A stretch of DNA of 64,000 nucleotides, from assembly GCF_964355755.1 (NCBI RefSeq), contig NC_092673.1, positions 13,645,001 to 13,709,000 of the forward strand. The letters are read 5' to 3'. A program made the translations under genes and the position numbers. Of the stretch, positions 1-64,000 are shown piece after piece. Every line of letters starts with the position of its first letter. The first letter of the stretch is position 1. The stretch is from Antedon mediterranea. Its lineage: Eukaryota > Echinodermata > Crinoidea > Comatulida > Antedonidae. The notes under the pieces were generated by a model. The model was given only the letters and a program-made list of their open reading frames with translations, had not been told where the DNA came from and did not search any database.

Positions 1-7
1 TTTGTAG

Positions 8-162
8 GTAGGAGAAATCAGACTAGTAGGACCTGCACAAAAACGACTAAGGACAATCCAATTTTTACTGACAATCAAAGCAAAAATGTGGAAGCAACCA
101 CACTCATAAAAGAATGGCAGAATACTAAGAAATTAGAATCTTCCAATTCGATGACTCTAAAG
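8..162 (+). CDS. internal exon of an unrecognised gene (partial)
   Basis: The first seven bases read as a splice acceptor (tttgtag) and a strong donor (gtatgt) starts at 163. Between them one frame stays open for 51 codons from base 10, entered with two leftover bases. The translation is polar, rich in Thr, Asn and Lys (for example KTTKDNPIFTDNQSK), with no motif I recognise. The rest of the gene would lie upstream of the window and possibly downstream, but I found no convincing next exon. A chance open frame between cryptic splice sites remains possible. Confidence 0.35.
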
Positions 163-2700
163 GTATGTATAAGAAATATACAACTAAATTTGAATTACAG
201 TACTGTATATTAAGTTCACTATATTTCAAACTACAATGGCACTCCGAGAGTGCATATCTCCGCCTACTGTAAAAATCTACTATACTACATAAGATTCCAC
301 CGGAAAAACAAAATAAAAATTTGTTTGTGTTCAATGCTGTGTCTGCTTAGGCTAATTTCACTACAACCATGTGTATGCGAATTCAGTGTATGGAATGTAA
401 CCAACCTTTCAACTAGCAATAGTTTCAATAGACTAACATTTAACAATACAACAGCAACACCAAAAACAAATGGGTCAATTTGAAAACATTTTAAAAACAA
501 TGGTATCAAAAAACCTGTACATTAAATCAAAGTATGTTTTAAAATTACAAATCAAACTATAGCTCTTGACTCTTGTACAAAAAAGTTTTTTGACATCAAT
601 GATGGAATATCATAATTACTGTAGGCAATACTAGGTTTTATAAAAGACTTGAGATGTATGAAGAAAATAAGACCAAGTATGTTTTAAGTTTAATTCAGCC
701 AAATTATGTTAATCTATCTACTGAATATACAGCAAATTAAATGTGCACAAAACAAAATTTAGTCAGAGCACAACAATGTTTTGTTCCATTGAAGCAATGA
801 CCCACACAGCACACTCCATAAGTACAGCATGCCTGCTTTCATTAGTGGCTTTCATTTCTGTCTGCTTTCTACTGGCAGTAAGATATCTGGTAAACATCTT
901 TGTTTTGTTGTTGTCTGCTTCCATCTACCTCCCATCCTCTTCTAGCAGATTTATAAATGAAGGTATTTTGATCATTCCAGCCATTCCTATTATATCCACA
1001 AATATTTTACTGTACATTTACTGTACACTGGAGGTATTTCGATGTTTCCATGAGTGTTTGTTACATTTTCCATGTTCCAACTGTTTACATTTTGCAAATC
1101 TCTTTCAAGTCTTTTCAATAAAACCATAAGCGTTTGTGTATTACATCTAATAATCTAGCTTGTTTGGTTTGCATTGTGTAGACTGTACATTTGATAAAAT
1201 AAAACAGTTATTCCTGACAATCCATACTTAAATATAAACTCTTCTATTTGAGATATTTCATACAAATCTATTGCAGTGTTAACAGAAGTTGCATCCATAT
1301 CATCTTCAATTTAATAGTGTGATGTGCAAGCTCAGTTCCGTTGATAAGAAAAGCTTTCTTATTTGCAAAAATGCTTTACTGCCACATGAATTGATTCTGG
1401 CATGATCTTTAGTACAAGAGAAATCGTCATTTGTTGAAGGTGTATTCTGGACAGATTCCTGGTTTAATCATCCTGCATGACAATAGAAATTTTACAATTT
1501 CAATCGACATTTTTTTTTGTAATGTTTTTGTTTTTGAGTTCGTGTTGTGTCCGTTGGATATTGTGCTCCGCCAACAGAGCAAACAGAATTTCTATGTTTT
1601 TCCTAAAACAAATGATAATAAATGATACTTGACTTGACTTGACAGTCTACTTGAGAAAGCGAACTGATAGTTTGCGAAATGTCCTTGTAATTACCAATTT
1701 TAGTACTTTTAATCCATTAGCAGAATTCCACTGTATGTAATGTAGCTGCATGAAAGAAGACATCTCATGTACATCTGGAATGTGCTGTCGACACTACTTC
1801 ATTGATCATGTAAAGATGAACCATTATAAAGACAAATTCACAACATTATCATTTTGTGCCTATAAATTTACTGTATATTCAGGTAGAAGAAGGAAAATAG
1901 TATACCAGTTTCATAAGTTTACAGTAGATATTTTGAAATAGAGAAATAAATCAAATAAGAGGGTTTTTATATTCTGTTTCAAATATATGATATGGAAGAG
2001 ATTTTAGTAGAAATTTCCCCAGTCTTAATTGTCTTAAAATGTTCACGATAAAAAAATAACTAAGCTGTGTTCAATTATCAAGGAAAATGGAGTACCATGT
2101 CAGTGCAAGGACATGAGAATGACTTAAGTCTGATCTACCAAAAGGTATGCAGACCCAAAAAATTGCACATCCAAAAAAGATTGAAGTAAAATTATCAGAA
2201 GCCTGGCTTAGCGTGAGCCTTGGCTACCCCACGAATCATGGGCATAGTTTAAAACGATTAGCCCTGATGTGTCTTGTTAACTCTGGTTTATTGGTCTATG
2301 TAAACTTGTCATTGAAACGTAATGACTTTTTAAGACACGCCTACTTCAGTATCATCATCAGAATAATTAGCTTTCAGTGACTGTATCAAGGTTGCATGCA
2401 GCTTAGTCAAATTTCGCAGAGTTTTTCATTTTGTATCAAGATTAAATGCATAGTACAGCATTGTATTTTTATAATGCTGTAGAGAATATATTATATATAA
2501 TTTCTATATATAATAAATTTATAATACACGGTGCATACTGGTCACCTTGGATGGCCAGTAGGCAATATACCATATATTGAAACGGAAAAATTGTCTATAG
2601 AGATAATAAACCATCGTTGAAATTTTTAGGTATTTGGAATCGTAAAGAAAAACAAGGCTACGCAAAAAGCCTTGTTGTTAGAAATGAGGCTAAATAACGC
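163..2700. other. no gene recognised
   Basis: AT-rich sequence. The longest open frame, 743-1129 on the plus strand (128 codons, hydrophobic), has no recognisable family and no codon-like composition. The only feature I can name is a retroelement-like tail at about 1500-1643, listed separately. AT microsatellite-like sequence occurs at about 2480-2525. Confidence 0.5.
1495..1643 (+). mobile_element. 3' tail of a non-LTR retrotransposon (CR1/L2-like), remnant
   Basis: The segment ends in aataaatgat followed by a short tandem array of ACTTG pentamers at about 1622-1643. An A-rich, ataaatga-type end with a short terminal repeat instead of poly(A) is typical of CR1/L2-group elements. No coding region remains upstream, so this rests on the tail alone. 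Confidence 0.3.
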
Positions 2701-2747
2701 TGACAAGAGAACACAAATGTGTGTTTAACCATACTATTTAGTGGAAA

Positions 2748-3140
2748 TCATTTGCAAGATACTGATGCAAAATTAAGAACTTGCATATCAGATATAGAAG
2801 ATTTTATATTAAAGATATATGAACTGCAAGATTTTTTATTAAAAAAAGACGTAACAGCGTTAGCAAACCAGAGAATTGAAGTTGAAGATGTGCCTTTTTA
2901 AGCTAATGCCATAAAAGTCAGACCCAAGAATATCTCAACCTCAAACATTGTTGACAATCTTGAAAGAGTACCAGGAGATGGTGGTTATTTGGAGCCTAGA
3001 AGCCCAGCACAAAGGAATTCTGTTCAAACACTTAATAAGAGAATAAATGAACACCGAATTCGAACTAAACAAGATGCTAAAGAAGTTCATGGTGGCAATA
3101 AAAATCTCTATTTAAATAATATTGTCAAAACTTGTTTTTA
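2748..3140 (+). pseudogene. decayed coiled-coil segment of a transposon-type gene
   Basis: After a possible acceptor (ctatttag, about 2741) the plus strand encodes an acidic, helix-prone stretch (DTDAKLRTCISDIEDF, then LQDFLLKKDVTALANQ). A stop lies at 2899-2901 and the same style of sequence resumes in another frame to about 3110 (SNIVDNLERVPGDGGYLEP). I read it as the N-terminal part of the same degraded gene whose later pieces lie at 3.7-5.5 kb on this strand. It has no start codon in context and at least one frame break. Confidence 0.35.
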
Positions 3141-3744
3141 ATGAATGTTTCTATTTTTTTTTTTTCCAGGGATTTTTCATGACCTATGTCTTTATGTTCG
3201 GTATTTGTATGAAAATAATGAATTTAAATCTGGCAAGGAATTTAGTATAATAAATTGGTAACAATTGGATTGTCTGGATATTATCCATCTTTTTAATGTA
3301 TATACAGTATCATATTAATACAAAATTGTTGTACCACTCCAAAATTAACATTTGACATGTTTAGGGCCTATATTGTTTGAGTTGGCCTACTTTAAATGAA
3401 CTTTGCAATTTCAATTTAATAATTGTATGTGATACATTCACTCTCTTGTTAAAATGGTATAGGCATGATGTATAAAACTAGATATTGTATTATACAGACG
3501 GTAGTTAATGGACCAATTTGTTGAACTCAAGCCGTAAAGCCATGGCATGGGTCAATACATTTACCTTCTAAAATATAAGTAGCTGATTAGTTTTTACAAC
3601 CCAAATAATGATCCACCCACACCACGATGGTGTCACCTAATTAGCACACTTTTGTTCCCTAGCCTAAAAAGTTTAAGATCCTGTTCGGACGGACAATTTA
3701 CACATGTATTGGTCGTGTTTTTAAATTTAAATTTTGAGATAAGC

Positions 3745-4195
3745 CAGCTGTTTCAAAAACCCAACTCACGAGGTGGATTGTTCAATTACCTTAAACCACA
3801 AGCTCATCAACCACAAGATAAGGAGCAATTTGATCTTACTAGTGTAAAGAGATGCATGAAATATGACCTTGCTGGGTACATTTATTGGTAAATATTTCAT
3901 TGTCCGAACAAAAACACATTGTCCTAACAGTTGATGAAGCCCTATACCCAAAGCTGATGGAGCTTAAGTGTCCATTCCAGAATACAAGAAAATACTCATA
4001 CCTTGTCTTGATGGACTATACATCAATTGGAAAACATATGGAAGATTGTGGACTGAATGTGGATCACAGGTGGCATCAGTACCAATGCAGCACACCATTA
4101 CATGTCATGGCAGGCTATGATTAGGCATGCTATTAGAATTCACAAAATAACATTACAAGCTTTGTGGCAGCTTTTACTTCCTTGGCTGTACAAGT
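3745..4195 (+). pseudogene. decayed exons of a transposon-associated gene, conserved core
   Basis: Open pieces at 3766-3885 and 3900-4120 encode a recognisable block: IVLTVDEALYPKLMELK, then YLVLMDYTSIGKHMEDCG, then in a shifted frame ITLQALWQLLLPWL before a stop near 4197. From memory this matches the core of large uncharacterised proteins (DUF6589-like) that are multicopy and mobile-element associated in invertebrate genomes; that assignment is unverified. At least two frame breaks make this copy non-functional. It lies between the coil segment at 2.7 kb and the zinc-finger-like segment at 5.0 kb, all on one strand, consistent with one degraded locus. Confidence 0.45.
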
Positions 4196-4817
4196 ATTAA
4201 GAAGAGAACGATAAAGAGTTGAATGAGCAGTGTAACTGCAGATGTAGTCACTAGTATTTATGCTCCAGCAAGTTTACAGTGAACTTTGTGTTTAATTTGC
4301 CTCATTTGCATATTATTTTATCAGGCAGAGTTGTAGCTGTGCACCCAGTAAGGGCAGATTATTTTTTGTTACCAGCACACCATTGTATTTACCTAGAATT
4401 TACTTACAATTTACATTCAGTGAATGGATTTATATTTGTGTTGCTTTGGATTTATATTTATGTTGCTTTTGGATTCCAGTATTCATAAGGAAGATTCGAT
4501 TACAATCATTCTGTTATACATAAAGAAGATTCAATTACAATCATTCTGTATTTATTTATGTTCTGCGTAAACAAACTGCTCGCCAGCCAGTTACACTCCC
4601 CTAATTGTAGTCGCAATTAAAAGCAGATCACTCAACAATCCAAGCATTTTGATCTCGAAGAGCTAGTCCAAATATTATTTTCTAAAAAGAATCATTTGCC
4701 AACAAACTGAAAAGTAACAATCCAATTGCACAGTTCTGGTGGCAATACATGAATATGGTGGGCATTCTTTTGATGTTTGTTAGCACAGCGTGATGGTCTA
4801 TGGGACCTCCACGAGTA

Positions 4818-5556
4818 TGCATTCAGGAGAATGTTACTTTTCTTTTTCAGATATGACCACACCAATTATGCTCTGTATTGCCCGAATATATAAATCACAT
4901 TATTATTTTCAAAATTAAATTGATGTTATCGCACATACGGTTACTATCGCTCCACATAACATCGCATTTTTTTAATAGGACGACGAAATTTGTTAGAAGA
5001 GAAGCAGGAAGTAGCAAGAGCTGACTTGAAATATCAAGTATCGCTTTTAGAGGGATTTAGAAAGTGCATGGATGGTCAACGAGGAAATGCTCTTTCGGAT
5101 AAATGTGCCCTGGCCACTTGTGCCCTCGCAAGGCATAAAGTAGAAGGAGTAGTGGCTGGGGACATTTGCTGGATTATTTGCGACAGTTGTGATCAGGAGT
5201 TAGAAGAGAAAAGGAATTAAGTGAATATGGAATTCCATTGTCCTCAATGTAGAAAGCAGCTTGAAACACCTGCTGATATTGTGGAATGGCAATGGCAAAG
5301 TAATAAAGTAGAAAGTTGTAAGGAAAGCGTAGAAAAGATGGAAAAGGAGAAGAATATAGCAGAGAAGGACCTCCACAAGTATGCATTCAGGAGAATGTTA
5401 CTTTTCTTTTTCAGATATGACCACACCAATTATGCTCTGCACAATACAAAGAATTTAAAGGTATTGCCCGAATATATAAATCACATTATTTTCAAAATTA
5501 AATTTAATAACATCGCATTCTTTTAATAGGACGACAAAATTTGTCAGATATCGAGG
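4818..5556. repeat. direct duplication of an exon-plus-intron piece
   Basis: About 4818-5005 and 5370-5556 carry the same landmarks in order: tatgcattcaggagaatg, then gatatgaccacaccaatta, then attgcccgaatatataaat, then ttaataggacgac. The first copy lacks about 20 bp and has other small differences. The offset is about 550 bp. The duplicated piece includes the YDHTNYA-coding bases and the acceptor-like ttaatag of the flanking pseudogene. Confidence 0.7.
4978..5556 (+). pseudogene. decayed cysteine-rich segment of the same transposon-type gene
   Basis: An acceptor-like ttaatag precedes an open frame (4990-5220) for a helical then Cys/His-rich stretch (WIICDSCDQELEEKRN). A stop at 5218-5220 separates it from a second frame (5227-5526) with HCPQCRKQLE, a charged coil (VEKMEKEKNIAEKD) and RYDHTNYAL. 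The CxxC pairs suggest a zinc-binding fold. YDHTNYA is a motif I associate with the same DUF6589-like proteins as the 3.7-4.2 kb block, where it normally precedes a reference to the surrounding residues. The order of the pieces differs from an intact gene, so rearrangement or tandem copies are likely. Confidence 0.4.
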
Positions 5557-5559
5557 TAG

Positions 5560-7240
5560 GTGAAATGGTAATGCCAAAATCCGCAAAGGAAACCGACATC
5601 GCATTTGTTAATGTGAACAATATACACGATTGGATTCAGGAAGTTTGTGCACATTCACAAACAGAACGATAATTTATGGGAACATTGATTTTTCCATAAC
5701 GAAGCATGGGTTAAAATAGGTGTAAGTACAATACACAATATACAATTATTGTAAGTAAATAATATTAAGTAAAATAATATACGAAAAAGAAATCATAAAT
5801 CATTTGTTATTGTTAATCATTTCTGGCGTAACAATTAATGAACGCTTACAATAACGAATTATATACTGGTTGTTCTGCAATACTGTAGGGTGATAAAGCT
5901 GTTGGGCATTGGGAATTTTCTTTTGTAGCATCATTCCTGAGCAGAACATTCTGCCCAAACTCCACATCCTAATAGCCCATGTTCCTAAATGTGCACTTGT
6001 GTTTAGGACTTTAGGTCTGTTTTCCCGAACACAGCATCAAGGTAAATGCAGATGCCAGGCAAACCAGTTTGTGATAATGTAGAAAGGTTAAAGTTGGTTT
6101 TTAATCTCCGTAGTCAGAGAGCACTTGTTGGCACTGAGAGAAGAAAGTGCCAATGTAGTGAATGGTTTACGAATTGCACGACATGTGGCAAGCTTCAACC
6201 TTTGGAAATAGTTATGTAGTGAAATGATAAACATTATTACACTACAAATCAATATTTAGAGTAACCATGAGGTGACTTTGGTATTGACACAGAGGGACAG
6301 GTGTAAGGTCCTATTGTTTTTAAAACTATAATTGGCTGAATCACGATTTAAAAGAATATGTGTGTTTTAATCATTTACAGTAATTTAATTTCTTGCAATC
6401 TGACCGACGGCATATCAGATAATATTTTATTTAGATAATAATGAATGAATATATACAAAATAGAAAAAAGATATTAAAGTGAACATAGATAAAGCAGTAA
6501 TTGGTAGTCATTATTATCATGGATCCCTTCTAGAAGTTAAAAACTTGTCTCGTAGGGACCCACAACAAAACACATTACTAAAAAAATAAAAATAACAGTA
6601 CCCAAATGACTGCAATTTAATTGTTAAGTTAAGTATGGAGCCTGCAAAGTAATATTTTCATTAAAGTAGAGTGTTCGGACTGTTTTCTTAATTATCAGTA
6701 ACATTAAATCAATCAGTGTGTCCATGGCAAAAGTTGAAATGGACTATGGTGACCAATTAATACAGAAACAGGAAGTTCCCAAGTCCTGTGGGGCTATTTT
6801 GTGTCCAGTTGTGACAGTTTTATCCTAAATTTCGTCAGTCTATCTTGAGATCTGATCGACTGAACAACGTTCATTAAAGCCTCAGCAACAGGCAAGGGAA
6901 AATAAGTCGGTGTTGCGAGAGTTTGGTCGATTAAATTTGAGAGAAAAAAATAATAAAATATTGCTTTTAAAAAGGGAGTTGAAGCATTAACACTGTTTAA
7001 CACTGTTACTTCAACGTCCATAATTATTACGGAATTTTGGCCCAATGACATGACATGGGAAATGAAGATATACCTTCGCATGATGCACAAGCAATCTAAA
7101 CAGTCAGAAATTCATTCTGAGCATGTTCAAAAACATAAATATCTACATATATATCTGTGCGCGGTATTGACTGCTGGTTAATTGTACGCTGCGGTCTGTC
7201 AATTTACATATAACAAGTTATGGTTCTCTTACTTTTTTTC
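5560..7240. other. no gene recognised
   Basis: AT-rich, with short chance open frames only (for example 6794-7090 on the minus strand, with no recognisable domain). I see no repeats of note. Confidence 0.5.
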
Positions 7241-7280
7241 ATGATCGCCGACCGAAACTGGCCGTGCATCCATATCAACA

Positions 7281-8183
7281 TGAAAATATCAATCCTCGCA
7301 CGATGCCTTGTGGGATTTACATCGGGCCGATTAAATTATTAGAATCAATTTATTTCTCACATTTTGAACAGTTTAAAAACGTTATCAAAATAGGATTATA
7401 TAGTATTTATTTTTACATAAAATGTAGTTTGTGACTCCAAATTAGGTCGAAAAAACGTAGGTTGTAAGGCTTAACACATCGTTACAGTAATAAACTCACT
7501 TATTTTAAACTTGAAATATATATAGACAACATTTTAAATTTCTAGAAAATGGTGTGATGAATGTAGAAACTATATGTACAGCTGTAAAAGTATAAAAAAA
7601 GCTTTCCGTCGATACCAAACACAATGGTATTTATAGGTGGTCGAAATTTGACCTTTGACCTCATTTTGATCACATGACATATGTAATTGCGATTATCTCT
7701 GTTGCTACGCATTTTGGGGTATGGATGTACTGGAAATAAATGATCAGTATTGTATTCCCTTTCCAATGATACCACACACGATCAGTTTTGTTAAAGTTAG
7801 TCCGCCATCTTGAAAATCAAAATGGCGGCCACTTGCCATGGTCGAAAAAAATGGCACCAAAGTTTTTCTTGTTCAGCGGAAAATTCTGAGTCAGAAAAAC
7901 GTTGGTGCCGACAATTAACATCAAAAGCCTACAAAATGATATAAGCCCCTGGACTAAAATATATACTGTGGCAGCGAGCATAACTTAAAGCCCCATTCCC
8001 TACGTTTTTTAGATCTAATTTAAGATCACAAACTATATTTAATGTAAAAATAATACTATATGGTCCTATTGCGATAACTTTTTTCGTCTTTAAACGGTTA
8101 AAAATGTGAAAAATAAATCGATTCTAATAATTATAGCGGCCCGCTATAAATCCCAAAATGCATTGCGCGCGGATTGATATTTT
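7281..8183. mobile_element. long-inverted-repeat (foldback/MITE-like) element
   Basis: About 7281-7485 reads, with substitutions, as the reverse complement of about 7985-8183. Shared landmarks include aaaatatcaatc, ttattagaatc, tatagtattta and aaaaaacgtagg on the left arm and their complements on the right. The ~500-bp centre has no transposase. It contains tgacctttgacct at 7649-7661 (a DR1 nuclear-receptor-type repeat) and aaaatggcggcc near 7820 (YY1-like). I could not define a target-site duplication. Confidence 0.65.
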
Positions 8184-8602
8184 TGTTTTTCACCTGTAAT
8201 TCGCCCACTTTTCGATCGATCGTGAAGCCAAAACAAATGGAAGACTCCTAACTTTTCAGCGAAAATACCGGGTTTTCCCAATTTGTATCAACGGAGTCTG
8301 GCAAAAATAGAAAGACAATTAATGCAGCAACTATACAACGTCAGGCTAGGTATATAGCTAGCGTACGATGTTCGTACGTTATCGATGTTTACCAGCTAGG
8401 CCTACAAAACTAAGCCTAGCTAGGCTAGGCCTAAGACCGTCCACGAGAGGTCGATCGCCGCGAGCTACTTAGGTAGTGCATTGTTTCTCACTTTTTATCA
8501 TAATTTACCATAAAACGTACATTTAAGACAAGGAATGACATGGTTTAATGTTTTTAAAGTGATATATATGTATTATTTTCCAAAAAACGTCCAAAATTGC
8601 AG

Positions 8603-8715
8603 GGAAGGGGTCTTTAATCGAAGAAGCAGGGAGCTATCCTATATGTAATGGATGCAAGGATGGAGGCAAAGCTGCCAAGAAAAGGAACACCAGGGCATTT
8701 GCTCCAAAAGTGTAA
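8603..8715 (+). CDS. possible small terminal exon, CxxC-containing, unknown
   Basis: Preceded by an acceptor-like attgcag, one frame stays open to a stop at 8713-8715 and encodes YPICNGCKDGGKAAKKRN near its end. The CxxC followed by a basic tail resembles a small zinc-knuckle C-terminus. An AATAAA-like signal follows near 8898. An upstream partner could be about 8250-8350 (NRKTINAATIQRQA with a donor gtatat), but the splice phases do not agree. It may belong to the mobile element on its left. Confidence 0.2.
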
Positions 8716-9224
8716 AAACGTCACAACAAAAGAACTAGGCCTATGCTGAACTTTAAATAGACCTAATATTTAAAGCTTTGTACTAGTACTGTAATTAGGT
8801 TATGCCTTGGTAATGCTTTTAGTTTTAAATTAAAATTATTAGTGTTCAAATGAGACTGTTTTCAAGTGTATTTTTATTTACATACATTTTAGAATTTAAT
8901 AAATGTAAGAATAAAAATATAAGTTGGCGGCCATATTGGAAAAATTCGCATAAATTTAAACAAAAAATAAAAAGGGCCCCCTCTACGTTTTTTTTTAAAT
9001 CCCGGACGATAAACTGATTAATTTTATTTGGCCTTATTTTCTATATTTAATTTTTTTTATGTTGCCGGAAAAACACCAGGAATTGTTGAAAAATCTAAAA
9101 TGGCGGCCATATTGAAAAATAAAAAGCCCCTCATCCTCCTTTTTTTTCAAAACCCAGACAAGAAACATGTTTTATTTTTTTCATGGCCTAATAGTGATTT
9201 AAGGGGTAGGCCTATTAATATTAT

Positions 9225-9620
9225 AGGCATAGCTAGCTCTGTACGACTAGGCTAGGCCTATTATTATAGGTAGGCGCGGCCTAGGGGCCTAGCTAGTAGT
9301 AGTAGCCTAGTAGTATTAGGCCAGTAATATCTTACCTTTAGTAATTCTTACCTTTTTTAGTAAAGTTAAGAGGCAATGACTCATGAGTTTTTAAACTCGT
9401 AAGGAGCCTCTTCTCTCATGAGTCATATGTGTGTGTTTGTTTGTCAAGTTTGTTTTTGAATGAATTTACACTCTTGCTATAGGCTAGGCTAGCCTAGGGC
9501 TAGGCCTAGTATTTTTAGTTCTAAAACTCTTAACTTTAATTGCTAGAATAAAAAAAACATTCTAATTTGATTGCCTAGGGCCTAGGCCTATTATATTATG
9601 CCTAGGCCTAGGCCTATACT
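9225..9620. repeat. TAGGCC-type low-complexity island
   Basis: Irregular overlapping repeats of taggcc, aggcct and ctaggc with AT-rich gaps, densest at 9230-9320 and 9480-9610. The same sequence type recurs at 8395-8435, 47.56-47.80 kb and 60.83-61.21 kb. No unit length is fixed. The motif is self-complementary, so the islands can fold on themselves. 9690-9930 is GT-rich with no supported gene. Confidence 0.7.
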
Positions 9621-9939
9621 GTACCTCCAGCATTTTGCCAGTCAATCAATGACAACAAATTAACATCATCTGCATCAGTGCTGATCTGAATGTCCCATGA
9701 CATAGCCTACATTTGTCTTCCTTTCTATGAACAACATGCAGTGCAGAGTGGATGGTGTCGAGTCTCGTGTGTGTGGTGGTGGCGGCTGCATGCTGGTGGT
9801 GGTTTGTGGTGGTGTGTTTGTTGTCGAGTTATGTACGTCTCTCGCGCGCGATATGGCAGCAATGGTAAACGGAGGCGGGATCGGAGTGCGCGCAGTGCAG
9901 GATGATGTGGTTTTATGGCTATCTGGACCAAAGATATAG

Positions 9940-10330
9940 AAAGATTTTGGGTATCACATTATAATAAAGACCAAATAACAACTGAAGAAGTCCGAAGCAG
10001 AGTTAAGAGTAGCCATCGAAACACATGATGATGATGGATCTCCTCTCCATTGTCAAAATTAATCAGGAAGATTACGAGATCACCTGGACCTCCACCAGGT
10101 GGGTGGGATCAGAGGAAGCAATGTGAGGACCCAAGAAACACGAGGAGTTGTTTGAATGTGGTGAGCGATTTCTTTGCTAGGGTGTTCCAAAGAACAGTAG
10201 CTATGTTTTAGAAAGATTTTGTGTATGTACCATCGAACAAATGAAGAAGTCCGAAGCAGAGTAAGAGCAGTCAATGGAACACATGATGATCTCCTCTCCA
10301 TTGTCAACATCAGGAAGATGAGATAGTATA
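9940..10330 (+). pseudogene. non-LTR retrotransposon RT C-terminal remnant, tandemly duplicated
   Basis: 10243-10320 encodes EEVRSRVRAVNGTHDDLLSI followed by VNIRKMR, matching the conserved stretch near the end of reverse transcriptases of several LINE clades (normally followed by WFGHV). A second, more degraded copy of the same stretch starts near 9985 (TTEEVRSRVKSS). Each copy is followed by a similar gaggaccca-aacacg sequence, seen again near 10470-10490. Stops and indels abound, so only fossil sequence is left. Confidence 0.6.
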
Positions 10331-10364
10331 GACATGGCCGGTATTCATGAAAGGGGACTATCTT

Positions 10365-10426
10365 TAGTCCTGGACTATCCTTTGTCCTGGACTATCTAGT
10401 CCAGGACTAAGGATAATCCTGGACTA
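10365..10426. repeat. near-perfect 62-bp hairpin built of AGTCCTGGACTA words
   Basis: The left arm 10365-10395 and the right arm 10396-10426 are near-complementary with almost no loop. Each arm itself contains two copies of a gtcctggacta-type word. It sits inside the LINE remnant and may be the core of a small MITE, since the flanking gtattcatgaaaggggac resembles MITE ends. No target duplication was found. Confidence 0.7.
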
Positions 10427-10740
10427 GAGATTACCTGGACCTGTACTTACCAGGTGGGAGGAAGCAAGGAGGACCCAGGAAACACGGAGAGACTTGTTCG
10501 AATATGGTGTGCGATTTCTTTGCTTGGGCGTTCTAAAGCCTGTTTTCCTGTCGACGTTGAAATACGCTGAGTTGCGTTGAATCGAGACTTTACTGGAAAG
10601 GGGGTAAAACTGTCTTTACGTCGTCGTTGTACATTTCCTTGAAATTTCAACGATTTACAGGAAAAGGGGTAATTTTCGACGCTGAAAATCGTTGAAACAA
10701 ATTTACGATCGTTGAAGTTGAACTCGGTCCAACTTCAAAC

Positions 10741-10838
10741 GACACGATCGTTAAAACTGACCAATCAAATGGTTGGCAAATTACGTCATGCGATCGTTGA
10801 AACTGACCAATCAAATGGTTAACAAATTACGTAATCTT
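10741..10838. repeat. tandem duplication, unit about 52 bp
   Basis: Two adjacent copies share cgatcgtt(a/g)aaactgacc, then aatcaaatggtt, then caaattacgt. The units differ at a few positions. The flanking region 10540-10740 is rich in cgatcgttga-type words, as in the ends of inverted-repeat elements. Confidence 0.7.
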
Positions 10839-11254
10839 AAACAGATAAACAGACGATATACGTACATTTTTTTCGTCGCGCGATAATTTAAATTGAAAAC
10901 ACAGTAGCTGACCGAAAGGTGAGTTGGCCGCGAAGGTAATAGGCTTGAGTAAAACCTCCAATGATGATCATCTCTTGTATCTTCTTTTTGTCTGCTTCCT
11001 TGGCAAAAAATAAATTGGCAAGGGATGCCTCTCAAAATCATGTTGTAGTAGGCCTAGTAACTACTGATTTTACGGAAATACCGCTCCACCATCTCTAAAT
11101 AATCTTACGACTTTCGCCTTTTAGTAATCCAAAAATATTTGAAGGCATTGATTGATGTTGCGTTGGTGGCTGTTGTCGGAAGCTTGTTCCAGTTTTCGAT
11201 GACACGTTGACTCTTGTTTAAGTTAAATAGATATTTTGAACATCTGGAAAGGGT

Positions 11255-11765
11255 ATTCATTTCATTTCATTTATTAATGGTCAATCACATTACAGGCTGA
11301 AACCGTAGTCGTACAATATTAAATACAACCATGATAAAAACAGGTTTAAAAAAAATATTTAAAAAAGCAGATTATCAAAATAACATTACAAAACATTATT
11401 TAACAGTCTAGCCATAGTAGGAACAGGTGATTTCTTAAATCGTTCAGTTCTGCCAAACGGAATAGGGAGGGGGCGAGACCGAAGGCCGACATCATATTCG
11501 CGACAATGAGGGAGCATATTCCGAAATATGTCAGAGGCAAGAAGTTTCTCACCAAAAGACAACACCACACCCACCCTCCTCGTCGCAAGCGATGGGAGAC
11601 CGATGATCTCGCACGCCTCTTTATACATGTGATCAATCCCTAGTATTATTCGAAGAGCTCGTTTCTGGATTCTCTCAATAGCACGAGACTTCTCCCCAGT
11701 TAGGTAACCATGCCACACAGGACAAGCATATTCTAACAAAGGTCTAATATAAGCTAAGTAAACAT
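11255..11765 (-). pseudogene. 3' end of a non-LTR retrotransposon (RT C-terminus and tail)
   Basis: On the minus strand a frame open from about 11760 to 11386 encodes LEYACPVWHG, then IERIQKRALRIILG, the signature of the C-terminal region of CR1/Jockey-group ORF2 proteins. After the stop the sequence ends at about 11262 in repeated aaatg words (aaatgaaatgaaatg on the minus strand), a CR1/L2-like terminal repeat. The piece is 5'-truncated inside the reverse transcriptase domain, which is usual for retrotransposed copies. It is independent of the plus-strand remnants on either side. Confidence 0.8.
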
Positions 11766-12215
11766 TAACAATTTTCTCGAAGCCCTACGTACGATATCAT
11801 TAACATGAAGATTCCATCTTAAGTCATTACTAATAGTAACACCTAGGAGTAGTTATACTACATTGTTTGAAATTATTTTCGTTTATTCAAAGTTAAAATT
11901 TCACTTTAAAATATAAACATTTATTTATTCAACTTTATTTTACAAGGGTAGCTCTAAAAGCTGAACTACAGCAGTACAGTTGACTTAAAGAGGCCCTCTT
12001 TAAAAAAAACACAAACGACATTCAAACATAAAGAAAGATACAAAAGAATTCAAACAGATAAAAAATGTTACAATTTAAATACATATACAAAAATTAGAAA
12101 ATTGTGGCTCTATAATAAAAATACATTTGAAGTTTAGGGTTAGGAACAAAAAAAATACCCATAGTAACTGATCGAGTAGATTTTTTTAAACGACTGAGGT
12201 AGTAGCAGAATCAGT
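11765..12215. other. no gene recognised
   Basis: AT-rich sequence between oppositely oriented retroelement remnants. No open frame or repeat stands out. Confidence 0.5.
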
Positions 12216-12254
12216 GGCTGCTTTGAAACATGACAACCAAGTTGAAGACAATTT

Positions 12255-13110
12255 TAGACTGGAAAAGAGAAAAGAAGAACGTGTATGAGGGTGGCATCAC
12301 GGAGTCATGGGTCAACAAAAACATTCCAGATAGCGTATTGTCATCGCAGGAACATGTTATTTTTCGAAAGGACCGTCCATCCCGTAGAGGTGGTGGGGTT
12401 GTTCTTGCAATAAAATCTGAGCTTTCACCCTCCATAATATATCATCATTTACTGGAGAAAGTAGAATTTTATCTTGATGGGAGATTTCAATGTTTACTGG
12501 TCCAACAATAATAATAATAGCGACTCTAGAAGTTATCGCTTATTAAATAACTGGACTATTTCTCTGAACCGACAATAATTTCCAAGGACTGTAGATCTAG
12601 GCTCTAAGGCTAACTATGACAAGAAGCTGAATGACAAGATACGTGATATTTCAATGTAATCTATTTTTACTCGAAATGTTAATGACACTTGGAACAATTT
12701 ATAGCGTGTGTTAATGATTGTATACCTCATAGAACAAGACGCAAGAGGTCAAAACCGTCGATATCCATTGATGATAAGAAACTCATTCACAATAAAGGAA
12801 GGTTGTATAAACGGTTCAAACAATCTATTAATATTGATGATTGAAATTAATATTATAAGAAAGCAAGAAATATCACTACCTATTCAATTCAGCGTTCATA
12901 ATAGTCGCGTTTTGAACGAATGATAAAGTAAAACTGAAAATGTTGAGAGTTTTTGGTCACATAAAATCTGTGATAATGATAATAAGTTATTATTTTCTAA
13001 TTTGCACAATTTACTTACAAATGAGATCATAACGTCAATTAATTTCAGAAATAATAAAAATGATTGTTTGAGGAATTATTTCACTTTTATTGCACCAAAT
13101 TCTTGCATTT
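12255..13110 (+). pseudogene. non-LTR retrotransposon endonuclease and linker remnant
   Basis: The plus strand encodes an APE-type endonuclease piece, TESWVNKNIPDSVLSS then FRKDRPSRRGGGVVLAIKS (12285-12425), the catalytic Glu of TESW being intact. After frame breaks come linker motifs typical of ORF2 between endonuclease and RT: KLIHNKGRLYKRFKQ (about 12780) and ENVESFWSHIKS (about 12940), then LHNLLTNEIITSIN (about 13005). No RT follows because the Toll-like receptor gene begins. The end of this remnant is shared with sequence upstream of receptor copy C at 26.85 kb, so the insertion predates the receptor duplication. Confidence 0.75.
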
Positions 13111-13281
13111 GCTATGAAAGTGAAATATTAATAAATCATTATTTTTCCAGCTTGAACCATTACCTAAAAAGGAGATGAATAAATAATGTCATTATCACTT
13201 CTCATTATTGGAATACATGTACAGTCGATTTCTCTCATTATTACGTTATACTTCAACGTAAAAGGTTCATACAGTACCACT

Positions 13282-15184
13282 ATGAATATGCGGACTCTTC
13301 TTCCCGTTACTATCGTTCTTTTCGTAACATTCTACTGTCCTATTAGCGGTAACTTAACGTGTTACAATTACAATCCGTTGGTAAATGGAACTCAGCCGCT
13401 TGATGATTTCAGATGTCCTAAGAAATGTGACTGTCAATATTGCAAGGAAGAAAGGAAAGTATACTACAGTCATGAAGTGTATTGTTCAAATAAAGGATTG
13501 AAAGTTATTCCATCGCAAGATACGATGCCAACTGATGTTAAATATTACAAACTGGAAGACAACAGTATTTTGTTTCTGAAGAAATACTCTTTCCAGAATT
13601 TAACTGTTCTACAATATTTAAATATTAATAACAACGAGCTATTTTATAATAACATTGATATTAATGCATTCCGTGGTTTGAAAAAATTGACCACTTTAAC
13701 AATGGATTATAACCCACAGCTGTATAAACTTTTGCCCTGGCTTGATGATCTCGTTTCTTTAGAACAACTACATCTAAAGCATTGTGGATTATCTACAATA
13801 TATCCTAAGGTATTTAACAATTGCAAAAAACTAATAAAAGTTGATCTTACAAGAAACTCTATAAACTATATTCCCTTCGGAACTTTCCAGAATTTACCAG
13901 TTCTTAAATATGTACATCTAAGCAACAACCAGATTAGCAGTATACCACCACACGCATTTAAAGGTTCATTCCGATTACAGTTAATAACTCTACGTAGCAA
14001 CTTCCTGTCTACAATCACTGAGGATGTTGGACTTCAAAATTTGACTCAATTAAAGTATCTAAATGTGGTGTACAACAAGTTTCGTTGTGATTGTGATTTT
14101 GTGTGGTTTAGAAAATGGATTGGGACAACGAATGTTACAATTCAACATATCAACAACACAAAATGTAAACCATATCATTGCACCCATTACAAGAACATGA
14201 TGGAATTTAATCCTAATGAACTAAACTGCAGCAAATTTGAAAAAATCTTTAAATATACAATTCCATCTGTTTCAGCTGGGCTTATTATTGTAATTGTGTG
14301 TGCAGTATTTTACCGCTACAGATTCTATTTAAGGTAATATCAGGTGCATTCAAGTATAAATGCCTGCTGTTATGTATACGAAAACAAAACTTAAGTGAAA
14401 TATCAATATCTGATTAGTTAGTTTTTTTTCAACAAACTTTTAATTTAGACCTAATCATATTGAATGTAACATTTTATAAATGTTTAAACCATACGTTTTT
14501 ATTATTTTTATAATCAAATTGCTAAAGATAAGTTAATTGTAAGTAAGTAAGCCCCTCTGCTAAAATCAGAAGCAAGATAAAATTATTTTATGAATTATGT
14601 TGCATTATGTCAATGAATTTTATTTATTTCAATGTAGGTATTGGAACCAACGACGACGCCTTCGTAAACAATACCAGCGAATTTGCAACCAAGAACCTCC
14701 TCCTATCAACGGAGAAGATATTCTGTATGACGTGTTTGTCTGTTACAACAGCAAAGACCAACAATGGGTTCTTGATGTTTTACAGCCATCGTTGGAGGTG
14801 CAGCGTAATTTTAAACTATGCGTCGACTATCGCGATTTTATTCCAGGAGAAGCAATCATTACAAACATTGCAAATGGTGTTAAACACTGTCGTAAGGTTT
14901 TGTTAGTTGTCTCCAAACATTTTGCCAAAAGTGAGTGGTGTAACTTCGAATTAGAAATGGCGCGCATGCGTATGTTTGACAACCATGAAGATATTTTGAT
15001 AGTGGTACTAATTGAAAAGGTGTCACCTAAAGACATGCCGATACTCTTACATAAAATATTGACCACAACAACTTATATTGAATGGGAAGAACATCCAAAA
15101 AGACAAGCATTGTTCTGGGCCAAGCTTGAAACAGCTCTGTTGTCACCTAACTGTCCAAAAGATAGGCTAATTGATAACCCCTAG
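13282..15184 (+). CDS. Toll-like receptor, short single-cysteine-cluster type (copy A, intact)
   Basis: Two exons, 13282-14333 and 14638-15184 (donor gtaata, acceptor aatgtag), join in phase to 532 codons. The start at 13282 gives a signal peptide (MNMRTLLPVTIVLFV). The frame is open upstream to 13186 (32 more residues), so a longer N-terminus is possible. Then come an LRR N-cap with four Cys (about 40-75), roughly six leucine-rich repeats, an LRR C-cap (CDCDFVWFRKW), one transmembrane segment (SAGLIIVIVCAVFY) and a TIR domain with box 1 YDVFVCY, box 2 RDFIPG and box 3 ALFWAKLE. Toll-like receptors are plasma- or endosomal-membrane pathogen sensors that signal through TIR adaptors such as MyD88. 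The ectodomain is much shorter than the usual 20 or so repeats. The intron falls just after the transmembrane segment. Copies B and C downstream are broken relatives. Confidence 0.92.
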
Positions 15185-15725
15185 AAAGCTTTGCACCATC
15201 GAAAGTATCCTCATTAGACATATATTATTTTACAACATTTAGTGACACATTTTTCTAGGATGGTGGATATTTACAATAATTCGATTTGGTTTTCAATCAT
15301 TTCTAATTACAAGGGGGCAAACAAGCCAATGCTTTCTGACTAATACCATATTCACATCTACTAGCAAAGGGTATGATGTATAGTATTGAGATTAGGCAGT
15401 AGTGCTCTTTTTAGGCGAGTGGCTTCCATGCATGCGGATTTTGGCCTTAATGGAAGTCTCCCTGGTCCTTTTGTATATTTTTTGCTTTGTATTTTTGTTT
15501 TATTTATCGATAAAAAAAAAACTGATTTGTGACTTTGTGACTTGTCAATGAGAAATATCCGGATGATATTGCCTTATAAATTTAATGTACTTTAGGCCTA
15601 AATGCAATACTGTATATAATGCTTTTAAATGTTCTATGAGGTTAAAATAACTATTAAGAATTGATACCTCGTCATTCGAATGATCAATTTGTATATAACT
15701 ACTTTTTAACAAAAACAAATACGGA
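15185..15725. other. receptor 3' flank, no gene
   Basis: Noncoding sequence after the receptor stop codon. No recognised element is seen before the start of the non-LTR element near 15730. Confidence 0.5.
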
Positions 15726-15920
15726 CGTGAACGGACGTGTTCACGTGGAGCTCTCTAAGCTACATTTTGTTTACGCTTCTGCTCACCTTGCTACCCCTCA
15801 CTGGCATTCATCGCCTGTAATACTTTTGGAGCATCAGAGCCACTCCTTGGGCCTAACTCGCTCTCATACCATCGCTGAACCCGGAATTTCAATCAGCAAT
15901 TTGTGTTCACGGAGCAGAGT

Positions 15921-16899
15921 ATGGCGGCGGTAAGATGTGCCATTCTAAATTTTCGTTTTTTAATTGCACTGACTTGTACTGTTATATTTATGATTCATAG
16001 TCCTGATAAATCATTACCTATGAAGTTATATTCATCAATTAGTGGCGACGTGCATAAATATATGTATTATAATTACATCGATCAGTACGGGACACAATCT
16101 TTTGTTTTTCGCGCTATTCACCCTCCATTTATCATCAACAATGGATTCGTAGCCAGGCCACACAAACGGAAATTTTTCAAAGCACCAACACAGTACTATC
16201 CAAACTCAACCGCCAACTTTAAAGTATTGCTCACGTCCGGGGATGTCCATTCTAATCCAGGACCAGTCAACAAATCTGACAAATCCCGTAGTGATCGACC
16301 AACCAAAAAATCTGTTTCGGTTTTACTCTCAAACTGTCGCAGTATTCGCAATAAGTCTCTTGATTTGGCTATTTTCTGCGATACTAAATCAGATGGATTA
16401 GACATTATATGCTTAACGGAAACATGGTTGAACTCCGAGGATGATACGCAGATGTTACATTTTTCTAATAAATTTGACATTTTTCGTCGCGATCGCGAAT
16501 CTGTTACCCGTGGCGGAGGTTTACTGATTGGTATAAACAGCACATTGCAATCAAAGGTTATTGCATCTGAACTGAACATTGAAATGTTATGGGTCTCTAT
16601 CACATGTCACAACAAATCGCATCTGTTATGCCTTGTGTACAGACCCCCAGACTCAACTGTTTCTTATTGGGATCAATTTGAATTTGCACTAGCTAGCCAA
16701 GAACATTCATTCCATAAATATGAATCGGTTGTCGTTTTGGGCGACTTTAATATCAATTGGCCAAATGCACCACATAAATTCATCGACGTGTTAAACATGT
16801 ATGGTTTCGATCAATTAGTAAACCAAAATACTCGACCTTCCACAAACGCTAATGATGGCTCACAGATAGATCTCGTGTTCTCAAACACGGGAGCCTCAG
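15921..16899 (+). pseudogene. non-LTR ORF2 N-terminus: leader, 2A peptide and APE endonuclease (first part)
   Basis: The ATG at 15921 (gagtatgg) opens a frame of about 327 codons. Residues 1-25 are hydrophobic (FLIALTCTVIFMI), like a signal or anchor. At residues 107-115 lies GDVHSNPGP, a 2A ribosome-skipping motif, followed by an APE endonuclease: LLSNCRSIRNKS (catalytic Asn), ICLTETWLN (catalytic Glu), RGGGLLIGINS, LVYRPPDS, VVLGDFNINW (Asp/Asn) and QIDLVFSN (Asp). The frame ends at the MITE target site. Removing the MITE with one TTA restores codons into the SDHHAI block at 18020. 2A motifs upstream of the endonuclease are known in sea urchin and other CR1/L2-like elements. In those families the motif splits the leader from ORF2 during translation. 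Confidence 0.85.
16242..16265 (+). other. 2A ribosome-skipping motif (DVHSNPGP)
   Basis: The codons spell GDVHSNPGP with the Gly-Pro junction at 16260-16265. The consensus is D(V/I)ExNPGP; the Glu position is His here, a variant tolerated in some elements. It is preceded by the hydrophobic, Thr/Ser-containing KVLLTSG, the usual upstream context. It lies about 114 residues after the ATG, separating a short leader polypeptide from the endonuclease-RT protein. Confidence 0.85.
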
Positions 16900-16902
16900 T
16901 AA

Positions 16903-17980
16903 GGCCCTGTTCAGACCCATGGCGTTAGACCGTTTTAGCGTACGACGCTAAAAGAATGTGTGTCTGAACAGTTGGGGATTAGCGTACAACGCGTCGTACA
17001 ACGGTTGTAGCGTTGTAGTGGAAAACGGTTGATAGTACCGTTTTAGCGTACGACGCTACTGTAAGTCAACGTTGTATCCAATCAGAACGTTTCCTGTTAT
17101 GACGCGAAACAAGGTTTGACCTAGGCTGACATCTTGTATCGTCAATGTGTGAGATGGATTTCAATAACAAAAAGGCCAGAATAAATAAGGCCTAACTACA
17201 CTACAAATACAACTGTTACAAAGGCTACAAACTATTATCAACTGATTACCATTATATTTTCTAACAAATGACATAAATACATGCACCTTGTATTTAAACA
17301 TAGGGACTACGATCCCATCCGCTTTTAGGCCTAGCTAGGCCTAGAGCCATTCACGCATTTCATTCAAGCTAAAAACTAGCGTGGGACATCAAGTCACTCA
17401 TTCATACAAGGCAGACTAGACTGGACAAGTTTAATGCTGAAAACCCCCTAACTCCTAAAAAAAATCAGTAAACAAAAACAAGGGGAGCTGTGTCCCTTTT
17501 ATTAGCAAGTTAAGGGTTATTTTCTACCGACTGGACCAAATAATATATATCTTTGACTGGATTGGATAGACTAATCACAATCATTTTTTTCTTCATTATT
17601 ACGAGGCCTGCTTTATTTTCGTAACACAAGAGCCTGGGGAAAATGTTTTTTACTACAAAATAAAAACAATAGAAACAGAAATTTGGCTTTACTATATTTT
17701 TCTTAAATAAATGCTGAGGTATGTTTTATTTACGGCAAATTTTGTCATAATTGTAGGGCTGAGATCTAGGCCTATATACAGTGGAAATAATGATGAAAAC
17801 ACGTGGGTAAGAGCACATGAATATGCAACTAGAAACAACCTGGATGACGTACTTCCGTTTTAACGATAATCGTACGCTATGGGTCTGAACACCTCGTTTT
17901 TTTCTCTGCGGTTTGTAACGTGACCTTGATAGTAACGTTGTACGCTAAAACGGTCTAACGCCATGGGTCTGAACAGGGCC
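16903..17980. mobile_element. PIF/Harbinger-type MITE inside the non-LTR element
   Basis: Terminal inverted repeats of more than 40 bp, starting GGCCCTGTTCAGACCCATGG, are nearly perfect at both ends. The flanks are TAA (16900-16902) and TTA (17981-17983), a 3-bp TWA target duplication with one substitution. Deleting element plus one TTA rejoins the host ORF in frame (Ala-Ser-Val-Arg-Asn-Ile-Ser). Subterminal repeats of cgttttagcgtac occur at both ends. There is no transposase, so it is non-autonomous. TWA duplications and GGSC-type ends are characteristic of PIF/Harbinger. Confidence 0.85.
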
Positions 17981-17983
17981 TTA

Positions 17984-18957
17984 GAAATATAAGCGTCGTT
18001 GACAATCCAGTCGAGAGCGACCACCATGCAATTGAATTTGATATCGATTGTCGTCTCTGTTTACCAACTACATCCACAATACGCTCATTTATTAAGTGGA
18101 ACAGCGGTGACTTCCATCATCTAAATAATCTCTTGCATTTGGCACCTTCCAGTATGTTCTTTAACGAAAATGACGTAAACGCATTATGGAGTGGCTTCAT
18201 GGACATTATTGATGCCGCAGTTCGCGATAGTTTCCTGAGGGTCAAAAGCAGAGCACGTACACAGATCAGTCCATGGATAACTAAGGATATTAAACGTATG
18301 ATTCAGAAGAAAAAGAAACTTTTTAAAAAATCTAGACGCTCTGGCATACAAGAACACTGGGATGCTCACAAGCAATGGCGAAACAAAGTTCACTATGCCA
18401 TCAGGAAATCATATAAGGATTACGTAAACAATTTATTCAGATCCGCTGACAATAAAAAACGTTTTTTTGCGTTTGTGAAAGAAAAACGTTCATCTTCTTT
18501 ACCCAGTAAATTTATTAATCCAACGAATAACTCTCATTACTCCAACATTGAAGACATTGTAAAGGGTTTTAATCTTTATTTTACTTCTATTTTTAATGAT
18601 GTTAACGTTCATTTTAATTTTAACGAACCTCCCCTCTGTTCTCTTAAAATCCCTGTACTTGCTGATATTTCATTTAGTCCGAATGATATAATTAACACCA
18701 TATCTACTTTTCGGTCTAATTCCGCCCCTGGACCAGACTTAATATCAGTCAAATTACTCAAGCCGATATCGCATTCAATTGCCTATCCCCTTTGGTTGCT
18801 GTATCGTACTTCCCTTAATACTGGTACTGTGCCCAATGATTGGAAATGTGTAAATACTATCCCAGTTCATAAATCTGGCGATAAGGCAGCGATAACTAAT
18901 TATAGACCAGTGGCCCTTTCCTCATTGGTGTGTAAAATTTTAGAGAAGATTATCGAT
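17984..18957 (+). pseudogene. non-LTR ORF2 continuation: endonuclease end, linker and RT start
   Basis: The frame resumes after the MITE with NPVESDHHAIEFDI, the catalytic Asp-His of APE endonuclease. A basic linker follows (ISPWITKDIKRMIQKKKKLF) and the N-terminal RT block: FRSNSAPGPDLISVKLLK, WKCVNTIPVHKSGD, NYRPVALSSLVCKILEK. A one-base insertion at about 18957 breaks the frame before the next block (NFTYDNGLLNPNQHGFV), which continues in the adjacent frame. Confidence 0.85.
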
Positions 18958-18959
18958 TA

Positions 18960-20059
18960 ACTTTACGTATGACAACGGTTTACTTAACCCTAATCAACAT
19001 GGTTTTGTCAAACATAAACCTTGCGTAACTCAACTCAATAATGTTACCTATCACTGGTCAAAAATTCTTGACAAACGTGAGCCAGCAATTATTGATACTC
19101 TGTTTTTAGACATGAGCAAAGCATTTGATAAAATGCCCTTCGACATCTTATTAACAAAAATTGCTGTAAATTTTAATATTCAAGGTAATATCTGGAAATG
19201 GATATCTTCATACTTGACTGACAGGAATCAGAAAGTTTGTTTCAGGGAGGCTACTTCTTCCGTACTTCCAGTTACATCGGGTATACCTCAGGGCAGTTGT
19301 CTTGGTCCAATTTTATTCAATATGTTTGTGAACGATGTTAATCATAATGTTTCTTCTGAATGTTTTCTTTTTGCAGATGATATAATACTATATAGACACA
19401 GACAAAATGCCAACGATATTGTTAATTTGCAAAATGATATAAATATTTTATCTAATTGGGCTGATAAGAATCAAATGAAATTCAATGTCAACAAAACTAA
19501 ATTAATGCATATCACCAGAAAGCGTAACTTTGTTAAGCCGTTGCACTTTCTTAATGGTGAGACAATTGCGGTGGTTGATAGCCATAAACATTTAAGAGTA
19601 GGCCCTACATATCGATTCTAAACTGAATTGGAATGTTCAAATCGATAATCTAATATCTAAAGCTAATCGAATGTTAGGCTTTATTTTTCTGTAGCCGGAA
19701 ATTGTTCTCCAGACGCGATTTTGGTGCTACCTATTCTAGAATATGGTTTGCCGGCGTGGGGCCCCAGAAATGGAGGACACATAAAACGCCTCGAACAGGT
19801 TCAGCGACGGGCCTCAAGACGTATTCTGGGACCCCACTGCGGACCTATATCATACGACGAACGTTTAATAACTTTGGGTTGGTTATCCTTACGTGATAGA
19901 CGTTTAATGATTTTAATTTCCTTTATATTTCGTTGTTTTTATAATGTAACTTTTTGTAGTACTGTAAATAATAATATCCATATCAATCAACGCCATCGTA
20001 CCGATACTTTAAAATATTCGTCTATCAACAATTTTCCTGGTCATCACTACCCTCCATAA
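18960..20059 (+). pseudogene. non-LTR reverse transcriptase core and C-terminus
   Basis: Reverse transcriptase motifs are all present: LFLDMSKAFD (first catalytic Asp, about 19110), SGIPQGSCLGPILFN and FADDIILY (catalytic Asp pair, about 19370). A small insertion-linked frameshift at about 19600 follows SHKHL, after which the next block (HIDSKLNWN, then ISKANRMLGFI) continues. The C-terminus ILEYGLPAWGPRN and QRRASRRILG follows in frame from 19721. Between 20059 and the tail at 20352 lie the decayed end and 3' UTR. Confidence 0.88.
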
Positions 20060-20352
20060 TCAAAGATCAAGCAGTTACTCTTCCTTTGAAAAATTTCCTG
20101 TCGAAATTGAAAAAATATCTGCTTGATCAACGCTAAATTTATTTTAATTATATAGGTGTATTTTAAATTGTGTAACACAGTAATACAAATTAATTAAATT
20201 TTTTATATATTCTGTATATTTTATATTCATTTTTAACTTGTATTAAGTTGTATGTTACAGGGGTTGCGGACACAAATGTGTTATGGCGCTCTGTTGCTGT
20301 CGCAACCCCTGGACCGCTTGTTGTCGAATAAAGAAATTAAATGAAATGAAAA

Positions 20353-21140
20353 TAATAATTCATTAATTCATTTGTAAACAACTTATTATTGTGTCTTCAT
20401 CTCGTATCTAATTCGCTATGTACAACAGCTTTGTTAATGTATTTTTAAAATTTATAAATGACTTGTGCCGATTCTAAGTACATGTGGTATCTGATTGGCT
20501 AATTCTTACTTCAACCTTAAACTCCATACATATTCTAAACTCTAAACTTATGTGAAAGTCGACGACCAAAAGCTAATAAAAACTGAAATACTCACTCATG
20601 CTGCTATTCACTGTATCACGATACACCGATCCTTTATTCAACTAATACAATTCAGCTTTTGCTATAGAGTCCTTTTTTAAAACGATGCAAATGTATTCCT
20701 TCACGTTCAGAAACCAAAGCAACACCTACCCTTTGCGTACATGACATTTCGCATGCTATTTGCATAATTAGTAAATCGTGTTGGCGTTTTCATAACAAAC
20801 TGCTGTCACTGATTTGTAAATAACATATCTTTTTTTTTTTCATTTTGCTGTACACAGTTAGAATATCATTATTTTATTATTATGTAATATAATAGTAGGT
20901 CTCGTAATTGAAAACAAAAATAAAGGCTGCTTTGGGATCCTAAACATTGGAAGAATGCACCAAGAGATTTGGAGAAGCTCTAAGATCGTCGAAAACCATT
21001 TTGATAGTGAAACAAGATCAAGGTTATACAAATGTAGACATCATAGCAATGCTATGCTTCCTTTATGCTTCCTAGTAATAGGAAACATAAAAATGGAATT
21101 AATAATATGATAACAATCTGATGCTTCTCTAATTAAACGA
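20353..21140. other. no gene recognised
   Basis: AT-rich spacer between the retroelement tail and the 5' flank of receptor copy B. No element ends or open frames are recognised. Confidence 0.5.
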
Positions 21141-21149
21141 CACTTGTTG

Positions 21150-22045
21150 TATATTTGTTACGAAAGTGAAATGTTAATAAATCATAATGATCTGTTTTGT
21201 CAAATAAGAAACTTATCTATTCACTTTAAAAGGAGGTTTTATCATCGCTTCCTCATTAGCATACTGTAGGCCTTTATTCAGTCAATTTGTACTTCAACAT
21301 GAAAGGTTTATACATTACCACTATGATTAATATGTGGAGTTAATCTTCAGAATACAATCGTTTTTTCTGTAATATTCTGTCCTATAATTAGAGGTCAATT
21401 AGCGTGTTATAAATACAATCCGCTAGTAAATGGAACTCAGCCGCTTGATGATTTCAGATGTCCTAAGAAATGTGAGAAATATTATAGGAAAGAAACGGAA
21501 TTATACTACACTCACAGCTTGTTTTGTTCAAAAAAGGGATTGGAATCCATTCCATCGCAAGATACGGTATCAACTGATGTTGAATTTTACAATCTATATG
21601 ACAAAAGTATTGGGTCATTAAAGAACGACTCTTTCCAGAATTTAACTGTTCTACGATATTTAAGTCTTGATAATAACCAGTCTAATTCAGCCGCGGATTT
21701 AAGGGGGGGGGGGGGGGCACGGGTTAGAAACTGGGTAACTTCTTCTGTCAGTCTGTTTTATTGCCGAAACACGATAGCTCAACAGGCACGTTTAATATTT
21801 GTCTAGACAAAACAAAGCACACGTGCCGTTGTAGAGAAACCAGCCTAAAATTATAGAACCATTGATGTTAATGCATTTCGTGGCTTGCAAAAACTAACAC
21901 GTTTATCTATGAATGAAAACCGTTACTTAAATCATCTTTTGTCACAGTGGTTTGTTGATCTAGTATCTTTAGAAGAATTACATCTACAATATTGTGGATT
22001 AACAATAATATATCCTAATGTATTTAGTAATTGCAAAAGAATAAT
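21150..22045 (+). pseudogene. Toll-like receptor copy B, 5' part (pseudogene)
   Basis: The upstream flank (gaaagtgaaatgttaataaa) and the leader match copy A, but the signal-peptide region is frameshifted and has stops. From 21430 it encodes NGTQPLDDFRCPKKCEKYYR and the LRR N-cap, close to copy A, then SFQNLTVLRYLSLDNNQ. About 155 bp containing a run of 15 G interrupt it at about 21690-21845. Repeats resume with DVNAFRGLQKLTRLSMNEN and LEELHLQYCGLTIIYPNVF up to about 22045, where unrelated repeat DNA begins. The next leucine-rich repeats are at 25.93 kb. Confidence 0.9.
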
Positions 22046-22066
22046 TTATAATTTATGTATTCGGTA

Positions 22067-22195
22067 GCGTGTTTGTTACTTGGCCAAATTGAAAATTGGC
22101 CAAGTATGTTGATCTGTTTGGTTTGTGTGTTTGTTACTTGGCCAAATTGAAAATTGGCCAAGTATGTTGATCTGTTTGGTTTGTGTGTTTGTTTG
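22067..22195. repeat. tandem duplication, unit 58 bp
   Basis: Two copies of a 58-bp unit, each holding ttggccaaattgaaaattgg, which is partly palindromic (ttggcc-aattgaaaatt-ggccaa), then gatctgtttggtttgtg. It marks the left edge of the foreign DNA in receptor copy B and runs into a ttgtttgtttgt microsatellite. Confidence 0.8.
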
Positions 22196-22402
22196 TTTGT
22201 TTGTCATCACTCTAGTGCTCACAGTTTTGATTCAAAACCATACATGTCACCTGGTGCAAGGACGACACTGCCCAATTTTGGTTAAAATCTGGACCACGGT
22301 CCCAATTCTGGACCACTATGCGCGAAGGCTAGTTTGTTTGTTTGTTTGGAGGATTACTCAAAAAGAAATTACAAGATCTTTACCAAAATGAATATACAGA
22401 TA

Positions 22403-25022
22403 TAGTCCAGTCAAAAATCACCCTCACCATGGTATAAGAACGTACCCTAATAAAATTTCATCCGTAGGTTCTATGTAAATAGGTAATAACATTTCTTGAT
22501 GTTGCGTCTTGCAAAACTTGGGATTTTACGAGAAAATTTGACTTTTATACCCAATTTATAACTACCTCATGTCGTATTATTGTTTACAGCGAATGCGACG
22601 AAGCGTGACTGAAATTACGAGACGCCGTTTTCGCCCGTTGAAAAATGCATTAACAAAGCTAAAAACCTAGAAAATTAATAGTTTATACAATAATTTAAAT
22701 ATAGTTTACAATAAATTGTATAATAAAATAAAAAGAAAATTCAAGTATAATCTCAAATATTTACAGATATGTGTTTAAAAATGTACAAATCAAAATGGCC
22801 TTCCATAAAATAAAGTGCGCCCTCACTCGTCATACTTTTATCGGACTTGTATGGATGGTTATACAAGGCATTAATAATACGAAACCCGATGCGGTTCGTT
22901 AGTTATTGCCTCTGCAAGAGGCAGAATATTATATTTTCACAAATATATTTCTAGTTTTTATCATGGAAAAAAAGAATTGTATATATTTAAACACATTACA
23001 ACCTCCAGTCTACCATTCATGATGGATTAAGCTAGTTAGTTATATTCTGGACATTCTTTTTTTCACAGCATTACTTGCGTGGATATCACAATGCATTTGT
23101 TTATTCGCGATTATAGTCAATATTAATTTGAGTAAGAATCATTTTTAAATGACAGTCCATTTCGCGTATACGATATAATAAAGATTTAAATTAATAAAGT
23201 ACGGTACTCTGAAATATTTTCTCATTGGTTATCCGCAACAAAGAATCCTTGTGATTGTTAGTTTTGTTTAATTTTCTTTGAATTGTTTATTGGCATCCAT
23301 ATCGTATGATGTGTGAGACAATTTCGTGTTTTAGAAAATGTAATCCTGCCACCGAAGATTCTTTCTGTTCGAAGACTTCTGACGGATAACTGTGTTATTC
23401 TTTTACATTTAATTAATTAATTAATGTTCATCTTCACTTTTGGGAAAAATAGCCTACATCTTTTAGGTTTAAAACGTCATTTATAAGCATTTTGAATAAG
23501 CCAACAAATTAAACTACTGTGTTCTCCCAAGCTTTTTAAATTTTATTTAAATGCATTAAAATGCGTCGGACTCGGCGGATAACAATATTTGAAATAAATG
23601 CATATAAAACTTTTGTTCTGGACTTTACTTTTTTGTCCCAAGTGAGAACTTTCAGGCCGTGGAGGTGAACCGATCGTTTATGACATGCTTTTGTGTATAA
23701 AATGTCCAATAATAATTGTAGGACTACTCTCAACCAAAACACTTTATATTAGAATGTATTTAATATACGTCACGTCTTAAAAAATTGGGAGAATTGGGTA
23801 ATACAGTATGTCGTTTCTCGCGAATCTTACATCACACTCCAACATTCTCACTTTCTTTTATTTAGTGAAATGTGAACGGTGGAAAAACGGGAAAATACTT
23901 TAAATTTAGAATGCTTTGAATTCTGGAAGACGACTTCGAACTTAAAGAATCGTCATGAATGACGTTTATTGGCTCAAACTTCACACATCGGTACGATGTG
24001 AAGGCCAGACGGATTCAGAGAGGATCAAACCGGCTCCTCCTCCCCATTGGCAGTGGGGGCATCGGCGGGTGAAAGGGAATAATGATAAATGTTGATTCAG
24101 ACGAATGCCAACCAGCCCCTTTGATACGCTCTTAATAATTGTTGGAAAGTGAAAGTAGGGCTACTTGAGGTAGGGCCTAGTATCTTTCGTATAGGCCTAC
24201 ACGAAATGGATTATCCTTAAATGATTGGTTCTTACTCTAATTAAGATCATAATCGCGAATGATAGTTCAAAATATGCAATGCATTGTGATATCAACGCAA
24301 GTAATGCTGTGAAAAAAAAAGAATGTCTAAAAATAAAACCAGCAAAACTAGTAGATCATTACGCTTCAGCAGATATACAAATATACACTTAATCCATCAT
24401 GATGGTATACTGGAGGTTGTAATGTGTTTAAATATATACAATTCTTTTTTTCCATGATAAAAATTAGAAATATATTTGTGAAAATATAATATTCTGCCTC
24501 TTGCAGAGGCAATAACTAACAAACCGCATCGTGTTTCATATATTAATGCCTTGTATATACTGTATACAAGTCCGATAAAAGTATGACGAGTGAGGGCGCA
24601 CTTTATTTTATGGAAGGCCATTTTGATTTGTACATTTTGAAACACATATCTGTAAATATTTGAGATTATACTTGGGTTTTCTTTATATGTTATGTATTTT
24701 ATTATACAATTTATTGTAAACTATATTTAAATTATTGTATAAACTATTAATTTTGTAAGTTTTTAGCTTTGTTAATGCATTTTTCAACGGGCGCTAACGG
24801 CGTCTCGTAATTTTAGTCACGCTTCGTCGAATTCGCTGTACACAATAATACGACATGAGGCGGTTATAAATTGGGTATAAAAGTCTAATTTTCTCGTAAA
24901 ATCCCAAGTTTTGCAAGACGCAACATCAAGAAATGTTATTACCTATATACATAGAACCTACGGATGAAATTTTATTAGGGTACGTTCTTATACCATGGTG
25001 AGGGTGATTTTTGACTGGACTA
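22403..25022. mobile_element. foldback-like element with ~800-bp terminal inverted repeats
   Basis: The left arm, about 22403-23180, is the reverse complement of about 24200-25022, starting TAGTCCAGTCAAAAATCACC. The ~1-kb centre has no transposase-like frame. The target duplication is ATA (22400-22402 and 25023-25025). Proof of the boundaries is internal: 25529-25808 is a second copy of the target sequence without the element (cagatagatatgtggtc uninterrupted). The element sits inside repeat DNA that itself interrupts receptor copy B. A 3-bp duplication with long arms does not fit a single superfamily I can name. Confidence 0.9.
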
Positions 25023-25528
25023 ATAGATATGTGGTCAAGGACCATACCATTAAATTTTGGGACCATTTGGGACCATGGTCCCAATTCTGGACCATTTTTT
25101 TTAGTATACTTTTCAGACCTGCTAGTGTTAAAAGATAAGAAAGAATTTTCCAAAAGCCGGCGAGCAGTCTTAAAGTAACAAGTAAACTAAAATTGCATTT
25201 TCTCGAGAACTACTTCTCCAAAAAAACATTTTTGTACAAGAGGCAAGAGTTATAATTTGTGATTTGTAATTTTAAAACATAAGTTGATTTAATATACAGG
25301 TTTTTTTATGCGAATAGTTTAAAAAACCTAATTCTTTTCAAATTCACCTGTGTGTTTGTCGCGTTGCTGTTCTATTGTTAGTCGACTGAAGCTATTGTTA
25401 GTTGAAAGGCTGGTTACATAACCTTTACACCAAACTCGTATACACATGATTGTAGTGAAATTAGCCTAAATCACACAGCATAAGACACACACTTTTGGTG
25501 AGGTCAATTTTGATTTGTCCAAGTATCG

Positions 25529-25808
25529 CGCTATGCGCGAAGGCTAGTTTGTTTGTTTGTTTGTTTGGAGGATTACTCAAAAAGAAATTACAAGATCTTT
25601 ACCAAAATGAATATACAGATAGATATGTGGTCAAGGACCATACCATTAAATTTTGGGACCATTTGGGACCATGGTCCCAATTCTGGACCATTTTTTTTAG
25701 TATACTTTTCAGACCTGCTAGTGTTAAAAGATAAGAAAGAATTTTCCAAAAGCCGGCGAGCAGTCTTAAAGTAACAAGTAAACTGAAATTGCATTTTCTC
25801 GAGAACTA
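25529..25808. repeat. direct repeat, unoccupied copy of the foldback insertion site
   Basis: This stretch repeats 22316-22402 plus 25023-25209 with about one difference per 100 bp. It contains ctatgcgcgaaggctag, a gtttgtttgtttg microsatellite and a three-fold gggaccat/ggtccca inverted word. Because it lacks the 2.6-kb element it records the pre-insertion sequence. Confidence 0.85.
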
Positions 25809-25931
25809 CAGCATTAAGACACACACAAATATATAGGCCTATATATATATTTTTTTTTTACCAGAGAAATCTTATGTAGGAGAATTTTACAGTAGGTGGA
25901 GGTATGCACTCTTGGAATGGCTTTCTAGTTT

Positions 25932-26545
25932 AAATTGATTTTACAAGAAACTATATAAATTATATCAAATCTGGCACATTTCAGAATTTGTCAGTTATTA
26001 AATATTTATATCTAAACAACAATCATATTATCAGTATACCACTACAAGAATTTAAAGGATTATTGCAATTACAACGAATGACTATTGGTAACAACCGTCT
26101 GACTACAATCACAGAGGATGTTGAACTTCAAAATCTGACTCAATTACAGATTATAAATGTGGCGTACAACAAGTTTCTCTGTGACTGTGATTTTTTGTGG
26201 TTTAGAAAATGGATTGAGCCAACAAATGTGACAGTTCAATACACCTACCATACACTATGTCAATTTCCAGATAGTAAAAAAAATGCTGTTAAATTTAGTC
26301 GGAAGGTATGTTAGTTGTCTCCAAACAATTTTCCAAAAGTGAGTGGTGCAACTTCGAGTTAGAGATGGCGCGCATGCGCATGTTTGACAACCATGAAGAT
26401 TTATTGGTCATTGTACTAATTGAGAAGGTGTCACCTAAAGACATGCCGATACTCTTACACAAGATATTGACCACTACACAACTTATATCGAATAGGAAGA
26501 ACATCCAGAGAGACAAGCATTGTTCTGGGCCAAGCTTAAAACAGC
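25932..26545 (+). pseudogene. Toll-like receptor copy B, 3' part (pseudogene, TM and TIR start deleted)
   Basis: Repeats resume with TFQNLSVIKYLYLNNNHI-like sequence, then the C-cap CDCDFLWFRKWIEPTN. At about 26290-26306 the sequence jumps from the C-cap directly into the middle of the TIR domain (LVVSKQFSKSEWCNFELE), so the transmembrane segment, the intron and TIR boxes 1 and 2 are missing. The junction shares a gttaaa word present in copy A at both break positions and lacks one base, shifting the frame. The TIR then reads to KVSPKDMPILLHKILTT before an indel near 26480. It cannot make a receptor. Confidence 0.9.
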
Positions 26546-26559
26546 TCTCTTTTTTTTCT

Positions 26560-26655
26560 TTTTTTTTTGTGGATACCTTTGATGTTTGCGAAGGTTTCTA
26601 GAGGTTATCAATTAGCCTATCTTTTGGACAGTTAGGTGACAAAGGTATCCACAAA
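26560..26655 (-). pseudogene. inverted 3' end of receptor copy B
   Basis: The last codons and 3' flank of the receptor (copy A 15141-15212, tgtcacctaactgtccaaaa) appear here in the opposite orientation, as the reverse complement (ttttggacagttaggtgaca). The inverted block is bracketed by gtggatacctttg and its complement caaaggtatccac, so the ends form a short inverted repeat. This is a local inversion and not a separate gene. Confidence 0.85.
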
Positions 26656-26849
26656 AACATATTAATTTACCAAAGGAAAGTAGGCTATAATGTATAGTAT
26701 TATATATACTTTCCTAAACAATTAAATCGGTTCTTTAAAGAATTATATGAGGTTTAGTACACTACATTTTTGCATTTGTTACAAAATTAAATATTAATAA
26801 ACCATTATTAATTATATGTTTTGTCTCAAGATGAAAGTGAAAATTAATT

Positions 26850-27222
26850 TACTTGAAAATGAGATTATAACGTCAATAATTTCAGAAATACTTAAATTGA
26901 CTGTTTGAAAAATTATTTTAGTTTCATTGCTCCAAATTCTTGCATTGGTTCGAAAGTGAAATATTAATTAATCATTATTATTCCCGGCTTGAACCATTAC
27001 CTAAAAAGGAGATGAATAACGATATGTCATTATCACTTCTCCTTATTAGAATACATTACCAGTCGATTTCTCTCATTATTGTGTTAGGCCTATACTTCAA
27101 CGTAAGAGTTTCATACATTACCACTATGAATATGTGGACTCTTCTTTTCATTACTATCGTTCTTAAAATTTCGTAACATTCTATTGTCCTATTAGCGGTA
27201 AGTTAACGTGCTACAGTAACAA
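26850..27222 (+). pseudogene. Toll-like receptor copy C, 5' stub
   Basis: About 370 bp match 12990-13360 upstream of and within copy A: aatgagattataacgtcaat, ttgaaccattacctaaaaag, and the signal-peptide codons (NMWTLLFITIVL). A five-base insertion after the hydrophobic core breaks the frame. The match stops at about 27222 (gtgctacag) and nothing from the leucine-rich repeats follows. It includes the flanking LINE-derived linker, so the duplication unit began upstream of the receptor. Confidence 0.85.
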
Positions 27223-27639
27223 CTTACTATTTAATAGCTTTGAACAGCTTTGCTCTCCTATAATTTTTGTTGTAAATTATTTAGGTTTGGGATTTGTTAC
27301 CAAAAAGATAGATAACGAAATTTACATGAATGCGCAGCCCATGTACCTACAACTCTATAACGTGTGGAATAAGGCACCCAACGCACTGTACTTTATAAAG
27401 AAGCTTTAGTATTATTATCCCGTAATTGTTAGGCATAGTCTTTTAAAGCAGGCAATGATCAGGTAAAAATAGAAACTAATGCAATTAAAATTAAAGAAAA
27501 TATAATGACAGTCTAATGGTTCTTTATCTTCTTGACTCTATATCGCATGACATTCCCACAACAAAGCTAGAGTGAACGTATGGTATGATGGCAATCTTCT
27601 TGGTTAAAATTATTTTGTTTTGGCAACAACGAGTCGTGT

Positions 27640-28335
27640 ATCAGGGAAAGTGCTCTTCGTGGACCAACTTTCTATCTGGAATTCCTCAAGGTTCATGTTT
27701 AGGGCCTACCTTATTCAACATCTATGTCAACGACCTTCATTCTAATCTGTCAACAAGGCCTTTTCAATAAGCAGATGACAGGTTTATTATTATTTTATTA
27801 TTCTGAAAAATATTTTACAAGAAGATAAAAACCATATCAGAGATGGTCTGAATCAAACGTTTAACAAATACCAGGTTTTGTAAACTACTCGACAGCGTAA
27901 ACCAACACTTCCGAACTAGTCACTGAATGGTAAACTAATGTCAATTTATATGAATATCATGAGAGTCAACATTTCTCGCAACTTATTGTGGAACAATCAA
28001 GTCGAGAAGGTGACATCGAATTATTGTTTTAATTGTACTTGGCAATATCAATCAAACTCCCCTCATGTTTTTTTGGGGATTTTGGGGATCATCTCTCAAA
28101 AGTTTTTTTTACAGTGCTGAAGACTTTTACCTTACTAACGAGAATTAAAGATGGTAACATACCTAGTATTTTGGACTTTTGTTATATTATGTTGTACGTT
28201 ATAAGACGGCTATTGGTCAGAGTGATCATCTGGTTTTAACTTTCAAAATGGACTGTTTGACTGTGAAAATAAAGCTGAAAATGCCTATTCGAAATTATTA
28301 TAAAGGAGATGATGACAGATCTGCTATCAGATACT
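27640..28335 (+). pseudogene. scrambled non-LTR retrotransposon fragments
   Basis: 27660-27785 encodes the RT block LSGIPQGSCLGPTLFNIYVN and, after a stop, ADD, the active-site remnant. Further downstream 28215-28250 encodes IGQSDHLVLTFKMDC, which is the last part of an APE endonuclease and normally precedes RT. The order is therefore reversed, showing rearrangement or two separate insertions. No frame is longer than about 60 codons. Confidence 0.65.
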
Positions 28336-28894
28336 TTTATTAACGTTTTTAAACATATTTAAAAATATAGTATCGACGAAATCAATCTCGAACGACCATT
28401 TGGAGGAGTTGGCTTTATCTGTTAACTATCTCTTAATATTGTAATTAATTAAAACAAGGTCATACACATGGCCTCAGTCGCGTCCTCAAGTTAGTGTTTA
28501 CCAACCGACCAACCTACCGACCGACATAATTAGCTGTAGAGTCGCGTCGCGTTAAAAATGAGACGTTGCAGTTAAAAAAATTATGATATAGTTATACTAT
28601 AGTTATATTATTTATTATTGGAATATCCAATAGTTAATATATGAATTGTAGTAGGCTATTCGATTTGGAACTTTTCGTTGTCAATAAAAGATTCGCTGAG
28701 AACTTTTTGTATTCGAATTGTAAATTGTAAACGGATTGTACTTAAAAGAAAATCATTCGTTAAGCAACAATGTCATCATTCAAAATATTCCGTTCAAAAA
28801 GTAGACCTACTAACGGAAAAAGTATACTCAACGGTAAAAAAAAGTCCCAATCGAATACAAAAAACGGTTTAGCTTTGTCTGGGAAAATCCACTT

Positions 28895-29470
28895 GATACC
28901 AAATAAATAAATAAGATGTTGTATTACAGCCTTCGTTTGTTTCTTCTTTTCGAATTATTCATTTGTGTAGGCATGGTCTAGCCCCATTATGTCAGATTCA
29001 TTTCACGAATAGTTAATATTACTAGCTAGGGCCTAGGTTTACGTGCCTGGGACGCGGAAATGTAGGCCAGTGTAATCGACGATAAATAAGATGTTGTATT
29101 ACACAACCTTCGTTTGTTTCTTCAGGGTGTTTTAGCTTCAACTGTTGTTATGGCCCCAATAGCCTTCCATAGACAAAAGCGGTTTCTTCCCTCTCCGGCG
29201 ACGCGTCGTGCGTCGTGCGAGCTCACAAAAATCATTTACATCATTACATGTGGAGGAGGAGGAGTAACGAATGGTCGAAGTCAAAGATGAGTTCACAGTA
29301 ATTGTAGTTGACGGGGGAGGACAGCAGCAAAACGGTTATTGTATGCTTAGCCCGATGCTTAGAGTTAGACGTGACCTGTTTTAAAGTTTGTCTTTTTCGA
29401 ATTATTCATTTGTGTAGGCATGTGGTCTAGCCCCATTGTCAGATTCATCTCAGGAATAGTTAATGTACCA
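28895..29470. repeat. direct repeat with a 270-bp interruption in the second copy
   Basis: 28910-29025 (aagatgttgtattaca, ccttcgtttgtttcttc, cgaattattcatttgtgtag, cagattcatttcacgaat) recurs at 29089-29116 plus 29397-29460. In the second copy about 280 bp intervene after tttcttcag. I could not find inverted ends on the interrupting DNA, so deletion from the first copy is equally likely. The rest of 28340-29550 has no supported gene. Confidence 0.65.
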
Positions 29471-29554
29471 AAAAATGTGCATGCATGAGCGATTTTCAAT
29501 TGACCAATTAATTGCGTTGATTCTGCCGGAATCCCATAACCACTTTGTAAATTA

Positions 29555-31437
29555 GGGTATGTTCAGACTCACGGAGTTACGGTGGAGTTATCTACGCAAG
29601 GTGTACGGTAATCCGTGGCGTTAAAAGCCAAGGTGTACAGACACAACGATCAACATTCTAATGCCTTGCATTTAAAACACTCTCGCCCGTATTCTTAAAC
29701 CGGACTTTAGTCGTAGTTCGAAGTTCGACTTGAAAAAGTCGTAGTTCGAGCTATTACTTCAAATTCGATTAAAAAACGAAGTAGTCGAAGTTTGCAGTTC
29801 GACTTAATGAAGTCGAGCTTTTAGTCGAGTTGCACACGTCTGGGTAACAAAGGCTATACATTGGCCAATGACAAGAGAGTATTTGAGGAGCAGACGAAAT
29901 TTTGCGCATTGATATCACTTTCCATTTCTTACAACACTTTTTACGCATCAGGACTATATACATGAAAAATAATTTTAATCGTTAATTATTAGAACAATAT
30001 CAGTATTAATTTAACAGTGAAGTATATTTGATTAACAACAAATAAAATCTTCAAAATATATTTAGGAACCATGGCGGTACGGTAACTTTTATATTTTCTA
30101 GGCCCCCAACAAAGTATGATCGCGACGAACCACGCACTTCAAAGCGTAACAAGAAAGCACTAGGCCCCCTAAACATTCCATCGCGTGGTGAATTGCCACA
30201 TCTCCCATTGTCGCTATGGCGTGATGTAGCTCAAGTCGGACTTGCGCGAAGAAAATAATGTAATTTGTATACAGTTGTAAATAAAGATGATTTTCATTAT
30301 TATAACTTATACCAATGTATATTTAATTAAGCTAATATAAATATAGATATTTCATTCTTCAATATCTGGCCAATATAACAACTCAATGACTGTTACGTTT
30401 TTTATAAACATCGTTTAAAAACCATTTAGTCGACTATTTAGCCTGCCCCCTCCAGGACTAAAAAAATCGATCAAAATCCGTCTCGATTTAGTCGAGGTTG
30501 GCCTGATTTAGTCGGTGATTTAGTTGAAGTTCGGTTTATGAATTAAAATGACGTCATTTTTTTAGTTTTAGCTCGAACTACGACTAAAGTCCGGTTTAAG
30601 AATACGGGCGTCTGACCAGGTCAAAGCAGATAGAACTATGTATACATTCATGACAATGCATGAACGTTACATCGTTTACATGTTTTTTTGTGTTTTTTTT
30701 ATGTATATAATGTTTACCATACTGATTTGTTCTTATACACTCGTCAATTGTATAATAATTACAGGGGTGCGTCAAAAAACCTAGATGGTACATCACATCA
30801 ATGAACAAGGTGTGTCAATGTCCGTCACTTTACCACCCACCATATCATAAACAACATGGTCACAGTGCGTCAAAATGGGTGCGTCATGGTCACCTAAAGG
30901 TAAGTCACCTTTTTGATGCACGGGTGCGTCATGGTATTCAAAAGTATGACGCACATCGGACAAATGACGCACCTCTCCCGGGGGTCGTATAGTGGGTCAT
31001 ACAATTGACAAGTGCATTACTACTTTGCATTGCATTTTAATTCAAAATAATTTAAAACGTAATTGTTACATGGACAATTATCTGAATAATTGATTTAATT
31101 TATGAAAATATCATATCACTGATGCCAACTTTACTGTTCTTTAAAATCTGAACCTGGAAATACATTTGACATAGCTATTTCACTGTCGTATCATAAGGTA
31201 CGGGGGTATGTAGTTGCTGTCTGCTAATCATGGTCGTGTATTTTCATTGGTTAAGGTTAAAATCACTGGTGCATCACTGGATTAGCGTTATGAAATCTAC
31301 CCTCTCCCGCTAGAGTTATTAACGCCACTGGCGCGGAGTTACAGCTCCCTAACGCTAATCCGCGGCATGGTTCAGACACAAAAATATGTACACCGCTTAC
31401 ATAACTCCACCGTAACTCCGTGAGTCTGAACATACCC
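29555..31437. mobile_element. PIF/Harbinger-type non-autonomous element
   Basis: Inverted ends GGGTATGTTCAGACTCACGG and the complement at 31400-31437 match over about 38 bp. Perfect TTA duplications flank them (29552-29554 and 31438-31440). The ends and the TTA target are like those of the MITE at 16.9 kb (both have a tgttcaga word) but the sequences are otherwise unrelated. There is no transposase. It is interrupted by another element at 29684-30610. The inner right part holds repeated gggtgcgtca words (30770-30970). Confidence 0.85.
29684..30610. mobile_element. MITE nested inside the Harbinger-type element
   Basis: Inverted ends CGCCCGTATTCTTAAACCGG and the complement ending at 30610 match over about 40 bp, with TCT on both flanks (29681-29683 and 30611-30613). 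The subterminal regions are packed with variants of agtcgtagttcga and gtcgagtt. No coding sequence is present. The superfamily is uncertain from a 3-bp duplication. Confidence 0.8.
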
Positions 31438-31589
31438 TTAAATTATTTAAATGACTAGCCTCTCCAGGTAGACCTACTAGACTAGGCCAAGTAAGTGATT
31501 ACTGAAAAAGGCTAGTCGCAGCATAAAGAAAAGGATAACGCTTATAACTACGTAATAAATTTGTGCATTGGGACAATGCCATACATATC

Positions 31590-31760
31590 CCTTTTCCACC
31601 CGTTAATTGCGGAGTTGATCCGAAATTGTGTAACCAGAGCCGTACCTGTGACGCGGAAATGTAGGCCAGTGTAAACGACGGGTAAGTATTGACATTGTGG
31701 AATGTATTCAGCATCAAATCAACCCGGGACAATCCCATGCACTTGCCTGTTGGTGGTGTA
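31590..31760. repeat. dispersed repeat, inverted copy at 61.58-61.74 kb
   Basis: The stretch with gcggagttgatccg, gcggaaatgtaggccagtgt and ccgggacaatccc is the diverged reverse complement of 61580-61735 (cggatcaactccgc, acactggcctacatttccgc). A fragment is also at 29050-29085. It is the end of some repeat family, probably a MITE with a cccgggttga-type end. Confidence 0.65.
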
Positions 31761-32099
31761 AACAGTCCTGCATATGTTTTCCCCGTTGGTTGCTATTGCT
31801 ATCCTCTCTCAATATAGTATTTAATGTACATACAATTAAGTTAAAACTGATTCTGATTATTCGCTTATTAATAAATAAAACGTATGATTGTTATTTATTT
31901 TTATTAACGAGTAGACTCAATATTGCTATAAAAAAAATTGTTGGAGGTTTAATGGGCAGACCGTTAATAGGGTGTCTCTTCATGCGTGAGAGGGCAGGGT
32001 AATACTTTGATTATTCATTTACCCGGGTTGGTGTTTTGCAGTGTAAAAAGCATGCAGTTCGTGTCATTCCCGGGTTGACGAATCGGACTGAAAATTATT

Positions 32100-35010
32100 A
32101 AAATGGATATGAAAGGGTTCCTAGCAATATCATTTTATTGGCTCAACGTGTAGATCAATCAGTTTTAAGCTTGCCATAGTCATACTTAATGTTTTGGAGA
32201 ACGACAACGCCCTCAAAACGCCCCTGAGAAACCTGTGAAAAACTTTTTGTGACGTCACTAAAAGTTATTTTTGTATTACAGAGATAGGAATTTAGCAGTA
32301 AATCATTGATTGATGCAAAAGCATGGTAGTAATTACTTATCGCTTTGATATTTTTATTCTTGGATAAGTATGTTAGCCTAATTGAATAAAATTAATTCAT
32401 ATTATCAACCATGTTTTTTTTTAAACGGATTTTAATTTCGTTTTTCAAGGCCATCTTTTACGAAATTCATAGCCAAATGCCTATCTTGCTGGGTACACGG
32501 AGTTATTTTGCGCATGCGTGAGAATCACAGATTCGATCTCCTTGGCCTCTCTCTCGACGAGTCGACCCTCCTCTCGCGAGCGATGTTTATTTCGCTATTT
32601 ATTATACACGTATTATTGAAACATTCATTTTATTATTATTTCGTGGTAATTAACTGAAATTGATGGAAATTCGTCCACATCGTCTTGTTAACACGGGTGT
32701 TAACATCGTTTTGAAGAAACGGTTGGACGAGTAAATGGTGTTTGACAATGCCATGGCCGGGAGCTAGCTAGGCCTTTTTAGTAGCGATGACTGCTGGATA
32801 CGGTGTTTAGTCGCCCGGCCAGAGGTGAGCTGAGAGCGTATGCTCCTTGATGTATCGTTGAGGGTGTTAATGGTAGGCACAATTGTGTTACTGTATTATG
32901 TATACACATTATTTATAAGTATGTTTATTAATATTGGTGTGTGCTGTAGTGTCCTGACTAACGCATTATTAAAATATTTTTTTGTTATTTATTACATGCC
33001 GCCCTAGCCTAGGCAACACTGAATAATAAATATAGGATTCCCAATAAAATGAATAGAGTAGAGGTGGATTTTCTCTAATGTAGTAATAAAGGTTATAACA
33101 GGCCAGGCCTAGTTAGGGGTATTTGAGCTTGTATTTGTATCATATATTATTAATACAGTAAATAAACAATTCATTTGTATTTTTACCTACCTACAGGTCT
33201 ATAATTGGAGTGCAACTATGATAATTGATGGACGGGATAAGCAAATGTATTTATTGATTGGAATGGAAGTGCAAATGTTAGAGTCAAATTATAATATTAA
33301 GGTAACAGATACTGAGCATTGCTATTTTAAACTGTTGATCAAACCTACATAATACATTATACTAAATTATTATTTTGTTTTGAGGGCAGATAAACATGTG
33401 CTTATTCATTTTCCTTTTTTTCAGGTGAATAGAAAGATGCCCAGCGTACTTTATAATAGATGCTACTTGGATCATGCTTGCACGATACATATGCAGTATA
33501 CTAAGACACCAAGTATAGAATGAGCGCAGACAATTACAATTACAGAACTAAATATTTATGAAGAATAGTAAAATATGCATAATAGAATTCTTTAGATGTG
33601 AGTGCTAGGGTTACAGTCATACTGTAACTATGGTAATGTACTACCAGACAGTACACTAGTAGCAGTGCATCATATAGTGTTTGTTTTTAACCATCTAAAT
33701 GGGTCTGGGTATATAAACAAATAAACCACTACTGTACTTCTTTTTTTATTTATTTAGCCAAATACTATGTACAATGGACATTTATGAAAGAATCCATCTC
33801 TTGAATATGATGGAGCTGGCTGGTGTTGATAGAATTAAAATGTATCACTCAGGTCTCAAAAGTAATTTATGTCCCGTTTGAAAAATCCTGCTTGTTCCAA
33901 ACTCATTATGATACATTTGTTCAATAAAATTCATTCCACACACTATTTCTGCCATATAATTTGTTGATGTTTACAATTTTATTACTAGTACTATAATTAC
34001 AGTTCTTCAAAGCCATCTCATGTACTGTTGATTCCATAAATCTGCAAAGATAAGACCAATAAATGGATGGAAATGTACTATTATTTTTATTCAATCCTAC
34101 CTAGGCCCTATAGTATTATATTTTATGACTTGGTAACAAACAGAAAGAGGTTATTATTTAATTACAGTTACTAACTAAACTATAATAATCCTCTCTGCCT
34201 CACCTCTGCTCTACTTAGTATTATTATATTACTATATTATTAGTCAATAACAAAAGTCAGAGCCAAAAACAAGTTCAACACAAGCTTACCTTTTTTATTT
34301 ACGTCGCCTTTTACATACGTCTACGCCCGCGCCTTGTCCACTTCCTGGAGGTTCGTCGGTGGACCGGCGACTACTACTCTCTTGTACTGTAGGCCATGGA
34401 GTAACTCCATGTGTAGGCCTAGCCTAGTATCTATAGTACTAGCGAATTTAGAAGAAAATATAGTCTACTAGACCTAGCCTAATTTGTAGTCTGCGTGAGT
34501 GGTTTAGTGTGAGATGTACAAATACACCCTTTCTTCTTTTCACATACAATCTTTGCAGACATAACTTTTGATTGATTTGTGAAATATCGATATTTTCTAC
34601 GACTGCAGCAACAGGGAGCTTGCAACACGTGAGTCTCGTGTAGGATGGGTTTGTTTATTTTGTTTACACCACACAGACCGCGAACGAAACAAGGCGGTGA
34701 TTGGACTGTATTAAAATTCATTAACCAATCACAAAACGACTGCTGCCGTGGCTACAACCCCGGGTGTTTCAAACTCTAAATTTGACGATCTCGTACGTGC
34801 GTATAGAACGTTCATAAAAATTAAGATGGCGTGCCAGTTGGTCGGCCATTTTGCGGACGTTTTATACCAAAATTTAATTAATTTATTTCTCAAGTTCTAC
34901 TAGGTATTTGAATCTAATTTTTTGTGTGCTGTTTATTAACATTAAAAGGATTCATACAAAGTCATTTTTGTGAAATTTTAAAATCCTTTCATATCCATTT
35001 TAAACAATTT
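32100..35010. mobile_element. relative of the 37.7-48.7 kb element: divergent promoter-like ends
   Basis: The left part (aaaatggatatgaaa at 32103, then gtgacgtcac at about 32249, then tgcgcatgcgtga at about 32508) has the same order of landmarks as the reverse complement of 48.25-48.67 kb, the promoter side of the P2X7-domain gene. The right part (34283-34880) is the inverted counterpart of 38270-38778, the promoter side of the transposase gene, and catatccatttt recurs near 34985. I infer a diverged or deleted member of the same transposon family. Its interior has lost both main genes. Confidence 0.45.
32505..33935 (+). other. candidate small spliced transcript
   Basis: A GC-richer stretch with an NRF1-like site (tgcgcatgcg, about 32508) is followed by plausible splice sites: donor ccagaggtgagc (about 32830), acceptor and donor around 33198-33300 (ctacag, then gtaaca), acceptor tttttttcag (33424), acceptor atttag (about 33757) and AATAAA at 33926. 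The second and third exons join in one frame starting at an ATG (33219) to give about 60 residues (MIIDGRDKQMYLLIGMEV at the start) with a stop at 33521. I recognise no family. It could equally be a noncoding transcript of the mobile element. Confidence 0.3.
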
Positions 35011-35900
35011 TAATTTATCTCAAATGCATAAACGGCCAAATGTTTTGTCAAAAGCACTAACTGACTGTTGCGCAGAGTTTGGAAAAATATTTCATGCCAA
35101 TAATACATCTGATATGTCAGGATTCAATTACAGATAACATGGCACAGCCCCGGATACGGCCATGACTATTCTTCGGTAGAAAAATCACATTTTTACATGG
35201 AAATAAGACGATTTAGACACTGAAACTGATAAATAATATGCCTGATGTGTTTATAATATATAAATCCAAAGGCAAACTAGAATTTAATTCGTCACTTTGA
35301 CGAATTATAGGTGATCATTTTTATCATTTTAATGAAATTAACTTTTTTTAAACATGCATGTACGTTACCATACGATCGTAAAAAGTTGATGTACGCCATC
35401 CTATAACATGATGCATACACTTATAGTGCGGAGTTGTACCTATTATGTGTCATACAATATGTACAGTATATACTGTATATCTATATACAGTGTAGCATAG
35501 GTGAAATTACGGGACCCACATCATGTTCTAATTTTTTGGTATGATGGAATTATCAAAATAATAAATAGATAATGAATTGAGCAAATAAATATAAGGATTG
35601 GAAGAGAATTTGACACGTAGAAGCGCAATGCGCGCTCTTTGAAATTTATATAATTGATAATGTGATTTCACAAAATGGCGTATAAATGATGTCACGGATG
35701 AGTGATCATGCTGAAAAGCTTATTAGGACTAAGTTAGAGTATTTCAAAGACATTGTGAAATTTTTGTGATCATTGCTATTCAACTTTTTGAGATATTCGA
35801 TACACAAAAAGTGTACAGAAAGAATAATAATAAAGATTTTGTACAATAACAATAGGTGATCATTTTATTCTAAATGATCACCTAATTACTGAAAAAAATG
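35010..35900. other. no gene recognised
   Basis: AT-rich, with no recognised element ends or coding frames. gtacagtatatactgtat near 35460 is a short palindrome of the kind common in this genome. Confidence 0.5.
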
Positions 35901-35924
35901 ACAATGCTGTGGGTATCAGTGGCT

Positions 35925-36901
35925 GGATCTCAATGGAGATACAAATAAAATGCAAAAAGCTAAATCAAAACGATAAAGTAAACAGCCAGAAAAGTTAGCA
36001 GAGCTTTCGGGCAACACTAGCCCTTCATCATATAGATGCGTTGAGACAGCAAAAGTGCTCAATTGAACTCAAGAGCGAATATATATTTATGAATTAGATA
36101 GAACACGGGCGTCTATTACACGGTGTTTCACGTTAAACGATCTTCAGATAGACTGAACAATACCGTATCTCGAGGTGTTATAAGGCTTTAGTCAGGTGGT
36201 ATGTAAATTTTCTTGTTATGACGACATTTTGAAATCAGTTCAGACCTTTTGTTTAACAAATTTGTTTTGTTTGCATTTAGAATACATAGCTTTTCATCTA
36301 AACAAAGACTAAAATGCCCATAAGCGGCGTTCTTAGTGGAGAAATATTTAATTACTTTCCATTTAATTGTGAACATTACGTCATTACTTTTCAAAGACCA
36401 TACGTACTTTGAGAGCTCGGATTCTTTACTGTACGTTTCTTTTTTGAACGATTTCTTGTGATTGTTAAACCTAGTTTTAATAAACTGCCCACCCGTCATA
36501 CCAATATATGTCTTAGTTTCGTTATTGGTTATGACGTTGGCGGAGTAGACAATTTCAGATGCGAGGCATGAACCATTTAGGGGGCATTCGGGTTTGTTGC
36601 GGCAATTGCACGCACTTTCTCGTTCTGTATGGGGGTTCAGTACATTGTGGTTATGCTTGCTAATTACATTTTTTACACATGGCATACAACTATAGCTTAC
36701 TTTAACATTGTTCTTATTAAATATTTTATGTAATACGTGTCCATTGGGAAAATGTTTTTTAATTAATTGTAAAAAGGTTCGTGCAACATTTGTCTTAATG
36801 TTCGTACTGAATGGTGGGTTGAACCATATTATGTTTCTCCCTCTGTTTCTTCTTATACCGGATGCGGAGTGGTGGGTGTAGAGTAAGTTATCTTTGTGTT
36901 A
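35925..36901 (-). mobile_element. 5'-truncated Penelope-like retroelement with GIY-YIG endonuclease
   Basis: On the minus strand a frame runs from about 36901 to a stop at 36188-36190. It encodes NIIWFNPPFSTNIKTNVART, then NNVKVSYSCMPCVKNV, a Cys-rich knuckle (CNCRNKPECPLNGSCL) and a GIY-YIG core (TYIGMTGGQFIKTRFNNH, with KSELSKYVW-like helix downstream). This is the C-terminal region of Penelope-like elements, where a reverse transcriptase is followed by a GIY-YIG endonuclease. The RT is missing: the match ends at 36901 next to unrelated DNA. A 3' region of about 260 bp follows the stop. An ATG at 36685 would give 165 codons but the homology extends further upstream. Confidence 0.85.
35990..36035 (-). 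ncRNA. hammerhead-ribozyme-like motif in the Penelope-like 3' region
   Basis: On the minus strand tgatga (36025-36030) is followed by a stem aGGGC-tagtgtt-GCCC, then gaaa (36005-36008), then a tiny GC-tct-GC stem and taa. This is the order of the hammerhead core (CUGAUGA, helix II, GAAA, short helix III, NUH). Penelope-like elements are known to carry hammerheads with minimal helix III. The first core C is an A here and I see no clear helix I pairing, so this copy is probably inactive. Confidence 0.4.
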
Positions 36902-37009
36902 GTCCAGATCCCTATGTCAAAAAAAGTGCCTTCGTGTGCAGATCATGGGGAAAGTGTAAACATTGTGTTTTATGAATATTTGAATCATGCTGGTTATAAA
37001 AACCTATGT

Positions 37010-37400
37010 TGTCAAATTTCTAAAATTCATCTTTTACCTCTGACCTCAATTTGATTGTTTTGACCCATTGAAAACAAAATGATCATATCTTTGCAACGCT
37101 TAGATTAAATGAAATAATTTTAGTGTCAAATTATTTGGGAGATGCATATTAATATTCGTTCTAATGGAAAAGTTTGTCCAAAAATGGCTGGAAGTATGAT
37201 TTTTTGCATATTTGACCTTTGACCTACATATCATATAACTCCGTAACTAATAGTTGGACAAACTTTAAATAGGGCTCAAATTAATCTGGAGGTATATGTT
37301 TCTATTCAGTCTAATGAGAACTTTTTCAAGAAAATGACCCGAAATATTTTTATTGACCTTTGACCTGTACTGGTAGTACATATTTCTATAATCTCAAAAA
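37010..37400. repeat. degenerate tandem repeat with DR1 motifs
   Basis: A unit of about 150 bp is repeated two to three times with heavy divergence; each holds a (c/t)tgaccTttgacct word (perfect at 37213-37225 and 37354-37366) followed by an ataactccgtaacta-type phrase. The perfect words are direct repeats of AGGTCA with one-base spacing on the opposite strand (DR1). The same repeat type is at 55.8-56.1 kb and inside the element at 7.6 kb. Confidence 0.55.
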
Positions 37401-37879
37401 CTATTGACCGTAAAATGGTTGTTTTTGTGAAATGGTTCGAAAAATTTACATTTATATGTTGTATAATAACAACATTTTATAGAAGTGTAAAAGAATTCTA
37501 TTTATGATCACTAACTTTGTAATTTATTAACATCACTAGCATTTGTTATAATATTAAAATGTGTCATATTTGCTGATTTTAAGCACTTCACATGAATTTA
37601 TCAGAAAATATGTGTATTTAATATAAAATTTATTTTTTTTTATATAAAGAAAATTTAATTGTCTATCAAATAAGACTATTTTCAAATTATTATGGCTAAA
37701 ACTTAATTAGATACAGGCAAAAAAGTGTATTTTTACTTATGTGAACAGCACCCTCAATCTTCATTTTTCCCCAAAAAATACCACATTTTCATGTGGTTTC
37801 ATAAACTTAGCTGGTTGTAACTTTTTAAAAGATTTGTTGTCAGTGACGTGTAACTTCTAAGTAAGTTTCTGAGATAAAA

Positions 37880-38230
37880 TGAAAACAATATTTTTATAGC
37901 TTGATATTTTTCCTGAGGTTATTACATGGTGCATGCTAAAAAGATTTTGATTTTGTGCTAAAAATACATCTTTTTGGTCCAGTACAAACAATCTTGTACA
38001 GCCATTCTTACACAAACCGCATATTTTATTGGAAAGATAATCATAATATCTATCCAATAAAATATGAATTTTGTGTATTAATATCTGCTAGATAGCTTTT
38101 ATTAAACCAAAAAGATGGACTTTTAGCTCAAAATTAAAATATTTTTTTTGATGTGCATCATGTAATAACCTCAACAAACATATCAAGCTATCGGAATATT
38201 TTTCTCAATTTTTTCAGAAACTGACCTAGT
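37880..38230. repeat. long hairpin-forming inverted repeat
   Basis: tagcttgatatttttcctgaggttatta at 37897-37925 pairs with 38167-38195 (taataacctcaac, atatcaagcta), and the complementarity continues inward (atctttttggt / accaaaaagat). At the centre attttattgga and tccaataaaat form a further hairpin near 38022-38065. This is a small foldback insertion between the putative left end of the 11-kb element and the transposase promoter. Confidence 0.7.
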
Positions 38231-39064
38231 ACGTTATAAAAGTGGTATGTTAAGTGTAAAACCATCGAAAGATGGCCGACCAACCATCATGCCATCTTGG
38301 ATTTTATTAACGTTCTAAACAAACGTACGCGGAATCTTCCGATTAATTTAAAACGCCCGCTTTTGCATCCACGGCAGCAGCTGTTTCGTGATTGGTTAAG
38401 AATGCCCAACTACAGCCAATGAGCTTCTTTCAAAGCGGACAGGAAGCGAACGTAAACAACACACGTCATACATCACACACACGATACACACATGTCAAGC
38501 CGATTCTAGGCTAGGCCGGCCGACCGAGAGTGTTTACATTTTCTCCGAAGATGAAAAGTTGGTTTTAAAGCCTCATTTACAGTTTTACCTAATGAAGTTT
38601 TTTGCATAAAACCTAATATGATATAAGCCCAATTGAAGGACAATGGTAGTAGTAGACGGCAAAAGACGAGAGCACCTCTTGAATGGACCTTGAATGATGA
38701 TGGATTGCCTTGAATATCACGCATCGTGCATTAAACTAAAAAGGTGGACAATTTGTACCTGATGAAAAAAAAAACGGGTAAGCTCTACTTTTTTATTCGT
38801 GACTCTAAATAATGGCCATCATATAAACTGTAGTACAGTATTATTAAATATATGAATTATATTATTTATTTAATTTAACCTTTTGTTTACTAAAAATACT
38901 GCTGTTAATTCAAGTTACAAGCTTGACTTATATATTACTCAAACTTTGTTTACTCGACCATTACTGGGCAGTAGCTAGGCCTACCTATGGTACCAGTCGA
39001 GTTTTAGGGGCTATACCAATTACCTTTATATATATTATATACTTACTATCTTTTATCTTTGCAG

Positions 39065-39129
39065 ATGGAATATTGACTTGTTGTGGCAAGAAATGCAAGG
39101 AATTAAAAACTGATTTTACAGCATTGTAG
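39065..39129 (+). other. possible short exon with CCGKKC
   Basis: After an acceptor (tttgcag) an open stretch DGILTCCGKKCKELKTDF runs to a stop at 39127-39129, with AATAAA-like signals following near 39228. It could be a terminal exon paired with the donor near 38776 (gggtaagct), giving an alternative short transcript from the transposase promoter. The Cys pattern is suggestive but too short to assign. Confidence 0.2.
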
Positions 39130-40214
39130 ATTTATGTTGCATTAATAATAATTCTATTTAAACATAGAAGAATCTTAAAATGTGGACCAAGGAGTATTGT
39201 TCAGATTTATAAACATTTTAATTGTATAATAAATAATATATGTTTTAGTCAATTTGAAAGAGTAGGGCCTATATAATTTTATATTTATTTAATTTCTTGC
39301 TGAATGAAAATAAATGAATTAAATGTACACTTGTCTCAATGCTATTTTTTATATTACACACCTAGTCAACCATTTTCAAACATTGGCCTATTTTTGTTCA
39401 CCATTTATTTATGATGTAGCTGTCTACCTAGTTGTTGAAATATTGGATGGTTATCAAGCTTGGTTAAAAACAATGGCCAATACTGTATATACTTATATAG
39501 GACAGGCAGCTCTATCATTGCAAAAAAATTTCAAAAATTTGTCTGTCCAGCGTCAGCGTGTGACACACTGACATGACCCTTTGGAAAATCCATAGAGGAG
39601 GCATGCGCGTCCTCTGGGACACGTTGGTTTGAGAAAAAATCGAGTTGAATACAGTGCAGTTGTCCAGTTGGATAGTACAGTATAAGGTTTTCCGAACAAT
39701 GCCTAATGCGTGCTGTATTTGAGGGTGCAACAGGACCCCAACATCCCACCCACATGTATCCTTTCTCCTTTTTCCAAGCCAAGTGGACCAAGTGGAAACT
39801 TTAAAAAAATGGGAGGATTTCGTAAAATTAACTAGAAAAGGATACATCTGGAAGCCGTCTCATAAAATATGCACCGAGCATTTTTGTATAGAAGATAACA
39901 TAAACCACACCGAAATGCAAGAGATGGGAAAGAAGGGGAAAAAGATAAGATACCGTCTTCGTCCTGGCGCTTTCCCAACATTGAAATCGCCAGTAATAGA
40001 AGAGAATAGGGATGATAGCACGAAGCCAAAAAAGAAGATGCGGACCTGTAATCGGAGGCGAGAGGTCAATAGGGTAGGCATACAGTACTCAAATCACAAA
40101 ACATTTTGTTTATCATAAATTGCCCAGATAGAATATTGGTATTGTACTAAAATACAACTTACGAATAGAAACAATCTCCATTTAGGCCTAGGCCCTAATT
40201 TATGAATTGAAATA

Positions 40215-40745
40215 CAGTAGAACCTCCATTTTACGTACGGTACGGGACCGAAAGGCGTACGTAAAACAAAGGATTCGTAAAATCAAGGTTGACCTTAAAT
40301 TGACCCCAAATACGTAGAGATCGTAGCTATAAAGGCTACCCTGTTTGTCTACTTTATTGAACAGGATGCAGGTTGTCACTAGCTAGGCCTTGCCTAGACT
40401 ATTCAGGCCAGGCTAGGCTAGCAGGCCTAGCAAGATGTGAGGCCTAACTAGAAAAGTACAGTACTGTACAGTATATACAGGCTGTGAGATGTTTAAATAA
40501 AGTTTAAAATATCAATGTTCTTGTATTTTCTATCAATAAAAACAGTCGCTGCTTAAATGCACGTGCGTAGCTTGACTCAAACACACAGCAGAATTCCACA
40601 CACAGCCATGATTGTGGCTTTGTGTGCTTTGTTGTTGTTAAATTGCGCCCTCAATGTAAGAAAATGATGACGTCATCGGTTATTTTAAGCGTACGTAAAA
40701 TCAAGGGAACGTAAATTCAGGGTACGTAAAACACAGGTTCTACTG
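40215..40745. mobile_element. Tc1/mariner-type MITE in intron 1 of the THAP-DDE gene
   Basis: Ends CAGTAGAACCT and its complement (aggttctactg) are flanked by TA on both sides. The subterminal words are tacgtaaaa and gtacgtaaaatcaagg in opposite orientation at the two ends. 531 bp, no coding sequence. CAGTAG-type ends with TA targets are usual for pogo/Tigger-like elements. A TAGGCC island (40385-40445) and gatgacgtcatcgg lie within. Confidence 0.85.
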
Positions 40746-42514
40746 TATAATAATTGTGGATAGAAATAATCTCCGTGTAGGCCTAAACTTCTTCGTAGAT
40801 GCATGACGGCTAATTTAAAAATAGCAAAATTTTGAACGCGCGTTACGCACAGTACTTTTTAAATTGCCGTACGAAATAATGGTATGCGGCATACAGGGTC
40901 TAGCATTGTCACTAGACTCTATAACTTATTATACCGTCTTAGGCCTACAATCGTTTTAGATTAGTTCAATCTGGTAAATACGCATAGGCCAAAAAAACGC
41001 AGAAATTATTTATTTATTTCTTCTTTTTTTTCAGATTTTAGCCAGCCGTGGTCCAAGTACATCGTCGGTATGTAGGCCTTTTTCACGGATGGCAAACAAT
41101 GCTGTGCAGGGAAGCGTAACCAACAGAAATAACATAGCACACCACAGTGTATAAAAGCATAATAGGCGCCGCAACTGCATCGCGGGAAAAACGGTGGTGA
41201 CAAACGCTTATGCTTATACACGGGTGTTTTTTTTTAGGGATTTTAAGCGAACAAAAAAAACAATTTCTAATTTTTTTTCAGACATACAGTGATGTTTTAG
41301 GCCAATCTTTTAAGAAAATGTTACAGTAACTTTATTTTCTCATACGATCATCCATCCGTTCAGGGGTTACAATTTTTTAATTAACATGGTGTCTTGAAAT
41401 CCAGCACAGCATTGTTTGTCATCGGTCGAAGATGTCTTCCATTTCGTGAAAAGGCTTATACAAAAAGTCTATGCCTATCTACCAATTAAAATTAATGCAG
41501 GGAGTCATTAGATTAATTTTGATTAAATCCCTATGGAAATTATTTCTAGTACTGTTTTTTAAATGTAATAATTACTATATTTTTGTACATAGGCACAAGG
41601 ACAGTATGTGCAGTCTTCAGGTAATGCCAATATTAATACTAAACTTTTTTACATTGATGATTCTGTCTTCACTATCAAACTACTATGCTTACATATGATG
41701 GTTCTATGACATCATCATGTCCATATATGGGCACATCACATTTTTTTGTCACATAAAGTTTGACAGTGTAGACAGAGCTTAAGGCCAATTGTTTTTATTG
41801 CACACTTATATATCTTGATTTGATGTCAATCAAATACTTGTCAATGCTGTTTTTTGACATGACAAATTTACTTCACAATAGATTCAGATGATGAAGGAAG
41901 AAATATAAGAGGCACACGTGGCGCATTCAATTTATATTCGGAATCCGACAGTGATAGTGACCATGACGATGCAGATGCGGACTACATTGCTCCAGATGAC
42001 CAAACAGATTATATAGAACCAGCGGATACTGTTAGAGATCAGCGAAAATATATCGTTGGTCAAAGAGAATTAATGGCTCTCTTTGACAGGTGTCGGCAGT
42101 GTGGAGGGAAAGCAGATAGAAAAATAAAGAGAGAGTGTGGAACAGCAGTAGAGATAGAGTCAAAGTGCAGAAATCGAAGTTGCGACTATCAATTTGAATG
42201 GATGAGCCAACCAAAACATGGAAAAATGTTTTTGTTTAACATTCTTTTGTCTGCCGCTATTCTTGTGTCATGTAAGATAAGGTTTATTCTTTTTAATTTT
42301 TATGAAGGCTTGAAATAATCTAAAAGTTTACGGTTCAATCAACATGGACACTATTTACAGTACATAAATACATTTTTTTATATTTCTAGGTTGTTGTATA
42401 ACACAGTTTTTAAGAGCTATAAGATTTTTAAACATTGCAGTTTTTACTGATAGAACATATTTTTACCACCAGAAATGGTAAGTACAGTACAACTATTATT
42501 ATATTTTTTAAATG

Positions 42515-42665
42515 GTCTATCGCATTCATTTACTTCTGCTGCCTCTCGCTTATGGAATGACCTACCCGCCTCAATTCGATCATGTTCTTCTACTATCGCC
42601 TTTAAATCTGCCTTAAAAACTCAAATTCAAATTAGCTCTCTCATACACCGTGCCTTTAATCACTT
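42515..42665 (+). pseudogene. LINE ORF2 C-terminal fragment in an intron
   Basis: The frame FTSAASRLWNDLPASIRSC followed by FKSALKTQI is the conserved C-terminal sequence of many non-LTR ORF2 proteins. It lies wholly in the intron between the exons ending at 42477 and starting at 42757, and its orientation matches the host gene. Only about 50 codons remain. Confidence 0.75.
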
Positions 42666-44571
42666 ACTGCTGGAATTGGCGCTTTACAAATTCGTATTAT
42701 TATTCACAGCAATAAACGCTCATTGGAGCTCGATGATGTGTTATGTTTTTTTTTTAGGTATTTGCTGCCAGCTGTGTCCTGTGTTTTCGCAGCGCAGAGA
42801 GAACACAATTTCAAGAGCAACATGAATATTTCATGTGATATGCGCTGCGATAGCCCAGGACATACAGCCAAGTTTGGCACGTATACCACAATTGATGCAG
42901 ACACCCATAAAGTAATCCACATTGAAGTGGTCCAAGTAAGTCGTCAAGTCAAATTTTCTCCATCTTCATTGTACCATAATACTTTACCTGTACTGTGCTT
43001 ATAACAATGTTGGACATGCCACCTCCTAAATTATTGGTAATAACTTTTTAACTGAATTTGTTTTACAGAAAGATGAATGTTCGAATTCACCAGCAATGGA
43101 ACTGGAGGGGCTGAAAAGAACATTGATGGTTTTAAAAGGTTACGGAGTTACCGTGGAAAGAATTGTTTCCGACAGACATAGTAGTGTAGCTGCCTACCTC
43201 AAAAATTCCATGCAGAATATAATACTCTACTTTGATGTGTGGCATGTTGCTAAAGGCAAGTATTTAACTACTTCAATTCATCACCTTTGCTGGACCAGCA
43301 CTAATATGGTTATTATTATAAAATTATACACTCAACTGTTCAGTACAGTTGTCCATTTAATTGCCAACAATATTTTTGATTTTTTTAAAAATAAAAAGCG
43401 TGTATACTATTTGAAGATGTTTAATATGATCAAACTGCTTAGTTAAATAAATATAAAAACTGTATTTTCTTAAATTGACATGCAGGTGTAAAAAAACAAT
43501 GTCTGAAGGGTGTAAAGCTTAAAGACTGTGACCAGATAACAAAATGGATCAAATCTATTGTAACTATGATTTATTGGATTGCGTCAACTACACCCGAGAC
43601 TAAAGATTTGAGTTACGACAAGGAACTAAGAGTCCAAAAATTTAAAAGCATATACAATCATGTAAGAGGGATACATGAACATGAAACTCCCTTGTATCCC
43701 AAATGCATGCATGGTGAACTGGAAGAACAGGATTACATTCTCCCAAGTAAGTATCTCATGTGTATAATTAAGTAGTAACCAATCTCAATCAAGGTGAAAA
43801 TTGCACACTGACAAACGAACATTTTACAATTTTATAATGTTTACTGTAATGTCTAAACACATGATTTGTTATTATCTCGAATACAGGCTCTAAAGCTGAG
43901 GATTCTGAATTCTTCATATCTTTTAAAATCAGTTCAACAGTTATCACCTACTATCCAGACATATTCTAACGAATCATTCCATCAAGTTATCAATCACTTC
44001 GCTCCAAAAATGCATCCATACCGTTTCAAGGGAATGATTGCAAGGTAGTATTATACATCTTCCCAAAACAAGCTAAAAAATGAAACAAACAAAAATTACT
44101 CGAGTCATTGGAATGGTGAAAGACAAACAAATTTTGTTACTATTTTCAGAACGTACATTGCTGCACTGCATTGTAATGAGAATGCCAGCAAGAAAATAAA
44201 AAAGGCGAGAAAGAGTATTCATTGTGGTATTCTAGAGCCAAAAAAGACTGGGTGGCAAAAAAACATTTAGTTAACCCCACTTTTGGTAAGATTGATTTAT
44301 TTATTTAAAAAATATAACATAATTATATGTTTTCTGTAATCGAAAAGTCTTATTATTATTTATTTGGTTTTCCTTTCAGAATACGCAATTAACGTCATTG
44401 AAATGGCAATGTACATGGCAAAAACAAATACAAAAGAACTATATTACACACCAGAGATAATGTGTGACCCAGGCACTATTGCAGAGAAAATGCCAAAACC
44501 TGACAAAAATGAGTTTGTAGCCCAGTTACTAAGCAGATTTAAACCTACAACATAATGAATTGGAGTCTACT

Positions 44572-47500
44572 TTATCTATCCAATGGTGGATATTTGAACC
44601 CTGTGTAATTGTTGGCTTCATCTGGGAAAACATCTCGTATTTTTTTCATAACACAAGATGGCATTGGTATTCTTCGGTCCTTGCCAAGAAACCCCCAGCA
44701 CCAACGTACAAATTGGCGGTATGCAGTATATCTGTATCGCCTGGAAAAATGTACAAACAAAAGAAAAATACATGTTATTGTGTTCAAATTATTTATTTAT
44801 TTGTCTTGTAAGATTCCCGTCATGTACATTCCTCCAGTTGGAAATTAATAGTAGATTGATATACATATGATATGATGTAATATATTTTTACTTTGCTTTT
44901 TACTTTTACTCTGTACAGTACCTTTCTATTGCACCTTCCACCACATGTTCTTGGTATTGCGAGACATACTGCCAATACGCAATTTGTAGTGTTGCTGGGT
45001 TTAAAATTGCAGGTTCGAACCATGGGTGTGTTGTTACGCACCCAGTGTGCTGAGGTCCCTCCTTATTTTTGTTGTTGATTTTTTCTACCTGTAACAAAAT
45101 ACAAAGAAAACATGTAAAAAATTAATTTAAAGCCAAAAAATAGTTGGTCCGAGTCAGATTTAATGGGTTTTTGGTTATATTAAGCCATTTATTTTGTCTT
45201 TTTATTTACTAAAACTGTAAAACGGCCTACTATACCGTACTATATTCGAAATTTGATTTTATATCTTCATTCTTCATGTGACAATGCAATTCTTGAATTT
45301 GTGTTTTTTCTGAAAATAATTAATTATTAGAAATTAATATTACATGTTGGCAACAGTATCTATTCTCCCATGTTTCTTCTTCCACACAGTTTCCACATTC
45401 ACACCTATTTAAACAAAATCATAGATTACACATTAATGTGGCTCATTGTTTCCTACTTTCGCAACGTGTATAGTAGAGCCCTAAATATATACAGTAGATA
45501 ATTAATATGATTTGTGAAAGTGTAGTTGCAGTAATTTTAATGTACTGCCTAATTTAATTAATTATGCCTACATTTAGTCATTACATAATAATAGGTTGTA
45601 CTAGCATACTATTACTAGCCTAGACCTAATGTACAAAATGCTAATATGGTGGACTGCCTCTCTGCTTAGCTAGCCTACCATACATACCTACTATACTAAT
45701 CTACTCTGTAGTCTATTTTTTATATTCTAAAAGTAATTCTCCTACCTAGCCTAAAATAATACTAATAGTAGCCTACTACTAGGGGTGTGTAGAAAGCGAC
45801 GACCTCGAATTGGACGACCCCAACGACCCGGGCGACCTCGAATTGAACGACCCATAACACGAAACCGACGACCCTTATAGCCTAGCCTAGGCCTAAGTGT
45901 GGTATAACATCCCGAAGCCGAACATAGCCAAAGATCTTTAAACTATACCTTATTATATAATACTCGCAAGCAAGCAATTGATTGAAAAAATACAGAAATA
46001 TCGCCATTTGATACTGATTGTGTCGACACGAACAAACGAAAAGATATGGAACGCCAAAAGTGCATCATTAAAACTGCATTCGACATATTAAAAATAAATT
46101 AAAAAGAAATAAATATTATACAATACATGGTTAAACCATGGACGTATAATTACATCTCGTCTTCTTATAACGAACACTATAGGCCTACCAAGCAGCGTAA
46201 CATGTGCATGGGGGGATATGACCGGTTGGGCCGCCGACAAGTTGAGCCGCCGGTAATTTCTATGAAACGGCCAGTGCGTCTTTTACGACATTTCGCGTAG
46301 TGATAGAGTGGTGTCCTAGTAGGCCCTACATAAGTTCATGGTCTTTAGGTTTATTGTGTCATGAAAATAAATAATAATTACATACTACAATTTTGTTGGT
46401 TTGAAACAGCAAAGGAAAGTAGTCATATTTAATAATTTAATTGTTTTTAATCTTTCAAGGTAAAAATGCAGTGCACTCCATAATATTTTTCTCGCGTGTA
46501 TGCCTACCACGTAAAATCACGTTGTCTCTCAGGACTAATAGAGTATTGATATTCTTCGAATGAGGTTAAATAATTATTATTTTTTATTTACTATCTTTTA
46601 ATATCATATTTTATTGAATTTTACAATGTTAATACACAAAATATTTTACTAAAAAACGGTGATTTTATGCAATTATTTTACTTCAACTGCCGCCTGAGGG
46701 GGCAACATGTTTACGTCATTTTTGGCTAAAAACGATCATTTTCGGTCATGTTTTAGGCCTTATATTTTGGAATCTACAAGTCAGATATTCATAATTATTT
46801 CTCTTTAATTATAATATTTAATAATATATACTAAAAACCGTGATATATAAACTTTGGAATATACATCGTTATATCTAATAATTAATATAAATAGAACTTC
46901 TATTAAATAGAAACGAGCACCAGCGAAAGTAAGCATTTGACGTTTCATAGAAAATAACGTTTTCTGGCGGCGCCTCAACTTGTCGGCGGCTCAACTTGGC
47001 CTAATCCTGCATGGGGAGGGCCATAAGAAAGCTTTACATTTCACACATGCATTGTATACGGTCAAACCATGGAGGTATAAAAATATTTTTACCAAACCAT
47101 GGAGCTGGTCAAACCATGGATATACCTCCATGGTCAAACCTTACCTGCTGCTGAAAAAGGGGCCTGGTTTGCCATGTTTATGATATTTCGTGTGCTAATC
47201 GAGTCGAATGCAGTTTTAATGATGCACTCTTGGCGTTCCATATCTGTTCGTTTGTTCGTGTCAACACATTCAGTATCAAATGGCGATATTTCTGTATTTT
47301 TTCAATCAATTGCTTGCTTGCGAGTATTATATAAGGTATGGTTTAAAGATCTTTGGTTATGTTCGGCTTCGGGATGTTATACCATACTTAGGCCTAGGCT
47401 AGGCTAGGCTATAGGGGTCGTCGGTTTCGTGTTATGGGTCGTCCAATTCTAGGTCGTCCAATTCGAGGTCGCCCGGGTCGTTGGGGTCGTCCAATTCGAG

Positions 47501-48150
47501 GTCGTCGCTTTCTACACACCCCTACTACTAGGCCTGGTAATTATAATAACTACAACTTCCTGATACTGATAGTACTAGTCTAACTAGCCAGGACTAGGCT
47601 AGGCTATATCATATATGAGCCTAGGCCTATAGTAGTAGTAGGACTATTGAATATAGCCTAGGCCTCTAGCTCTATCTCTAATATAGCTAGGCCTAGTAGC
47701 AGGTGGACTATATTTATATAGGCCTAGCTAGGCCTAGGCCTCTGTACTAGGATAGGCCTATGTTAGCTAGCCTAGGCCTAGTAGGCAGGACAGGGAGGCT
47801 TTATTTTCGCGTTGAGTACAAAGAGTGAAAAATCGAAAAGGTGGGAACAGCAGTAACTCCAAAAGTAGGTCTAAAAAAACGGAGGGTCCCATCACATCTC
47901 TCTTACTTATCGCTTACCATTCTCGACCTTGCCTAACATGCATGTTAGGTGGAAGCCCAAACCGTTCGAATTCCCTGGCCCGATGAGCGTCAGGAGGTAG
48001 GCCTAGGCCTAACCGATCGTCTGCTGCGGGCCTTTGCAATGGTGGTAGACGTGGGTCATTATCGAACGGTCTTAAATTGTCAGGATTTACTGGTAATAAA
48101 TCTTCTTCTATTTCTATATCCGCTACAAAATATTCCTCTTCACTATCCAT
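44572..48150 (-). CDS. stand-alone P2X7 cytoplasmic ballast-domain protein (intact, four exons)
   Basis: Exons on the minus strand: 48150-47918, 45404-45344, 45088-44922, 44740-44572. All have GT-AG introns and matching phases, giving 630 bases, 209 residues plus stop. Residues 1-77 are acidic then Pro/Arg-rich (MDSEEEYFVADIEIEEDLL). The domain starts across the first junction at WCECGNC, continues with NRYCCQH, GCVTTHPWFEPAILNP, RYTAYRQFVRWCWGFLGK and PSCVMKKIRDVFP. The ordered Cys/His residues are those of the zinc- and nucleotide-binding ballast of vertebrate P2X7; the channel segments are absent, so the protein is soluble. An upstream in-frame ATG (48255) would add 35 residues. Similar stand-alone proteins are widespread in invertebrates. 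Function is unknown. It converges on the THAP-DDE gene and probably shares its transposon. Intron 1 holds an hAT-like element. Confidence 0.88.
45782..47522. mobile_element. hAT-like non-autonomous element with 8-bp target duplication
   Basis: Ends GGGGTGTGTAGAAAGCGACG and its complement match closely over about 300 bp (45782-46090 against 47190-47522). Perfect TACTACTA duplications flank it (45774-45781 and 47523-47530). Subterminal arrays of ggtcgtccaattcgaggtcg words occur at both ends, as for hAT transposase binding sites. Near the ends the minus strand of the right arm resembles an exon found complete at 59.66-59.81 kb (MERQECIIKTAFDS). It sits in intron 1 of the P2X7-domain gene and contains a nested element. 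Confidence 0.85.
46222..47001. mobile_element. MITE nested in the hAT-like element
   Basis: Inverted ends contain gccgccgacaagttgagccg on the left and the complementary words at 46965-47001, continuing to tttctatgaaacg / cgtttcatagaaa. No coding sequence is present. The exact boundaries and target duplication are unclear. Confidence 0.7.
47560..47800. repeat. TAGGCC-type low-complexity island
   Basis: Dense taggcct/ctaggc words as at 9.2-9.6 kb, immediately after the hAT-like element and within intron 1 of the P2X7-domain gene. Confidence 0.7.
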
Positions 48151-48249
48151 TCCAAAATAATGATAAAAATAAACTAAACACTCCTCCGTCGATAGTGGAA
48201 AAAAAATGGCGTCGGGGTTTCTCCATAGCGATCGTCGTGTAATTGATAT

Positions 48250-48560
48250 TTTCACACATGCGCACTGTATCTACGTTTCTCCAGCTTCCCGGTGCAAAAC
48301 GTTAGTCAATTTGCAGAAGATTGCCATAAGAACAGATTTTAAAACTCATTTTAAAAAATAATCGGTTGACAAACAAACAAAAATTTTATCCGAAAACATT
48401 TAAAACATATTCATAAACAAAAATGTAAAGCGGATAAGCCAACGCTGTAATAGTATAGAGCCAATCTGCAAAAGTCTGTGAATGACGCATTCTCCTAATG
48501 CAAATTTTTCTTTTTGTGACGTCACAAAAAGATTTTTTGTCACCGATTAGAGGGGGACCC
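48250..48560 (-). promoter_or_regulatory. candidate promoter of the P2X7-domain gene
   Basis: Upstream of the start lie cagtgcgcatgtg (near 48261, NRF1-like on the minus strand) and a CRE palindrome gtgacgtcac (48517-48526) embedded in a longer inverted word ctttttgtgacgtcacaaaaag. The same two landmarks in the same spacing order occur at 32.25-32.52 kb. Their conservation between diverged copies suggests regulatory function. No TATA box is evident. Confidence 0.4.
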
Positions 48561-49167
48561 AGACATCCATAATATTTAGCATGAAGGTCACTGACATGAT
48601 TCTATGCGTACTTTCCGATAATGAAACTAACTCATTTTTTTTAACATTGTTTCATATCCATTTTAAAACAAAGTTTTTGGGAAAAAAATGAAGATTGAGG
48701 GCGCTGTTCACACAAGTAAAAATACACTTTTTTGCCTGTATCTTATTTATTATAAAAAATGGCCACCATTTTTAATTATGCAAATTAAGGCCTTAGATGG
48801 CCGAATTTCGCTTGGGATCCGCCATATTCGTAATCAGCGAGGTCGAAATATCCTAAATCAAGTGGATCCCAGCTTCTACCCAAAAATGCTTCTTACACCA
48901 TATTTCAGAGGAAATAGAACTTGTCTATTAATACATATGTTCCTTATGCTGCCTCACCAAGTTGTTATATAATTACAGTATATTGAATTTATAATAAATA
49001 AAAATTATTATTAAGGTAAGATATGTACTAAATTAATAAAATATTGATTAAACTACTAAACTGTATTTGAAAATGACACATTCATACAGTATTTATAATT
49101 AACAAATGGTGTACAAAAATAAAATTAAAAAAACAAAGCTTATTGGTATTTGAATTACTTTTTAAAT

Positions 49168-51795
49168 TAAATCGTGAGGTATGCTGCAATAGCATCTCTT
49201 ATTTCAGATGCTGTTTCAGGTCGGTCATTAATTGGATCTTCATCGGGTTGAATCAAACCATGCTGCACCTCTTCATTTATTGTCACATCCACTGTGGGTT
49301 ATACACATCTTTGTGAATTTCACAAAAGTTGTGCAACACACAGCAGGCTGCAACAATGTCACTTGAAAATATTGTGGAGGTGTCGTTGCGCTTAAGTAGT
49401 CGTCTCCATCGCCCTTTAAGTCTTCCAAAGGCGTTTTCCACTACAACTCTGGCTGAACTTAATTGCCGGTTGAAATGACGTTGGAGTTAGGTTGTTGTTG
49501 TTGATGTAACCTTTCATCAACCATGGCTGCAACGGATATGCAGGATCGCCAATTAAACACACTGGGACATTCAACCCACTCAACTGCTTGTTTTTCTACA
49601 AACACAAAAGGGGAGATGACATATTATGTACTGTACAGTATCTAAATTGCATTTCATGTAAAATAAAATGTTTTATGTATAGTAATATTCAAACATGTTT
49701 AAGAAACGTACCTCTGCACTGAAGAGTAGGCCATTGTTGTTGGCATCTAATTCAGGCAGAGCTGAGTGGGCAAAGACCCTAGCATCGTGTGTGCGACCTG
49801 GCCATCCTGCATATATATCAGCTGTTCAATTTTTATCAAGAATGGTGTGTGTGTGAAAGAATATCATTCAGTTACTGTTAAGGATACAGTATACCAGTTA
49901 CAGTAACTTATAAATTAATTGTTATATGGTACCTATACTTATGGTCCACAACGGCTTGAAGAATGATGCTGTACCATCCTTTCCTGTTGTGATAGTCCGC
50001 CTTGTTCTCTGATGGGCCGAGAACCGGAAGGTGGGTACCATCAAGGCGCCAGCACATTGTGGAAAACCTTTCTGTTCAAATCCACTGATGGTATCATCTA
50101 ATCTCTGACCTGTATATTTGTAAATAAAAAAATGCCATTTGGTAAATGATAAAATAAATAAGTTGTACAATATTGTACAAAAACATGGAAGATGAGGATT
50201 AAAAAAAAACTTTGAATAGGCCATTTTGCAGTTTCAATAAAGTTAATCATTTTCGTAGAAAGAAAATACAAAATAATCGAATAAATTCAACAAAGAACTT
50301 CTAGTCAATTTGACTTTTTTTTTTTTAAATTACTGATTTTTATGATCCAAGTTTTTTTTCAAGGGAAAAATAACTATGTTGTATTTTTATAATAAAAAAA
50401 AAAAAAATTCGCATATACCCTTTGGCAGTGAAATATAGCGTTGAAGAAACTCTCTATTCTTTAAGGCAGCCACAACTTGATGTGCTATTGTACATAGCGT
50501 CGATATTCCTATTCCAAACATATTGGCCAGTGACCTGACAATTTAAAAAAAAGCATTTTGTTATAGTCAGGTAATATAGCTAATAACATTTTGAGTTATC
50601 AATTATGGTAATGGTGCAGAGTGAATTTTCATTATGCCTATCCATATTACGGGCCATATTATAAGGGAAATTAAATCTTTTTTATAAGTTTTTGTTTTGT
50701 TTATATAGGCCTAGTAAACATAGTAAAAGCAAACTATTGACCCCTAAACAGATGATGAAAATTGTAACAAAATGTTACAATTTCCTCACAAGCAAAAGCC
50801 CTTGGCATTTGCACGCATCGGCTATATCATTCATTTGTGACTCTAACTTCTCGGTGTGTAGGTGCTACGTGTAATATGCTCACATATATGGCCTAGGCCT
50901 AGATTAAAAAGATATAGGAAATAATTCTGATATAGCCTTATATTTTTATTGACTCATGTAATGGACATATATCTAATTCCAAGGTAGGAGTAAAAGAATT
51001 TAGAGAATGTAGGAGGCCTATATTTAGTTACAAAAAGGAGTGGGCTGATCTCAGTAATTAATTATTTTTTATTTTATTTTATTTTATTCAATCGAAACCA
51101 ACAGCGATAATTACCGCCACTAACAGGTTTGATACAAACAAAGCTAGGACTGTTTAAAGCACCTTGATTGGTCCTGATATTGATCAAGGGCTTCTCTCGT
51201 CCAGTGCCCACCTTGACCAATTTACTAATTGATTGATTGAAGGGAATCTTTGTTATTCCTATGTATGCCATATAGTAGAATGAAATAAATTATTAATCAC
51301 TAGAGAGATAGATACAATACAGTACCTATATTCAGTTGGCGTTGCCAACCACCAAAGAGTAATTCCTACTCGTTCATGAAATGGGATTGATCGCCGGAAA
51401 TTTGTGTCGCTCTTCTCTATCTCGGGCCTCAATAACTCGCATAAATTATTAAATGTATCGCGACACATGCGGAAATGCGAACGAAAAATTTGATTATTAT
51501 AATGATTGACTTCATAAGTCCAAAATAAACGTCCATACTCTCTGTTTCGAGCCCATAGGCCTCGCTCGATCGTTGAAGATCTGACGGTCGCCGCGATCAA
51601 GTGGGCCGTGATGGTTTGTTGCTGCAGCCTACAAAATCTCTCACAACGACGGACGCGTCCTTTTCTGAAATTGGAATTGCTTTCATTTATAGAAAAACTT
51701 AACTGTTGATTGGCGTTGTTGATTTGTAATAAAAAAAGGTAATTATTTGATAACATGTGATTAATTAGTAAAATTGATTGATTTTGATGGTCCAT
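49168..51795 (-). pseudogene. PIF/Harbinger transposase gene (HARBI1-like), degraded
   Basis: Minus-strand exons at about 51795-51326, 50534-50419, 50109-49933, 49810-49712 and 49595-49168. Exon 1 ends LWWLATPTEYR; exon 2 has SLANMFGIGISTLCTIA (DNA-binding helix); exon 3 has KGFPQCAGA then [20 protein letters not shown] (first Asp) and [10 protein letters not shown]; exon 4 has GWPGRTHDARVFAHSALPEL; exon 5 has LIGDPAYPLQPWLMKGY (second Asp), [20 protein letters not shown] (Glu) and [12 protein letters not shown]. These are the DDE landmarks of PIF/Harbinger transposases, which need a Myb-like partner. Frameshifts near 50046, 49480 and 49300 and an unresolved exon 3-4 phase show it is dead. 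I could not define the element's inverted ends. The MITEs at 16.9 and 29.6 kb have different ends. Confidence 0.85.
50540..51320. other. intron 1 of the Harbinger transposase remnant
   Basis: Noncoding AT-rich sequence; 51105-51200 has moderate complexity (cagcgataattaccgccac) without a recognised family. Confidence 0.5.
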
Positions 51796-51867
51796 CGTCG
51801 CGATGTAAACGAACAGAATAGAGGGCGGTATTTATATTTTTATTTACAAAACTCCGGAGTTGCTAGG

Positions 51868-51975
51868 TTGGTGTGAAAGGGGTATCTCCGGAGTTTCTCG
51901 ACGTTTCGAATGGTCATAAACCCCGGGGTGTCTCCGGAGACACTCCGGAGTTTTGGTGTGAAAGGGGTATCAGCA
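51868..51975. repeat. gtgtgaaaggggtatc duplicated around a palindromic core
   Basis: ggtgtgaaaggggtatc occurs at 51871-51887 and 51954-51970, separated by a core with repeated ctccgga palindromes (tctccggagacactccggag). This could be one end of a small MITE or of the Harbinger element upstream; no matching opposite end was found. Confidence 0.5.
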
Positions 51976-52039
51976 AATACATTACATGTTCCAGTTTCCA
52001 CAGACTGTGAAATAAATAATAATAATAATAGTTCATTCT

Positions 52040-52110
52040 TATATAGCGCATATAAGCAAGCTCTCTCATAAGCAAGCGCTGAACATTATTACCCCAGTCA
52101 TTTTATGATC
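52040..52110. repeat. short dispersed repeat with taa microsatellite
   Basis: A (taa)n run (52013-52030) leads into ttcttatatagcgcatat and gcaagcgctgaacatta, a phrase common to dispersed repeats in many marine invertebrates. It lies at the end of the minus-strand RT fragment. Confidence 0.35.
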
Positions 52111-52129
52111 AAACACCTATGGAAACATA

Positions 52130-52735
52130 CTCCCATAAATATCATTCATAAAAATAAGAAATAGTTACGGTCCAAGGACTGACCCTTGTGGAATTCCAAT
52201 TTTGATTAGCTCAAAATCAGATTTATTACCATTACAAAACACAAATTGTTTTCTCCCTTTTAAGTAGTTTTCAAACCATTTAACTGATACTGTGTCAAAA
52301 CCGTATTTGTTTAGTTTATATAATATTATATATCATGGTTTATTGTGTCAAAACATTTTGAAATATAGAGAAAACATGCACCTATCATTTCTGAATCATT
52401 TAAATATTCTAACCATTTATCAACAACCCTATGTAGGGATGTTATTGTTGAGTGGCCTTTTAAGAAGGCAAATTGATCAATGCTAATTAAGTTATGATTT
52501 ACAAGATATTCAATAACCTGTAACTGTATCTCCTTTTCCATTATTTTTGCTATGTGGCCAATCACTGAGATTGGTCTATAGTTACACATATCGTTTTTAG
52601 CACCTTTATTTTTATAAATATGAGTAACTCTTGCTATTTTCCAGTCATCTGGTATAATACCATTTATTAAACTTGAGTTAAATATTTGACATAAGGAATA
52701 TGAGATTAAATGGAGCGGCTAAGCAGAGCATTTTG
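52130..52735 (-). pseudogene. non-LTR reverse transcriptase fragment
   Basis: The minus strand encodes INGIIPDDWKIARVTHIYKN, then MCNYRPISVIGHIAKIMEKE, DQFAFLKGHSTITSLHRVVD and, after breaks, IKIGIPQGSVLGP, ordinary RT blocks 0 to 4. The usual catalytic Asp-Asp region is missing after GIPQGS. It is truncated at both ends and contains stops. It belongs to a different family from the 15.7-kb element. Confidence 0.8.
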
Positions 52736-53329
52736 AAAAGGGAATCTGACTATCATCAATATTTATGGTATGTATTTATTTATTATAACAGTTCCATTGG
52801 TGATTTGAAATATTGATTTTGGAACAAGGGATATCATCAAGAAAACCACAAGTACCGGTACAAGTTATAAACAATACTAGACAAATCTATAGTCTCTCAG
52901 TTGTGGATATTACCGTATATTTCGGTGTATAAGTCGCACCTGTGTATAAGACGCACCTCCTAACTGAGAGTAAAATATCAGTATTTTTTATATCGTCGGT
53001 GTATAAGACGCACCTTATATTTCATCAAAACAATGTTTTTTAAAATTGTAATCAATATTATTGTAATAATATATTTTGTTATATCTGCAACGGCGTCCTT
53101 TATTTAGGTTTTTTCTTACCTAGGCTCGGCCGCGCCCAGCCTCAACAGCCGCAACATCGAGTGCATGACCATGTGTGTATACACGTACATGTGTGCTAGC
53201 CTCGCTTGATCATTTCGAGAGGGCGGACGTTTTCACGGACAATCGTATTCGATTAGTATCCATGTATCTAAGAAGTGTATACGCTAGGTCCATGCTATAA
53301 TCGGTTCTAGGACACCTACCCCCTAGACA

Positions 53330-53592
53330 GTTACCCCCTAGTCAGTTACCCCCCGGATGTTTACCACCCGGACAACTACCCCCTTAGGACAACTACCCCC
53401 GGACAATTACCCCCCGGACAACTACCCCCTTAGGACAACTACCCCCTTAGGATAACAACCCCCGGACAACAACCCCCGGACAACTAACCCCCGGACAACC
53501 ACCCCCTTAGGACAACTACCCCCTTAGGACAACTACCCCCCGGTCAACTACCCCCGGTCAACTACCCCCCGGTCAACTACCCCCCCCCCCCC
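53330..53592. repeat. minisatellite, unit ggacaactaccccctta
   Basis: About 15 imperfect units of 12-18 bp reading C-rich on the plus strand, ending in a run of 13 C at about 53580-53593. The unit is the reverse complement of the array at 54.66-55.35 kb. Confidence 0.85.
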
Positions 53593-53656
53593 CAATCTAA
53601 AAGTAGACAAATATATAGGACCGGTTTCTGTAAAAATGAAATCATCTGTTTTTAAC

Positions 53657-54040
53657 GGGTGTTTCGAAACTAGAGACCCGAGACCAGAGACCTGACACGA
53701 GACCCAATACGAAAAGGGAGACCTATATTTGGGTCTCCCTTTTCGTATATTAGGGTCTCCCTTTTCGTATAGTCTGGTCTCTTTTTTCGTATATTTGGGT
53801 CTCCCATTTCGTATATTTGGGTCTCCCTTTTCGTATATTTGGTCTCCCTTTTCGTATATTTAGGTCTCCCTTTTCGTATATTAGGGTCTCCCTTTTCGTA
53901 TAGTGGGGTCTCCCTTTTCGTATAGTGGGGTCTCCCTTTTCGTACGTGGGTCTCCCTTTTCGTATATTTAGGTCTCCCTTTTCGTATTGGGTCTCGGGTC
54001 TCATGGTCTCTGGTCTCGGGTCTCTAGTTTCGAAACACCC
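53657..54040. mobile_element. small MULE-like element with an internal minisatellite
   Basis: Ends GGGTGTTTCGAAACTAGAGA and the perfect complement at 54021-54040 continue into further inverted sequence (cccgagaccagagacc / ggtctctggtctcggg). Both flanks are GTTTTTAAC (53648-53656 and 54041-54049), a perfect 9-bp target duplication as made by Mutator-like transposases. The centre (53717-53998) is a minisatellite of about twelve units of 19-25 bp (gggtctcccttttcgtata). Confidence 0.85.
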
Positions 54041-54659
54041 GTTTTTAACCGATTATTCTGTTTAACAGCACGCTAGGCCCTAGATGTGCTAGATTTAAAG
54101 TACCGTATTTATTGAAAAAAACGGCGTGGGCTGTTTATTGTTTAGGTGGTTTTTAGGTGGACATTTATTGGAAGGAAGTTGTTTATTCAATGGGAGGGGG
54201 TATAATCTAATGGAAATAGACGCCGATTATTCCATATGATGTGTCATGAGAATGACATGGTCACCGTTTATTTGAGGGGAATTTATTTAAAGATCGCCGT
54301 TTATTCGGTGAGTGAACATTGAGGTCAAATATCAAAAGTGATATTATTCTTCAAGTGTACAAAAATACAAATGACAAATTTGAGACAAAAATTAATTCTT
54401 TTAAGACCAGTGGTTATCGAAGCATTGTCCTGACGCAAAAATTATTATTATTATTAGCGAACCCAGTCTTTACAGTAAATACAGGGAGTACTATATAATA
54501 CGTTCGACTATCCTATGATCATGTGTGACAATCTTCAGTTTATACCAGGCTATATTTATGTTCAATCTTTTACTTTTGTTTACAATAATGAATAGTAATT
54601 CGTCAAAGTAACGAATTAAAATATAGTTATTAATTCCTATTATACGCTGTTGCAGAGTC

Positions 54660-55352
54660 AGGTTGTTGAATGGTCTGGGTGGTAGTTGTCCGTCCGGGGG
54701 GTAGTTGTTCTAAAGGGATAGTTGTTCTAAAGGGATAGTTTTCTGGGTGGTAGTTGTCCAGGGGTTAGTTGTCCTACGAAGGTAGTTGTCCTAAAAGATT
54801 ATTTGTCCTCGGAGTATTGTCCAGGTCCAGGAGGTAGTTGTCCTACGGGGAGTATTGTGTCAGAGGCAGTTGTCCGCGGGGTAATTACCCGGGGGGGGGG
54901 GGGGGGGTAATTGTCAAGGGGTAATTGTTCCTAGGGGGTAATTGTCCAGGGGTTAGTTGTCCTACGGAGGTAGTTGTCCTAAAAGATTATTTGCCCTCGG
55001 AGTATTGTCCAGGAAGTAGTTGTCCTACGGGGAGTATTGTGTCAGCAGAGGTAGTTGTCCGCGGGGTAATTACCCGGGGAGGAGGGGGTAATTGTCCGGG
55101 GTAATTGTCCCTAGGGGGTAATTGTCCCTAGGGGGTAATTGTCCCTAGGGGGTAATTGTCCCTAGGGGGTAATTGTCCAGGGGGTAGTTGTCCTAAGGGG
55201 TAGTTGTCCTAAAGGGGTAGTTGTCCTAAAGGGGTAGTTGTCCTAAAGGGGTAGTTGTCCTAAAGGGGTAGTTGTCCTAAGGGGGTAGTGGTCCAGGTGG
55301 TGGTTGTCCGGGGGGGGTAGTTTTCCGGGGGGTAAATGTCCAGGGGGTGAAT
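54660..55352. repeat. G-rich minisatellite with a higher-order unit
   Basis: Units of about 17 bp (aaaggggtagttgtcct; ctagggggtaattgtcc) in runs of four to seven. Superimposed is a ~190-bp duplication: 54760-54900 and 54950-55090 both contain aaaagattattt, tcggagtattgtcc and ggggagtattgtgtcag. It includes a run of about 15 G at 54892-54907. Opposite in orientation to the array at 53.33 kb. Confidence 0.85.
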
Positions 55353-55794
55353 ATCCGGATACGGCTATAATCACCTGGAGAATATACTAGTCGAATACCG
55401 TACACCATGTGGCCGCCAAGAAGGGCTTGCGCTGGGGGTACGGCGATCGTGCGTATAACTACTGTATAAATAAATACTATTCCAATCGTACGTAAACGTT
55501 TACAAATGAAATTTTATCGCCATAATGAACAAATCTTTCCATCATATTTTTAGTATAACATCATGCTAAAATGCCTTGAAAACTAGGCAGAAGCAGGTTG
55601 CCGTTACGTTAGTTAGTTACTTTAGCTAGGCCTAGCCTACTCAGGCCTAGCAAACGAGGTGACGATAGCCTAGGCCTATGTACAATCTGTGTGGTGAGGC
55701 ATTTATGTTCGGTGTATAAGACGCACCCTTAATTTAGAGGTCAAATTTGCGTGTCAAAAGTGCGACTTATACACCGAAATATACGGTACATGCA

Positions 55795-56100
55795 TTAGGG
55801 GAAGAGGTCAGATATGGCATTTCTGTTTGCTTTAAAAAAAAACATTTTATTACAGTAAATATAAAAAGGCATACTGCGAACAATTTGAAACAAATTTCAA
55901 GTCTGTGTGACCATTAGTTACCGAGATATGATGATAGAAGGTCAAAGGTCAAATGGTCAGAAATGGCATTTCCAGTTATTTCTGGTCAAAATGTTCCATT
56001 AGAGTAAATAGAAATATGTACCTTACGAACATTTAAAGATTAAAACCAAGTCTCTACGATTAGTGGTTGCCGAGATACAAGTACTTGATAGCATAAGCGG
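55795..56100. repeat. degenerate tandem repeat, unit about 150 bp, with DR1 motif
   Basis: Two units share ggcatttc, a phrase attaga(g)taaatat-aaa, cgaacaattt/cgaacattta and ccattagttaccgagat / gattagtggttgccgagat. aggtcaaaggtca (55939-55951) is a perfect DR1. The type is related to 37.0-37.4 kb. Confidence 0.6.
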
Positions 56101-56850
56101 CCATTTTGAAAAAGGCGCCCCCAGCGAATGAAAAACGCGTTTAGAATTTGGACAACAAGTTGGAAGTTGTTCGTTGTGATGTCCTTGATCACTTAAAAGT
56201 GAAAAATCAAACTTGGCTAAATATATGAAGTAAATACAAATATTTAAAATACAAATGCTGCCTGACTATAACATATAAATGGTTAAATTCAACCAAAAAT
56301 CCATTGGCTGGCAGCCAATTTGACCATTTTTTGCTTTAAATTACATTTTTTTTAGGTAAATACAATTTGTTTAGATCTGAGTTTTGGTCATAGTGGATAA
56401 CTATTGTGTAAATTTAAAATTCCATATTCAACAAAAAATATTTTAAAAATTATTTTTCAGGAGGACAATACATCTTTAAGTCTAACTTATAATTTTCAAC
56501 ATCTAAACTACAACTGTCTTCGAAACAGTTAAAAATAACTGATGATTAAACAATTCGCGGTCATAGCTGTTCTAATACTCTGGGACACACTTCGCTGTTT
56601 GAAGAAATGGACTGGCCAAAACAATGTAGCGGTTACAACTTAAAATAAGGTAAATGGTTTTTAATTCCTTTGTTTGTGAATGAGTAGTATTTTCCCTTTA
56701 TGTTTAGGTACTTCATCACACAATACAAATATACTTCCATTAAATATAGTTTTAGGGAAATTAGCAGTAAAGTTTTCTGTTTTCAATTTCTAAAAATAGA
56801 TTTTAAATCAGTCAACAGTCTAAAATTGAAAATCGTTGTTATTCTCGACA
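56100..56850. other. no gene recognised
   Basis: AT-rich sequence with short chance frames. Nothing found. Confidence 0.5.
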
Positions 56851-56859
56851 TTCTGTTTA

Positions 56860-57746
56860 CACCGTAAGAAATAACTCGATAGCCTTATTATAACGGTCAA
56901 CGCTGTAGTCTCGATCGTTCCGTAGACGAAGAATATCAGTCATCGTAGAATTCATCATCGACTGACGACCTTTAGTGAATGTTCTCCACAAAAACGAAAA
57001 CACTTTCAGCGTTTCCAGTGGGTAGGACCAAACACAATTTGATTAATACATGCAAGATGTTGCTAATATGCCCAAGAGATGTTTCATCATAAACATTTGT
57101 GGCCAATCATTTTCAGCCATGAATACAGAAACGTGATTGCGTAGAATATCTACTTATGAACAAATCCTTGTCGTGTCACACCCATTTTCTCTTAAAACGA
57201 CATCAAACCTCTCAATCACAGTATTTGCGCTGTGGAATAAGTCATCTGTCGTTTTAATTTGGGCAACACTGACAAAGAAATGATCTTCCGTAATACATTT
57301 AAGACGCTCATGCATAGAAACTTTTAGGACATGGAAAATTTATTGAAATTGCTAAAGGCATTTAGTTTTGCTTTCATCCAACGATCCCTCGAGGAGATAT
57401 CCAAAATAAGTGTACTTTTGTACTGGATGGTCATTTCTTGTCCCCCTCTTTGGCCATAACACAGCATCATCTTCATGGATGTCATCAATTAGTTGGTGGC
57501 TGTAGGAAATCGCATCCGATCGGTAAACACATCCGAGTCCGCATCATTGATAATGCTGGACAACGTTGTTATTTTTTGACATATCGACTTGCATATCGAT
57601 ACCAATTCTGGTAGAATGATATCGGCTTTCTGCAAAACCTTAGTTAAAGGCCGGATTTCTAGTAGTATATCGTACTTTATAGAGTTAAATAACAGGTGAT
57701 CAATGCGGGTCAACATGTATAAAATTCCCTCCAACTTTGGCTTCAC
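56860..57746 (-). pseudogene. unrecognised decayed coding region
   Basis: The minus strand has a frame of 85 codons (57746-57489, KPKLEGILYMLTRIDHLLF, then SICQKITTLSSIINDADSD) and, after frame breaks, coding-like pieces such as NDHPVQKYTYFGYLLE, HERLKCITEDHFFVSVAQIK and ENDWPQMFMMKHLLGILAT down to about 56900. The composition and the continuing sense across frames suggest a degraded gene, perhaps a transposon-related protein. I could not assign a family. The same strand carries the Myb-like remnants further right. Confidence 0.35.
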
Positions 57747-57759
57747 TTAAACCATAGAC

Positions 57760-58910
57760 CTGTTATGTGGGTGCGATATTTGTTGATTGCAGTAGCCTAT
57801 CAAGATTGGTAAATTATGATTGTACCTGATGTTCACACCACCTGTTGATGTAATTATATTAACAAATTTAAAACCAATATGAAATGCTTTAGAAGTGTGC
57901 AATAGGCCTACATCGTACGAAAATGAAAAAAATAATTAATTACTATGTACCATTTGGGCGTTTGTATCTTCTATGGTTTTGCCCGATTGCTGCCGCAAAC
58001 CTCTTGAAAAGTCGCCACCTTAGGTTGGCTCGCTTAAATAAACTGTAGGTCGTTTTCTTGACTTTAGTGTTCGAGGTCAGAATTTTTAAAGGCATCACGT
58101 ATGGCTTGCTGTTTCTTTTGTTTGGCTGAGATGAGACACAGGTCCATATTTTTTTAATATTTTAAAAATAATTTTTAATATCTTTTAACTCTACAATCTA
58201 AAACCTAATTTAACGTTTAGCTACATGGAATGATGTAATTATAAGTCAATCGGATTTAACAATTTACTTTTCAAAAATAAGTCCAGACCTGTGTCCACGA
58301 CGTCAGCTTCTGATTGGTTGATAAAGTTCTCTACGCCACGGAGCAAACTATTATAAAATAATAACGATCACAATAATTGAAATGTCACAAGTGAATATTC
58401 ATTAAATAATCAGCTTAAATTCAGTTAAATTAATAATAATCTGCATTCATCTGCAAAAACATTACATTTGCTACCATTTATTTGTATTTCTTTTTTTATT
58501 ATTTCTGTTAATTTTGTTGGGTAAAACCATTTCCATAACCCATGTACATCGTAGGCACGCCAAGCCAACATAACACATTTCCCGCTGCCGTGCTGATATC
58601 CGCTGGCTAGCATTAAGCTATGCGATGCATATACAATATACACGTACGACGTATCATAATATTTATTCACTTTGACCAAAAATTAGATTTTTAAAAAATC
58701 ATTTAACTGAGATACAGACTTAAAATCTTTTTTTTTTCATTTTTATTTATTCAAAGGGACAATACATCTTTAAATACAAGTTTTTACAATGGGAAATTTC
58801 CAAGTTTATTTGTACCAATATTTAAAAAAGGAAATCGTAAGGCTCCAAATAACTAGAGGGGTATCATTGATTCCAGTTTTAGGTAAAAAATATATCTATT
58901 TACTCAACTC
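57760..58910. other. no gene recognised
   Basis: Includes an 84-codon minus-strand frame (58679-58425, with LAWRAYDVHGLWKWFYP) that I cannot assign and that has no clear splice context. Confidence 0.4.
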
Positions 58911-59654
58911 AAGATTAACTGAATGCCGATGGAGAGTTGTGATATATTAAATCAGGTAACAGGCTGGTTTTCGCAAAGGATATCGCACTATGGATAATTT
59001 TTTTTTCTTGGAAACTGTTTTTCCTCCGGCGTTTCACTTTAATGCGCTTTTCCAAGGGACGAGTTGGCAATAACGCATGTAGATAGGCTGTGGGGCTGAG
59101 CTCGGCGGCGGCCTTTGGGTAGTATGGAAGGTAGCAGCTCTGATGATTTTGATTTTTTAGCTGAATATCCATGTTCGGCGATGCGGGCCAATTTACTAGG
59201 CCGTCCCCGCCTGTCACTTTTCCGGCCACCAACAGCCATTCGTTTTCTTCGAGCAATTGCAGTCCGTGGCACAGATATTCGTTTTACCCCTGTCAAGTCA
59301 CTCTTTCACATTCCTGCAGGATACTTCCTGAATGTAGTTAGAGCAGACACTAACGCCGAGTCAAATTCTGTGTCAGAGAGGCGGATCTTGGTAATGTCCA
59401 CTTTGGATGCTTGTGGCATGAATTTGGTTAACTTTTTATTTATTTTATTTATTACCATCTTTACTGAGGGTAGCCTATCCAGTTCCAATAGAACTGATCA
59501 TGCCCTCGATAAAACATACATACAGTACAACACATTAAATATTAAATATTCAAATGACATAATATAGACCTATAAATTTACATTGATTATATAAAATTCC
59601 TATAGAAGTTAAAATTGTTGACAGATAAAAAATATACACAGTACAAACAATATT

Positions 59655-60023
59655 AACTTACCCGCCGCTGAAAAAGGGGCCGTTTTGACCTGCTTTGCCA
59701 TGTTTATGATATTTCGTGTGCTAATCGAGTCGAATGCAGTTTTAATGATGCACTCTTGGCGTTCCATATCTGTTTTTTTGTTCGTGTCGACACATTTCTG
59801 TATTTTTTCAATCAATTGCTTGCTTGCGAGTATTATAATAATATAAGGTATGGTTTAAAGATCTTTGGCTATGTTCGGCTTCGGGATGTTATACCACTCT
59901 TAGGCCTAGGCTAGGCTAGGCTATATGGGTCGTCGGTTTCGTGTTATGGGTCGTCCAATTCTAGGTCGTCCAATTCGAGGTCGTTGGGGTCGTCCAATTC
60001 GTGGTCGTCGCTTTCTACACACC
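59655..60023. repeat. half copy of the 45.8-47.5 kb hAT-like element
   Basis: From gctgaaaaaggggcc to the terminal ctttctacacaccct this matches 47150-47522 in the same orientation with few differences, but only one end is present. Here the exon-like sequence MERQECIIKTAFDS is open, while in the 47-kb copy it is broken. Confidence 0.8.
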
Positions 60024-60819
60024 CTACTTTGTCCACTTCTTGTTGAATTGGGGGCAACATTTTTAACAAGACTTCTTCAATGTCAAGCCCTATCTCTACT
60101 GCTGCTGCTGGTATATCATCATCTAATAGTATGCCTGCCTCTACTATGCCTAGATCAGATTCTAATTCCATTTGTGTTTCATTCTGTTTATCTTTTTTTC
60201 TCTATTAATTATATTATCAAATAAACACATTATTTATTTAGCAATAGAAATAGGCCCTTTTATGCCTATCTTGGCTATGCGTCATACACGTGACATAGGC
60301 CTATAGTTAGGCCCATAAATATTAATATTATTAGCCTAATATTACTGTGTTCATGAATATGATAAACCAAAAATTTTAGTAATTTAATATTAGATTTAGA
60401 AAGTATGATGTGTAATCTGTAAATTAGACGTAGTCATGGGATATTGTATTTTAATTTATTTTATTCAAAATATTTCTTACAATTTGGTACGAGGCCAGCA
60501 TTTTGTTGTTCTTCCACTACTACTTCTTCTGAATCTTGGCCTACTATCATACAACTATCGCTCTCTTGACTACTACTACTACTTTGCTCTTCCACGTTTC
60601 CACCCTGTACTGAACTGATAACAGTCAGTGGTCTTGCAAGTGGGGTGTGTCCCCAGATCGAATAGCATAGATCATAAGCAAAGAAGTTCTTTCTTCTTTC
60701 CCCAGATGTCCTTGTTTTTTTTAGAGGTGTGTTTTATTAACAACACCTACTTCCTATATAATAGAAAAGAAGCAACCATTACCTTTTTTAGATTTTATAA
60801 CAGCAAATATATAGCCTGC

Positions 60820-61215
60820 ATAGTCTATATAGGCCTACCTATTATAGGGCATAGCTAGGCCTTATTCATTATATAGGCTAGAGTAGGCTAATTTAAGCCT
60901 AGGCTAGTTTAATGAAAACCAGGTTAGGCCTAGACTGCCTCTATCTATTCTAGGTCTAGGCCTAAGCCTATTATATAATAAATATAGGCCCAGGCATAGG
61001 GGCCTACTAGATAGGCAAAGACTAGGCCTAGGCCTATGCTAATTAAGTATGTAACCAAGTTATATAATTGCCCTATTATTATTAGGCCAAAGGGGACTAG
61101 GGACTACTTAAAAAACTAGCCTAGGCCTATTAGCATCTAGCCTAGGCCTAGCTGGTACAGTATAGATAGGCCCCTAGTACTAGTAGGCCTAGGCCCTAGG
61201 CCTATGTGTATGGAT
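60820..61215. repeat. TAGGCC-type low-complexity island
   Basis: Dense irregular ctaggcctaggcc words, as at 9.2-9.6 and 47.6-47.8 kb. It separates the candidate Myb exon from the following exons and would lie in that intron. Confidence 0.75.
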
Positions 61216-61399
61216 ATATTTACTCACTAGTAACTTCCTTGTAACCGCTTCATAAACTCTCCTCTCCCTGCTGGTACCATTCACCATTTTACAGATTTCT
61301 GTATCTGTTCTGATACTTAATAATACTTGTATTTCATCCGTAGTCCATTGGGTATATGCATGATTTTAAAACTTTATCTTTCTTTTTGATTTTCAGTTT

Positions 61400-62560
61400 A
61401 TATTTACCGCGGTGATAGGATCGTATCGTCGATCGTAGAATTATTATACTAAAAGTATTAATATTCTTTTCCAATTTAATTTTGCAGATTATTTAAAAAC
61501 AAAATATTATCATTTTAAAATTACTTATTGAGCGAGGATAGTAAACGGGTAAAGATACGTTGAGCATTTTACACCGCCAACACGGGTTCATCCCGGGTGT
61601 GTCCCGGGTTGACTTCACGCTGAATACATTCCGTTTTACGTCGTTTACACTGGCCTACATTTCCGCATTTTTGCGTCCCGGTTATGACTCTGGTTATACA
61701 ATTCCGGATCAACTCCGCATTTTTACTGGCGGGGTATAATTGTCAGTATTGTCATATTTTTCCAGTAATTTGCCCCGATATGTAAAATTCGGACTAGTCC
61801 ATCACTGTTGATCTATCACATAATAAATATCAATAATATCATACTCACTTCTTTCACCAATTTCAAGCTCGTATTCCATACATCGGCTGTCAATGTACAT
61901 TCACCAATACTGTGGAACATATTTAAAAGGTCTTCTAAATTGTATCTACTAATGATCTGTAGACTTGATTAATGTCTAATGTTTAGGGGCTAACATTTTC
62001 TGAGTTTGTTCTGTAAAAAATATGAACATTCATAAACATAACACAATACTCAGCCGGGTGTTAATATATAAATTAAAATCCAATTATTCATAATGGCGTA
62101 TAAAAAAAAACGGTCAGTCAAATAACTGCTATTTTTATAAAATGATCGATAGGCCTAAAATTATAAATAGGATATGCATTTATAGTTTATTGTCAAGGAC
62201 TTTTTTTACCCTGAATTAATCTACATTTTCACCCGACTAACTCATGGAACATATATAAATATTTTATTTTTTTTGATGGCCTGCTGTGCTTCAATATATT
62301 TCATTCCATTCAATATTTTCTTGATTGTTGTTGAATGACCTTGATAAATCCCTGCGTAATTAAAAACCAAAGTAAATTATTATAGTACACTGGTCTAGCC
62401 ATACCTGTACAACTTCAATATGGATGACATCTCATATCTCACAACAAAGAGATTTCCACTTCACTTTGAAATTGTTCTTTTTGTTCATAATTCAGCTAGT
62501 AGCAACTATCTAGTAAAGTAAAAATCCATTGGCCAAGATTTAGGTTGAATATTCAACATT
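61400..62560. other. no gene; holds one dispersed repeat
   Basis: 61580-61735 is the inverted partner of the repeat at 31.6 kb (cccgggttga-rich). The rest is AT-rich with nothing recognised. Confidence 0.5.
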
Positions 62561-62569
62561 TTTACAGTA

Positions 62570-63062
62570 GAACTCAACTTACGAGAAGTTCATATGCATT
62601 AATTCCGTTCAATAACAAGCTTAATGTCACAAATAATTTGTATGGTGAAAAATAACAAAACAGACAATAATAAAGAACTGTTGAGAAGGATTATTTTTGA
62701 AACATCTCTGCACTTGCCACTTTTGAAGGTAGAAAAATGTTCTGTCACATAGCAACATTGATGAATTTCAACGCCCTTAAAAATTGTGTTTACAGATCCT
62801 GTTCTACAAATTAATTCATCAAACAATTTAGTGTTACTGTACAGTAATATATGTAATATATTCTATAAATAAAGCAAAATGTTGGTTAAATTATTTTAAT
62901 ATACATTTTGGTTCATCTTCTTACCTGACACTAAAATTGCAGCTGATACATGCCATACCTCTACATTTTTGACATCTGTCAAAAAGAGCCAGTAGTTGCA
63001 TTTGCCCAAAAATATACTTCCTCTGTGCCCCGTCTGTATGTGCTCGTGCTTCATCTTTTATA
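62570..63062 (-). pseudogene. second decayed copy of the THAP-DDE transposase (middle exons)
   Basis: On the minus strand 63062-62935 encodes QRKYIFGQMQLLALFDRCQK, clearly homologous to QRKYIVGQRELMALFDRCRQ in the 39.7-44.6 kb gene, and ends at a donor (gtaagaag). A later stretch 62815-62640 (GSVNTIFKGVEIHQC then CRDVSKIILLNSSLLLSVLL) corresponds to the following Cys-containing block and LLSAAIL helix of that gene. No other exons were found in the window on this strand. The divergence suggests an older copy or another subfamily. Confidence 0.55.
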
Positions 63063-63064
63063 AC

Positions 63065-64000
63065 TTTTTAAAAATGTTCCAATCTGTAAAAGTCCTTTGG
63101 ATTCTCTTTCCTTGTTTCCAATATGGAATTATACCCGGAGTTACTTACTTACTACTCCGGGTTTTATCTGGCTGACCGTCTTTATAATTAGGTTATGACC
63201 TTTGATAATATTGTGTCTTTAGACACGCTTGAATTTAGTCATGGGGACGTTCTTCATAGCATTTGCTGCAAAGTGTTTGATTTATATATTCGTGCATGTT
63301 GTTTTTCTCTTGAATTGGCGATATAACACCTTGTTTGCTCTTGTAGTGGAAGAGGTATCCTCATTGGCGTAGTTAGTGTGAATGGTTTAGCGTTTTCCTG
63401 AAGCTTAATAGCATATATATACAGTTCTTAGCAAACCTAGATCATTAAAGATTCACAGATTTTCCCGTTTCAATTAAGACTTGGTTATACTTGTGTTCAC
63501 ATTTTCAAATTTGTTAATTACTTTCAAAGTCAAGGAAAGGTTCATTTAAGTTCTTTACAACATATATAGGTTGAATTCCCATTTTGTTATTGAGTTGAAA
63601 CTTTCCGTCAAACATCCCTACAACATATGACTTATGAGAAGATTTTTATTTATTTACTTTCTTAATGTAATATTTGGAAAGGTTTCCCGTATCAGGGTCT
63701 TGTACTAAATAAATTTTCTTTGATCTACACATATGCATAAGTATGATTAGCAAACAATATAAATAATTTGTTTTAAAATAATATCAGTGTTTGGTATACA
63801 AAATGAATAGCAAACCTGTTTTCCTTGTATGTATTAAATATAACATCTTGGTTAACCTTCTTTGATAATAATATTTCTGCATGCATTTTGAGTCTAGTAT
63901 AGGTGCCTCTCATGCTTTAAATTCCCACTGCTATAAAATTTGCTGTCAACATTTTTTTAAGAGTAAGCAAAATAACCCCACTAATTCAGCTAGCTAAAGG
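63065..64000. other. no gene recognised
   Basis: AT-rich sequence to the end of the window. No open frame or repeat is worth naming. Confidence 0.5.

Follow-up and report, generated by a model that had tools for sequence, protein, structure and literature searches.

A two-gene Kolobok element, very likely of the Kol0 kind, pairs a THAP/DDE transposase with a P2X7 ballast-domain gene

The window analysed here, a stretch of 64,000 nucleotides, very likely contains the decayed remains of a Kolobok DNA transposon of the Kol0 kind with two genes: a THAP/DDE transposase gene is joined by KolX, a gene for the P2X7 ballast domain. The kind of element is not new, because the KolX protein of the Kol0 lineage was identified in print as the P2X7 ballast domain in 2022 (Kojima & Bao 2022, PMC9587614). 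What is added here to the published Kolobok/KolX picture is the evidence on co-inheritance and constraint of the two genes, which also bears on what KolX may do.

The two genes and the true ends of the element

As shown in Table 1, the transposase gene lies on the plus strand. The exons downstream of its THAP exon hold D, D, DxxH and E motifs; D131, D198, D219 and H222 were invariant in a five-family transposase alignment, and the E was seen in the translations within NESFHQ/VEGYHS-type stretches. An earlier note on this DNA had described a THAP/DDE transposase-like gene, and the THAP exon and DDE motifs bear this out, except that codon 8 of the THAP exon is an in-frame TGA, which had gone unnoticed. 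This TGA is absent from the related copies on C1 and C4. PF05485 (THAP) was present in the transposases of families A, C, D and E, and was not found in the single 616-aa frame scanned for family B.

The KolX gene lies on the minus strand and consists of four exons, all GT-AG, which encode 209 aa in an intact frame. Its protein matched Pfam P2RX7_C (E=3e-19) and residues 450-594 of the rat P2X7 structure 6u9v (E=1.4e-14), in agreement with the intact P2X7 C-terminal domain gene first noticed here. The two genes are arranged tail to tail, with their stop codons 16 bp apart. An apparent frame shift in the KolX of the C1 copy was an artefact of an exon-2 match one base short.

Table 1 Features of the window (borders of the transposase exons are approximate where marked).
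Feature	Position	Strand	Evidence
Very likely Kolobok element, family A, as left in the window	38250..48666	+	Aligned with copies C1:35315270-35323610 and C4:14210930-14216389
True right end, GTTTCATATCCATT then TTAA (48663-48666)	48649..48666	.	Similarity to C1 copy stops there
Nested insertion CAGTAGAACC...GGTTCTACTG, TA duplication	40215..40745	.	Missing in C1 and C4 copies
Nested insertion, long inverted repeats GGGGTGTGTAG...	45782..47522	.	Missing in C1 copy
THAP exon (3' border approximate)	39699..40070	+	PF05485, E=1.6e-9
Other transposase exons	41885..44555	+	Reading frames, exon-by-exon genome matches, five-family alignment
Exons within these (borders approximate)	41885-42271, 42391-42477, 42759-42935, 43072-43257	+	
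Exons within these (borders approximate)	43486-43747, 43889-44045, 44150-44267, last to stop 44553-44555	+	
KolX exon 1	47918..48150	-	Splice sites and frame
KolX exon 2, completes the WCECGNC zinc-ligand motif started in exon 1	45344..45404	-	Splice sites and frame
KolX exon 3	44922..45088	-	Splice sites and frame
KolX exon 4	44572..44740	-	Reading frames and splice sites
Dispersed palindromic repeat, part (>2 kb elsewhere)	37056..38253	.	95% to C3 copy; meets element at 38250
Right arm, 74-bp fragment of the same dispersed palindromic repeat	48674..48747	.	Just beyond the true right TTAA, outside the element

The boundaries first proposed did not hold. They made the element an 11-kb transposon ended by an inverted repeat of about 62 bp at 37709 and 48682, with TTAA on the left and TTTA on the right as target duplication. 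The repeat itself is real: its arms (37705-37778 and its partner in Table 1) share 92% identity over 74 nt and score 108 bits versus a best of 42.8 among 30 dinucleotide shuffles, far above chance, and the two convergent genes do lie between them. However, the left arm is embedded in about 1.2 kb of a longer palindromic repeat, which took the place of the element's left end and runs about 650 bp further out. A 62-base probe had at least 40 genome matches, the window's own two arms included (40 of 40 scored, among 101 first-look candidates); 13 pairs among the scored matches were spaced about 650-710 bp, as were the arms of the palindromic repeat in four fetched copies. Moreover, the C1 and C4 copies begin at other sequence, and the C1 copy stops just inside the right arm. 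These copies refute the 62-bp repeat as the element's ends, and the 11-kb version is extremely improbable. Since the arms are part of a dispersed repeat and the C1 and C4 copies begin elsewhere, the C1 copy also ending elsewhere, the TTAA/TTTA flanks are not a target duplication. That the boundary repeats proved to be unrelated dispersed repeats, which the note had named as grounds for refutation, affects the boundaries only and leaves the two-gene pairing untouched.

Alignment with the C1 and C4 copies showed that the left-most 133 bp of the window copy are gone, TTAA included, and its left flank is lost. The right TTAA is present, and the right end mirrors the left end of the C1 copy, TTAA-AATGGATATGAAAC. 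Of the two nested insertions, the longer has a target duplication of 8-9 bp, TACTACTA(G). Because the left end was lost to another repeat and the transposase has an early stop, the window copy probably cannot move by itself; its KolX frame is still intact.

Pairing, ends and insertion sites across the genome

Genome-wide, 43 of 100 ballast loci had a transposase match within 10 kb, and 41 of these 43 pairs were convergent, compared with a mean of 0.535 and a maximum of 5 in 1000 trials of a rotated-locus control. This count supersedes an earlier, narrower one, in which 33 of 93 ballast loci were paired, every time convergently. By alignment, KolX was located downstream of the transposase and on the opposite strand in all 11 families compared, including family K, for which the KolX searches had listed none; P2RX7_C was matched in families A, B, C and D. 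The search for further copies with both genes, suggested in the earlier note, thus supported its claim that the ballast gene moves as the second gene of a transposon.

The other 57 ballast loci had no transposase match within 10 kb, and regular occurrence of the ballast gene without a transposase had been named as evidence against the pairing. Seven of these loci were inspected (L014-L016 and L032-L035), and each is compatible with a Kolobok element or, in one case, a truncated pair: three had both Kolobok ends, three had at least one Kolobok-type end, and one was the truncated pair. L032 and L034 had one end only, which in L034 reads GTAA instead of TTAA. On the transposase side, 36 of 78 loci were without a listed ballast neighbour. 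The four inspected were the truncated C4 copy, two copies of family K in which KolX is present, and L027, which belongs to a tandem array of three on C5 and in which KolX was not found.

Aligning the ends of independent copies gave the true ends from the C1 copy, and TTAA was present on both sides where the alignment ends in families A (C1), B, D, F and X. The ends read TTAA-AG...CT-TTAA in families B, D, F and C/X and TTAA-AA...TT-TTAA in family A, consistent with the 5'-RR...YY-3' termini that, with the TTAA target, are common to the Kolobok superfamily (PMC9587614). Twelve copies were tabulated for TTAA flanks, located by patterns already containing TTAA; ends were otherwise taken from copy alignments. 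Empty sites were present beside two of the 12 copies tested (L003 and L012). For L006, L010, L011 and the C4 copy, one of the two ends was not located, and an unguided scan for inverted ends bounded by TTAA gave none in 11 loci at a strict threshold. Copies were 99.75-99.98% identical in family B and 99.98% in family D.

Two adjacent host genes, one encoding a THAP protein and one a stand-alone ballast protein, flanked by repeats by chance, would also account for an intact and spliced KolX, and ordinary stand-alone ballast genes are reported in many animals, partly with conserved neighbours (Rump 2020, PMC7016195). But dozens of copies were found on many contigs, several more than 99.7% identical, and they show TTAA ends and, in two cases, an empty site nearby. 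Such multi-copy TTAA-bounded families refute a host gene pair, which is hardly credible. A remnant of a P2X7 gene was likewise rejected: P2X_receptor matches were located at C3:4.196-4.201 Mb and C3:6.669-6.721 Mb, and among the matches listed, stretches reading N left out, no ballast match lay within 1 Mb of either locus.

Relation to known systems

The Kol0 lineage (Kolobok-1_XT type) has in common with the families described here a DDE transposase and a KolX gene with a predicted P2X7 ballast fold (PMC9587614). These families are new and were likened to Kolobok-1_XT by description. Features of the wider superfamily were also found, namely the TTAA duplication, the DDE triad with a C/DxxH signature between the second D and E, and the N-terminal THAP. 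The distribution of Kol0 as printed comprises vertebrates, annelids, cnidarians and sponges (PMC9587614).

Among related systems, XKol of Xenopus shares THAP and DDE, TTAA duplications, AG ends and an element size of 6.8-13.9 kb, and the main text of that paper is without the terms KolX or P2X7 (PMC6004289). KolobokP also combines a Kolobok transposase with a second, downstream gene on the opposite strand, but differs in its His-Me nuclease and long terminal direct repeats (PMC9587614), whereas P2RX7_C and short inverted ends are found here; it was rejected because the second gene here is P2RX7_C and not a His-Me finger nuclease. PiggyBac, which also uses TTAA, was rejected because no piggyBac model was found at E<=0.01 in the 616-aa family-B transposase, whose matches were MULE (7.9e-5), DUF7511 (0.009) and DDE_Tnp_ISL3 (0.0091), all below the models' cut-offs. 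The P element transposase has THAP and an RNase-H transposase in common and differs in a GTP-binding domain within the protein, and KolX is unmentioned in the available text (PMC7776569). Stand-alone ballast (ZCD) proteins and zebrafish nanor share the domain, the zinc-ligand cysteines and the R546 and R578 positions; they are treated as ordinary genes, in a main text without any "transpos-" word (Rump 2020, PMC7016195).

Kojima & Bao concluded that P2X7 captured the KolX domain (PMC9587614), so the idea of the earlier note that a transposon was the source of the P2X7 tail is not new. This origin is the main inference and already in print; a proposal on KolX function is added here.

Constraint, co-inheritance and the possible role of KolX

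Maximum-likelihood trees of KolX and the transposase agreed on the groups A+F, G+H and J+K and on a division into two halves, and none of their forks conflicted; the fork B+C was resolved in the KolX tree only. A Mantel comparison of KolX and transposase gave a rho of 0.375, with 28 of 5000 permutations as high. Between sister families, KolX dN was 0.19-0.57 and dS, which is saturated, was 1.5-3.5. The seven zinc-ligand cysteines were kept in all seven families recovered across all seven columns, and in family K one of the paired cysteines was lost. These results showed that both genes are under protein-level constraint and that their histories are non-conflicting. Between the window and C1 copies, 3 of 630 sites differed in KolX, 16 of 1746 in the transposase exons and 58 of 5702 elsewhere, a comparison with no power for a selection test.

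From such sequence comparisons we suggest that KolX is probably a working partner in transposition. The transposase would bind the element ends via THAP, excise the element and reinsert it at TTAA, and KolX would be a positive accessory protein, its zinc-stabilised fold working with the transposase, not a passenger. A passenger that takes no part in transposition and is carried since it lies within the ends would fit families X and L, which keep KolX sequence without a transposase match and look like deletion derivatives; the KolX of family X has two in-frame stops in all three copies inspected. We consider a passenger unlikely, as protein-level constraint between families, the cysteines kept in the fully recovered families, non-conflicting trees and retention of KolX in all 11 compared families argue against it. 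KolX could also oppose the transposase, so that the element would limit its own copy number. Constraint and co-inheritance are equally compatible with such a brake and with a helper, and we regard the brake as distinctly improbable.

What KolX does in transposition would also help to explain the zinc- and guanosine-binding tail of an immune ion channel. The genome offers an unusually clear view of the pairing of the two genes, with several families and young, near-identical copies carrying both genes. More speculatively, and by analogy, KolX might serve the Kolobok transposase in trans as a guanine-nucleotide subunit, which we hold to be improbable. As such it would bind GTP/GDP and assist in positioning the element ends or the TTAA target, and Kolobok would thus hold in a separate protein the GTP function that the P element has built in; if true, the guanosine pocket of P2X7 was inherited from a transposon. 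The P element THAP/RNase-H transposase requires GTP, bound by an internal domain (PMC7776569), and the P2X7 ballast binds a guanosine nucleotide (PMC7016195). Against this reading, P is described as the only one of the studied transposases that uses GTP (PMC7776569), and outside mammals the guanosine contacts of rat P2X7 other than R546 and R578 are not kept (Rump, PMC7016195). In the families compared here, the arginine matching rat R546 was kept in all 10 families aligned there, family K having lysine in the raw translation, and the R578 equivalent was kept in 10 of 11.

Recurrence and descent of the convergent gene pair

In the window (C4:13645001-13709000; C numbers denote contigs of this 354-Mb genome), a THAP/DDE transposase gene and the gene of KolX, a protein with the P2X7 ballast domain, lie tail to tail with 16 bp between their stop codons. 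The earlier note had seen both between the arms of an inverted repeat, and both were recovered there, the KolX gene intact. The KolX product matched P2RX7_C in Pfam (PF20478, E=3e-19), and searches against solved structures (E<=0.01) returned four distinct sequences, every one P2X7, the best being rat P2X7 residues 450-594 (E=1.4e-14). The KolX frame is open in this copy, and its THAP exon carries an in-frame TGA at codon 8 which is absent in the copies on C1 and C4. Window and C1 copies differ by 0.5-1.0% substitutions across three classes of sites; they are thus fairly young, which leaves a selection test between them without power.

Features of the element, of the window and of related loci (plain coordinates are window positions)
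Feature	Position	Strand	Remarks
Transposase-type gene	between inverted-repeat arms	+	THAP exon, PF05485, E=1.6e-9
KolX gene	between inverted-repeat arms	-	four exons, all GT-AG; 209 aa
Inverted repeat	37705-37778 and 48674-48747		far above chance
Dispersed palindromic repeat around left arm	37056-38253		95% identity to C3 copy
Right TTAA	48663-48666		
Transposon copy on C1	C1:35315270-35323610		
Transposon copy on C4	C4, from 14210930		
Nested insertion 1	40215-40745		~530 bp; CAGTAGAACC ends, TA duplication
Nested insertion 2	45782-47522		1.7 kb, in KolX intron; long inverted repeats, 8-9 bp target duplication
Apparent repeat inside insertion 2	46207-46252 and 46968-47013		inverted arms
Dispersed repeat, example copies	C3:3594600-3596600; C11:9440500-9442500		
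Tandem transposase genes	C5:15230975, 15237984, 15244982		spacing 7 kb
236-aa open frame	36188-36898	-	by eye GIY-YIG end of Penelope-like element
Leucine-rich-repeat, then TIR-like frame	13183-15184	+	by eye Toll-like receptor gene
Endonuclease- and reverse-transcriptase-like frames	15879-19621	+	by eye non-LTR retrotransposon
Harbinger-type transposase-like frame	51259-51831	-	by eye

Kolobok families with both genes were named A to K, the window copy belonging to A. Genome searches with the window queries gave at least 113 KolX and at least 105 transposase matches, and added queries gave at least 70 (P2RX7_C profile) and 97 (family-D KolX), or at least 104 (family-D transposase) and 91 (family-E transposase). 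Same-strand matches less than 6 kb apart were merged, with new rows chosen by eye, into at least 100 KolX and at least 78 transposase loci, these counts being lower bounds for repeats. A transposase locus lay within 10 kb of 43 of the 100 KolX loci, and the pairs were convergent in 41 cases, divergent in one and on the same strand in one, so that further two-gene copies do exist in this genome, as the earlier note had proposed to check. Rotating the KolX positions per contig 1000 times (on C9 and C10 the last match was taken as contig end) gave a mean of 0.535 pairs and a maximum of 5. When one copy per family was compared (two loci for K), KolX lay downstream of the transposase on the opposite strand in all 11 families, including K, though no KolX search had listed one there.

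Maximum-likelihood trees of KolX and of the transposase (11 families each; rows filling less than half of the columns for E in KolX and for F, J and K in the transposase) had no conflicting fork, and shared A+F, G+H, J+K and a split into two groups, one of A, B, C, F, G and H and the other of D, E, I, J and K. The B+C fork appeared in the KolX tree only, being unresolved in the other, and by identity B and C are mutually nearest for both genes. Distances of the two proteins were correlated (Spearman 0.375; as high in 28 of 5000 permutations). Between sister families (A-F, B-C, D-E, G-H), KolX showed dN of 0.19-0.57 with saturated dS of 1.5-3.5. Each of the seven families with sequence at every zinc-ligand column retained all seven cysteines; families E, F and J were incomplete in this region, and in K a phenylalanine takes the place of one paired cysteine. 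Of the rat P2X7 residues, R546 was retained in 10/10 families aligned at that column, with lysine in the raw translation of K, and R578 in 10/11.

Among the KolX loci, 57/100 were unpaired, and seven of these were read. Three 3.1-kb loci (L014-L016, family X) are bounded on both sides by the Kolobok ends seen in family C, and their KolX has two in-frame stops in 3/3, a pattern found in at least 16 matches of the window-KolX search, three of them read. Three others (L032-L034, family L) keep KolX with no transposase match and have a common TTAA-AGCAGAAATGTC end (GTAA in L034), a possible second end being seen in L033 only. The last, L035, is a truncated transposase/KolX pair. Judging from the Kolobok ends and the truncated pair in these 7/57 loci, many of the KolX loci without a partner probably represent copies that are broken or cannot move by themselves (non-autonomous). 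Families X and L are Kolobok-ended families with KolX sequence retained and no detectable transposase. Unpaired transposase loci numbered 36/78; of four read, two were family K with KolX present, one (C4) was truncated, and L027, one unit of a tandem trio of Kolobok-type transposase genes on C5, had no KolX match. The trio could be a domesticated, duplicated gene.

Ends and target sites

The inverted repeat is real, but its arms, which the earlier note took for the transposon ends, belong to a dispersed palindromic repeat: the left arm sits within a long stretch of it and the right arm is a 74-bp fragment. This repeat exceeds 2 kb, occurs in many copies and has arms ~91% complementary in one copy; its C3 and C11 copies were 98% identical across the 2 kb compared, with no end reached. 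The ends were placed where the alignment of independent copies stops. The C1 and C4 copies align with the window only from 38250 onward and begin with TTAA-AATGGATATGAAACAATATC, 133 bp (TTAA included) beyond what the window copy retains, indicating that the window copy lost its left end to the dispersed repeat. On the right, the C1 copy and the window both end in GTTTCATATCCATT-TTAA. Since the ends lie elsewhere, the TTAA (left) and TTTA (right) once read as possible target flanks are coincidental.

Further ends were TTAA-AGTGCTAGTGCC (B), TTAA-AGGAATCCAG (D), TTAA-AGATGATATGAAAC (F), TTAA-AGATCATGGAAC (C and X) and TTAA-AGGACAACTG (E, one end found per copy); ends were thereby established for A-F and X, and among G-K for a single TTAA end, in G. 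One end was not found in each of L006, L010, L011 and the C4 copy. Copies of B (99.98% and 99.75% identity over ~4.7 kb) and D (99.98% over 5.3 kb) are nearly identical, so these families moved recently. For 12 copies, the flanks joined through one TTAA were compared with a small set of sequence at hand; L003 and L012, within repeated units, matched unoccupied neighbours at 94% and 96%, and the other 10 had no empty site in that set. Among the ends read, the GTAA of L034 is the exception to TTAA.

Relation to P2X7 and proposed mechanism

The earlier note proposed that the ballast domain travels as a transposon accessory gene, which is right in essence and has been in print since 2022. Kojima & Bao reported that Kolobok elements of the Kol0 lineage encode a second protein, KolX, whose fold is that of the cytoplasmic ballast of P2X7 (PMC9587614). 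In their account, a P2X4-like gene fused with KolX to give P2X7, and nanor of zebrafish is likely to be a KolX that was domesticated (PMC9587614). The genes were correctly seen and the ends wrongly placed, and the interpretation was already published. We found no KolX/transposase co-inheritance trees in the available parts of that main text. Earlier, Rump 2020 had described small proteins that consist of the ballast domain by itself in a wide range of animals, flanked in several phyla by two marker genes, and did not name transposons in the main text (PMC7016195). P2X_receptor matches occurred at two places in the genome, both on C3, and no KolX match listed by the window-KolX, P2RX7_C-profile or family-D-KolX searches lay within 1 Mb of either, so no P2X7-like fusion was seen in these searches. 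This lack is in line with a capture in vertebrates.

The elements insert at TTAA, have common ends and carry two genes under constraint and of non-conflicting descent. In the mechanism we propose, the THAP domain would guide binding to the element ends, the DDE protein would cut and paste the element, and KolX would serve as helper. A guess, drawn only from the P element analogy and two conserved arginines, is that KolX might supply guanine nucleotide to transposition. The P element transposase handles guanine nucleotide via a built-in domain (PMC7776569), whereas KolX is a separate protein. Against this guess, the review cited for the P element states that no other transposase studied uses GTP (PMC7776569), and the other guanosine contacts of rat P2X7 are lost outside mammals (Rump; PMC7016195).

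Nested insertions and neighbouring frames

Both nested insertions are missing from the C1 copy, where the two sites can be seen unoccupied. The first is missing from the C4 copy as well, which stops short of the position of the second. By eye, the first is mariner-like, and the second is perhaps a MULE-type non-autonomous element, which appears to hold a further repeat. A 165-aa part of the Penelope-like frame had no Pfam match at E<=0.01, and the remaining frames in the table were named by their likeness to known elements or genes.
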